Below are positions 1 to 64,000 of a DNA stretch of 64,000 nucleotides, one piece after another. Source of the stretch: Chamaelirium japonicum (Eukaryota > Streptophyta > Magnoliopsida > Liliales > Melanthiaceae); contig OX393555.1 of assembly GCA_947650365.1 (NCBI GenBank), forward strand, positions 80,977,995 to 81,041,994, in the 5' to 3' direction. Position numbers and translations under genes: made by a program. The notes below the pieces were generated by a model. It ran no database searches, was not told the origin of the DNA, and worked only from the letters and a program-made list of their open reading frames with translations. Every line of letters begins with the position of its first letter. The first letter of the stretch is position 1.

Positions 1-200
1 CCTCCGGATGTCTTTCTCTCTCTGCGAACTTCTCTCTTTTACTGCTTTTCCTTCTTTTACTGATATTCTAAGCCCTAGAATCCGCACAAGTAGCGATCTA
101 AACTATACTTTTATATGAGATGGTTGGTTGGCTTGGTCCCAAAATAGAAGGAAAAGCAGTAAGAGAGAGAAGTTCACAGAGAGAGAAAGACATCCGTAGG
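1..200. repeat. Inverted repeat at the window edge
   Basis: Bases 1-54 and 147-200 are reverse complements with about three mismatches, separated by a 92-bp spacer. The arms are CT-rich or GA-rich but not simple dinucleotide runs; both contain the unit GTAAAAGAGAG or a close variant. The left arm touches the window edge, so the true repeat may be longer. It could be the end of a foldback or MITE-like element. No target duplication can be checked. Confidence 0.6.
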
Positions 201-1701
201 TCTGCTCTCAATAGGGTAGGGGCCGGGTTTTAGAGAGAGAATCGAAGGGCTGCGTGTATGACCCGGACGACTGCATGGGTTTGGAAGAGATCAGGTGGTT
301 GGGTCTGAGAGAGAAAAGCAAGGATGAGAGATAGAAGATCGTTGAAGAGAGAGAGAAAAAGAAAGAGAATCTGAGAGAGAGGATCCCGGAGTGAGACTGG
401 ATACAGCTTGGTTCCCGATCGGGTCGGGCTAGGAGGGCTGATCAGGTAAGGGAGAGAGAGGAGTTCGGTTGAGAGAGAGAGAGAAAATCGGTGGAGGCTG
501 TACTCGGGTACATCTGGACGGCTCGAGAATGGAAGGAGATCCGGCTAGAGAGAGAAAATAGGAAACGGGAGAGAGCGTCTCGGGCTACAGCTGGTTCGGT
601 TTTGGGTTTTAGAGAGAGAAAAACAAGGAGGGAAGAGAGGAGAGTTCGGTGGGATCCGGTATGCTGGAGGGCTGCATGGCTCTGGGTGGTGGAGTGCTGG
701 GTTGCATGCGTTTTGCATTTGGATCGGACGGCTGTGATATGGGAATGAAACGTGGGAGTCCGAAGCTTGCTATCGGGTCGGGCCGAGGTTGATGCACGTG
801 ATGTAGAGGTGAAACGGGCGGCTGGAATTTGGACTCCGGATGGCCCATGCATACATTGTTGGTGGATGTGGCGAGGGGTTTGGAGGCACGACCGGTCGGT
901 TAGGGAATAGACGGCCAGGATTTGGATGCAATAGAGGGCTGTGATGGATCTCGATGGGGCGAGGTGCGGATCAAGTGGTGCTGGCCGGGTAGATTGGGTC
1001 CGAGAGGGATTCGTGTGCGATATGCTAAGGGACCTAGGTGATGCACTGCTACGATGGGCTTTGTAGTTGGAATAAGGTGCAGAGTGAAAACAACTAAATT
1101 AAAGACGGAAATAGAAGATGAAAAGGAAACGAAAAGAAAGAGAAAGAAAGATAGGAAGAGAACGATAGGCCGGCTTTGGTCACCATCATTTGAACTCATC
1201 ATCAAAACCCTCATCGCTCATTTGCATTCATGTAGTCACCTTCTGGTTCGAGTCATGCGCTGCAACAGCTTGTTGAATTCTTCACTCATCCGAATCATCG
1301 CAGTTATCCGTTTTCCAACGTTGTTCTTCAGACAGGCCTCCAACTAGCTGTACAGTCTCCATCAGATCGCCGTGAGAATATCCACGGCTTGGTCATGAAA
1401 TCCTTGAGCTGATTGCATCGAAAACCGGATAAATTCCCTGAAAAACACACATAAAATGACACTTATCAGATTCAAATGCGATTATCGATAAAAGGATAAT
1501 TTGGACTTTTGGGCTCTATATTTTTCATGCATGCAATGTATGAGAGCGAACCAATATGCCGTTGGGTTCGTATGAAAGTCTACTATATCATGGTGTAAAG
1601 AAACTCATGCAGTTTACGTGTATTATGAAAGTTTTACGTAAGAAACTGACGCTATGTGCATGATAAAGAAAGGATAATTCGCACCAAATGGACGCTCATC
1701 A
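201..1701. other. Unassigned purine-rich region upstream of the TNP2 homology
   Basis: I recognise no gene here. The first 900 bases are rich in GAGAGA tracts separated by short GC-rich pieces. The short open frames on both strands are low-complexity and resemble no family I know. 1360-1701 is ordinary AT-leaning sequence. Comparison with the second CACTA copy shows no similarity until about base 1702, where both read ATAGACTGCGGAAGGGTG. The CCGTCGG subterminal repeats expected at a CACTA 5' end are absent. This is therefore either flanking DNA or a captured or rearranged segment replacing the normal 5' end. Confidence 0.5.
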
Positions 1702-1716
1702 ATAGACTGCGGAAGG

Positions 1717-3684
1717 GTGATTAGGAATGTTCGAGAGGAATGTGAGGTTGATCTGGTAATGCGTGGCATTGACATTACCTATACCCGTTGGTTCTCGCAC
1801 GGTGAGGAGCTAGATGCAGTCCCTATGGCAGCTCACGGTGAAACTTCAAACACAGTGATCGCTGATGATAATATTAATACAGACGATGACGATGACATGC
1901 AGGGTATGATACATGATTTGCAAGGTGGAATAGGCACGGAAACACCGTCAGGTGATCAGCCCAATATCGAAGCGGACAAGTTCTACAGATTGCTTAAAGA
2001 TGCCGAACAACCTCTATACCCGGGGTGTGAGAAGTTTTCAAAACTCTCTTTCACTGTAAAGCTTCTTCATTTGAAGTGCCTCAATGGTTGGAGTAATAAG
2101 TCATTTAATATGTTGGTAGAGTTGCTGAAAGAGGCTTTTCCTATGGGTGAGACAGTACCGAAATCATTCTATGAGGCGAAGAAGACAATTAAAGATCTCG
2201 GTCTGGGTTATGAGAAAATTGATGCATGCGTGAACGATTGTATGTTGTACCGGAAAGAGTACGAACATGTGCGGTCATGCCATATATGCGGAGCAACGAG
2301 ATATAAAGAGACGGATGCCGAGTCTAGTACCAGTCGAAGGAAGAAAAATGTATCTGCAAAGGTTCTCCTATACTTCCCGCTCAGGGACAGGCTTCAGAGG
2401 TTGTTTATGTCATCGAAGACTGCTGAGCACATGAGGTGGCATGCACGAGAACGTACAGATGACGGGATTATGAGATATCCGGTCGACTCTCTGACGTGGA
2501 AAGATTTTGATCATACATATCCTGAATTCGCATGTGAAGTTCGCAACGTCAGGTTAGGGCTTGCTAGCGATGGCTTCAATCCCTTTGGGAATATGAGTGT
2601 GTCATACAGCATTTGGCCAGTTGTCCTAGTTCCATACAATTTGCCTCCCTGGATGTGCTTAAAAAAGCCATACACAATGCTCTCCTTGCTTATTCCTGGA
2701 CCCAGGTCGCCTGGTAATGATATTGACGTTTACTTGCAGCCGTTGATTGAGGAGTTAAACGAGTTATGGGAAGTTGGGGCCGATACGTATGATGCCTCGT
2801 TGCGCCAGAATTTTCGGATGCATGCGGCACTTCTATGGACCATCAACGATTTTCCTGCATATGCCAACTTATCCGGGTGGAGTACTAAAGGAAAATTGGC
2901 GTGCCCTACATGCAATAAGGAGACAGATTCATTATGGTTGAAGAACGGAGGCAAGTTCTGTTATATGGGCCATCGAAGATTCCTTGTTGATGGCCATAAG
3001 TGGAGGCAGAACAAAAAAGCTTTCAACGGCAAGAAGGAACTTGCAAAGGCCCAGGAGCAGCTTTCGGGGGTAGAAGTCTTGTGCGAATTGGATCAGCTTG
3101 ATGCCGTGGCACTTGGAAAAGGTAAAAAGAAGAGAACGAATGAAGATTCCACGCGTGAGCATAACTGGAAGAAGAAGCGTATTTTCTTTAAACTACCGTA
3201 CTGGAGCAGTCTACTCTTGCGGCATAACTTGGATGTCATGCATATCGAGAAAAATGTGTGTGACAACATTATAGGAACACTACTGAATCTCGACGGTAAG
3301 ACGAAGGATAATCTTAAATCTCGTCTCGATCTTAAGGAGTTGGGCATCCAAAAATCACTTCATCCCCAAGAGATTGGGGATAAGTATGTGTTACCAGTTG
3401 CATGCTACACCATGAGCTCACAGCAAAAGGCAGCCTTATGTGCATTCCTACGGTCTGTGAAAACGCCAGACGGTTATTCTTCGAATATCGCACGATGCGT
3501 GCAAGAGAACGGCCGGAAGTTGTCTGGATTAAAGAGCCACGATTGTCATATTCTTATGCAGCGATTGTTATCTCTTGCTATACGTGGGAATTTAACCGAA
3601 GAGGTGTCCGGTCCGTTAATTGAGCTCAGCACTTTTTTCAGACAGTTGTGCTCGAAGGTACTTAGAGTGGACCAACTTGAATAG
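1717..3684 (+). CDS. TNP2-like CACTA transposase, N-terminally truncated main exon
   Basis: This 655-residue frame is the catalytic transposase of a CACTA element, which binds the element ends and cuts and joins DNA in the nucleus. Residues 1-32 are the tail of the Transpos_assoc domain, ending in WFSHGE. An acidic linker follows (about 50-60, run of Asp). The TNP2/Transposase_21 core includes a Cys pair at 188-191, GLASDGFNPFG at 281-291, a second Cys pair at 396-399 and HNLDVMHIEKNVCDN at 503-517. SGLKSHDCHILMQ at 603-615 opens the DUF4218 region. The frame ends at a TAG (3682-3684), yet the family sequence continues in the same frame beyond it, so this stop is premature. Copy B has the same stop. 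The normal start lies in the missing first segment, so the methionine at 1717 is only the first one available. Confidence 0.85.
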   Translation: MIRNVREECEVDLVMRGIDITYTRWFSHGEELDAVPMAAHGETSNTVIADDNINTDDDDDMQGMIHDLQGGIGTETPSGDQPNIEADKFYRLLKDAEQPLYPGCEKFSKLSFTVKLLHLKCLNGWSNKSFNMLVELLKEAFPMGETVPKSFYEAKKTIKDLGLGYEKIDACVNDCMLYRKEYEHVRSCHICGATRYKETDAESSTSRRKKNVSAKVLLYFPLRDRLQRLFMSSKTAEHMRWHARERTDDGIMRYPVDSLTWKDFDHTYPEFACEVRNVRLGLASDGFNPFGNMSVSYSIWPVVLVPYNLPPWMCLKKPYTMLSLLIPGPRSPGNDIDVYLQPLIEELNELWEVGADTYDASLRQNFRMHAALLWTINDFPAYANLSGWSTKGKLACPTCNKETDSLWLKNGGKFCYMGHRRFLVDGHKWRQNKKAFNGKKELAKAQEQLSGVEVLCELDQLDAVALGKGKKKRTNEDSTREHNWKKKRIFFKLPYWSSLLLRHNLDVMHIEKNVCDNIIGTLLNLDGKTKDNLKSRLDLKELGIQKSLHPQEIGDKYVLPVACYTMSSQQKAALCAFLRSVKTPDGYSSNIARCVQENGRKLSGLKSHDCHILMQRLLSLAIRGNLTEEVSGPLIELSTFFRQLCSKVLRVDQLE

Positions 3685-4405
3685 ATGGAGAGGGATATTG
3701 CGCTCACATTGTGCAAGTTAGAGATGATATTTCCACCTTCCTTCTTTGATGTCATGGTGCATTTGACCGTTCACTTGGCAAATGAGGCCAAACTCGGCGG
3801 CCCAGTTCATTACCGGTGGATGTATTTTATCGAGAGGTAATCATCTCGTCTCATTCGCACAATGTATTTGATCGTTCTTGATATATTCATCCAAATATTT
3901 TTTTCTCAAATTAGGTACTTGAGAACATTGAAATCATATGTTCGTAATAAAAGTCGTCCGGAGGGATCAATTGCTGAAGGATACCTAGTAGAAGAATGTC
4001 TAACATTCTGCTCAAGATACCTACATGGTATAGACATGCGATTCAATCAACTTGAGCGAAACTATGACGGTGGTCCAATAGACTTCGATGGGGGTCTGTC
4101 TATATTTGCCGAAATGGGTAGACCTGTAGGAGGAGGCAAAACCCATCGATTGTCTGTAGATGAGATTCAACAGGCACATATATATGTGTTGCGCCAATGT
4201 GATGAAGTGTGGCCATTCATTGAGTAAGCATTTTACGATCATTTACTCATTCTTTCAGTCCATTCATTAAGTATATGTTCTAATTATAATCTAATTCATA
4301 ACCGGTAAAACAGGAAGCATAAAGCCATCATTAATAATCGGGGTACTCGAAATGCTCCCCAAATTCATGATCGTGAATTCCCATCGTGGTTCGAGAAATA
4401 TATAA
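3685..4405 (+). pseudogene. TNP2 C-terminal exons (DUF4218 region) after the premature stop
   Basis: Reading continues in frame past the TAG to about 3836, with MERDIALTLCKLEMIFPPSF and then a WMYFIER-type end. A GT donor at 3837 and an AG acceptor at 3913-3914 give a 78-bp intron. The next exon (3915-4223) carries RPEGSIAEGYLVEEC and CDEVWPF, both typical of DUF4218. A second intron is 4224-4313, followed by a short exon reading KHKAIINN and FPSWFEKY. The splice signals look intact. Its donor side before the DUF4216 exon is unclear: GTATTC near 4405 would give the wrong phase, so that junction is uncertain. Confidence 0.7.
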
Positions 4406-4493
4406 GTATTCACATCATTACTGAATTTCATTGACATCCATTACCGAACAATAATTATGTGTTCATATCATGAATGTCGTGTGGTTATTATAG

Positions 4494-5168
4494 GCACAGG
4501 AGCTGCACGACAACCATGATCCGCTGATGAATGAGGATCTCTGGCGCTTATCTTGTAGTCCTTTGCAAGACGCAATATCGTACGATGGTTATATCGTGAA
4601 CGGTTATAGATTTCGGATGAAAGATAGTGAAAAATCACGAAGAACCCAAAATAGTGGGGTTGTCGTCAACGGTGAGCAAGAAGAATTAGAAAATATCGAC
4701 TTCTACGGCGTCCTCAACGAGATTCTCGAGCTTAAATTCTTTGGCCAAAATCGGATCGTATTATTCAAATGCGATTGGTATGATGTTAATAATCGCGGGA
4801 CTGGTTATAATGTCGACAAATACGGTTTTATCAGCATCAACACTGCCAAGAGATTGAATACCCAATATGAAGATCCATTCATTCTTGCCTCTCAAGCGCA
4901 ACAGATATTTTATGCACCGGATAATACCTCTCCAGGTTGGCAAATTGTAGTCAGGTCACCACCCAGAGATTTTTACGACATGGGAGACAAGGATGCGGGG
5001 GTCGTCGATGATGATTTGGATGCATACCAGAATGATGAGATAATCATTGTCGACGCAGTGCACGACGAAAATGAAGATGTCGACAATATAAACTGGACAG
5101 CGAATGCAGATCAAATAATAGAAGAGGGAAGCGATGAGAGTGACAGAGATGAGACAGAAATTGACTAG
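4494..5168 (+). CDS. DUF4216 domain exon of the TNP2-like transposase gene
   Basis: DUF4216 is found at the C terminus of many plant CACTA TNP2 transposases; its biochemical role is unknown. The exon follows an AG acceptor at 4492-4493. The first methionine in frame is at 4527 (MNEDLWRLSCSPLQ). Family features include DFYGVLNEILELKFF, NRIVLFKCDWYDV, YEDPFILASQAQQIFY and a PRDFYDM stretch. The tail is strongly acidic (many Asp and Glu from about residue 155 on) and ends at TAG 5166-5168. Copy B has the same exon (26521-27195). The sequence is open throughout, so this part is undamaged although the gene upstream carries a stop. Confidence 0.8.
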   Translation, partial: AQELHDNHDPLMNEDLWRLSCSPLQDAISYDGYIVNGYRFRMKDSEKSRRTQNSGVVVNGEQEELENIDFYGVLNEILELKFFGQNRIVLFKCDWYDVNNRGTGYNVDKYGFISINTAKRLNTQYEDPFILASQAQQIFYAPDNTSPGWQIVVRSPPRDFYDMGDKDAGVVDDDLDAYQNDEIIIVDAVHDENEDVDNINWTANADQIIEEGSDESDRDETEID

Positions 5169-5269
5169 ACCGTATGTAAATCAAATTGTTTCATATTTAA
5201 ATCAAATTGTTTCATATATAAATCATATTGTTTCATATGTATATCATATTGTTTCATATGTAAAACAAT
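5169..5269. repeat. Short AT-rich tandem repeat (GTTTCATAT units)
   Basis: Imperfect copies of a roughly 24-bp unit containing TTGTTTCATAT and GTAAATCA follow the transposase stop. The same kind of repeat lies at the equivalent place in copy B (26228-26520). In copy A the 181-bp satellite array begins inside this tract. Confidence 0.75.
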
Positions 5270-6339
5270 AAGTTAGCGTGTTTCGGATATGAAATAGGTT
5301 TGGATTCGATCCGATCGTCATCGGATCGGCATCCGATAATACGAAGTTGGAATTACTCCATATTTCGGACTTGCGAGCGGGTTCTAATTGGATATTTGAC
5401 CAATTTACGCTCCGATTCACCGATTTAGAGTCTAAGTGTTGGAAAATCATAAGTTAGCGTGTTTCGGATATGAAATAGGTTTGGATTCGATCCGATCGTC
5501 ATCGGATCGGCATCCGATAATTCGAAGTTGGATTTATTCCGTATTTCGGACTTACGAGCTGGTTCTAATTGGATATTTGACCAATTTATGCTCCGATTCA
5601 CCGATTTAGAGTCTAAGTGTTGGAAAATCATAAGTTAGCGTGTTTCGGATATGAAATAGGTTTGGATTCGATCAGATCGTCATTGGATCGGCATCCGATA
5701 ATTCGAAGTTGGATTTATTCCGTATTTCGAACTTGCGAGCGGGTTCTAATTGGATATTTGACCAATTTACGCTCCGATTCACCGATTTAGAGTCTAAGTG
5801 TTGGAAAATCATAAGTTAGCGTGTTTCGGATATGAAATAGGTTTGGATTCGATCCGATCATCATCGGATTGGCATCCGCTAATTCGAAGTTAGAATTATT
5901 CTGTATTTCGGACTTGCGAGCGGGTTCTAATTGGATATTTGACCAATTTACGTTCTGATTCACCGATTTAGAGTCTAAGTGTTGGAAAATCATAAGTTAG
6001 CGTGTTTCGGATATGAAATAGGTTTGGATTCGATCGGATCATCATCGGATCGGCATCCGGTAATTCGAAGTTGCAATTATTCCGTATTTCGGACTTGCGA
6101 GCGGGTTCTAATTGAGTATTTGACCAATTTACGCTCCGATTCACCGATTTAGAGTCTAAGTGTTGGAAAATCATAAGTTAGCGTGTTTCGAATATGAAAT
6201 AGGTTTTGATTCGATCCGATCGTCATCGGATCGGCATCCGATAATTCGAAGTTGGAATTATTCCGTATTTCGGACTTGCGAGCGGGTTCTAATTGGATAT
6301 TTGACCAATTTACGATCCGATTCACCGATTTAGAGTCTA
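5270..6339 (-). repeat. 181-bp satellite, short array (about six monomers, - orientation)
   Basis: Six monomers run in - orientation; equivalent points at 5450, 5631, 5812, 5993 and 6174 are exactly 181 bp apart. The last monomer breaks off in the middle of its GAGTCTA motif and the GTTTCATAT repeat resumes. The monomers are the same family as the long array at 8740-13693 but inverted relative to it. Copy B has no array at this site, so it was gained by copy A or lost from copy B. The 68-codon open frames in each monomer are a by-product of the repeat. Confidence 0.9.
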
Positions 6340-6500
6340 CGTGTTTCATATTGTTTCATATTGTTTCATATTGCGAGCGGGTTCATATTGTTTCATATTG
6401 TTTCATATATAAATCATACTGTTTCATATGTAAATAAAACTGTTCCATATTGTTTTATATATAAATCTTACTGTTTCATATGTAAATTAAATTATTTCAG
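6340..6500. repeat. AT-rich GTTTCATATTG repeats, continuation
   Basis: Degenerate tandem GTTTCATATTG and GTAAATAAAACTG units resume after the satellite array and end at an AG directly before the ATG of the next gene. The split of this tract by the satellite marks the array as an insertion or expansion within a pre-existing simple repeat. Confidence 0.7.
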
Positions 6501-8194
6501 ATGGCATCACGGTCTATGTTCGTAGAGGCAGAGGCAGAGGCAGGGGTGCTCGGAGCGCTCCGGCTGCCACCCCAGGGTCCGAGGCTGAGCCGTCCGGATC
6601 TGGTAGTGCTGTTCCTCTCTCCATACCAGCTCCTGCTGTGGTCGCAGCCTCCGGAGCTTCGAGCAGTGCTCAGCACTCGGCTACAGCGTCTACGCCCACA
6701 GGTAATGTTTAGATCTAAAGTTTTATACATGTTGTAAATACTTTTTCAGTACTGATGTATATTTTATTTGCAGGGTCGACCAGGCACATAGGCGATCGGG
6801 GCGTGACGACGGCCCGGCGCTTGTCGGCCTTACGCGAGCCGCTGCCCTTACAGTGGAGCGGCATGACCTTTGTGGGCGAGCACGCTTCTGACGCCGCCAC
6901 ATGGGTCGGCATGATAGTACGGGAGGAGAGGAATGCCCCGATTGTGGGGTTAAGGGGGTGGAAGAATATTGATGCATCCTATAAGGAGAGGATGTATCAG
7001 CAGTTTTTGGTACGTTAGTTTCATTAAAGCATTTTAGAATAATATCGTACTTCTTTATAATTTGATTTGATAAAATGACTTGTTTCTAAATTGATTTTAC
7101 AGGAGAAATTTAAATGGGAGAACATAGAAACCGACACCCATCGGGAGGACTTGTTGAAGATGATGGGTGAGCGGTACAGGGATTACCGTCACGAGCTCTA
7201 CAAGCTCTACGGTTACTTGGTCGGCCAGTCGGCTGAGGAGGTACAGGCTGCGGCCGGGACGAGAGACGCGCCACCGCTACACATTCTACAGTTTTTGGTC
7301 GCTCACTGGGCCACCCGTAGCTTTCAGGTATAATTATAATTTTGTTGATTCGTACTTGTTTTAATGTTATACTAAAAATTTGTATTGATGTTTCAAAATT
7401 TAATCGATTGACACAGGCGAAATCTGCTACAGGCAAGCAGAATAGAAGTGCCTCGACGACACCTGCTCCAGTGAAGGGGTGGACCTCAATGCCCCAGCTT
7501 GCCCAGCAGCTGGTAAATGATACAAACATTGTTATTATTTAAAGTTCTATACATGTTATATTAACTCATCTATTTATTTTATATGTCCAACAGACACAGT
7601 CCTTGGGCCACGAGCCTAATAGGATTGACCTTTTTGAGGCCTCTAGGAGGCGGCATATCGATGTGGCATTTCTGGACGACAGGGTTGCCTCGCAAGTGGT
7701 AAGTAATTAAATTACTGTTAATATATTCTTATACATATGCCATAAAATATCATTGAATATCATTGGTTGTTTTTATATAGGAGAGGATGCGACTTCTGGT
7801 GACCCCGTCGGGCGAGGCCGGCTCCTCCTCCAGCTCAGTATCTGTCGACTCAGCGATGGATACTGTGCTGAGACCTGCCACGCACGGCCGTGTCCTCTGT
7901 ACGGGCCTTGGAGTGACGCCCTCCTCCTACTTTGGACGAGAGGGTATGCGCTCGAGGGCACGGGACACCCAGACCGGTGCTATCACTCAGCTGCAGTCTG
8001 CGCTAGACGCGGAGCGAGAGTAGAGGCAGGCCCTCGAGCAGATGATGGAGGCGGAGCGAGAGCAGAGGCAGGCCCTCGAGCAGAGGGTTGAGGCGGAGAA
8101 GAAGGCCCTCGATGAGGAAAGAGAAGCTCGCAGGGAACTGGATCATAAATTTAATGAATTCATAAGCCGGTCTAGCGATGGCTCATCCTCATGA
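6501..8194 (+). pseudogene. Transposase_24 (Ptta/En/Spm-type) second gene of CACTA copy A, six exons
   Basis: This matches the second gene of plant CACTA elements, thought to bind subterminal repeats or assist transposition. Exons by GT-AG signals: 6501-6701, 6774-7009, 7103-7327, 7417-7512, 7594-7698 and 7781-8194. Exon 1 should encode an Arg-Gly-rich start followed by an Ala/Ser/Pro-rich linker, but compared with copy B one base is missing near 6514, shifting the frame. Exon 2 holds the conserved QWSGMTFVG and MIVREERNAPIV; exon 3 KFKWENIETDTHREDL and YKLYGYLVG; exon 5 a DLFEASRRRHIDVAFLDD type motif. Exon 6 ends in a coiled coil built from a duplicated 42-bp (14-residue) unit, AEREQRQALEQ. 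A TAG at 8021-8023 replaces a Gln codon in the first unit. The normal stop is TGA 8192-8194. Copy B lacks that TAG but has another, so the lesions arose independently. Confidence 0.75.
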
Positions 8195-8404
8195 TCAGGT
8201 ACTTACTAATCTTTATAATATTAGCAAAAAATATGAATCTTACTAATTTGAGTTTAGATCATATTATCACACTTATGATTTTCCAACACTTAGATTCTAA
8301 ATCGGTAAATCGGATTATAAATGGTCTCTCTCTCTCTTTCATGGTAATGATGTAGCCTATGTTTTTCTTTTAAATTATAGAATTTTGTTTTTTAATCATG
8401 CTAG
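8195..8404 (+). other. Probable intron between the Transposase_24 stop and the ARGONAUTE exon
   Basis: A GT donor lies at 8199 (CAGGTACTT), four bases past the stop codon, and an AG acceptor at 8403-8404. If used, this makes a 206-bp intron in the 3' untranslated part of the Transposase_24 transcript and joins it to the ARGONAUTE-derived exon. Inside is a fragment of the 181-bp satellite (8268-8322) and a short CT run. Confidence 0.45.
8268..8322 (+). repeat. Solitary 181-bp satellite fragment
   Basis: About 55 bp match the start of the satellite monomer: ATGATTTTCCAACACTTAGA and the AAATCGGT block, followed by an ATTATAAATGG ending. It lies alone, 0.4 kb before the long array and in the same orientation. 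Copy B has the same fragment in the equivalent place (24403-24456), so it predates the split of the two copies. Confidence 0.8.
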
Positions 8405-8518
8405 GTGTGTGCCTCGTTGGAAGAGGGATATCTCCCTCATGTGACATTTGTAGTGGACACAACAATATGCCACCCAACGGAGTTCGATTTCTATCTCTGC
8501 AGTTATGCTGGCATACAG
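8405..8518 (+). pseudogene. Captured exon fragment of an AGO1/MEL1-like ARGONAUTE gene (PIWI domain)
   Basis: Translated from the AG acceptor, the 38 codons read [11 protein letters not shown], then a VTFVV block, then [18 protein letters not shown]. These are the conserved PIWI-domain segments of plant AGO1-clade proteins, which slice RNA guided by small RNAs. The fragment begins after an AG and ends before GT (8519), both in phase 0, as expected from AGO1-type gene structure. About 30 residues normally between VTFVV and the HPTEF motif, including the QKRHHTRLF stretch, are missing, with the join at repeated Val codons. It cannot encode a working ARGONAUTE. It lies in sense orientation downstream of the Transposase_24 stop. 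Family assignment is from remembered motifs, not a search. Confidence 0.85.
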
Positions 8519-8739
8519 GTAAACTTTGACTGAAGCTTTGTAAATGTAAATTATTTTAAATTCACTCATGCAATTGGTACTTTTTACGATTATACGAAGA
8601 GAATTAATTATAAGGATTATACCAATTGCATGAGTGAAGGGGTGTAATTGTAAGGATTTTCAAACTAGAGGGGGACATTTTTAAAACTAATCAAAGTCAA
8701 ACGTAAGATATTATATTGGGGAAAATTACAAAAACCTAT
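8519..8739. other. Non-coding stretch with an inverted repeat before the satellite array
   Basis: Intron-like sequence follows the ARGONAUTE donor site. 8562-8580 (TTCACTCATGCAATTGGTA) and 8619-8637 are inverted copies, able to form a stem of about 18 bp with a 38-base loop. Copy B keeps only one arm (near 24150-24170) and diverges beyond it. No coding potential seen. Confidence 0.6.
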
Positions 8740-11700
8740 TTCATATCCGAAACACGCTAAGTTATCGGATGCCGATCCGATGACGATCGGATCGAATCCA
8801 AACCTATTTCATATCCGAAACACGCTAGCTTATGATTTTCCAACACTTGGACTCTAAATCGGTGAATCGGAATGTAAATTGGTCAAATACTCAATTAGAA
8901 CCCGCTCGCAAGTCCGAAATACGGAATAATTCTAACTTCGAATTATCGGATGCCGATCCGATGACGATCGGATCGAATCCTAACCTATTTCATATCCGAA
9001 ACACGCTAACTTATGATTTTCCAACACTTAGACTCTTAATCCGTTAATCGGAGCGTAAATTGGTCAAATACTCAATTAGAACCCGCTCGCAAGTCCGAAA
9101 TACGGAATAATTCCAACTTCGAATTATCGGATGCCGATCCGATGACGATCAGATCGAATCCAAACCTATTTCATATCCGAAACACGCTAACTTATGATTT
9201 TCCAACACTTAGACTCTAAATCGGAGAATCGGAGCGTAAATTGGTCAAATATCCAATTAGAACCCGCTCGCAAGTCCGAAATATGGAATAATTCCAACTT
9301 TGAATTACCGGATGCTGATCCGATGACGATCGGATCGAATCCAAACCTATTTCATATCCGAAACACGCTAACTTATGATTTTCCAACACTTAGACTCTAA
9401 ATCGGTGAATCGGAGCGTAAATTGGTCAAATATCTAATTAGAACCCACTCGCAAGTCCGAAATACGGAATAATTCCAACTTCGAATTACCGGATGCCGAT
9501 CCGATGACGATCCGATCGAATCCAAACCTATTTCATATCCGAAACTCGCTTACTTATGATCTTCCAACACTTAGACTCTAAATCTGTGAATCGGATCGTA
9601 AATTGGTCAAATATCCAATTAGAACCCGCTCGCAAGTCCGAAATACGGAATAATTCCAAGTTGGAATTAACGGATGCCGATCCGATGACGATCGGATCGA
9701 ATCCAAACCTATTTCATATCCGAAACAATCTAACTTATGATTTTCCAACACTTAGACTCTAAATCGGTGAAGCGGAGAGTAAATTGGTCAAATATCCAAT
9801 TAGAACCCGCTCGCAAGTCCGAAATATGGAATAATTCCAAGTTGGAATTATCGGATGCCGATCCGATGATGATCGGATCGAATCGAAACCTATTTCGTAT
9901 CCGAAACACGCTAACTTATGATTTTCCAACACTTAGACTCTAAATCGGTGAATCGGAGCGTAAATTGGTCAAATATCCAATTAGAACCCGCTCGCAAGTC
10001 CGAAATATGGAATAATTCCAACTTCGAATTACCGGATGCCGATCCGATGACGATCCGATCGAATCCAAACCTATTTCATATCCGAAACACGCTTACTTAT
10101 GATTTTCCAACACTTAGACTCTAAATCGGTGAAGCGGAACGTAAATTGGTCAAATATCCAATTAGAACCCGCTCGCAAGTCCGAAATATGGAATAATTCC
10201 AAGTTCGAATTATTGGATGCCGATCCGATGACGATCGGATCGAATCCAAACCTATTTCATATCCGAAACACGCTAACTTATGATTTTCCAATACTTAGAC
10301 TCTAAATCGGTGAATCGGAACATAAATTGGTCAAATATCCAATTAGAACCCGCTCGCAAGTCCGAAATACGGAATAATTCCAACTTCGAATTACCGGATG
10401 CCGATCCGATGACGATCGGATCGAATCCAAACCTATTTCATATCCGAAACACGCTAACTTATGATTTTCCAACACTTAGACTCTAAATCGGGGAATCGGA
10501 GCGTAAATTGGTCAAATATCCAATTAGAATTCGCTCGCAAGTCCGAAATACGGAATAATTCCAAGTTCGAATTATCGGATGCCGATCGGATCGAATCCAA
10601 ACCTATTTCATATCCGAAACACGCTAACTTATGATTTTCCAACACTTAGACTCTAAATCGGTGAATCGGAGCGTAAATTGGTCAAATATCCAATTAGAAC
10701 CCGCTCGCAAGTCCGAAATACGGAATAATTCCAACTTCGAATTACCAGATGCCGATCCGATGACGATCGGATCGAATCCAAACCTATTTCATATCCGAAA
10801 CACGCTAACTTATGATTTTCCAACACTTAGACTCTAAATCGGTGAATCGGAGCGTAAATTGGTCAAATATCAAATTAGAACCCGCTCGCAAGTCCGAAAT
10901 ACGGAATAATTCCAAGTTCGAATTATCGGATGCCGATCCGATGATGATCCGATCGAATCCAAAACTATTTCATATCCGAAACACGCTAACTTATGATTTT
11001 CCAACACTTAGACTCTAAATCGGTGAATCGGAGTGTAAATTGGTCAAATATCCAATTAGAACCCGCTCGCAAGTCCGAAATATGGAATAATTCCAACTTC
11101 GAATTACCGGATGCCGATCCGATGACGATCGGATCGAATCCAAACCTATTTCATATCCGAAACACGCTAACTTATGATTTTCCAACACTTAGACTCTAAA
11201 TCGATGAATCGGAGCGTAAATTGGTCAAATATCCAATTAGAACCCGCTCGCAAGTCCGAAATACAGAATAATTCCAACTTCAAATTATCGGATGCCGATC
11301 TGATGATGATCCGATCGAATCCAAACCTATTTCATATCCGAAACACGCTAACTTATGATTTTCCAACACTTAGACTCTAAATCGGTGAATCGGAACGTAA
11401 ATTGGTCAAATATCCAATTAGAACCCGTTCGTAAGTCCGAAATACGGAATAATTCCAAGTTCGAATTATCGGATGCCGATCCGATGATGATCCGATCGAA
11501 TCCAAACCTATTTCATATCCGAAACACGCTAACTTATGATTTTCCAACACTTAGACTCTAAATCGGTGAATCGGAGCGTAAATTGGTCAAATATCCAATT
11601 AGAACCCGCTCGCAAGTCCAAAATACGGAATAATTCCAACTTCGAATTACCGGATGCCGATCCGATGACGATCGGATCGAATCCAAACCTATTTCATATC

Positions 11701-13693
11701 CGAAACACGCTAACTTATGATTTTCCAATACTTAGACTCTAAATCGGTGAATCGGAGCGTAAATTGGTCAAATATCCAATTAGAATCCGCTCGCAAGTCC
11801 GAAATACGGAATAATTCCAAGTTCGAATTATCGGATGCCAATCGGATCGAATCCAAACCTATTTCATATCCGAAACACGCTAACTTATGATTTTCCAACA
11901 CTTAGACTCTAAATCGGTGAATCGGAGCGTAAATTGGTCAAATATCCAATTAGAATCCGCTCGCAAATCCGAAATATGGAATAATTCCAACTTCGAATTA
12001 CCGGATGCCGATCCGATGACGATCGGATCGAATCCAAACCTATTTCATATTAGAAACACGCTAACTTATGATTTTCCAACACTTAGACTCTAAATCGGTG
12101 AATCGGAGCGTAAATTGGTCAAATATCAAATTAGAACCCGCTCGCAAGTCCGAAATACGGAATAATTCCAAGTTCGAATTATTGGATGCCGATCCGATGA
12201 TGATCCGATCGAATCCAAACCTATTTCATATCCGAAACACGCTAACTTATGATTTTCCAACACTTAGACTCTAAATCGGTGAATCAGAGCGTAAATTGGT
12301 CAAATATCCAATTAGAACCCGCTCGCAAGTCCGAAATACGGAATAATTCCAACTTCGAATTACCGGATGCCGATCCGATGACGATCGGATCGAATCCAAA
12401 CCTATTTCATATCCGAAACACGCTAACTTATGATTTTCCAACACTTAGACTCTAAATCGGTGAATCGGAGCGTAAATTGGTCAAATATCCAATTAGAACC
12501 CGCTCGCAAGTCCGAAATACGGAATAATTCCAACTTCGAATTATCGGATGCCGATCTGATGACGATCCGATCGAATCCAAACCTATTTCATATCCGAAAC
12601 ACGCTAACTTATGATTTTCCAACACTTAGACTCTAAATCGGTGAATCGGAACATAAATTGGTCAAATATCCAATTAGAACCCGCTCGCAAGTCCGAAATA
12701 CGGAATAATTCCAAGTTCGAATTATCGGATGCCGATCCGATGACGATCGGATCGAATCCAAACCTATTTCATATCCGAAACACGCTAACTTATGATTTTC
12801 CAACACTTAGACTCTAAATCGGTGAATCGGAACGTAAATTGGTCAAATATCCAATTAAAACCCGCTCACAAGTCCGAAATACGGAATAATTCCAACTTCG
12901 AATTACCGGATGCTGATCCGATGACGATCGGATCGAATCCAAACCTATTTCATATCCGAAACACGCTAACTTATGATTTTCCAACACTTAGACTCTAAAT
13001 CGGTGAATCGGAGCGTAAATTGGTCAAATATCCAATTAGAATCCGCTCGCAAGTCCGAAATACGGAATAATTCCAAGTTCGAATTATCGGATGCCGATCG
13101 GATCGAATCCAAACCTATTTCATATCCGAAACACGCTAACTTATGATTTTCCAACACTTAGACTCTAAATCGGTGAATCGGAGCATAAATTGGTGAAATA
13201 TCCAATTAGAACCCGCTCGCAAGTCCGAAATACGGAATAATTCCAACTTCGAATTACCGGATGCCGATCCGATGACGATCGGATCGAATCCAAACCTATT
13301 TCATATCCGAAACACACTAACTTATGATTTTCCAACACTTAGACTCTAAATCGGTGAATCGGAGCGTAAATTGGTCAAATATCAAATTAGAACCCGTTCG
13401 CAAGTCCGAAATACGGAATAATTCCAAGTTCGAATTATCGGATGCCGATCCGATGATGATCCGATCGAATCCAAACCTATTTCATATCCGAAACACGCTA
13501 ACTTATGATTTTCCAACACTTAGACTCTAAATCGGTGAATCGGAGCGTAAATTGGTCAAATATCCAATTAGAACCCGCTCGCAAGTCCGAAATACGGAAT
13601 AATTCCAACTTCGAATTATCGGATGCCGATCCGTTCGAATCCAAACCTATTTCAAAATCGAAACACGCTAACTTATCATTTTTTAACGCTTAG
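8740..13693 (+). repeat. 181-bp satellite, long array with a 7-monomer higher-order repeat
   Basis: Twenty-seven monomers start at 8832, 9013, 9194 and so on, every 181 bp, with a partial one before. Three monomers (10461, 11717, 12973) are 170 bp long, having lost 11 bp. They are exactly 1,256 bp apart (6 x 181 + 170). Other private variants recur at the same spacing, for instance the one reading SNIK at 10812, 12068 and 13324, and the DADLM variant at 11174 and 12430. So two complete and one partial higher-order unit run from 10461 to the end. Each monomer holds a hairpin, CGATCCGAT-GACG-ATCGGATCG. The last monomer loses part of its end and stops at a GCTTAGACTCA boundary shared with copy B. 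All 68-codon frames here result from 181 not being divisible by three. Confidence 0.95.
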
Positions 13694-13744
13694 ACTCAGT
13701 TATAGATATAAACCATTTTTTTAACAAATACATGTTAATTGCAG
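13694..13744 (+). other. Unique spacer ending in a candidate splice acceptor
   Basis: The bases between the array and the GC-rich duplication end in TTAATTGCAG, a good splice acceptor. The same sequence sits at the equivalent site in copy B (about 19685-19734). Confidence 0.4.
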
Positions 13745-13875
13745 GAGCAGGGCGGCGTCAGGAGATCGATGAGAGCACCAGCGTTGGTGGTGGGCGGGCG
13801 TGGTTAAGATAGGGCGGCGTCAGGGGATCGATGAGAGCACCGGCGTTGGTGGCGGGCGGGGGTGGTTGAGATAGG
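13745..13875 (+). repeat. Tandem duplication of about 62 bp, GC-rich; possible terminal exon
   Basis: Two adjacent copies of a unit beginning GGGCGGCGTCAGG and containing ATCGATGAGAGCACC and GTTGGTGG. The first follows a candidate acceptor and could be the last exon or 3' untranslated part of the Transposase_24 transcript. Open frames through it are short (20 codons or so). Copy B has the same two copies at about 19550-19680. Confidence 0.7.
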
Positions 13876-14144
13876 ACATGTATCATCTCTCAGTTCTGGA
13901 TTGTGTAAATATTATTTTGTAATATATGGTTATTTTTTGTTCTTGTCTATAATTGTCGGCCGGGAACTGTGGTAATATTTGATAATTTGCTGTAATTTTT
14001 TATCAATTTAGGTAATATTTTAAAATTTGCGGTAATATTTAATAAATTATGGTAATATTTGATAAATTGTGGTAATATATTGTGGTATTGAATCACAGGA
14101 ATTAAATAACATTATTTAGGTAAATTTATTAAAAAAAAAACATA
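13876..14144. repeat. AT-rich tract with GGTAATATTT repeats
   Basis: After a likely transcript end region (TTGTGTAAATATTATTTTG) come five or six imperfect copies of GGTAATATTTGATAAATTGT-like units, then a poly-A run. This is the inner part of the CACTA right end and is conserved in copy B (about 19310-19520). No coding sequence. Confidence 0.65.
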
Positions 14145-14694
14145 CTTATTACCGACAAAAATTAATTATTCCGTCGGTAATAATATTTTTATTTTTTTAA
14201 ATTATTAATAATGTGCCGACGGCATATAATATCCGTCGGTAATATATATATTATTACCGACGGGTAATATATATATACGTCGGTAATATATATAGTATTA
14301 CCGACGGTTATATAAATTTTGTCGGTAATATATATATTATTACCGACGGGTAATATATATATGTGTCGGTAATATATATAGTATTACCGACAATATAGAC
14401 TATACCCGTCGGTAAAATGGTTATATATTACCGACGGATTATTATGTTTCGTCGGTAATACTATATTATATTAGTTTTTAATTGATTAAATATTACCGAC
14501 GGCTTTAATATTACCGTCGGTAGTAATTATTATTACCGACGGTAATATTTGGTCCGTCGTATTGTTTTCCCCGACGCCTTCTTTCCCGACAGCCAGCGAC
14601 GGAAATATCTTCCGTCGCTATATAACATTACCGACGGAATTTTAATATTACCGACGGCTATTGTTCGTCGGTAATAACTGTTTTTTTTGTAGTG
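14145..14694. repeat. CACTA right subterminal repeats and terminal inverted repeat (copy A)
   Basis: More than twenty copies of TTACCGACGG and its complement CCGTCGGTAA lie in both orientations; in CACTA elements such motifs bind the element's own protein. A perfect palindrome AGCGACGGAA-ATATC-TTCCGTCGCT sits near 14590-14614. The terminus reads CTGTTTTTTTTGTAGTG and ends at 14694. The next three bases, GTA, may be one copy of a 3-bp target duplication, but the matching left flank is not visible. Confidence 0.9.
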
Positions 14695-16214
14695 GTACCC
14701 CACCCTAAAGGGGTCGTATATTATTTATTGGGTAAGCTTACTTAGGGCCTAAACAATCTATAAGAAACCCTAATCCATGGGAAAAGAGAGAAAAGAATAG
14801 AGAGATTTAATTATATTATTGAGAAGTAGAGTTTTAGAATTTAGATTCCTTCTTACTTTATAGCTATACCTGTCGTGAATGGACTGGAGCTGGATTTCTT
14901 CTCTCTTTGTTTATCTCTCTGTTGTCTTCTCTCTTCTTCGATTTTCTCACACGGGTATCGATATGAAGTAAGAAGGAATCTAAATTCCAAAACTCCACAG
15001 AATAGAGAGAAGAGAACGGAGAGATAAATGAAGAGAGAAGAGAGAAGAAGTCCTGCTCCAGTCCATTGGTCACGGGTATAGGTGTGAAGTAAGAAGGAAT
15101 CTAAATTCCAAAACTCCACTTCTCAATTTTTATACGACCCCTTTAGGGTGGGGCATGTTTGACGGCTCTTTCTTTCTCTAACTTCTGTCTTTGTTGCTCT
15201 CTCCGTTTTCTTGTAACTGGTCGACTGGGCTCCATATATTCGTGCTGATAATGTGTTGTGAGATGGGAGAAAGAGAGAGCAGTCAAACATGCCCCACCCT
15301 AAAGGGGTCGTATATTATTTATTGGGTAAACTTACTTAGGGCCTAAGTAATCTATAAAAAACCCTAATCAATGGGAGAAGAGAGAAGAGAACAGGAAGAT
15401 TTAATTATATTATTAAGAAGTGGAGTTTTGGAATTAAGATTCATTCTTACTTCACATCTATACCTGTGGCCAATGGACTGGAGCAGGACTTCTTCTCTCT
15501 TCTCTATTCGTTTATCTCTTCATTCTCTTCTCTCTTCTTCTTTCTCTTCTGTCTTTGTTTCTCTCTCTATTTTCTTGTGACTCAGCTGGGCTAGACATAG
15601 TCATGCTAATAACGTGTTGTGAGATGGGAGAAAGAGAGAGCCGTCAAACTTGCCCCACTATTAAGGGGTAGTATAAATTTTGAGAAGTAGAGTTTTGGAA
15701 TTTAGATTCCCTCTTACTTCACACCTATACCCATGGCCAATGGACTGGAACTGGACTTCGAAGTGAGAAAAGAGAAGAAGTCCTGCTCCAGTCCATTAGC
15801 CACGGGTATAGGTGTGAAGTAAAAAGGAATCTAAATTCCAAAACTCTAAAGAAGAGAGATTAGAAGAGATAAAAGAACGGAAAGATAAATGAAGATACTA
15901 TTGAGAAGTGGAGTTTTGGAATTTAGATTCCTTCTTACTTCACACCTATACCCGTGGCGAATGGACTTGAGAAGAACTTCTTCTCTCTTCTCTCTCAATA
16001 TTTATTTAATTAGTTTATTTTATATTATTAATATTAAAAAAATAATTAAATAACTAGATAATTAAATAATTAAATAAATTAATTATTTTACTAAAAACCT
16101 AATTATTAAATTATTTAAATTATTAAATAATTTAAACAAATATAGAAGAGAGAAGAAGCCCTGCTCCAGTCCATTCTCGACGGGTATAGGTATGAAGTAA
16201 GAAGAAATATAAAT

Positions 16215-16380
16215 TCCAAAACTCCACTTCTCAATAGTATCATCTCGTTATTTTGATTATCATAGTAAATTCTCTTCTCTCTTCGTTTTAATTAAATGAT
16301 TAATTTAATTAAAAAATATATAGTAACATTACTATGATAATCATAATAACTTTAAGATGATACTATTGAGAAGTGGAGTT
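16215..16380. repeat. AT-rich foldback block
   Basis: The left arm (CTCCACTTCTCAATAGTATC onwards, through GATTATCATAGTAA) is mirrored by the right arm (TTACTATGATAATCATAATA through GATACTATTGAGAAGTGGAG). Arms of about 50 bp flank a short CT-rich and AT-rich centre. The flanking LTR-like units are in opposite orientations on the two sides. Confidence 0.75.
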
Positions 16381-18174
16381 TTAGAATTTAGATTCCTTCT
16401 TACTTCACACCTATACCCGTACGTGGCCATTGGACTCAAGCAGGACTTCTTCTCTCTTTTCTCTTTGTTTATCTCTCCATTCTCTTATATCTTCTCTCTT
16501 CTTCTCTCTCTTCTGTCTTCGTTTCCCTTTCCGTTTTCTTGTGACTGGTTGGATGGGCTCGACATATTCATGTTGATAACATGTTATGAGATGGGAGAAA
16601 TAGAGCCATCAAACGTGCCTACCGTAAAGGGGTCATATATTATTTATAGGGTATGCTTACTTAGGGCCTCAGGAATTTATGGAAAACCCTAATCCATGGG
16701 AGAAGAGAGAAGAGAACGGAGAGATTTAATTATATTATTGAGAAGTGAAGTTTTAGAATTTAGATTTCTTCTTACTTTACACCTATACCCGTGGCCAATG
16801 GACTAGAGCAGGACTTCTTCTCTCTTCTATCATCGTTTATCTATCTGTTCTCTTCTCTCTTCTTCTCTCTCTTCTGTCCTCGTTTCTTTCTCTATTTTTT
16901 TGCGACTGGTCGGCTGGGCTCGACATGTTCATGCTAGTAACGTGTTGTGAGATGAGAGAAGAATAGAGAAAAGAACAGAGAGATAAACGAAGAGAGAAGA
17001 GATAAGAAGTCCTGCTCCTGTCCATTCACCATGGGTATAGGTGTAAAGTAAAAAGGAATCTAAATTCCAAAACTCCGCTTCTTAATATTTATACAACCCC
17101 TTTAGGGAGAAGCATATTTGATAGCTCTCTCTTTCTCTCATATCACAACACATTATCAGCACGTATATGTTGATCCCAGCCGACCAATCACAAGAAAACG
17201 GATAAAGAAACGAAAACAGAAGGGAGAGAACAAGAGAGAAGAGAACGGAGAGATAAACAAAGAGAGAAGAGAGAAGAAGTCATGCCCGAGTCCATTGGCC
17301 ATGGGTACAGGTAAGAAGTAAGAAGGAATCTAAATTCAAAAACTCTATTTCTAAATAATATAATTAAATCTCTTTGTTCTCTTCTCTTTTCTCCTATGGA
17401 TTAGGGTTTCCTATAGATTTCTTAGACCCTAAGTAAGCTTACCCTATAAATAATATACGACTCCTTTAGGGTGGGTCACATTTGACGGCCCTCTATTTCT
17501 CCCATCTCATAACATATTATTAGCACGAACATGTCGAGACCATATGACCAGCCTCAAGAAAACAGAGGGAGAAATAAAGACAAAAGAGAGAGAAAAAGAG
17601 AGAAGAGAATGGAGAGATAAACAAAGAGAGAAAAGAGAAGAAGTCCTGCTCAATTCCATTAGCCACGGGTATAGGTGTGAGGTAAGAAAGAATCTAAATT
17701 CAAAAACTCCACTTCTATCTTCGATTCTCTCTCTATTTTCTTGTGACTGGTCGGTTGGCCTCGATATGTTCGTGCTGATAACGTATTATAAAATGGGAGA
17801 AATAGAGAGTTACCAAATGTGCCCCACCCAAAAGGAGTCGTATATTATTTATAGGGTAAGCTTACTTAGGGCCTAACCAACCTATGAAAAACCCTAATCT
17901 ATGGGAGAAAATAGAAGAGAACGAAGAGATTTAATTATATTATTTAGAAATGGAGTTTTGGAATTTAGATTTCTTTTTACTTCACCCCTATACCCGTGGC
18001 CAATGGACTGTAGCAGGACTTCTTCTCTCTTCGTTTATCTCTCCGTTCTTTTCTCTCTTCTTCTATCTCTTCTATCTTCGTTTCTCTCTCCGTTTTCTTG
18101 CGACTGGTCGGCTGGGCTCAAATGTTCGTGCTGATAACGTGTTATGAGATGGGAGAAAGAGAGAGCCATCAAAA

Positions 18175-18490
18175 CTCTACTTCTCAATAGTATTATCTCA
18201 ATGTTATTATGATTATCATGGTAATGTTACAATAATTTTTTAATTAAATAAATTATTTATTAAATAATTTAATAATTAAGTTTTTGGTAAAATAATTAAT
18301 TTATTTAATTATTTAATTATCTAGTTATTTAATTAAAATTTATTGTTTTATGTATTTATTATTATTATATTATTTAATAATTAAATTAGGTAACTATTTA
18401 ATTATTTAAATTATTAAATAGAGAAATAATGATTTTAAAAAATTAAATAAATTATAAAATATTTAATTATAAAATATTACAACTTTTAAT
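18175..18490. repeat. AT-rich block, partial copy of the foldback family
   Basis: Begins with the same CTCTACTTCTCAATAGTATT end and GATTATCATGGTAA block as the foldback element, then runs through TTAATTATTTAATTA repeats. The opposite arm is missing. It joins ACAACTTTTAATAGATC before the next LTR-like piece. Confidence 0.6.
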
Positions 18491-18813
18491 AGATCATTCG
18501 ATCGGATGGCTGTCCACCGTCGGATCTCTCCTGTAGATTAGGGTTTTCCATAGATTGCTTAGGCCCTATGTAATTTTACCCTATAAATAATATACGACCC
18601 ATTTAGAGTGGGGCACGAACATATCGATCTCAGTAGACTTATTCATTGGCCACGGGTATAGGTATAAAGTAAAATAATTAAATTAAAATAACTAATTACT
18701 TATTTAATAACTAATTAGGGCTGACCAGTCATTCGATCGGATGACTATCCATCATCGAATCTCTCCCATGGATTAGGGTTTCCCATATATTGCTTAATAC
18801 CTAAGTAAGCTTA

Positions 18814-19300
18814 AGCTACAAAAAAAACAGTTATTACCGACGGACAATATCCGTTGGTAATATTAAAATTTCGTCGGTAATATTTTATAGCGGCGGAAGA
18901 TATTTCCGTCGCTGGCTGTCGGGAAAAAAGGTGTCGGGGAAAACATTACGACGGACCAAATATTACCGTCGGTAATAATAATTAATACCGACGGTAATAT
19001 TAAAGCCGTCGGTCATATTTAATCAATTAAAAATTAATATAATATATTATTGCCGACGAAACTTAATAGTCCGTCGGTAATATATAAGCATTGTACCGAC
19101 GGTTATGGTATGTCCCGTCGGTAATACTGTATATATTACCAACGGATATATATGTCCCGTCGGTAATAATATATATATATTACCGACGGGTATTATATAC
19201 CGTCGGCAAATTATTTATAATTTAAAAAAAAATGAAAATATTATTACCGACGGAACAATTAATTTCCGTCGGTAATAAGTATGTTTTTTTTTTTTAATAA
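18814..19300. repeat. CACTA 3' terminal and subterminal repeats (copy B)
   Basis: CTACAAAAAAAACAGTTATT leads into many TTACCGACGG and CCGTCGGTAA motifs in both orientations, ending in a poly-T run near 19287-19298. The palindrome GGCGGAAGATATTTCCGTCG (18892-18911) corresponds to the one in copy A, with one change (GGCGG for GACGG). Confidence 0.85.
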
Positions 19301-19545
19301 ATTTACCTAAATAATGTTATTTAATTCCTGTGATTTACAACAATACCACAATATATTACCACAATTTATCAAATATTACCACAATTTATAAAATATTACC
19401 GCAAATTTTAAAATATGACCTAAATTGATAACAAGTTACAGCAAATTATCAAATATTGCCACAGTACCCGACAATTATAGACAAGAACAAAAAATAACCA
19501 CATATTACAAAATAATATTTACACAATCCAAAACTAAGAGATGAT
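19301..19545. other. AT-rich tract, counterpart of 13876-14144
   Basis: Copies of CAAATATTACCACAATTTAT-like units, then CAAGAACAAAAAATAACC. It is colinear with copy A and has no coding sequence. Confidence 0.6.
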
Positions 19546-19690
19546 ACATGCCCTATCTCAACCACCCCCACCCGCCACCAATGCTGGTGCTCTCATCGAT
19601 CCCCTGACGCCGCCCTATCTCAACCACCACCCACCCGCCACCAACGCTGGTGCTCTCATCGATCCTCTGACGCCGCCCTGCTCCTGCAAT
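19546..19690 (-). repeat. Tandem duplication of about 62 bp (copy B)
   Basis: Two copies of the GC-rich unit with GGTGCTCTCATCGATCC and TGACGCCGCCCT, reverse complement of the copy A pair. CTGCAATTAA at its right edge is the conserved splice-acceptor-like boundary. Confidence 0.7.
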
Positions 19691-19734
19691 TAACATGTAT
19701 TTGTTAAAAAAATGGTTTATACCTATAACTGAGT

Positions 19735-22700
19735 CTAAGCGTTAAAAAATGATAAGTTAGCGTGTTTCGGTTTTGAAATAGGTTTGGATTCGATCGGATC
19801 GGCATCCGATAATTCGAAGTTGGAATTATTCTGTATTTCGGACTTGCGAGCAGGTTCTAATTGGATATTTGACCAATTTACGCTCCGATTCACCGATTTA
19901 GAGTCTAAGTGTTGGAAAATCATAACTTAGCGTGTTTCAGATATGAAATAGGTTTGGATTCGATCCGATCGTCATCGGATCGGCATCCGATAATTCAAAC
20001 TTGGAATTATGCCGTATTTCGGACTTTCGAGCGGGTTCTAATTGGATATTTGACCAATTTACGATCCGATTCACCGATTTAGAGTCTAAGTGTTGGAAAA
20101 TCATAAGTTAACGTGTTTTGGATATGAAATAGGTTTGGATTCGATCAGATCGGCAATGGATCGGCATCCGATAATTCGAAGTTGGAATTATTCCGTATTT
20201 CGGACTTGCGAGCGGGTTCTAATTGGATATTTGACCAATTTACGCTCCGATTCACCGATTTAGAGTCTAAGTGTTGGAAAATCATAAGTTAGCGTGTTTC
20301 GGATATGAAATAGGTTTGGATTCGATCCGATCGTCATCGGATCGGCATCCGATAATTCGAACTTGGAATTATTCCGTATTTCGGACTTGCGAGCGGGTTC
20401 TAATTGGATATTTGACCAATTTACGATCCGATTCACCGATTTAGAGTCTAAGTGTTGGAAAATCATAAGTTAACGTGTTTCGGATATGAAATAGGTTTGG
20501 ATTCGATCGGATCGGCAACGGACCGGCATCCGATAATTCAAACTTGGAATTATTCCGTATTTCGGACTTGCGAGCGGGTTCTAATTGGATATTTGACCAA
20601 TTTACGCTCCGATTCACCGATTTAGAGTCTAAGTGTTGGAAAATCATAAGTTAGCGTGTTTCGGATATAAAATAGGTTTGGATTCGATCCGATCGTCAAT
20701 GGATCGGCATCCGATAATTCGAACTTGGAATTATTCCATATTTCGGACTTGCGAACGGGTTCTAATTTGATATTTGACCAATTTACGCTCCGATTCACCG
20801 ATTTAGAGTCTAAGTGTTGGAAAATCATAAGTTAGCGTGTTTCGGATATGAAATAGGTTTGGATTCGATCCGATCGTCATCGGATCGGCATCCGATAATT
20901 CGAACTTGGAATTATTCCGTATTTCGGACTTGCGAGCGGGTTCTAATTGGATATTTGACCAATTTACGATCCGATTCACCGATTTAGAGTCTAAGTGTTG
21001 GAAAATCATAAGTTAACGTGTTTCGGATATGAAATAGGTTTGGATTCGATCGGATCGGCAACGGATCGGCATCCAATAATTCGAAGTTGGAATTATTCCA
21101 TATTTCGGACTTGCGAGCGGGTTCTAATTGGATATTTGACCAATTTACGCTCCGATTCACCGATTTAGAGTCTAAGTGTTGGAAAATCATAAGTTAGCAT
21201 GTTTCGGATATGAAATAGGTTTGGATTCGATCCGATCGTCATCGGATCGGCATCCGATAATTTGAACTTGGAATTATTCCATATTTCGGACTTGCGAGCG
21301 GGCTCTAATTGGATATTTGACCAATTTACGATCCGATTCACCGATTTAGAGTCTAAGTGTTGGAAAATCATAAGTTAACGTGTTTCAGATATGAAATAGG
21401 TTTGGATTCGATCGGATCGGCATCTGATAATTCGAACTTGGAATTATTCCGTATTTCGGACTTGCGAGCGGGTTCTAATTGGATATTTGATCAATTTACG
21501 CTCCGATTCACGGATTTAGAGTCTAAGTGTTGGAAAATCATAAGTTAGCGTGTTTCAGATATGAAATAGGTTTGGATTTGATCCGATCGTTAACGGATCG
21601 GCATCCGATAATTTGAAGTTGGAATTATTCCGTATTTCGGACTTGCGAGCGGGTTCTAATTGGATATTTGACCAATTTACGCTCCGATTCACCGATTTAG
21701 AGTCTAAATGTTGGAAAATCATAAGTTAGCATGTTTCGGATATAAAATAGGTTTGGATTCGATCCGATCGTCATCGGATCGGCATCCGATTATTCGAACT
21801 TGGAATTATTCCATATTTCGGACTTGCGAACGGGTTCTAATTGGATATTTGACCAATTTACGATCCGATTCACCGATTTAGAGTCTAAGTGTTGGAAAAT
21901 CATAAGTTAACGTGTTTTGCAACGGATCGGCATCCGATAATTCGAAGTTAGAATTATTCCGTAATTCAGACTTGCGAGCGGGTTCTAATTGGATATTTGA
22001 CCAATTTACGCTCCGATTCACCGATTTAGAGTCTAAGTGTTGGAAAATCATAAGTTAGCGTGTTTCGGATATGAAATAGGTTTGGATTCGATCCGATCGT
22101 CAACGGATCGGCATCCGATAATTCGAATTTGGAATTATTCCGTATTTCGGACTTGCGAGCGGGTTCTAATTGGATATTTGACCAATTTACGCTCCGATTC
22201 ACCGATTTAGAGTCTAAGTGTTGGAAAATCATAAGTTAGCGTGTTTCGGATATGAAATAGGTTTGGATTCAATCGGATCGGCATCCGATAATTCGAACTT
22301 GGAATTATTCCGTATTTCGGACTTGCGAGCGGGTTCTAATTGGATATTTGACCAATTTACGCTCCGATTCACCGATTTAGAGTCTAAGTGTTGAAAAATC
22401 ATAAGTTAGCGTGTTTCGGATATGAAATAGGTTTGGATTCGATTCGATCGGCAACGGATCGGCATCCGATAATTCGAAGTTGGAATTATTCCGTATTTCG
22501 GACTTGCGAGCGCGTTCTAATTGGATATTTGACCAATTTACGCTCCGATTCACCGATTTAGAGTCTAAGTGTTGGAAAATCATAAGTTAGCGTATTTCGG
22601 ATATGAAATAGGTTTGGATTCGATCGGATCGGCATCCAATAATTCGAACTTGGAATTATTCCATATTTCGAACTTGCGAGCGGGTTCTAATTGGATATTT

Positions 22701-24103
22701 GACCAATTTACGCTCCGATTCACCGATTTCGAGTCTAAGTGTTGGAAAATCATAAGTTAGCGTGTTTCGAATATGAAATAGGTTTGGATTCGATCGGATC
22801 GGCATCCGATAATTCAAACTTGGAATTATTCCGTATTTCGGACTTGCGAGCGCGTTCTAATTGGATATTTGACCAATTTACGCTCTGATTCACCGATTTA
22901 GAGTCTAAGTGTTGGAAAATCATACGTTAGCGTGTTTCAGATATGAAATAGGTTTGGATTCGATCGGATAGTCATCGGATCGGCATCCGATAATTCGAAC
23001 TTGGAATTATTCCGTATTTCGGACTTGCGAGTGGGTTCTAATTGGATATTTGACCAATTTATGATCCGATTCACCGATTTAGAGTCTAAGTGTTGGAAAA
23101 TCATAAGTTAGCGTGTTTCGGATATGAAATAGGTTTGGATTCGATCGGATCGGCATCGGATCGGCATCCGATAATTAGAACTTGGAATTATTCCTTATTT
23201 CGGACTTGCGAGCGGGTTCTAATTGGATATTTGACCAATTTACGCTCCGATTCACCGATTTAGAGTCTAAGTGTTGGAAAATCATAAGTTATCGTGTTTC
23301 GGATATGAAATAGGTTTGGATTCGATCCGATCGTCATCGGATCGGCATCCGATAATTCGAAGTTGGAATTATTCCGTATTTCGGACTTGCGAGCGGGTTC
23401 TAATTGGATATTTGACCAATTTACGCTCCGATTCACCGATTTAGAGTCTAAGTGTTGGAAAATCATAAGTTAGCGTGTTTTGGATATGAAATAGGTTTGG
23501 ATTCAATCGGATCGTCATCGGATCGGCATCCGATAATTCAAACTTGGAATTATTCCGTATTTCGGACTTGCGAGCGGGTTCTAATTGGATATTTGACCAA
23601 TTTACGATCCGATTCACCGATTTAGAGTCTAAGTGTTGGAAAATCATAAGTTAGCGTGTTTCGGATATGAAATAAGTTTGGATTCGATCCGATCGTCATC
23701 GGATCGGCATCCGATAATTCGAACTTGGAATTATTCCGTATTTCGGACTTGCGAGTGGGTTCTAATTGGATATTTGACCAATTTACGCTCCGATTCACTG
23801 ATTTAGAGTCTAAGTGTTGGAAAATCATAAGTTAGCGTGTTTCGGATATGAAATAGGTTTGGATTCGATCCGATCGTCATCGGATCGGCATCCGATAATT
23901 CGAAGTTAGAATTATTCCGTATTTTGGACTTGCGAGCGGGTTCTAATTGGATATTTGACCTATTTACGCTCCGATTCACCGATTTAGAGTCTAAGTGTTG
24001 GAAAATCATAAGTTAGCGTGTTTCGTATATGTAATAGGTTTGGATTCGATCCGATCGTCATCGGATCGGCATCCGATAATTCCAACTTGGAATTATTCCG
24101 TAT
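19735..24103 (-). repeat. 181-bp satellite, long array (about 24 monomers, - orientation)
   Basis: Monomer starts (complement of ATG) fall at 19923, 20104, 20285, 20466, 20647 and so on to 24009, mostly 181 bp apart. Four monomers are 170 bp (those between 21371-21541, 22232-22402, 22583-22753 and 22753-22923) and one near 21903-22051 is 148 bp. Variants of the hairpin segment (TCGTCATCGG, TCGGCAACGG, TCGTCAATGG) alternate irregularly, so there is local higher-order structure but not the regular 1,256-bp period of copy A. The array ends by a diverged partial monomer near 24103. Confidence 0.95.
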
Positions 24104-24210
24104 GTCTTGAGTCATTTATGCACATAAATAAATTATTATCCATAAAAAGTACCAATTGCATGAGTGAATTTAAAATAATTTGCACTTACAAAGATTCAGT
24201 CAAAGTTTAC
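24104..24210. other. Short non-coding spacer with one arm of the copy A inverted repeat
   Basis: Contains ACCAATTGCATGAGTGAATT, matching one arm of the 8562-8637 inverted repeat of copy A; the other arm is absent. Confidence 0.5.
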
Positions 24211-24324
24211 ATATATGTCAATATAACTGCAGAGATAGAAATCGAACTCCGTTGGGTGGCATATTGTTGTGTCCACTACAAATGTCACATGAGGAAGATA
24301 TCCCTCTTCCAACGAGGCACACAC
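24211..24324 (-). pseudogene. Captured ARGONAUTE exon fragment, copy B
   Basis: This is the same 114-bp exon as in copy A, on the opposite strand, with the [10 protein letters not shown] and [10 protein letters not shown] blocks and the same internal join. The upstream AG is kept. The last codons have changed so that CAG before the GT donor now reads TAT, weakening the 3' splice boundary. The shared internal deletion shows that capture and deletion happened before the two CACTA copies diverged. Confidence 0.85.
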
Positions 24325-24402
24325 CTAGCATGATTAAAAAATAAAATTCGATCATTTAAAAGAAAAACAGAGGCTACATCATTACTATGAGAGAGAGAGA
24401 GA

Positions 24403-24456
24403 CCATTTACGATCCGATTTACCGATTTAGAGTCTAAGTGTTGGAAAATCATAAGT
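24403..24456 (-). repeat. Solitary satellite fragment, copy B
   Basis: Counterpart of 8268-8322, inside the probable 3' intron. It matches the monomer start and the CGATTTAGAGTCTAAGTG block, and is flanked by a GAGA run and the ATAATATGATC stretch as in copy A. Confidence 0.8.
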
Positions 24457-24532
24457 GTGATAATATGATCTAAACTCAAATTAGTAAGATTCATATTTGT
24501 TGCTAATATTATAAAGATTAGTAAGTACCTGA

Positions 24533-26227
24533 TCATGAGGATGAGACACCGCTAGACCTGCTTATGAATTCATAAAATTTACGCTCCAGTTCCCTGCGAG
24601 CTTCTCTTTCCTCATCGAGGGCCTTCTTCTCTGCCTCAACCCTCTGCTCGAGGGCCTGCCTCTGCTCTCGCTCCGCCTAAATCCTCTGCTCCAGGGCCTG
24701 CCTCTGCTCTCGCTCCGCGTCTAGCATAGACTGCAGCTGAGTGATAGCACCGGTCTGGGTGTCCCGTGCCCTCGAGCGCATACCCTCTCGTCCAATGTAG
24801 AAGGAGGGCATGACTCCAAGGCCCGTATAAAGGACACGGCCGTGCGTGGCAGGTCTCAGCACAGTATCCATCGCTGAGTCGACAGATACTGAGCTGGAGA
24901 AGGAGCCGGCCTCACCCGACGGGGTCACCAGAAGTCGCATCCTCTCCTATATAAATACAACCAATGATATTCAATGATATTTTATGGCATATGTATAAGA
25001 ATATATTAACAGTAATTTAATTACTTACCACTTGCGAGGCAACCCTATCATCCAAAAATGCCCCATCGATACGCCGCCTCCTAGAGGCCTCAAAAAGGTC
25101 AATCCTATTAGGCTCGTGGCCCAAGGACTGTGTCTGTTGGACATATAAAATAAATAGATGAGTTAATATAACATGTATAGAGCTTTAAATAATAACAATG
25201 TTTGTATCATTTACCAGCTGCTGGGCAAGCTGGGGCATGGAGGTCCTCCCCCTCACTGGAGCAGGTATCGTCGAGGCACTTCTATTCTGCTTGCCTATAG
25301 CAGATTTCGCCTGTGTCAATCGATTAAATTTTGAAACATCAATACAAATTTATAGTATAACATTAAAACAAGTACGAATCAACAAAATTATAATTATACT
25401 TGAAAGTGAGGGGTGGCCCAGTGAGCGACCAAAAACTGTAGAACGTGCAGCGGTGGCACGTCTCTCGTCCTGGCCACAGCCTGTACCTCCTTAGCCGGCT
25501 GGCCGACCAGGTAACCGTAGAGCTGGTAGAGCTCGTGATGGTAATCCCTGTACCGCTCACCCATCATCTTCCATAAGTCCTCCCGATGGGTGTCGGTTTC
25601 CATGTTCTCCCATTTAAATTTCTCATGTAAAATCAATTTAGAAACAAGTCATTTTATCAAATCAAATTATAAAGAAGTACGATATTATTCTAAAATGCTT
25701 TAATGAAACTAACGTACCAAAAACTGCTGATACATCCTCTCCTTATAGGATGCATCAATGTTCTTCCACCCTTTTAACCCCACAATCGGGGCATTCCTCT
25801 CCTCCCGTACTATAATGCCGACCCACGTGGCGGCGTCAGAAGCGTACTCGCCCACAAAGGTCCTGCCGCTCCACTGTAGGGACAGCGGCTCGCGTAAGGC
25901 CGACAAGCGCCGGGCCGTCACCACGCCCCGGTCGCCTACGTGCCTGGTGATCCATGACCCTGCAAATAAAATATACATCAGTACTGAAGAAGTATTTACA
26001 ATATGTATAAAACTTTAGATCTAAACATTACCTGTGGGCGTAAACGCTGTAGCCGAGTGCTGAGCACTGCTCGAAGCTCCGGAGGCTGCGACCATATCAG
26101 GAGCTGGTGTGGAGAGAGGAGCAGCACTACCAGATCCGGACGGCTCAGCCTCGGACCCTGGGGTGGCAGCCGGAGCGCTCCGAGCTACCCCACCCCTGCC
26201 TCTACGAACATATGACCGTGATGCCAT
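24533..26227 (-). pseudogene. Transposase_24 (Ptta/En/Spm-type) gene, copy B
   Basis: Exons are colinear with copy A. Exon 1 (26227 down to 26032) starts MASRSYVRRGRGG and is in frame here, showing an Arg-Gly-rich N terminus. Exon 2 (25959-25718) holds QWSGRTFVG and IVREERNAPIV. At exon 3 the acceptor CAG|GAG of copy A has become CATGAG (near 25624), so normal splicing there is lost. Exon 6 carries MRLLVTPSGEAGS and the AEREQRQALEQ coiled coil, interrupted by a TAG at about 24676-24678 where copy A reads on. The equivalent of the copy A stop in this exon is intact here. Confidence 0.75.
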
Positions 26228-26520
26228 CTGAAACAGTTTAATTTACATATGAAACAGTAAGATTTACATATGAAACAATATGAAACAGTTTGATTTACAT
26301 ATGAAACAGTAAGATTTACATATGAAACAATATGAAACAGTTCGATTTACATATGAAATAGTATGATTTATGAAACAATATGAAACAGTTTGATTTACAT
26401 ATGAAACGGTATGATTTACATATAAAACAGTATAAATTAATATGATATACATATGAAACAATATGATTTATATATGAAACAATTTGATTTAAATATGAAA
26501 CAATTTGATTTACATACGGT
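26228..26520. repeat. AT-rich TATGAAACA tandem repeat between the two CACTA genes (copy B)
   Basis: About twelve imperfect copies of a 24-29-bp unit with ATATGAAACAGT and TTTGATTTACAT. Copy A has the same tract, but interrupted by about 1.07 kb of inverted satellite. Here the tract is continuous, with no satellite monomer. Confidence 0.8.
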
Positions 26521-27195
26521 CTAGTCATTTTCTGTCTCATCTCTGTCACTCTCATCGCTTCCCTCTTCTATGATTTGATCTGTATTCGCTGTCCAGTTTA
26601 TATTGTCGACATCTTCATTTTCGTCGTGCACTGCGTCGACAATGATTATCTCATCATTCTGGTATGCATCCAAATCATCATCGACGACCCCCGCATCCTT
26701 ATCTCCCATGTCATAAAAATCTCTGGGTGGTGACCTGACTACAATTTGCCAACCTGGAGAGGTATTATCTGGTGCATAAAATATCTGTTGCGCTTGAGAG
26801 GCAAGAATGAATGGATCTTCATATTGGGTATTCAATCTCTTGCTAGTGTTGATGCTGATAAAACTGTATTTGTCGACATTATAACCAGTCCCATGATTAT
26901 TAACATCATACGAATCGCATTTGAATAATACGATCCGATTTTGGCCAAGGAATTTAATCTCGAGAATCTCGTTGAGGACGCCGTAGAAGTCGATATTTTC
27001 TAATTCTTCTTGCTCACCGTTGACGACAACCCCACTATTTTGGGTTCTTCGTGATTTTTCACTATCTTTTGTCCAAAATCTATAATCGTTCACGATATAA
27101 CCATCGTACGATATTGCGTTTTGCAAAGGACTACAAGATAAGCGCCAGAGATCCTCATTCATCAGCGGATCGTGGTTATCGTGCAGCTCTTGTGC
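26521..27195 (-). pseudogene. DUF4216 exon of the TNP2-like gene, copy B
   Basis: The 213-codon frame from 27162 is open and nearly identical to copy A (DLWRLSCSPLQNAISYDGY, FYGVLNEILEIKFLG, an acidic tail). It is classed as a pseudogene because the rest of the gene is broken. The acceptor before it (27196-27197) is kept. Confidence 0.75.
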
Positions 27196-28425
27196 CTATA
27201 ATAACCACATGACATTCATGATATGAACACATAATTATTGTTCGGTAATGGATATCAATGAAATTCAGTAATGATGTGAATACTTAAGTGTTTCTCGAAA
27301 AACGATGGGAATTCACGATCATGAATTTGGGGAGCATTTCGAGTACCCCGATTATTAATAATGGTTTTATGCTTCCTGTTTTACAGGTTATGAATTAGAT
27401 TATAATTAGCACATATACTTAATGATGGACTGAAAGAATGAGTAAATGATCGTAAAATGCTTACTCAATGAATGGCCACACTTTATCACATTGGCGCAAC
27501 ACATACATATGTGCCTGTTGAATCTCATCTACAGACAATCGACGAGTTTTGCCTCCTCCTACAGGTCCACCCATTTCGGCAAATATAGGCAGACCCCTAT
27601 CGAAGTCTATTGGACCACCGTCATAGTTCCGCTCAAGTTGATTGAATCGCGTGTCTATACCATGTAGGTAATTTGAGCAGAATGTTAGACATTCTTCTGC
27701 TAGGTATCCTTCAGCAATTGATCCCTCCGGACGACTTTTATTATGAACATATGATTTCAATGTTCGCAAGTACCTAATTTGAGAAAAATATATTTGGATG
27801 AATATATCAAGAACGATCAAATACATTGTGCGAATGAGACGAGACGATTACCTCTCGATAAAATACATCCAGCGGTAATGAACTGGGCCGCCGAGTTTGG
27901 CCTCATTTGCCAAGTGAACGGTCAAATGCACCATGACATCAAAGAAGGAAGGTGGAAATATCATCTCTAGCTTGCACAATGTGAGTACAATATCCCTCTC
28001 CATCTATTCAAGTTGGTCCACTCTAAGTACCTTCGAGCACAACTATCTGAAAAAAGTGCTGAGCTCAATTAACGGACCGGACACCTGTTCCGTTAAATTC
28101 CCACGTATAGCAAGAGATAACAATCGCTGCATAAGAACATGACAATCGTGGCTCTTTAATCTAGACAACTTCCGACCGTTCTCTTGCACGCATCATGTGA
28201 TATTCGAAGAATAACCGTCTGGCATTTTCACAGACCGTAGGAATGCACATAAGGCTGCCTTTTGCTGTGAGCTCATGGTGTAGCATGCAACTGGCAACAC
28301 ATACTTATCCCCAATCTCTTAGGGATAAAGTGATTTTCGGATACCCAACTCCTTAAGATCGAGACGAGATTTAAGATTATCCTTCGTCTTATCATCGAGA
28401 TTCAGTAGTGTTCCTATAATGTTGT
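27196..28425 (-). pseudogene. TNP2-like transposase, 3' part, downstream of the copia insertion (copy B)
   Basis: This holds the DUF4218 exons (RPEGSIAEGYLAEEC, CDKVWPF in 27461-27826) and the C-terminal third of the main TNP2 exon. The premature TAG of copy A is present at the same place (complement at 28004-28006). Two more stops are private to this copy: TGA at 28193-28195 where copy A reads an Arg codon, and TAA at 28319-28321 where copy A has Gln. Both are C-to-T type changes on one strand or the other. The copia element enters at 28421-28425. Confidence 0.8.
28421..28425. repeat. Target site duplication GTTGT of the copia element (left copy)
   Basis: GTTGT directly precedes the 5' LTR and recurs at 38418-38422 directly after the 3' LTR. 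Copy A TNP2 reads the uninterrupted sequence with a single copy (complement near 3265), confirming the insertion. Confidence 0.92.
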
Positions 28426-30554
28426 TGTTAGGATTGATGTGTTCTAAGCTTGTAAAACTTTATGTTTTGGTTTAATAAAGATTGATAGTTATTATTATTT
28501 GAGATACATATAGGTGCGTAACACTGTTACGTGTTCTTTTGAGAACAGAGAGCCATGGTTATATGGTAGTCCACTGAGTTGAAGACTGAGTGGATTGGTC
28601 CCATATAACCTAAATAAGTTCGCAGCTATGATCAGGTTGGTCGCCTCATCATGTTAAGCTGTTGGTGATGACAGTTCATGGGATGTCTTTACCATGGTCA
28701 TCACCAGGCACAGTGTCTGTGGCTGAACGGAACTAACACGGTGTACAGATCAGTGAGCAGACACTGGTACACTAAGCCGTGTTTCTGCTTAGGGTAAAAC
28801 GGTCCTAAACCCTGAGGAACCACGACTGATGGACTAACCAGTTGTGTGGTGCTTTGGCGCACCAATGTGTGAGGGTCCATATGCAGTGATCCAAAACCAC
28901 GGTGTACTGGGTTACCCGGCGTTGCATTAGCATGTCACTCCTGCAGGCCATCCACACCCCTGATGGGAGGTGCGTTCCTTGGTGTGACTTACACTGTACC
29001 AAACCCAGGCCTGGTGGTCATCAGTTTGACTGTTGACCGGGTTCGATTACTCGACGGGGTAATCAGAGGTACGATGTATAGGTCAACCTGGAAGGAACCA
29101 AGTCATATGATCATTCGAGTCTGACGGTAGTCTTCACCGCTCGAAGTGAATCATGGCATCAAGTGGAGGGACAGCGGGTTTACCACTACTAAGCGGAGAG
29201 CAGGGGTATGATGGAGAACATAGTAAGTCTGGGTGAATTGGAGTGCAGCCTGCGTCACACTCTGGGTGGCTACACAGGTTAACTCGAGCTCAGAGGATCG
29301 ATGGTACACTCGGGTAGTGTGTCGATCGAGCTTGAGTTGGAAGCCATGAACCCCGGTCCCTGATGGTTCCACCTTATCAATATTATGTACGGTTCTTGAA
29401 CCGTCTCCTCGGAACACCATAAGCAGGAGGAAGAAAGAAGTATACGCACCGTGTGTGCTTGGCACTAGAGCACGGCAGATGCGTAATTACATACGAGTAC
29501 TAAGGGTTGAGCCCGGGATTAGTACAGAGTCGTATGTAGTAATCCCTAGCCATAAGTGAACTTCGCTGCATAGGTGCGATGCACCGGGGTATGTTGCGAG
29601 TTGACTAGTTGACTTTGCTAGAGGCACCCTCCGATGGCCTCAGTTAATAGTAAGTAACTAGTAGATATCACTTAAGTAATGGCCGCTAGGTATCGCACGC
29701 TAGAAATGGTCAAAATGAGGCGTCAGGGCGTTTTGGTAAAAACCTCAGTCTGCCGGACCTCACTGTTGGCCGATCCTAGTGGTGGGACACCTCACCAGGG
29801 CTGACCCTATGATGTAGGGATAAGAATCCCTCATCTATAGGGCCGGCCATATGGATAGGGATGGGGCGATAAAAACGGTTAAGATCGAGCCCTAAAAAGT
29901 GGGAAAACGGATAAATACACGGAGAGATAAAAAGGAGATAATGGAGAGATGAGATAAGGGGGTCATTATCCCCTTGGATCCTTATCCAAGGGGGGGTGGC
30001 CGGCCCTATAAAAGCACCTATGGGCGCCAGCCCCCATGTGCTAGAAAAACCGAACCCCCCCTCCTCTCATCTCTCGAGTTCTCTCCCGTTTCATCTCCCG
30101 TTTCCCGCTTGCTACTTCGTCTTCCTCGCGTGGAGTTCTGAAGAAGGAGAAGGGTCGTTCTTCGGAGGTACTCAGAGATCCGAGAGCGACGTTCCGTGCA
30201 TCGTGTGAGATCGGGTGAACAAGAAGGCAACATCTCCATTCGTACCGTCGGCATCTTCGCGAACGATCTTCCGTCTCCATCGACAAAGAAGACAATTCTC
30301 CGCGGTTAAAAGATCCGTACGAAAGGTATGTGTAATCTAACATGAAGATCTAGCGAGCATTATGATTTGCATCCATGCTAGTTAATCATTACGCTAGATT
30401 GCCGTTAGGGGTTTTCGATTCTCGTGCATACACATGCACACATATGTAGAATAGTTTCTATGAAAATTTAAATCGCGTAACGTGCACCATGAACGGTCTT
30501 TAGACCACCAAATCGCTTCCGCTGCGAGCCTCTGACCCGGATTAACTTCCAACA
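28426..30554 (+). repeat. 5' LTR of the copia element
   Basis: 2,129 bp, TG...CA ends. It is long for a copia LTR. It includes a hairpin near 28558-28611 (GGTTATATGG against CCATATAACC), a TATA box at 30007-30013 and CT-rich leader sequence after it. The antisense 104-codon frame at 29151-29465 recurs in the 3' LTR and has no known family. Compared with the 3' LTR it lacks a 4-bp piece near 28919 and one C in the run near 30055. Confidence 0.93.
30007..30013 (+). promoter_or_regulatory. TATA box of the 5' LTR promoter
   Basis: GGCCCTATAAAAGCACC places TATAAAA about 540 bp before the LTR end, followed by pyrimidine-rich sequence typical of a plant transcript start. The same box is at 37869-37875 in the 3' LTR. 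The position is a prediction. Confidence 0.65.
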
Positions 30555-30556
30555 AT

Positions 30557-30568
30557 TGGTATCAGAGC
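30557..30568 (+). other. Primer-binding site, initiator-Met tRNA type
   Basis: TGGTATCAGAGC lies two bases after the end of the 5' LTR. It is the standard complement to the 3' end of plant initiator-Met tRNA that primes minus-strand synthesis in many plant copia elements. Confidence 0.92.
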
Positions 30569-30744
30569 CGCATTAGTGGTGTATGTTTTACGTTTTCTCA
30601 TGAAACGAACATGTGTGCGCATGATGAATGCGTGAGATCATCGGGGTTCATACGCTTAGATCATGCATATGTATAGATTGTGCTTGTTCTATTAATCATT
30701 CTTGCAGGGCGCCGCTATAAATAATCTAGATCTATGCTTTGTGC

Positions 30745-30776
30745 TTGCTATCGGGGGTCGGACCCCGAGTTAGCAA
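30745..30776 (+). other. Leader hairpin 1 with GGGTCGGACCC core
   Basis: TTGCTA pairs with TAGCAA and CGGGG with CCCCG around a GTCGGA loop region. The core GGGGTCGGACCCC is nearly self-complementary, so it could also pair between two RNA molecules. Confidence 0.55.
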
Positions 30777-31105
30777 TTGTATGGATTTGCTTTCTGTGTG
30801 TGGATTTGTAATTGAGCCGTAGATTGGGCGAGTGATGGGGGTTGACCATCCTCGGTTTCCCATGGCCTTTTTCTAGGTGTGTTTTCTTTTCTTTCTAGGA
30901 AATTGTGTACGACCGAGCACTTGCTCGTAGCGTACTAGACATTTTCGGTTATAGATCGAGAAGAAAGATGTGCCAAAGAAATCCACCATCGGGAACGGAA
31001 GCGGAACCCTGGAGGATGAAGACGATCCGGCAAAGTGTTCGCGAGCGCGACGAAGAAGCTGGACCGAGGAACCTTGCGAAGAAAGCTAGAGGCCTGCGCT
31101 TTGCT

Positions 31106-31139
31106 AATTAGGTTCAGGGGTCGGACCCTGAACTTAATT
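31106..31139 (+). other. Leader hairpin 2 with GGGTCGGACCC core
   Basis: AATTA, GTTCAGGG pair with CCCTGAAC, TAATT around GTCGGA: a stem of about 13 bp with one bulge on each side, 330 bp downstream of hairpin 1 and with the same core. The rest of the two stems differs, so the core is the shared element. Confidence 0.6.
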
Positions 31140-32303
31140 CAGTTTTAATGGTTGCTTTTTTTAATTAGTTCTTTATGCTTCATATCGAACCCCGATGAGA
31201 TAATATGATTATCAGTTTTCAGAGGGATGCCTTTCCCCTCCGGTCCAAGCGACTGTTTGAGGTTAGGATCCCGCTAGATGACGCCTATTATCTATTTGAC
31301 TTTTAATGTTAGTGGGATCCCATCACATATGGTTATGCCACCATTAGGAGAGCACCCGACTAGTCGGGTGTGCCTATTTGGCCAGCATCAAAATCAAAGA
31401 TTAGATGGAGATCCATTGAACATCAATTGTCAAATCAATAAGCAAGGCGCCATGACTAGTGGGAGTCCTTTTCAGTGAGTCTAACTCTAGGATTAGCTCC
31501 AGAGCATTAGCGTGATAACCAATTTTGCAAAGCATCGATATTCTTGGAATATGTAATGTGACCCTTGAATGGAGAAATCCACTTGAGGCAGGGACTATGA
31601 TATTCCGAGAGTGATTAATGCTAGGCGAAGGGCTTGAACGCTAGTGGGAGCATGGTGTGACCAGGGTCTAGTATTTAGGAGGTCGCTACCTTTGCATTTG
31701 CATAAATTCATACTCGCAAAATAACCCTCAGAATAATAAGGGATGCAAGAGAGGACTTTTATAAGATCCTCTGGCCTCCACGGCCAGTCATTTTGTGTTT
31801 GGGTGGGGATGCATAACTTCACACCCCCTAGGGTAGGAGCTGTGTGTTTCCATGCCAAATTACTTAATGACCTCCCTGTGGATATGGCGATTACGGGGCC
31901 AGGAGAGAAGGGCTTTTCATCCCACCCTAGTGGGGGCCGCATGAACTCCCGTGTCGTAATTGCTTAGGCTCGTGGGTAAGCATCCTAAGTACACGTGAGG
32001 CATTCGTTGCGAAGACAACGGTGATCACGTGGTACTGGCCGAAAGATAACCATGGTCCATCACAGCCCTTAGTTGGCAGATTTGGATAGGGTCAAGGAAA
32101 AGGCCCGTGTAAGCGGATTGACGCTGTATGATGCCCCCTAGGGCAGGTACAGTCGATTCCGAGATCTTACATACATGGTTAATTAATCCATGGTAATGAC
32201 TTCGCTTGAGGGTAGCGTTGACATATGGATTTAATTAGCTTGTTTTAAAAAACCATAAAATAAGTTTTTTAATGCATACTCATTATTCAATCTTTATTTT
32301 CAG

Positions 32304-35300
32304 ATGACTAAGTTAGACCCCCTGTCCGCTATCCTAAATGACCACAAACTTACCGGTCCCAACTATGAGGACTGGAAGCGCAACCTGTACCTGGTCCTAA
32401 GGATTGGTAAACATATGTCAGCTCTTAATGACCCTGAGCCAGATTTGCCAGGACCCAATGCCACAGAGGCACAGTTAAAGGCATTCACTGACTGGAAGGA
32501 ATCTAATGAGATATGTAAATGCTATATAATAGCATCCTTGCAAACAACTCTGCAGAAGCAAGTCGAGGAGATGCCCGACGCTTCTGACATGATGTTGTAT
32601 TTGAAGGAGATGTTTGAAGGTCACAATCGCGTTACGTGATACCTTACCATCAAGAAACTCGTCGGCACTAAGATGTCCAATGGGACGCTGGTTCGGGAAC
32701 ACATGATGAAAATGTTTGGGTTCCAGAACGAACTAGCTACCATGGACATTATGCTAGAAGGCGAGGTGATGACAGACATCTTCCTCTCGTCACTGTCTGG
32801 AGCCTTTGAAGGCTTTGTCACCAACTTTAATTTGAACAAGTTGGCTATGACAAATGCAGAGCTTCTGGGAGCTCTCCAGGCAGCTGAGGATGGCTTCAAG
32901 CAGAAGGGCGAAGCACTTCACGTGCAACACAGATCCTTCAAGAAGCCTGGTAAACCTCAGGGCAAGAAACATAAAAGGAAACCTAAGTCACTGCCTGTGC
33001 AGGACTCTGCTGGAGCCTCTGGGTCTGGAGAATCAAAGAAACTGGGCACGAAGTGCTTCCGGTGTGGCCAGAAGGGTCATTGGAAGAAGGACTGCAAGAA
33101 GCCTCAGAATGCTGGTGAAGGTAATCTACAACTCTTAGTTGTAGAATCATTTCTTTCAAGTAATAGTACTTTTGCTAGTTGGATTGTGGATTCTGGATCC
33201 ACTAACCATGCCTGTAACTCTCTTCAGGGGTTTCGGGAAAGCAGAAGATTGCTTGATAGAGAGGTGACCTTGAGCATGGGAACTGAGGCCGTGGCTGCTG
33301 CTGAAGCTATTGGAGATGTTAATCTTAGTTTTTCGAATAATAAGACTTTGACTCTTAGAGATGTCTTTTATGTACCGTCCTTGCGACGTAACTTAATTTC
33401 TGTTTCTTCTTTAGTTAATGAAGGTTATTCAGTTTATTTTGATGCTTCTGGTGTGTCGTTTAAACTGAATGGAACTTTTATAATAAGAGGAATGGTTCAG
33501 AATCATCTCTATGTTGTAAGTCCTAAATTTGAAAAAGATAACATAATAACTTCAGCATTTAATGTTAATTCATCTAAGCGTAAGAATCCTTCGGAAAATT
33601 TAACCCACCTGTGGCACTTACGACTTGGTCATATTGCCTTAGACAGGATCCATAGAATGGTGAAGGCCGGGCTTCTGGAAACAGATCCTGCGGAGATCCT
33701 TCCCACCTGTGAATCCTGCCTGGAAGGCAAGATGACCAAGAGGTCCTTTAAGGGCAAAGGAGTAAGAGCTACTGAGGTGTTAGAGTTAATCCATTCGGAT
33801 GTGTGTGGACCCATGAACGTCAAGGCGATAGGAGGCCATGAGTATTTCATCATATTCATTGATGATTACTCAAGATATGGTTACATTTACCTAATGCATC
33901 GGAAGTCAGAATCCTTTGACATGTTCAAAGAGTTCAGGGCTGAAGTAGAAAAGCAGACAGGTAAATATATAAAAACCCTTCGATCTGATCGAGGAGGTGA
34001 ATACCTATCTGACGAGTTCCTGGGGTATTTGGTGGAGCATGGGATAAAATCCCAGTTAACTGCTCCAGGTACCCCACAACAGAATGGAGTTTCCGAGAGA
34101 AGGAATCGAACCTTGTTGGACATGGTTCGTAGCATGATGAGTTACGCCAGTTTACCAATGACCTTTTGGGGATATGCCCTACAAACAGCAGTTTATATTC
34201 TGAATCACGTTCCGTCTAAGTCAGTGCCTCAGACCCCTAGAGAACTGTGGTCAAAGCGAAAACCATTGATACAGCATTTCAGAATATGGGGATGCCCTGC
34301 ACATGTGCGAAGGGATAAGAGGGAAAAGATGGAATCTAAAACCAGAGTATGCTTATTTGTAGGGTATTCTAAGGAGACCAAAGGTGGTCTATTTTATGAT
34401 CCTGAGGAAAAGAAGGTGATCATTTCTACGAACGCCTATTTCCTAGAACAGGATTATATTGTGGACCACAAACCTACTAGTAAGGTAGTTCTGGATGAAC
34501 TGCTGGGTACTAGTTCAGATAGCGCATCCGAAAGCATAGTGGGAGCTGACATTACAGATAATAATATACCATATACTGTAGAACCTGTTAATCCTGTAAC
34601 ACCACCACCACCTCGTCGCAGTGGGAGAAACATCAGAGCTCCTGACAGATACTATGGAGAAACCTTATTGGTTGATCCAGAGGGTCAGGAGGATGACCCA
34701 CTGAGCTACGATGAGGCAGTGGGAGCTTCTGACAGCTCTGACTGGCAAAAGGCTATGGAGGCAGAAATTGCATCAATGTCCCATAACGCTGTCTGGACTC
34801 TTGTTACACCATCATCCAATATTAAACCTATTGGGTGTAAGTGGGTGTATAAAAGAAAGAGAGGATCTGATGGATCTATAGAGACTTATAAAGCTAGATT
34901 AGTTGCCAAGGGTTATACCCAGAGAGAAGGAATCGACTTTGACGAAACCTTCTCGCCGGTAGCTATGATAAAGTCTATTCGGATCCTCCTATCCATTGCA
35001 GCCCATTATGACTGGGAGATCTGGCAAATGGATGTCAAGACAGCATTCCTTAACGGGAATTTGGAAGAAGACATTTATATGATGCAGCCACCAGGTTTTG
35101 AGTCAGAGGGTCAGGAACATCTAGTTTGCAAGTTGCAAAAGTCCATTTATGGACTAAAGCAAGCATCTAGAAGTTGGAACATCCGTTTTGATCAGGCAAT
35201 CCAGTCATATGGATTTACTCAAAACGAGGATGAACCATGTGTATACAAGAGGAGTGATAAGACTACAGTGATATATTTGATACTTTACGTAGACGATATT

Positions 35301-36269
35301 CTACTCATTGGGAATGATGTAGGAACATTGTCAACGGTAAAGGTCTGGTTGTCAACACAGTTCGATATGAAAGACCTGGGTGAAGCGAGTTATGTTTTGG
35401 GGATCAAGGTAACACGTGATCGCCAGAACATGATTCTCTCGCTGTCACAGGCTGCGTATATAGATAAGGTTATGGCTAGATTTGACATGCAAAACTCCAA
35501 GAAGGGTTTTGTGCCATTTAGACATGGCATAAAACTGTCTAAGGATCAATGTCCTAAGACACCTGAGGAGAGAGCAGAAATGCAGAAGATACCTTATGCT
35601 TCGGCATTAGGTAGTCTAATGTATGCTATGCATTGTACAAGGCCTGATATCTGTTTTGCAGTAGGAATGATGGGTCGGTTTCAGTCGAATCCGGGTCCAG
35701 ATCACTGGACAGCTGTGAAGTGTATACTCAAGTACCTTCGTAGAACAAGGGACTATGAGTTGGTTTACACTGGACAAGAACTGACGCCGATTGGATATAC
35801 AGATTCTGACTTTATGTCAGATTTGGAATCCAGGAAGTCGACATCAGGTTTTGTGTTTATGTTAGGAGGAGCAGCGGTTAGTTGGCAGAGTGTGAAGCAG
35901 AAATGCATCGCAGACTCTACCACAGAGGCTGAGTACGTTGCAGCGTGCGAGGCAGCCAAAGAGGCGGTATGGCTCAAGAAATTCCTTACGGATTTGGGCT
36001 GTGTACCAGAGGCCCAGTTACCTATTGTGCTTTACTGCGACAATAGTGGGGCGGTAGCACAAGCTAAGGAGCCAAGACATCACCAAAAGGGGAAGCACAT
36101 CGAGCGCAAGTTCTACTTGATTCGGCAGTTTCAAAAGCAAGGGCGAGTAGCGGTGACACAGATTGCATCTACAGATAATGTTGCTGATCCTTTCACAAAG
36201 GCAATACCTACCAAGGCATTCGAGCGACATGTGGACGCGATGGGAGTCAAAACCGTTTTGCTTCGCTAG
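32304..36269 (+). pseudogene. Copia gag-pol polyprotein with one in-frame stop
   Basis: The frame starts at ATG 32304 (MTKLDPLSAIL, a UBN2-type gag). A TGA at 32637-32639 interrupts it, where an Arg codon would fit by a C-to-T change. The same frame then runs on to 36269. Numbering from the Met at 32673: zinc knuckle [14 protein letters not shown] 128-141; protease DSG 173-175; integrase zinc region HLWHLRLGH 312-320 with Cys346 and Cys349; integrase D376, D439 and E475; reverse transcriptase D787 and YVDD 872-875; RNase H D1044, E1087 and D1123. The order integrase before reverse transcriptase fixes it as copia. All catalytic residues are present. It would normally be translated as one polyprotein and assemble cytoplasmic particles. 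The copy is disabled only if the TGA is not read through. Confidence 0.93.
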
Positions 36270-36272
36270 ACC

Positions 36273-36283
36273 AAGTGGGAGAT
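36273..36283 (+). other. Polypurine tract
   Basis: AAGTGGGAGAT lies directly before the 3' LTR and four bases after the gag-pol stop. It is the usual primer site for plus-strand synthesis in plant copia elements. Confidence 0.85.
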
Positions 36284-38417
36284 TGTTAGGATTGATGTGT
36301 TCTAAGCTTGTAAAACTTTATGTTTTGGTCTAATAAAGATTGATAGTTATTATTATTTGAGATGCATATAGGTGCGTAACACTGTTACGTGTTCTTTTGA
36401 GAACAGAGAGCCATGGTTATATGGTAGTCCACTGAGTTGAAGACTGAGTGGATTGGTCCCATATAACCTAAATAAGTCCGCAGCTATGATCAGGTTGGTC
36501 GCCTCATCATGTTAAGCTGTTGGCGATGACAGTTCATGGGATGTCTTCACCATGGTCATCACCAGGCACAGTGTCTGTGGCTGAACGGAACTAACACGGT
36601 GTACAGATTAGTGAGCAGACACTGGTACACTAAGCCGTGTTTCTGCTTAGGGTAAAACGGTCCTAAACCCTGAGGAACCACGACTGATGGACTAACCAGT
36701 TGCGTGGTGCTTTGGCGCACCAATGTGTGAGGGTCCATATGCAGTGATCCAAAACCACGGTGTACTGGGTTACCCGGCTGGCGTTGCATTAGCATGTCAC
36801 TCCTGCAGGCCATCCACACCCCTGATGGGAGGTGCGTTCCTTGGTGTGACTTACAATGTACCAAACCCAGGCCTGGTGGTCATCAGGTTGACTGTTGACC
36901 GGGTTCGATTACTCGACGGGGTAATCAGAGGTACGATGTATAGGTCAACCTGGAAGGAACCAAGTCATATGATCATTCGAGTCTGACGGTAGTCTTCACC
37001 GCTCGAAGTGAATCATGGCATCAAGTGGAGGGACAGCGGGTTTACCACTACTAAGCGGAGAGCAGGGGTATGATGGAGAACATAGTAAGTCTGGGTGAAT
37101 TGGAGTGCAGCCTGCATCGCACTCTGGGTGGCTACGCAGGTTAACTCGAGCTCAGAGGATCGATGGTACACTTGGGTAGTGTGTCGATCGAGCTTGAGTT
37201 GGAAGCCATGAACCCCGGTCCCTGATGGTTCCACCTTATCAACATTATGTACGGTTCTTGAACCGTCTCCTCGGAACACCATAAGCAGGAGGAAGAAAGA
37301 AGTATACGCACCGTGTGTGCTTGGCACTAGAGCATGGCAGATGCGTAACTACATACGAGTACTAAGGGTTGAGCCCGGGATTAGTACAGAGTCGTATGTA
37401 GTAATCCCTAGCCATAAGTGAACTTCGCTGCATAGGTGCGATGCACCGGGGTATGTTGCGAGTTGACTAGTTGACTTTGCTAGAGGCACCCTCCGGTGGC
37501 CTCAGTTAATAGTAAGTAACTAGTAGATATCACTTAAGTAATGGCCGCTAGGTATCGCACGCTAGAAATGGTCAAAATGAGGCGTCGGGGCGTTTTGGTA
37601 AAAACCTCACTCTGCCGGACCTCACTGTTGGCCGATCCTAGTGGTGGGACACCTCACCAGGGCCGACCCTATGATGTAGGGATAAGAATCCCTCATCTAT
37701 AGGGCCGGCCATATGGATAGGGATGGGGCGATAAAAACGGTTAAGATCGAGCCCTAAAAAGTGGGAAAACGGATAAATACGCGGAGAGATAAAAAGGAGA
37801 TAATGGAGAGATGAGATAAGGGGGTCATTATCCCCTTGGATCCTTATCCAAGGGGGGGTGGCCGGCCCTATAAAAGCACCTATGGGCGCCGGCCCCCATG
37901 TGCTAGAAAAACCGAACCCCCCCCTCCTCTCATCTCTCGAGTTCTCTCCCGTTTCATCTCCCGTTTCCCGCTTGCTACTTCGTCTTCCTCGCGTGGAGTT
38001 CTGAAGAAGGAGAAGGGTCGTTCTTCGGAGGCACTCAGAGATCCGAGAGTGACGTTCCGTGCATCGTGTGAGATCGGGTGAACAAGAAGGCAACATCTCC
38101 ATTCGTACCGTCGGCATCTTCGCGAACGATCTTCCATCTCCATCGACAAAGAAGACAATTCTCCGCGGTTAAAAGATCCGTACGAAAGGTATGTGTAATC
38201 TAACATGAAGATCTAGCGAGCATTATGATTTGCATCCATGCTAGTTAATCATTATGCTAGATTGCCGTTAGGGGTTTTCGATTCTCGTGCATACACATGC
38301 ACACATATGTAGAATAGTTTCTATGAAAATTTAAATCGCGTAACGTGCACCATGAACGGTCTTTCGACCGCCAAATCGCTTCCGCTGCGAGCCTCTAACC
38401 TGGATTAACTTCCAACA
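36284..38417 (+). repeat. 3' LTR of the copia element
   Basis: 2,134 bp, same ends and landmarks as the 5' LTR. It carries the extra 4 bp near 36777 and one extra C near 37922. Most differences from the 5' LTR are transitions. TATAAAA at 37869-37875. Confidence 0.93.
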
Positions 38418-38422
38418 GTTGT
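38418..38422. repeat. Target site duplication GTTGT of the copia element (right copy)
   Basis: Perfect match to 28421-28425, followed directly by the resumed TNP2 sequence. Confidence 0.92.
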
Positions 38423-40117
38423 CACACATATTTTTCTCGATATGCATGACATCCAAGTTATGCCGCAAGAGTAGGCTGCTCCAGTACGGTAGTTTAAAGA
38501 AAATACTCTTCTTCTTCCAGTTATGCTCACGCGTAGAATCTTCATGCGTTCTCTTCTTTTTACCTTTCCCAAGTGCCACGGCATCAAGCTGATCCAATTC
38601 GCACAAGACTTCTACCACCGAAAGCTGCTCCGGGGCCTTTGCAAGTTCCTTCTTGTCGTTGAAAGCTCTTTTGTTCTGCCTCCACTTATGGCCGTCAACA
38701 AGGAATCTTTGATGGCCCATATAACAGAACTTGCCTCCGTTCTTCAACCGTAATGAATCTGTCTCCTTATTGCATGTAGGGCATGCCAATTTTCCTTTAG
38801 TACTCCACCCGGATAAGTTAGCATATGCAGGAAAATCGTTGATGGTCCATAGAAGTGCCGCATGCATCCGAAAATTCTAGCTCAACGAGGCATCATACGT
38901 ATCGGCTCCAACTTCCCATAACTCGTTCAACTCCTTAATCAACGACTGCAAGTAAACGTCAATATCATTACCAGGCGACCTGGGTCCGGGAATGAGCAAG
39001 GAGAGCATTGTGTATGGCTTTTTTAAGCACATCCAGGGAGGCAAATTATATGGAACTAGGACAACTGGCCAAATACTGTACGACACACTCATATTCCCAA
39101 AGGGATTGAAGCCATCGCTAGCAAGCCCTAACCTGACATTGCGACTTCACATGCGAATTCAGGATAGGTATGATCAAAATCTTTCCACGTCAGAGTGTCG
39201 GCTGGATGTCTCATAATCCCATCATCTGTACGTTCTCGTGCATGCCACCTTATGTGCTCAGTAGTCTTCAATGACATAAACAACCTCTGAAGCCTGTCCC
39301 TAAGCGGGAAGTATAGGAGAACCTTTTCAGATATATTTTTCTTCCTTCGACGTGTACTAGACTCGGCATCCGTCTCTTTATATCTCGTTGCTCCGCATAT
39401 GTGGCATGACCGTGCATGTTCGTACTCTTTCCGGTACAACATACAATCATTCACGCATGCATCAATTTTCTCATAACCCAGACCGAGATCTTTAATTGTC
39501 TTCTTCGCCTTGTAGAATGATTTCGGTACTGTCTCACCCATAGGAAAAGCTTCTTTCAGCAACTCTACCAACATATTAAATGACTTATTACTCCAACAAT
39601 TGAGGCACTTCAAATGAAGAAGCTTTACAGTGAAAGAGAGTTTTGAAAATTTCTCACACCCCGGGTATAGAGGTTGTTCGGCATCTTTAAGCAATCTGTA
39701 GAACTTGTCCGCTTCGATATTGGGCTGATCACCTGACGGTGCTTCCGTGCCTATTCCACCTTGCAAATCATGTATCATACCCTGCATGTCATCGTCATCG
39801 TCTGTATTAATATTATCATCAGCGATCACTGTGTTTGAAGTTTCACCGTGAGCTGCCATGGGGACTGCATCTAGCTCCTCACCGTACGAGAACTAACGGG
39901 TATAGCTAATGTCAATGCCACGCATTACCAGATCAACCTCACATTCCTCTCGAACCTTCCTAATCACCCTTCCGCAGTCTATACAGGGACACATAATTTT
40001 TCCATCAAGCGGTGCAAGACGCTCAAATGCAAAATCCAAAAATTTCCTGACTCCTTCTCTGTACTCTTGGCTCATGCAATTCGAATTACGCATCCAACTC
40101 TTATCGATCGAAGACAT
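38423..40117 (-). pseudogene. TNP2-like transposase, 5' part, upstream of the copia insertion (copy B)
   Basis: This part includes the segment that copy A lacks. It begins at 40117 with MSSIDKSWMRN and CPCIDCGRVI of the Transpos_assoc domain. The frame stops at 39893-39895 where the Trp of WFSHGE became TAG. The next open piece (39859-39128) runs through the acidic linker and the Cys-pair region. One base is missing near 39144 relative to copy A, shifting the frame. A further TAG at 38877-38879 replaces the Gln after SLR. The core motif HNLDVMHIEKN survives just before the copia junction. With two stops, one frameshift and an insertion it cannot make transposase. Confidence 0.85.
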
Positions 40118-41004
40118 CTTCGTCTATCTAGCTATACAACACCTAAAGTAATTTCAAACAATGTTATAAGACTACGCACAAATTCGGTTTCGGTTCCCGG
40201 GTATGGAACACGGAACCGAAACGTCTACAGGCCTTTAAAACTCAAGGATAAACACAAGACAGTAATAATACTCGCAATTCTATATCAATGGATAAGACCT
40301 AAGAATACCATGGAAAATTAGAATGAGAGAATTGATCGCGATTCTCTAGGTCATTCTAAAAGAACCCCAAATATTACCAAGAAGAGTAGGAAAAGATGGA
40401 CTATACTTAGGGCACTAATTGCCCAATAGTTAAGTAGTTAAGTAGTGATTACTTCACGACTTCTTGCATGCTTTATAGGAACTATAAGTCATGTTTTAAT
40501 CGCGACTAATTCAGGAATAGAAAGATTAAAGTAGATTGTTGATAGCTTAAATAATTTTTATAAAGTTAAAAGTTTAGAAGCAAAACAATAATAGAAATAT
40601 TAGAAAAATAATCATGCTGGTTTTCTTGTTTCTTAGCCTACTTGATCAAATTTCCTTTTTTCCGCTTAAACCAATTGGAAAAGAGCATGGGTTGAGATAT
40701 TTGTGGTTTAACTTAGTTTACGTATGTAATATGTATTGATCCAGCAATTTCTTCATTGCCCATTTGTCAAGGTGATTGATTTCCTATCTTACAAATGTGT
40801 ATATGCTTCAGGAATTCTTCCCATTGGTAAAGAAGGATTTCTTGCGTCAAATGTTGCATCTTATAATTTGTATGTTCATGTGACACTACCAGCACAATAA
40901 GGACATTGTCTATATTCTTCATAGATCTCTTTACAATATTCTCTATATAACTATATTCTTTCTTTACAACATTCTCTCTCTACAGTACAAAGCTAAACAT
41001 AATC
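40118..41004 (-). other. CACTA 5' region upstream of TNP2 (copy B), no gene seen
   Basis: AT-leaning non-coding sequence, probably promoter or 5' intron of the TNP2 gene. A perfect 11-bp inverted repeat (GTTTCGGTTCC at 40187-40197, complement at 40212-40222) is the only clear structure. Copy A has no counterpart. Confidence 0.5.
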
Positions 41005-41012
41005 CTAATACC

Positions 41013-41895
41013 CATGGGCGGATCTAGGTAAGGCCCAGGGGGGGCAGCTACCCCCCCTGGAATTTGGGTTTCATTATAGATAGTCCTGTGTGGGATTTTC
41101 TTTCCCTCCTTTATGGCCTTGTGTGCTCTCTCCTTGCCCCCCTTGAGACACTAGAGCACCATCCGAGAGGTTGCAGTAGCAGTCGGGTGTGATTAACCTA
41201 TTGGATCTTCACCCGCACATTTGAATGAACCGTTTGACAAGTATGGAATGAACATTATTTGGCTCCAATAGCTGCTGAGCAACGAGCTCCAACAGATGAT
41301 GTGGGGTCCATATTATCATTTTAAACTCAAAGCTTTTTTATAATGATTTATCTTATGATAGTGGAGTAAGGTCCAATCACGAGATCTTGGATCAAGGAGA
41401 AGCGCCACCCATATTGATCTCTCCGACGGACAGAGAAGACAAACCTAATGGGAAAAAAAAAAACCCCTTACCCAGCTCATAATGTTGCATAAATTTGCTA
41501 ATTTGCCAAGGTCAGTAAATAGTAATTGTAAATATGAAATTAGTCTATAAAGAAGGAGCACAATTATAAAATAAATTTATATTTTATTGAATAAATTGGT
41601 AGGGGTCCATGCCAAACCCTCCTCCACTGAAGAGTGATTTCTCAAAAGAAGAAAAAAAATACAGCACCATTATAACAATATTTTTAAAAATATTATTGTA
41701 TAAGATAAAGAAAAAACCAAATCATTTATTCTCGAGTCCTTACAGCAGCCAACATGAGCACTTTAGAACACATTTTGTCATTTATATCACAGATAAGTAT
41801 AAAAAAATATTAAAAATATTAGTTGATTATCACTTGAGAATTCATCTAATTTTACACTTTGCCCCCCCTATGAAAAATTTCTGGCTTCGCCACTG
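41013..41895. mobile_element. Non-autonomous hAT element, 883 bp, nested in CACTA copy B
   Basis: The ends read CATGGGCGGATCTAGG and, inverted, CAGTGGCGAAGCCAG, close to the CAGTGGCGGATCCAGG termini common in plant hAT elements. An 8-bp target duplication, CTAATACC, lies at 41005-41012 and 41896-41903, as expected for hAT. A second inverted feature near each end is a run of G or C (CAGGGGGGGCAGC and TTTGCCCCCCCTATG). The interior has no transposase-like frame; the 96-codon frame at 41609-41899 is low-complexity and runs across the end. It needs a transposase supplied elsewhere. Confidence 0.85.
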
Positions 41896-41903
41896 CTAAT
41901 ACC

Positions 41904-42160
41904 TAAGATCTACATGCCATGGGAGGAGGATGAGCTCACCGGGGGAAGGAGGAGGAGGAGGATCTCACCGGCCGGAGCCCACGAGGAGGAGGAGAAGCTT
42001 GCCGCCGGTCGATCGGTCGGCCGGAGGGACACGACGCGAGGGAGGCCGGGGAGGGGGGGAGGGAGGCCGGGGAGGGAGGGAGATTGAGAGAGAGAGAGAG
42101 AGGGGCGGGGAGGGGATTAGATCGAAACAGAACTAGGGGGGATCGCTGAATCTAATTTAA
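41904..42160 (-). other. GC- and purine-rich CACTA leader segment (copy B)
   Basis: GGAGGA and GAGAGA tracts with GGCCGG pieces, between the hAT element and the 5' subterminal repeats. Read in the direction of TNP2 transcription it is a CT-rich leader, as often seen just downstream of plant promoters. It could hold a transcription start or a short first exon, but nothing proves it. Confidence 0.45.
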
Positions 42161-42829
42161 CACAGGGTTTTTACCGACGGAACTTTTTACTTCCATCGGT
42201 AAAAATAATTTTTACCGACGGTACCATAACGTCCGTCGGTACAAAGCGACGACGATTCACAGGGTTCCATTTTTTTTCCAGAGACTCGGTTTTTACCCTG
42301 AGTTTCGTCGTGGCCTTTGTACCGACGGATATTTAATTTCCGTCGGCATAATGGATTTATACCGACGGATAAATAAAGTCCGTCGGTACAAAGCAACGAT
42401 GAAACACAGGGTTCCATTTTTTCCAGAGACTCGGTTTTTACCCTGAGTTTCGTCGTGACCTTTTTACCGACGGACTTTATTTATCCGTCGGTAGAAAGAC
42501 ATTATGCCGACGACATTAAATTTCCGTCGGTACATTGTACCGACGGAAATATATTCGTCGGTATAAAGTAATATCTTGACTTTATACCGACAGACAATAT
42601 TTTCCTGTCGGTATAAATTCATTTTACCGACGGAATTTATAATTCCGTCAGTATAAACCATTGTGCTGACGAATTATATTTGACCGTCGGTAATAAATAT
42701 GCATAAAGAATTAAAAAAATCAAAGTTATAATACCGACGGAAATTATTTACACCGTCGGTAAAAAGTATATTATTACTGACGGTAGTTAAAATGTCCGTC
42801 GGTAAAGAACCTATTTCTTGTAGTCGCGC
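42161..42829. repeat. CACTA 5' subterminal repeats and terminus (copy B)
   Basis: Numerous TACCGACGG and CCGTCGGTA motifs in both orientations. A unit of about 125 bp with CACAGGGTTCCATTTTTT and AGACTCGGTTTTTACCC is duplicated (about 42225-42335 and 42385-42475). The terminus reads GAACCTATTTCTTGTAGT, the complement of a CTACAAGAAA end. The final G of GTAGTG is C here. Confidence 0.85.
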
Positions 42830-43349
42830 TTACCCTATAAATAATATACAGCCCTTTTAGGTTATGGCACATTTGAAGGCTCTCTCTTTCTCCCATCACA
42901 TAATACGTTATCAGCACAAACATGTCGAGTCCAGCCAACCAGTCACAAGAAAACGAAGAACGAAACGAAGACAGAAGAGAGAGAAGAAGAGTGAAGAGAA
43001 CGAAGAGATAAACAAAAAGAGAAGAAAGAAAAAGTCTTGTTCCAGTTCATTGGCCACAGGTATAGGTGTGAAGTAAGAAGGAATCTATATTCCAAAACTC
43101 TACTTCTTAATATTTATATGACCCCTTTAGGGTAGGGCACGTTTGACGGCTCTCCCTTTCTCCCATCTCACAACTAGTTATCAACACGAACATATCAGCC
43201 CAGCCCACCAGTCATAAGAAAACAGAGAGAGAAACGAAGACATAAGAGAGAGAAGAGAACGGAGAGATAAATGAAGAGAGAAGAAGTCCTACTTCAATCC
43301 ATTCGCCACGGGTATAGGTGTGAAGTAAGAATGGAGCTAAATTCTAAAA

Positions 43350-44225
43350 CACCACTTCTCAATAGTTTCATATCAAATTTATTATGATTATCATAGTAAT
43401 ATTAATATAATTTTTTTATTTAAATTATTATTTATTTAATTATTATATAATTTAATAATTAAGTTTTTAGTAAAATAATTAATTTATTTAATTATTTAAT
43501 TATCTATTTATTTATTTAATTTTTTTATAATATTTATTTATTATGATTATATTATTATATAATTAAATATGGTAACTATTTAATTATTTAAATTTTAAAA
43601 TAAAGAAATAATGATTTTATTATATAATTAATTTATTTTATTATTTAGTTTTTAAAATAATATTTTATTTTGAAATAATTAAGTAATTAGTTAATTATTT
43701 AAATATTTAAACACTTATTTAGTGAAGAAATATATTAAATATATTATTTAGTTAAACAAAAAAATAATTTAATTAATAAATAATTTCATAGTTAAATAAA
43801 TAATAATTTAAATAAATTATTATATAATTAAATAATTAAAGAAATATTTTATTAAATTTTGAAATATTAATTAAACTAAATAAAAAAAATTTATTATTTA
43901 ATTAAGTAAAAAAATAAAATAATAATTCAATAATTATTTACTTATTATTTAAATAATTAGTTAATAAATTTATAAATATCTTAATATTTTTTTAAATTAT
44001 CAAATAAATTTTTTTTTTTTTCATATTTAAATAATAAAAAATTATTTAATTAATTTAATTATTTATTTATATAGATAATTAAATATTTATTTAATTATTA
44101 ATTATTTAACTATTTAATTTATTAAATTAATTGGATAATAGGAATTAAAAAAGGAAGATGAGACACACCCAAATTTTTTACTTTAAAAATAATTTACATT
44201 TTTCTTTAAAAAAATTTAAAACATT
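43350..44225. repeat. AT-rich block within the array
   Basis: Begins ACTTCTCAATAGTTTCATAT and GATTATCATAGTAATATT, then about 750 bp almost wholly of TTAATTATTTAATT-type sequence with AAGTTTTTAGTAAAATAATT. It ends near AAACATTACAACTGTTATGA, a boundary repeated at other blocks (about 18475 and 54610). Confidence 0.65.
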
Positions 44226-47200
44226 ACAACTGTTATGAGATCTTTCGATCGGATGGCTATCTATCGTCAGATCTCTCCCATGGATTAGAGTTTCCTATAG
44301 ATTGCTTAGTCCCTAAGTAAGCTTACCCTATAAATAATATACGACCCATTTAGGATGGAGCATGTTTGACAACTCTCTTTTTCTCCCATCTCACAACACG
44401 TTATCAGTACGGACATGTCGAGCCCAGCCGACCAGTCACAAGAAAACAAAGAAAGAAACACAGAGAGAAGAGAACGAAGAGATAAACGACAAGAGAAAAG
44501 AGAAGTCCAACTCCAGTCCATTGGCCATGGGTATCGGTGTGAAGTAAGAAGGAATCTAATTAGGGTGGGGCACATTTGACGGATCTCCTTTCTTTTATCT
44601 CACAATACGTTATTAGTACAAACATATCGAGCCCAACCTACCAGTCACAAGAAAACAGAAAGAGAAATAAAGACAGAAGAGAGAGAAGAAGAGAGAAGAG
44701 AACAGAGAAATAAACAAAGAAAGAAGAGAGAATATGGAGAGATAAACAAAGAAAGAAGAGAGAAGAAGTCCTACAGTCAATTGGCCATGGGTATAGGTGT
44801 GAAGTAAGAAGGAATCTAAATTCCAAAACTCTACAGAAGAAAAAAAAGAAGAGAGGAGAACAAAGAGATAAATGAAGAAAGAAGAGAGAAGAAGTCCTGC
44901 TCCATCCCATTGGCCACTGTTATAGGTGTAAAGTAAGAAGGAATCTAAATTCCAAAACTTTACTTTTGTCTTCGTTTCTTTCTCTATTTTCTTGCGACTA
45001 GTTGGCTGGGCTAAACATGTTCATGTTGATAATGTGTTGTGAGATAGGCGAAAGAGAGATCCGTCAAACATGCCCTACCCTAAAGGGGTCGTATAGTTTT
45101 TATAAGGTAAGATTACTTAGGGCCTAAGCAATCTATGGGAAACCTTACTCCATAGGAGAAGAGAGAAGAGAATGGAGAGATTTAATTATATTATTGAGAA
45201 GGGGAGTTTTGGAATTTAGATTCCTTCTTACTTCACACCTATACCCATGGCAAATGGACTAAAGCATGACTTCTTCTTTCTTCTCTATTCGTTTATCTCT
45301 CCGTTCTCTTCTCTCTTCTTCTCTCTCTTTTGTTTTTGTTTCTGTCTCCGTTTTCTTGTGACTGGTCGGCTAGGCTCGATATATTTGTGCTAATAACGTA
45401 TAGTGATATGGGATAAAAAGAGAAAAGAAAATGGATACATAAACGAAGAGACAAGAAAGAAGAAGTCTTGCTTCAGTCCATTGGCCACAGGTATAGGTGT
45501 GAAGTAAGAAGGAATCTAAATTTCAAAACTCTACTTCTGTCTTTGTTTTTTAGTTCGTTTTCTTGCTACTGGTCGGCTGGGCTCGATATATTCGTACTGA
45601 TAACGTGTTATGAGATGGAGGAAAGATGGAGCCATCAAACATGCCCGAACCTAAAGGGTTTGTATATTATTTATAGTGTAAGCTTACTTAAGGCCTAATC
45701 AATCTATAGGAAACCCTAATCTATATGAGAAAAGAGAAGAGAACAGAGAGATTTAATTATAAATATTAAAAAGTGGAGTTTTGGAATTTAGATTCTTTTT
45801 TACTTTATATTTATACCCTTGGCCAATGGACTGGAGTAGGACTTCTCTTCTCTCTTTGTTTATCTCTCCGTTCTCTTATGTCTTCTTCTCTCTCTTCTAT
45901 CTTCATTTTTCTCTCCATCAAATATGCCGTACCCTAAAGGGGTCGTATATTATTTATAAGGTAAGCTTACTTAGGGCCTAAGCAATCAATGGGAAACCCT
46001 AATCTATAGGAGAGATCCAACGGTGGACAGCCATCCAATCGAATGATTGGTCGGCCCTAATTAGTTATTAAATAATTAATTAGTTATTTTAATTTAATTA
46101 TTTTACTTTATACCTGTACCTGTGGCCAATGGACTGGAGTAGGACTTCTTCTCTCTTATATTTTTGTTTATCTCTCTGTTCTCTTCTTTCTTCTTCGCTC
46201 TCTTTTGTCTTTGTTTCTCTCTTTGTTTTTTTTTGTGACTGGTTGGCCGGGCTCGATATATTCGTACTGATAATGAATTGTGAGATGGGAGAAAGAAAGA
46301 GCCGACAAATATGCGCCACCTTAAAATGGTCATATATTATTTATAGGGTAAGCTTACTTTGGTCCTAAGCAATCTATGGGAAACCTAAATCCATGGGAGA
46401 GATACGACGGTAGATAGCCATTCGATCAAACGACTAGTCAGCCCGAATTAGTTATTAAATAATTAATTAGTTATTTTAATTTAATTATTTTATTTCACAC
46501 TAATACCCTTGGCCAATGGACTGGAGTATGACTTCTTCTTTTTAATATCTTCGTTTATCTCTCCGTTCCCTACTCTCTTCTTCTCTCTCTTCTGTCTTTG
46601 TTTCTCTCTTTGTTTTCTTATAATTAGTCGGCTGGGCTCGATATATTCCTGTTGATAATATTTTGTGAGATAGAAGAAAAAGAGAGCCGTCAAACATGCC
46701 CCACCCTAAAGGGGTCGTATATTATTTATAGTGTAAGTTTACTTAGGGCCTAAGCAATCTATGGGAAACCCTAATCTATGGGGGAGATTTGACGGTAGAC
46801 AGCCATATGATCGAACGATCTCATAACAGTTATAATATTTTAAATTTATAACTATTTTAATTAATATTTATACGACCACTTTAGAGTGGGCCATGTTTGA
46901 TGGCTCTTTGTTTCTCCCATCTCACAACATGTTATCAGCAGGAACATATCGAGCCCAGCTGACCAGTCAAAAACAAACAGAAAGAGAAACAAATACAAAA
47001 GGGAGAAAAGAGGAGAGAAGAGAACGGACAGATAAATGAAGAGAGAAAAGAAAAGAAGTTCTGCTCTAGTCCAATGGCCACGGGTATATGTACGAAGTAA
47101 GAAGGAAACTAAATTCCAAAACTTAACTTTTCTCTTCGTTTCTCTCACTGTTTTCTTATGACTGGTTAGCTGGGCTCGATATGTTCATGCTGATAATGTG

Positions 47201-47694
47201 TTGTGAGATGGGAGAAAGGGAGAGCCGTCAAATGTGCCCCACCTTAAGGGGGTCGTATGTTATTTATAGGGTAAGTTTACTTAGGGCCTAAGCAATCTAT
47301 GGGAAACCCTAATCTATGGGTGAGAAGAAAAGAGAATTGAGTTATTTAATTATATTATTGAGAAATAGAATTTTGGAATTTAGATTCCTTCTTACTTCAC
47401 ACCTATACCCGTGGCAAATAGACTGGAGTAGGACTTCTTCTCTCTTCTCTCTTCGTTTATCTCTCTGTTCTTTTCTCTTTTCTTCTCTCTTCTCACAACA
47501 CGTTATCAGCATGAACATGTTGAGCCCAGCCGACTAGTCACAATAAAACAAAGAAAGAAACGAAAACAGAAAAAAGAGAGAGAAGAGAACGGAGAGATAA
47601 ATGAAGAGAGAAGAGAGAAGAAGCCCTACTCCAGTCCATTGGCCATTGGTATAGGTGTGAAGTAAGAATAAATCTAAATTCCAAAACTCCACTT

Positions 47695-48310
47695 CTCAAT
47701 ATTATCATCTCAACGTTATTATGATAATCATATTAATATTACTATAATTTCTTTAATTAAATTAATTATTTATTTAATTAGTAATAAATTAAATAATTAA
47801 ATAATTAATTTTTAGTAAATATTTAAATTAAGTAACTATTTTATTATTTATATTATTAAATAAAAAATTAATTATTTAATTATTTATTTTATTTTATTTT
47901 ATTAGTTTTTTATTTAATTATTATTTTAGTTTTAATTAAAAAAATAATTAATAAATTATTTAAATATTTAAAAACTTATTTACTGAAGATATATATAAAA
48001 TAGTTCATTTACTTAAACAAATAAATAATTTAATTAAATTTTTTTTATTTATAATCATAATAATGTTGAGATGACTTAAATAACTAATTAGTTAATAAAT
48101 TGAATAAATATTTAAATAAATAAATAAATAAATAATAATTATCATAAAAATGTTATTATAATTTTAATAATTTAATAATTAAGTTTTTAGTAAAATAATT
48201 AATTAATTTAATTATTTAATTAACTGGTTATTTAATTAAATTTATTATTTTATTTATTTATTATTATTATATTATTAAATAATTAAATTAGTTAACTATT
48301 TAATTGTTTA
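47695..48310. repeat. AT-rich block within the array
   Basis: Starts with the same CTTCTCAATATTATCATCTC end and contains an internal rearrangement near 48060 (CATAATAATGTTGAGATGAC), suggesting a truncated inverted piece. The AAGTTTTTAGTAAAATAATT landmark appears near 48180. Confidence 0.6.
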
Positions 48311-51300
48311 ACCGTCAAACGTGCCCCACCCTAAAGGGGTTATATATTATTTATTGGGCAACCTTACTTAGGACTTAAGCAATCTATAAGAAACCCTAAT
48401 CTATGGGAGAGATCCGTTGGTAGATAAAATTCGACAGTGGACAGCTATCCGATCGAACGATTTTATAACAATTGTAATGTTTTATAATTAAATATTTAAA
48501 TAATAACATTGAGATGATACTATTTAAATATTTAATAAAACAATATACTTTATAATATTTAAAGAAATATTAATTAAAATAAATAAAATAAATAAGCAAT
48601 CCCATCTCATAAAACGTTATCAGCACGAACATACGAGCCCAACAGACCAGTCTCAAGAAAACAAAGAAAGAAACAAAGATATAAGTGGAGTTTTGGAATT
48701 TAGATTTCTTCTTACTTCATAACTATACCCGTGGCCAATGGACTGGAGCATAACTTCTTCTCTCTTCGTTTATCTCTCCGTTATCTTCTTTCTTCTTCTG
48801 TCTTCGTTTCTCTCTCCCTTTTTTGTGACTGGTCGGCAGGGCTCGATATGTTCGTGCTGATAACATGTTGTGAAATGGGAGAAAAAGAGAGCCATTAAAT
48901 TAAATAATAAATAGTTAAGAAGAGAGAAGAAGAAAGAAGAGAACGGAGAGATAAATGAAGAGAGAACAGAGAACAGAGAAGGAGTCCTCCTCCAGTCCCA
49001 TAGATTATTTAATAAGTTAGAAGTTGAGTTCTTCTCTCAATAGTTTCAATCTCTTCGATTTTCTATATTATTTATAGGGTAAGCTTACTTAGGGCCTAAG
49101 CAATCTATGGGAAACCCTAATCCATGGGAGAAGAGAGAAGAGAACAGAGAGGTTTAATTATATTTTTGAGAACTAGCATTTTGGAATTTAGAATCCTTCT
49201 AACTTCACACCTATACCAGTGGCCAACGTACTGGAGTAGGACTTCTTCTCTCTTCTCTCTTTGTTTATCTCCCCGTTCTATTCTCTTTTCTTCTTTCTCT
49301 TATGTCTTCGTTTCTCTCTCCATTTCCTTATGACTAGTGGGCTGGGCTCGACTTGTTTGTGCTGATAACATATTGTAAGATGGAAGAAAGGGAGAACCAT
49401 CAAACGTGCCCCACCCTAAAGGGGTCGTATAAATATTAAAAAGTTGAGTTTTGGAATTTACATTCCTTCTTACTTCACACCTATACCCGTGGCTAATGGA
49501 CTGGAGCAGGACTTCATTTCTCTTCTCTCGTCGTTTATCTCTTCGTTCTCTTCTTATTTCTTCTTCTCTCTCTTCTGTCTTTGTTTCTATCCATTTTCTT
49601 ATGACTGGTCAGCTGGGCTTGACATATTTGTGCTGATAACATATTGTGAGATGGGAGAAAGAAAGAGCTGTCAAATATTCCCCACCCTAATAGGATTGTA
49701 TAAAATTTATTAATATTTAAATAATTATTTAACTATATTAATATATTAAGAGCAGAACTTCTTCTCTCTTTATTCACTCTCTTCTATCTTTGGTTAATTA
49801 GAGAGAAGAAGTCATGCACCAGTCCGTTGTTTTATAATTAGTTAAAATAAAATAAATAAGCAATCTCTCATCTTACAACCCATGGCCAATGGACTGGAGC
49901 AGGACTTCTTCTCTCTTCTTTTAAATATTTAATTAAATCTCCCCGTTCTCTTCTCTCTTCTCCCATAGATTAGGGTTTCCCATAGATTGCTTAAGCCCTA
50001 TGTAAGCTTACCCTATAAATAATATACGACCTCTTTATGGTGGGACACGTTTGATGGCTCACTCTTTCTCCAATCTCATAACACGTTATCAGCACGAACA
50101 TGTCGAGCCCAACTGACCCGTCACAAGAAAACAGAGAGAGAAACAAAGACAGAAGAGAGAGAAGACGAGAGAAGAGAACAGAGAGATAAATGAAGATAGA
50201 ATAGAGAAGAAGTCCTGCTCCAGTCCATTACCATCCGATCGAATGATCTTATAATAGTTGTAATGGATTAGGGTATCCTATAGATTGCTTAGGCCCTAAA
50301 TAAGCTTACACTATTAATAATATACGACCCCTTTAGGGTGGGGCACGGTTGACGACTCTCTCTTTCTCTCATCTCACAACACGTTATCAGCACGGACATG
50401 TCGAGCCATAGAAGAAAAAGATGATAACGGAGAGATAAACAAAGATAGAAGAGAGAAAAATTCCTGCTGCAGTTCATTGCCATCTAATCGAACGATCTCA
50501 TAACAGTTGTAATGGATTAGGGTTTCCCATAGATTTCTTAGGCCCTAAGTAAGATCACCAATAAATAATATACGACCCCTTTAGGGTGGGACACGTTTGA
50601 CGGTTCTCTCTTTCTCCCATCTCATAATACATTATCAGTACGAACATATCGAGCCCAGCTAACCAGTCGTAAGAAAACGAAGAGAGAAATGAAGACAAAA
50701 GAGAGAGAAGAAGAGAGAAGAGAACGAAGAGATAAACAAAGATAGACGAGAGAAGAAGTCCTATTCCAGTCTATTTGCCATGGATATAGGTGTGAAGTAA
50801 GATAGAATCTAAATTCCAAAACTCCACTTCTCAATAATATAATTAAATCTCTCCATTCTCTTCTCTCTTCTCCCATAGATTAGGGTTTGCTATAGATTGC
50901 TTAGGCTCTAAGTAACTTACCCTATAAATAAAATATGACCCATTTAGGAAGGAGCACATTTGACGGCTCTCTCTTTCTCCCATCTCACAACACGTTATCA
51001 GCACGAACATGTCAAGTCCAGCCGACCAATTACAAGAAAACGGAGGGAGAAACGAAGACAGAGAAGAAGGAAGAAGAGAGAAGAGAACGGATAAATAAAT
51101 GAAGATAGAAAAGAGATGAAGTCCTGCTCCAGTCTATGGTCACAGGTATAGGTGTAAAGTAAGAAGGAATATAAATTCCAAAACTCTACTTCTCAATAAT
51201 ATAATTAAATCTCACCATTCTCTTCTCTCTTCTCCCATGGATTAGGGTTTCCCATAGATTGCTTAGGCCCTAAATAAGCTTACCCTATAAATAATATACG

Positions 51301-52559
51301 ACGTCTTTAGTATGGGGAACGTTTGACGGCTCTCTCTTTCTCCCATCTCACAATCATTATCAGCATGAACATGTTGAACCCAGTCGACCAGTCGTAATAA
51401 TACGGAGAGAGAAACAAAGATAGAAGTGGAGTTTTGGAATTTATTTTACTAGTAGGCTGGGCTCGACATGTTCGTACCGATAACGTGTCGTGAGATGGGA
51501 GAAAAAGAGAGCCGTCAAACATGCCCTACCATAAAGGGGTCATATATTATTTATAGGGTAAACTTACTTAGGACCTAAGCAATCTATGTGAAACCCTAAT
51601 CAATGGGAGAAGAGAGAAGAGAACGGAAAGATTTAATTATATTATTGAGAAGTAGTGTTTTGGAATTTAGATTTCTTCTTACTTCATACATGTACCTGTG
51701 GCGAATGGACTGAAGTACTTCACACCTATACCCATGGCCAATGGACTGGAGCAGGACTTTTTTCTCTTCTCTTTTTATTTATCTCTTCGTTCTCTTCTCT
51801 CTTCTTCTTTCTCTTCTGTCTTCGTTTCTCTCTCTGTTTTCTTGTGACTGGTCGGTTGGGCTCGATATGTTCATGCTGATAACGTGTTATGAGATAGGAG
51901 AAAGGGAGAGCCATTAAACATGCCCCATGCTAAAGAGGTCCTATATTATTTATAGGGTAAGCTTACGTAGGGCCTAAGCATTCTATAGGAAACCCTAATC
52001 CCTGGGAGAAGGGAGAAGAGAACGGAGAGATTTAAATATATTATTAAAAAGTAGAGTTTTGGAATTTAGATTTTTTCTGACTTCACACCTATACCTATGG
52101 CCAATGCACTAAAGCAGGACTTATTCTCTTTTCGTTTATCTCTTCTTCTCAATCTTCTGTCTTCGTTTCTTTCACCATTTTCTTACGACGTGTTGGCTGG
52201 GCTCGACATATTCGTGCTGATAACTTGTTGTGAGATGCGAGAAAGAGAGAGCCATCAAACGTGCCCTACCTTAAAGGGTTCATATATTATTTATATAGTA
52301 AGCTTACTTAGGGTCTAAGTAATCTATGGGAAACCCTAATCTATTAAATAAGCGAGAGAAACGAAGATTGAAGAGAGAGAAGTAAACGAAGAGAGAAACG
52401 AAGACAGAAGAGGGAAGACCTCTTCTTTATTTATTTATCTCTCTATTCTCTTCTCTCTCTTCTATCTTCGTTTATCTCTCTGTTCTCTTCTCTTTTCTAT
52501 CTTCGTTTCTCTTTCTGTTTTCTTGTGACTAGTCAGCTGGGCTCGACAAATTCGTGTTG

Positions 52560-53105
52560 ATAATTATAAAAACTCTACTTCTCAATAATTTTAATTAATA
52601 TTTCATAATTTATAAAATAAATTTTTAATTATTTAATTACATAATAATATATTTAAATTATTATTTATTTAACTATAAAATTATTTAATAAATATATTAT
52701 TTATTTTTTTAAGTAAATAATCTATTTAATATATTTCATCACTAAATAAGTTTTTAAATATTTAAATAATTGACTAATTATTTAATTATTTAAAAATAAA
52801 CTAATAATTAAAGAAATAACTAATAAAATAAATTAAATTATTATTTCTTTATTTCATTATTTAAATAATTAAATAGTTGCCTAATTTTATTATTATATAA
52901 TATAATAATAATAAATAAATAAATAAATAAATTTAATTTAATAACTAGATAATTAAATAATTAAATAAATTAATTATCATACTAAAAACTTAATTATTAA
53001 ATTATTTAAATTATTTATTAATGAAATAAATAATTAATTTAATTAAAAAAATTATAGCAAATTACTATGATAATCATAATAACGTTAAGATAAACTATTA
53101 CTATG
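52560..53105. repeat. AT-rich block within the array, opposite orientation
   Basis: Reads the complement of the 43350 and 54990 blocks: the landmark order is reversed, and it ends ATTACTATGATAATCATAAT, AACGTTAAGATAAACTATTA. Confidence 0.6.
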
Positions 53106-54969
53106 GCAAACCCTAATCCATTGAAGAAAAGAGAAGAGAACAAGGAGATTTAATTATATTATTAAGAAGTGGAGTTTTGGAATTTAGATTCTTTCTTACT
53201 TCACACCTATACCCATGACAATGGACTGGAGCTGAACTTTTTCTCTCTTCTCTCTTCTCTCTTCGTTTATATCTCTGTTTTCTTTTTTCTTCTTCTTTCT
53301 CTTCTGTCTTTATTTCTCTTTCTATTTTCTTGTGACTGGTCGGTTGGGCTCGATATGTTCGTGCTGCTAACGTATTATGAGATAGGAGAAAGAGAGAGCC
53401 GTCAAATATGCCCCACCCTAAAGGGTTTGTATAAATATTGAGAAGTAGAGTTTTGGAATTTAAATTCCTTCTTACTTTACACCTATACCTATAGCCAATG
53501 GACTAGAGTAGGACTTTTTCCCTCTTCTCTCTTCGTTTATCTTTTTGTTTTCTTCTCTTTTCTTCTCTCTCTTCTGTCTTTGTTTCTTTCTCTGTTTTCT
53601 TATTATTGGTCGGATGGGCTCGATATATTCGTGCTGATAACGTGTTGTGAGAAAAGAGAAGAAGTCCTACTCCAGTCCATTGGCCACGGGTATAGGTGTG
53701 AAGTAAGAAGGAATCTAAATTCCAAAACTCTGCTTCTTAATATTTATACGACCCTTTAGGGTGGGGCACATTTGACATCTTTCTATTTCTTCCATCTCAC
53801 AACATGTTATCAGCATGAATATATAGAGCCAGCCGACCAGTCATAAGAAAACGAAGAGAGAAACAAAGACAGAAGAGAGAGAAGAAGAGAGAAGAGAACA
53901 TAAAGATAAACGAATATAGAAGAGAGAAGAAGTCCTGCTCCAATCCATTGGCCACGGGTATAGGCGTGAAGTATGAAGAAATTTAAATTTCAAAACTCCA
54001 TTTCTCAATAATATAATTAAATCTCTCCGTTCTCTTCTCTCTTCTCCCTTGGATTAGGACTTGTTCTCTCTTCTCTCTGAATAATTATTTAATTAGTTTA
54101 CTTTATATTATTAATATTAAAAAAATAATTAAATAACTGGATAATTAAATAATTAAATTAATTAATTATTTTACTAAAAAATTAATTATTAAATAATTAA
54201 ATAATTTAAATGAAGACAAGAGAGAGAGAAGAGAGAAAAAGTCTTATTCTAGTCCATTCGCCATGGGTATAGGTATAAAGTAAGAAGGAATCTAAATTAC
54301 AAAATTCCACTTCTCAATAGTATCATCTTAATATTATTATGATTATCATAGTAAATTATTTTCTCTCTTGGTTTTAATTAAATGATTAATTTACATGAAA
54401 AAATTATAGTAACAAACTCTACTTAATTATCATAGTAGTAAAATATATAAAGATAAGAGAAGATAATTAAATATTTATTTAATTTTTTAAATATTTAATT
54501 TATTAAACTAATTAAATTAATTAAATAATAGGAAGTAAAGAAGGAAGATAAAGTATACCCGTATTTTTTGGTTTAAAAATAATTTACATTTTTCTTTTAA
54601 AAAATTAAAAACATTACAACTGTTATGAGATTATTTGATCGAATGGCTATCCACCGTCGGATCTCTCCCATGGATTAGGAATTCCCATAGATTGCTTAGG
54701 CCCTAAATAAGCTTAGCCTATAAATAATATATGACCTATTTAGGGTGGGGCACGTTTGACAGCTCTCTCTTTCTCCTATCTCACAACACGTTATTAGCAC
54801 GAACATGTCGAGCTCAGTCGACCAGTCGTAAGAAAACAGAGAGAGAAATGAAGACAGAAGAGAGAAAAGAAGAAAGAAGAGAACATAAAGATAAATGAAG
54901 ATAGAAGAGAGAAGAAATCCTGTATTAGTCCATTGGCCATTGGTATAAATGTGAAGTAAGAAGGAATCT

Positions 54970-55775
54970 AAATTCTAAAATTCCACTTTTCAATAGTATC
55001 ATCTTAACATTTTATGATTATCATAGTAATATTACTATAAATTTTTTAATTAAATTAATAATTTATTTAATTATTAAATAATTTAAATAAATTAATAATT
55101 AAGTTTTTAGTAAAATAATAAATTTATTTAATTATGTAATTATCTAGGTATTTAATTAAGTTTATTATTTTATTTATTTATTATTAAATTATTAAATTAG
55201 GTAATTATTTATTTATTTAAATTATTAAATAAAGAAATAATGATTTAATTATATAATTAATTTATTAGTTTATTTTATTAGTTATTTCTTAAAATATTAT
55301 ATTATTTTTAATTAATTAAATAATTAGTTAATTATTTAAATATATTAAAATTTATTTATGGAAGAAATATATTAAATAAATTATTTACTTAAACAAATAA
55401 ATTATTTAATTATTAAAAGATTTTATAGAGTAATAAATAATAATTTAAATAAATTATTATGTAATTAAATAAATAAAAATTATTTTATTAAATTATGAAA
55501 TTTTAATTAAAATAAATAAAAAAATTAATTATTTAATTAATTAATAAAATAAAATAATAATTCAATAACTATTTACTTATTATTTAAATAATTAGTTAAT
55601 TATTTGAATATATAAATAATAAAATATTAATTTAAATAACTTAATATTTTCTTAAATAATTAAATAAATATTTATTTATTTTAATATTTAAATAATATAG
55701 AATTAATTAAAATAATTTAATTTTAATAAATATAATAAATAAACGTTGAGAAGTAGAGTTTTAGAATAATTTATA
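54970..55775. repeat. AT-rich block, most complete copy
   Basis: About 800 bp bounded by AATTCCACTTTTCAATAGTA on the left and ACGTTGAGAAGTAGAGTTTT on the right, which are inverted versions of one terminus. The interior is asymmetric, so it is an element with inverted ends and not a simple palindrome. The copy at 62920-63845 is its reverse complement, though scrambled at one end. Confidence 0.65.
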
Positions 55776-58700
55776 GGTATCAAGTAAATTTAAATTTTGG
55801 AAATAAAATTATTTAATTAATTTATAATTAAATAACACGTTATCAGCACGAACATATCGAGCCCAGCCGACCAATAACAAGAAAGTGGAGAGAGAAACGA
55901 AGGCAGAAGTGGTGTTTTGGAATTTAGATTCATTATTACTTCACACCTATACCCGTGGCCAATGGACTGGAGCAGGACTTCTTCTCTCTTTTTTCTTCAT
56001 TTATTTCTCCGTTCTGTTCTCTCTTCTTCTCTCTCTTCTGTCTTTGTTTCTTTCTTAGCTTTCTTGTGATTAGTCGGCTGGGCTTGACATATTCGTGCTG
56101 ATAACGTGTTGTGAGATGGGAGAAAGAGAGAGCCATCAAATATGTCCTACCCTAAAGGGGTCGTATAAATATTGAGAAGTGGAGTTTTAAATACTCACTT
56201 CTCAACACGTTATAAATAAATTTAAATTATTTAAGTTGTGATATAACAATCTTTGGGAAACCCTAATCCATGAGAGAAGAAAAAAGAGAATAGAGAGAGA
56301 AATGAAGATAGAAGAGAGAAAATAACAAAGAGATTTAGTAATTTTTCTTTTGACTGGTCAGCTTATTATTTAAAAATTTAATTATAAATAATTTTTAAAT
56401 AATTAAATCTCTCCGTTCTCTTCTCTTTTTGTTTATCTTTTTGTTCTCTTCTCTGTTTATTTTTTTCTTCATTTTTTTGTGACTGGTCGGCTGGACTCGA
56501 CATGTTCGTGCTAATAAAATATTGTGAGAAGATAGAAGAAGAGAGAAAAGAACGGAGAGATAAATGAAGAAAGAAGAGAGAAGAAGTCCTGCTCTAGTCC
56601 ATTAGCCACAGGTATAGGTGTGAAGTAAGAAGGCGGGCACGTTTGATGGCTCTCTCTTTCTCCCATCTCACAACGCGTTATCAGCACGAACATGTCGAGC
56701 CCAACCGACCAGTCATAAGAAAACAGAGAGAAAAACGAAGACAGAAGTAGAGTTTTGGAATTTAGATTCATTTCTACTTCACACCTATAACCATAGCCAA
56801 TGAACTAGAACAGGACTTCTTCTCTCTTCTATCTTTGTTTATCTCTCCGTTCTTTTCTCTCTTCTTCTCTCTCTTCTGTCTTCGTTTCTCTCTCCGTTTT
56901 CTTGCGACTGGTCGACTAGGCTTGACATGTTCGTGTTAATAACGTGTTATGAGATGGGAGAAAGAGAGCTGTCAAACATGCTCCACCCTAAAGGAGTAGT
57001 ATTTTATTTATAGGTTAAGCTTAGTTAGGGACTAAGCCATCTATAGGAAACCCTAATCCATAGGAGAAGAGAGAAGAGAACGAAGAGATTTAATTATATT
57101 ATTGAGAATTAGAGTTTTAGAATTAAGATTCCTACTGAATTAAACTAGACATATTATCAGCACGAATATGATTTCTTCTCTCTTCTCTCTTTGTTTATCT
57201 CTTCGTTCACTTCTATCTTCTTCTGTCTTCATATCTCTCCCTATTTTCTTATGACTGGTCGACTGGGATTGACATATTCATACTGATAATGTGTTGTGAG
57301 ATAAGAGAAGAATAGAGAAGAGAATAAAAAGATAAACAAATAGAGAAGAAAGAAGAAGTCTTGCTCTCTATTTCTCCTATCTCACAACACATTATCAGCA
57401 CGAACATGTCTAGACCAGCCGACCAGTTGCAAGAAAATAGAGAGAGAAACGAAAACAGAAGAGAGAGAAGAAGAGAGAAGGGAACGGAGAGATAAACGAA
57501 GAGAGAAGAAATCCTGCTCCAGTCCATTGGCCACGAGTATAGGTGTAAAGTAAGAAGGTATATAAATTCAAAAACTCCAGTTCTATCTTTATTTCTCTCT
57601 CTATATTCTTATGATTGGTCAGTTGGGCTCAACATGTTCATGTAGATAACGTGTTAGGAGAAGAAAGAAGAGAACGAAGAGATAAACATAGAGAGAAGAG
57701 AGGATAATTCCGGCTCCAGTCCATTCGCTATAGGTATAGGTATGAAGTAAGAAGGAAGCTAAAGTCAAAAACTCTACTTCTCAATAATATAATTAAATCT
57801 CTCCGTTCTCTTCTCTCTTCTCCCATGGATTAGGGTTGCCCATAGACTGATTAGGCCCTAAGTAAGTTGACCCTATAAATAATATACGACCCCTTTAGCT
57901 AGGGGCATATTTGATGGCTCTCTCTTTGTCCCATCTCACAACACGTTATCAGCACGAACATGTCGAGCCCAGCCGACCAGTCATAAGAAAAGGGAGAGAG
58001 AAACGAAGATAGAAGAAGAGAGAAGAGAACAAAGAGATAAATATGTAGAGAAAAAAGATGAAGTCCTGCTCTAGTCCATTGGCCATGGGTATAGGTGTGA
58101 ATTAAGAAGGAATCTAAATTCCAAAACTATACTTCTTAATATTTATACGACCCTTTAGGGTGGGGCATATTTGATGGCTCTCACTTTCTCCCATCTTATA
58201 ATACGTTATCAGTATGAACATGTCGAGCCCAGTTGAACAGTCACAAGAAAACGAAGAGAGAAATAACGACAGAAGAGATAGAAAAAGAGAGAAGAAAATA
58301 AAGAGATAAATAAAGAGAGAAGAGAGAAGAAGTCCTACTCCTGTCCATTGGGAAGAAAATAGAGAGAGAAATAAAGGCAGAAGTGGAGTTTTGAAATTTA
58401 GATTCCTTCTTACTTCACACCTATACCAGTCGCCAATGGACTAGAGCAAGACTTCTTCTCTCTTCTCTCTTCGTTTATCTCTCCGTTCTCTTCTCTCTTC
58501 TTCTATATCTTCTGTCTTCGTTTCTCTCTTCGTTTTCTTGCGACTGGTCGGCTGGGCTTGACATGTTGATGCTGATAACGTGTTGTGAGATAGGAGAAAG
58601 AGAGAGCCGTCAAATGTGCACCACCCTAAAGGGGCCATATATATTTATAGGGTAAGTTTACTTAGGGCCTAAGCAATCTATGGAAAATCCAAATCTATAG

Positions 58701-58978
58701 GAGAAGAGAGAAGAGAACAGAGAGATTTAATTATATTATTGAGAAGTAGAGTTTTGGAATTTAAATTCTTTCTTACTTCACACCTATACCCGTGGCCAAT
58801 GGACTGGAACAGGACTTCTTCACTCTTTATTTATCTCTCCGTTCTCTTCTCTCTTATTCTCTCTCTTCTGTCTTCGTTTCTCTCTCCATTTTCTTGTGAC
58901 TGGTCGGTTGGGCTCGACATGTTCGTACTGATAACGTGTTATGAGTTGGGAGAAAGAGAGAGACGTCAAACGTGCCCC

Positions 58979-59235
58979 AAAACTCTACTTCTTAATAGTA
59001 TCATCTTAATGTTATTATGATTATTATAGTAATATTACTATAATTTTTTAATTAAATTAATCATTAATTTAATTATTAAATAATTTAAATAATTTCATAA
59101 TTTAAATAATTTAATAATTTAAATTAATCCTTAATAATTAAATAAATAATTAATTTAAATTAAAAAATTATAATAATATTACTATGATAATCATAATAAC
59201 ATTGAGATGATACTATTGAGAAGTAGAGTTTTAGG
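58979..59235. repeat. AT-rich foldback block, nearly complete palindrome
   Basis: The left arm (AACTCTACTTCTTAATAGTA, GATTATTATAGTAATATTAC) is mirrored by the right arm (ATATTACTATGATAATCATA, GATACTATTGAGAAGTAGAG). Arms of about 90 bp flank a short AT-rich centre. It looks like a deletion derivative of the 800-bp block in which one end was duplicated in inverse. Confidence 0.75.
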
Positions 59236-62200
59236 GCACGTTTGATGACTCTCTCTTTCTCCTACCTAATAATACGTTATCAGCACGAACATGTCGAGCC
59301 CAACCGACCAGTCACAAGAAAATGGAGAGAGGAATGAAGATATAAGAGAGAGAATAAATAGAAGGGAACATAGAGATAAATAAAGAGAGAAGAAGTCCTA
59401 CTCCAGCTCATTGGCCAATGGTATAAGTGTGAAGTAAGAAGGAATTTAAATTCCAAAACTCTACTTCTCAATAATATAATTAAATCTCTCCGTTTTGTTC
59501 TCTTTTTTCTCTTCTCCCATAGATTAGGGTTTTCCATAGATTGCTTAGGCCCTAAGTAAGCTTACTCTATAAATAATATAAGACCCCTTTAGGGTAGGGC
59601 ACATTGACGGCTCTCTTCTTCTTCCATCTCACAACACGTTACCAGTATGAATATGTCGAGCCTAACCGACCAGTCACAAGAAAACAAAGAGAGAAACAAA
59701 GATAGAAAATATATAAGAAAAAAGAAGAGAATGAAGACATAAATAAAGTGAGAAGAGAGAAGTCCTGCTCCAGTCGATTGGCTATGGGTATAGGTGTGAA
59801 GTAAGAAGGAATCTAAATTCCAAAACTCCACATCTGCCTTCGTTTCTCTCTCTGTTTTTTCCCCAATGGACTGGAGTAGGACTTCTCTCTTCTCTCTACG
59901 TTTATCTCTTCGTTCTCTTCTCTCTTATTCTCTCTCTTCTTTCTTTAATTCTATCTTCATTTTCTTTTGGCTGGTTGACTGGGCTCGACAAGTTCATACT
60001 GATAACGTATTATGAGATGGGAGAAAGAGAGAGCCATCAAATATTCCCCACCCTAAAGGGTCGTATAAATATTAAAAAGTGGAGTTTTGGAATTTAGATT
60101 CCTTCTTACTTCACACCTATACCCATGGCCAATGGACTTGAGCAGGAGTTTATCTTTTTTCTCTCCTTATTAATTTCTCTATTCTCTTCTCTCTTCTTCT
60201 CTCTCTTCTGTCTTCGTTTCTCTCTGTTTTCTTATAACTGGTCGGCTGGGCTCGATATGTTTGTGCTGATAATGTGTTATGAGATGGGAGAAAGAGAGAG
60301 CCATCAAATGTGCCCCAGGCTAAAGGGGTCGTATATTTTTTATAGGGTCAACTTACTTAGGGCCTAATCAGTCTATGGGAAACCCTAATCCATGGGAGAA
60401 GAGAAAAGAGAACGGAGAGATTTAATTATATTATTGAAAAGTGGAGTTTTGGAATTTAGATTCATTCTCACTTTATACCTATAACCATAGCGAATAGACT
60501 GGAGCCGGACTTATCCTCTCTTCTCTCTTCGTTTATCTCTCCGTTCTCTTCTTTCTTCTCACTACACATTATCTGCACGAACATGTCGAGCCCAACCGAC
60601 CAGTCATAAGAAAGTAGAGAGAGAAATAAAGATAGAAGTGGAGTTTTTGAATTTAGATTCATTCTTACTTCACACCTATACCCGTGGCCAATGAACTGGA
60701 GTAGGACTTCTTCTCTCTTTGTTTATTTCTCCGTTCCTTTCTCTCTTCTTCTCTTTCTTCTGTCTTTGTTTCTCTCTCTATTTTTTTGCAACTGTTTGGC
60801 TGCTCTCGATATGTTCGTGTTGATAACGTGTTGTTAGATGGAAGAAATAGAGAGCTATCAAATTTGCCCCACCCTAAAGGGGTCATATATTATTTATTGG
60901 GTAAGTTTACTTAGGGTCTAAGCAATCTATGGAAAACCCTAATCTATGGGAGAAAAAAGAAGATAACAGAGAGATTTAATTATATTATTTAGAAATAGAG
61001 TTTTAGAATTTAGATTCCTTCTTATTTCTCACCTGTATCCGTGGCCAATGGACAGGATCAGGACTTCTTCTCTCTTCTCTCTTCGTTTATCTCTCTATTC
61101 TCTTCTCTCTCTTCTGTCTTCGTTTCTCTCTCCATTTTCTTGTGACTGGTCGGCTGGGCTCGACATGTTCATGTTGATAATGTATTATAAGATGGGAGAA
61201 AGAGAGAGCCATCAAACATGCCCCATCCTAAAGGGGTCGTATAAATATTGAGAAGTTGATTTTTGGAATTTAGATTCCTTTTTACTTCACACTTATACCC
61301 GTGGTGAATGGACAGGAGCAAGACTTCTTCTCTCTTCTCTCTTTGTTTGTCGCTCTGTTCTCTTATCTATTCTTCTCTCATCTCACAACACGTTATTAGT
61401 ATGAACATGTCGAGCCCAGTTGATCGGTCACAAGAAAACGGAGAGAGAAATGAAGACAGAAGAAGGAGAAAAGAACGGAGAGATAAACAAAGAGAGAAGA
61501 AGTCCTGTTCGTATTGATAACATGTGTAGTTTAATTCAGAAGGAATCTAAATTCCAAAACTCCACTTCTTTGTAATATAATTAAATCTCTCCATTCTCTT
61601 CTCTTTTCTCCTATGGATTAGGGTTTCCCATAGATGGCTTAGTCCCAAAGTAAGCTTAACCTGTAAATAATATATGACTCCTTTAGGGTGGTGTATGTTT
61701 GACGGCTCTATCTTTCTCCCATCTCATAACACGTTATTAACATGAACATGTCAAGCCCAGCTGACCAGTCGTAAGAAAATGGAGAGAGAAACGAAGACAG
61801 AAGAGAGAGAAGAAGAGAGAAAAAAATAAAGAGATAATGAAAGATGGAAGAGAGAAGAAGTCATGGTCCAGTATATTGGCCATGGGTATAGGTGTGAAGT
61901 AAGAAGGAATCTAAATTCCAAAACTCTACTTCTGTTTTTGTTTTTCTCTCTATTTTCTTGCGACTAGTCGGCTGGGCTCGATATATTCATACTGATAACG
62001 TGTTGTGAGATGGAAGAAAGAGAGAGCCGTCAAACGTGCCCACCTTCTTACTTCACACCTATACCCATGGCTAATTGACTGGAGTAGGACTTCTTCTCTC
62101 TTCTTTCTTCATTTATCTCTCCGTTCTCTTCTCTCTTCTTCTCTCTTCTCGCAATATATTATCAGCACGAACATGTCGAGCCCAGCCGACCAGTAACAAG

Positions 62201-62919
62201 AAAACGGAGAGAAAAACGAACAGAGAAGAGAATAAAGAGATAAACGAAGAGAGAAGAGAACAAAGAGATTTAATTATTTAAAAATTATTTATAATTAAAT
62301 ATTTAAATAATAAGCCGACCAGTCACAAAAAAAATTATTAAATCTCTCCGTTCTCTTCTCTCTTCTATCTTCATTTCTCTCTCTGTTCTTTTCTTTCTTC
62401 TTCTTTGGATTAGGGTTTTCCATAGATTGTTATATCATAATAATTTAAATAATTTAATTTTAATTATAACGTATTGAGAAGTGAATATTTAAAACTCTAC
62501 TTCTCAATATTTATACAACCCCTTTAGGGTGGGGCACGTTTGACGGCTCTCTCTTTCTCCCATCTTACAACACGTTATCAGCACGAACATGTCGAGCCTA
62601 TCCGACCAATCACAAGAAAGCGGAGAGAAATAAACACAGAAGAGAGAGAAGAAGAGAGAACAGAATGGAGAAATAAATAAAGAGAAAATAGAGAAGAAGT
62701 CCTGCTTCAGTCTGTTTGCCACGGGTATAGGTTTGAAGTAATAAGGAATCTAAATTCCAAAACTCCACTTCTGTCTTCGTTTCTCTCTCCGTTTTCTTAT
62801 GACTGGTCAGCTGGGCTCGATATATTCGTACTGATAACGTGTTATGAGATGAGGGATTTCTTATTTATTTTAAGTAATATTTATTTAAATATAATAAAGT
62901 ATATTATTTCTTTAAATAT

Positions 62920-63845
62920 TTAAATAGTATCATCTTAACGTTATTATTTAATATTTAATTATAAAATAATCAAATAATTTTATTTCCAAAATTCAAATTT
63001 ACTTCACACCTATAAATTATTCAAAAACTCTACTCCTTAATGTATATTTATTATATTTATTATAATTAAATTATATAAATAATTTATATATTATTTAATT
63101 ATTAAAATAAATTATTATTTATTTAATTATTTAAAAAAATATTAAGTTGTTTAAATTAATATTTTATTATTTATTTATTTAATTAATTTAGTAATTATTT
63201 AAATAATAATTAAATAGTTATTAAACTATTGTTTTATTTTATTATTTAATTAAATAATTATTTTTTTTATTTATTTCAATTAATATTTTATAATTTAATA
63301 AAATATTTTTTAATTATTTAATTAAATAATAATTTATTTAAATTATTATTTGTTTTACTATAAAATCATTTAATAATTAAATTATTTATTTGTTTAAGTA
63401 AATAATCTATTTAATAATTTTTTTTCATAAATAATTTTTTAAATATTTAAATAATTAACTAATTATTTAATTATTTAAAAATAATATAATAATAAAAGAA
63501 ATAACTATTAAAATAAATTAATAAATTAATTATATAATTATATCATTATTTCTTTATTTCGTAATTTAAATAATTAAATAGTTACCTAATTAAATTATTT
63601 AATAATAAAATAATAAAATAGTAATAATAAATAGATAAATTTTTAAAATTAATTAAATAAATAGATAATTACATAATAAAATAAATTTATTATTTTACTA
63701 AAAAATTAATTATTAAATAATTAAATTATTAAATTATTTAAATTATTTAATAATTAAATAAATAATTAATTTAATTAAAAAAATTATAGTAACATTACTA
63801 TGATAATCATAATAACGTTAAGATGATACTATTGAGAAGTGGAGT
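62920..63845. repeat. AT-rich block, opposite orientation
   Basis: Reverse complement of the 54970-55775 block for most of its length. It ends TAACATTACTATGATAATCA, AACGTTAAGATGATACTATT, GAGAAGTGGAG. Its left part is interrupted by fragments of the LTR-like unit (TTACTTCACACCTATAAATT) near 63000. Confidence 0.6.
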
Positions 63846-64000
63846 TTTGAAATTTAGATTCCTTCTTACTTCACACCTATACCCATGGCTAATGGATTGG
63901 AGCAGGACTACTTTTCTTTTTTATCTCTGTTTATTTCTATATTCTCTTCTCTCTTCTTCTCTCTCTTTTGTCTTTATTTCTCTCTCCATTTTCTTACGAC

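Follow-up and report, generated by a model that had tools for sequence, protein, structure and literature searches.

The window analysed here is a 64,000-nucleotide stretch of a 1.52-Gb genome (G000:C7:80977995-81041994), and all searches for a source gene and for further copies were run within that genome. It contains two related transposon copies, A on the plus strand and B inverted. Copy A carries a tnp2 transposase open reading frame of 668 aa (1681-3684; Transposase_21, 5.8e-99), followed on the same strand by a DUF4218 exon (3841-4227), a DUF4216 exon (4494-5168) and a second gene in exons that is TNP1/Transposase_24-like (6719-8194). The Transposase_24 label, carried over from a preliminary description of this DNA, is tentative, as it scored 18 bits against a cut-off of 28.7 and single pieces of the gene gave no such match. 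There is an in-frame TAG at 8021-8023, so the second gene of copy A looks broken. The CACTA terminal repeat ...TTTTTTGTAGTG marks the 3' end of copy A at 14683-14694 on the plus strand; the scan gave this end only (14694), and a 5' end of copy A was not found. The surroundings are rich in repeats. Subterminal tandem repeats of 181 bp occupy 5142-6463 and 19732-24181, with inverted partners at 8759-13273; the families listed have 29 to 30 register copies. Mutually related repeats lying in either orientation are dense at 14700-19500 and 42800-64000, measure about 150 bp to more than 2 kb among the matches listed, and hold scraps of open reading frame such as KKTEGEIKTKEREKERR. Inverted copy B encloses a Copia-type open reading frame (32640-36269) whose 1,209 aa include RVT_2 and integrase domains.

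Just 3' of the stop codon of the TNP1-like gene, and in sense with the transposon genes as previously described, lies the feature of interest (8405-8518). It had been presented as a PIWI exon of an ARGONAUTE (AGO) gene, captured by a CACTA transposon and present in both copies. The PIWI part of this claim holds: when its translation was searched against PDB sequences, 24 of the 25 chains listed were argonautes, led by AtAGO10 (7sva, E 3.5e-12), the exception being FimU at E 0.75. Pfam returned Piwi as the only family, with an E value of 2.2e-4 and 21 bits, below the curated cut-off of 28.9. The claim of one exon does not stand. Because the alignment to AtAGO10 breaks into two blocks, at residues 817-835 and 862-885, we rejected a single intact exon and read the stretch as parts of two exons, fused, of 52 and 62 nt: the 5' part of exon c (8405-8456, from the translation and a DNA match to bases 6813-6864 of the source gene at locus L009, introduced below) and the 3' part of exon d (8457-8518, from the AtAGO10 alignment and a DNA match to L009). 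The deletion that joins them spans L009 6865-7041, a length of 177 bp with GTGG microhomology at both ends, and takes out 96 coding bases while keeping the reading frame. The AG and GT dinucleotides that border the exon parts in phase 0, also noted previously, are the acceptor of source exon c and the donor of source exon d. They sit in captured AGO intron, which matches L009 on both sides (8319-8404 with the AG acceptor and 8519-8604 with the GT donor, both on the plus strand). At 8319 the intron meets partial subterminal-repeat sequence (8271-8318) in a secondary junction, AAATGGTC, identified from the sequence and by a genome-wide pattern; the same left flank is seen at loci L063 and L064.

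Copy B indeed carries the fragment too. The fused exon parts lie there on the minus strand (24211-24324), within an AGO-derived stretch with intron flanks that matches the source gene at the DNA level (24134-24402), and bases 24324-24214 are 96.4% identical to copy A over 111 nt. The AGO span is restricted to L009 6737-7189 in copy A and to 6739-7179 in copy B, and both copies show the left-hand junction of a single secondary insertion.

The parent gene that the preliminary description had proposed seeking in the same genome was found: at C2:90.73 Mb lies L009, an AGO gene that looks intact and is one of 35 Piwi matches. ArgoN, PAZ and Piwi pieces were recognised in five of nine single stretches of this gene, three of these five scoring below cut-off; of the other four stretches, three gave no match and one a weak unrelated match. 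Its PIWI exons, once joined, give an open frame that aligns end to end with AtAGO10 (E 6.2e-98). The preliminary description had seen hallmarks of AGO1-clade proteins in the fragment. The source gene differs from AtAGO10 and is distinct from the AGO1/AGO10-like loci L006 and L008, with an exon-c piece that has 76.6% amino acid identity to L008 over 47 aa. Beside grass sequences it looks like a putative member of the AGO5/MEL1 group. Copy A matches it at 91.7% over L009 6737-6864 (132 nt) and 92.9% over 7034-7189 (156 nt), introns included. A chance or motif-only AGO match was rejected, as the homology runs on into introns on both sides. Since the introns match as well, genomic DNA must have been captured, and a retrocopy was likewise rejected. 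Across all copies the captured region is L009 6386-7415, about 1,030 bp, comprising introns and exons b, b2, c and d.

With L009 6300-7500 as query, the genome gave at least 71 matches (40 of 671 candidates scored). We examined 35 copies, namely 33 loci and the two in the window, and found four forms. The undeleted form of about 1,030 bp is present at L024-L030 and, as variants, at L031-L033; the ten loci treated as undeleted thus include L031 and L033, which are cut, and L032, which has a partial duplication. The 177-bp-deletion form is found at 18 loci (L011, L012, L037-L052) and in window copies A and B, another deletion at L034-L036, and a short form at L053 and L054. Flanking sequence was assessed for 41 loci. 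In 29 of these, tnp2 sequence abuts the start of the AGO piece (9/10 undeleted or variant, 18/18 deleted non-autonomous, 2/3 other-deletion, 0/2 short and 0/8 hairpin-bearing loci). The AGO DNA joins tnp2 at the equivalent of about base 2426 of copy A in these non-autonomous copies, with TGA microhomology (...GACTGC-TGA-TCCGGTATG). At the eight hairpin-bearing loci, which include window copy A (L055), the piece is located 3' of the end of the TNP1-like gene instead, and L056-L062 are 94.6-98.6% identical to copy A in this region. At L063 and L064 the passed AGO piece has subterminal-repeat sequence on both flanks, as expected for templated insertion in a repeat.

Genome-wide pattern counts, made with up to two mismatches and with every reversed-pattern control at zero, gave 30 primary tnp2-AGO junctions, 203 deletion junctions and 544 secondary repeat-AGO junctions; these sets overlap, and for the larger ones the first 100 places were listed. 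The secondary pattern covers just twelve or so bases of AGO intron, so 544 is a number of pattern matches, and the junction was present in all nine fetched loci checked (L056-L064). The undeleted exon-d acceptor was counted 27 times, once in the source gene itself. The TNP1-bearing CACTA family is very large, with 1,475 matches to the TNP1-end pattern, more than twice the number of secondary junctions, which suggests that most TNP1-bearing copies are without the AGO piece. Going by these pattern counts, the piece appears to have multiplied mainly after its second move.

The scan for CACTA...TAGTG ends with a 3-bp target duplication covered 12 long loci and recovered complete AGO-bearing elements at four: L011 (42-9322, CTT/CTT), L012 (1847-9859, TAA/TAA), L016 (2148-9118, ACA/ACA) and L017 (2118-8579, TAA/TAA). 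At the other eight, both ends with a matching duplication were not seen within the fetched stretch. These ends and duplications, together with the tnp2-type transposase of copy A, are the marks of CACTA (En/Spm) elements, and the earlier claim of capture by a CACTA family is borne out. The homology to L009 6386-7415 also places host gene DNA between the ends, as in Pack-CACTA and other Pack-TYPE elements, whose CACTA-type ends (CACTACAA...) are given in the available excerpts of PMC8903248 and PMC13317346; L011, L012, L016 and L017 fit this description, with their 3-bp duplications. In PMC8903248, a Pack-TYPE element counts as autonomous if BLAST finds over 250 bp of transposase match in it. 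The tnp2 pieces in our non-autonomous loci measure 81 to 150 bp (first 45 of 78 matches listed), so these loci would qualify as non-autonomous, and their elements conform to the Pack-CACTA type. By contrast, window copy A is unlike a Pack-CACTA element in that it keeps transposon genes, the 668-aa tnp2 frame and the TNP1-like gene, and in that its AGO piece would be second-hand, from a non-autonomous sibling.

The order of events was addressed with trees and diagnostic bases. In a tree of the AGO-derived stretch, window copies A and B fall within the clade of the 177-bp deletion (aLRT 95.5, UFBoot 98). When seven further hairpin loci were added, the resulting tree nested the hairpin clade (92.7/94) in a deletion crown (94/96), outside which the non-autonomous copies L011 (72.8/85) and L012 (77.6/78) branch. 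Many inner branches of both trees have support below 50, which counts against the scheme we prefer. At three sites L011 and L012 retain the base of the source gene; the 16 other deleted loci all have one derived base (with one gap at one site), and that same base is found in 8 or 9 of 9 TNP1-type copies. One additional site sets the 18 deleted and the 9 TNP1-type copies, without exception, apart from the source gene and from 7/7 undeleted copies. From the derived bases and the nesting, the deletion most likely arose in the non-autonomous elements and was then passed to TNP1-bearing ones. A second, independent 177-bp deletion between the identical short repeats is a remote possibility. One might also suppose that the window elements took their AGO piece directly from the host gene, with no non-autonomous sibling involved, as their flanks do differ (a TNP1 end and repeats, and no tnp2). 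We find this scarcely credible, given that the window copies carry the deletion and the derived bases of the non-autonomous copies and nest among them.

We then considered whether the captured exons could be retained for a protein. In undeleted and variant copies, divergence is 1111/14490 (0.077) in exons and 1646/24822 (0.066) in introns; in deleted copies the values are 843/36873 (0.023) and 1678/86788 (0.019). Compared with the source gene, the exons of non-autonomous copies differ by 0.036-0.056 and the introns by 0.076-0.079, and this closeness of exons is what would be expected if only the source gene were constrained. Relative to the majority base of the copies there are 92 nonsynonymous and 35 synonymous unique changes and 8 stops. 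Of the 28 non-autonomous copies, 9 contain stops (7/10 undeleted or variant and 2/18 deleted ones); the five in L033 come after a frame change. Several observations count against a mere passenger: the per-site ratio of nonsynonymous to synonymous changes is 0.78 against the majority base and 0.70 against the source gene rather than 1 (raw values, uncorrected for transition bias or relatedness), copies A and B and 16/18 deleted non-autonomous copies have an open fused frame, all 30 copies checked (28 non-autonomous plus A and B) retain an intact exon-c acceptor, and the 177-bp deletion is, by happenstance, in frame. On balance the copies show no clear coding constraint, and a protein role of the AGO sequence is unlikely.

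A specific version of such a role would be coding exaptation, in which the AGO exons are spliced into transposon or host mRNA to give a functional PIWI-tail peptide, for example a decoy. The retained splice dinucleotides and the open frame in copies A and B speak for it. In soybean, CACTA elements reportedly carry pieces of genes that undergo alternative splicing (Zabala and Vodkin, 2007); these resemble our case in that the element contains exons of the host whose splice sites could be used, splicing here being predicted. The fragment in the window, however, lies 3' of the TNP1 stop, and nearly a third of the non-autonomous copies carry stops. As read from the sequence, the tnp2 frame also runs across the join into exon b in a frame other than that of AGO, and exon b2 then brings it to a stop; an AGO-peptide chimera starting from tnp2 was rejected for this reason. 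We regard coding exaptation as very improbable.

Instead, we consider it about 80% probable that the AGO piece is a passenger transduplicate that has moved twice. Four steps are legible in the sequences. About 1,030 bp of AGO genomic DNA first joined a CACTA tnp2 gene at TGA; the non-autonomous elements so formed multiplied; the 177-bp deletion then fused exons c and d; and a smaller piece of this deleted form ended up within the subterminal repeats after the TNP1-like gene of gene-bearing elements and multiplied there. Both joins probably formed during break repair, through microhomology or templated filler, transposase from the coding elements would have spread both forms, and the AGO sequence would have no protein role, although it may be transcribed, may be spliced into the 3' part of a TNP1-like RNA and may feed siRNAs. 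This reading is argued for by the source gene and its intron homology, the tnp2 left flank (29/41) and TNP1 end (8/41) with the TGA microhomology, the complete CACTA ends (4/12), the junction counts (30, 203 and 544), the tree nesting, the diagnostic bases, the exon divergence that is not below that of introns, and the stops.

A regulatory role was weighed separately. Next to the exon parts in copy A is a hairpin (8561-8638, plus strand) whose left arm is AGO intron and whose right arm contains an inverted copy of 19 nt of that intron. The fold of 8556-8643 has an energy of -33.1 kcal/mol and a z-score of -9.9 (-9.8 on the minus strand); an equivalent fold is lacking in the source gene (z -0.7) and in the deleted copy L038 (z -1.0), and copy B has neither the inverted 19-nt piece nor the hairpin. 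The right-arm pattern occurs 41 times genome-wide, 32 of them exact. A search against Rfam gave no miRNA family at cut-off, the best reaching 27.1 of 89 bits, and the miRNA look-alikes among the 13 Rfam matches were rejected as sub-threshold. In every one of the 35 copies, 16 or more 21-mers are also present in the spliced exons of the source gene, and window copies A and B each have 51 nt of exact match; five other AGO loci tested have at most 15 nt in common with the four copies tested. Given these 21-mers, small-RNA crosstalk between the AGO copies and the source gene is possible, by analogy with rice miR820 and DRM2.

The copies could then constitute an anti-silencing device, in which small RNAs from the captured exons or the hairpin lower the host AGO gene, whether through cleavage or through methylation of source exon d and its intron, and so ease the silencing of the transposon. 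The selective 21-mer sharing, the strong hairpin with its AGO-intron arm and its recurrence, and the many copies all favour this. So does a precedent: according to the excerpted text of PMC3459959, miR820-bearing CACTA elements of rice act on OsDRM2. As there, we have a CACTA element that holds exonic and intronic sequence from a silencing gene of its host, several copies and a fold-back derived from the target gene; the donor here is an ARGONAUTE, pattern counts reach the hundreds, both arms of the hairpin are intronic, and small RNAs acting on the gene are putative. However, those arms match the AGO intron only and not the mRNA, the 19-nt inverted piece could be a repair scar, no Rfam miRNA reached cut-off, exonic parts drift as introns do, and the junction and TNP1-end counts suggest that most family members lack the piece. 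Such a device is unlikely on this evidence. A bolder form, in which the CACTA family made a reproductive-type AGO its counter-silencing target and the piece moved on from defective elements into coding ones owing to the help it gave them, with exon c/d siRNAs and intron hairpin RNAs from hundreds of copies dampening or methylating the source gene, seems to us rather improbable. An AGO-regulating role of the copies is thus a low-probability reading beside that of a twice-moved passenger. In maize, captured fragments in Helitrons, Pack-MULEs and Sireviruses are described as siRNA sources for their donor genes in the available parts of PMC13317346 and PMC8616336. Those fragments are likewise pieces of genes borne by transposons, of sufficient length for siRNAs to be shared with a donor, but in the present case the donor belongs to RNA silencing itself, and siRNA sharing is predicted from shared 21-mers.

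Host-gene capture by CACTA elements is known, and the present case is a variant in its silencing-effector donor, in the second move into gene-bearing elements and in its copy number. In the open-licence literature searched, available to us partly as excerpts, we found no report of captured AGO sequence in CACTA or other transposons. A captured piece moving from non-autonomous to gene-bearing elements is indicated, a route not described in the excerpts consulted of three papers on gene capture (PMC13317346, PMC8903248, PMC8616336). For this transposon family with a piece of a host silencing effector, the source, both joins, the step order and controls with and without the piece are all in one genome, which makes the miR820-type question of whether a capture is helpful or accidental directly testable.

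At a grass substitution rate of 1.3e-8 per site per year, the 6.6% intron divergence between undeleted copies would give a rough age of 2-3 million years. The AGO parts of the short-form copies L053 (C5:72.1 Mb) and L054 (C9:59.9 Mb) have zero differences across 525 compared positions, suggesting recent spread. Both adjoin telomere-like repeats of the TTTAGG type, and seven loci tied in score at this short form in the search with L009 6300-7500.
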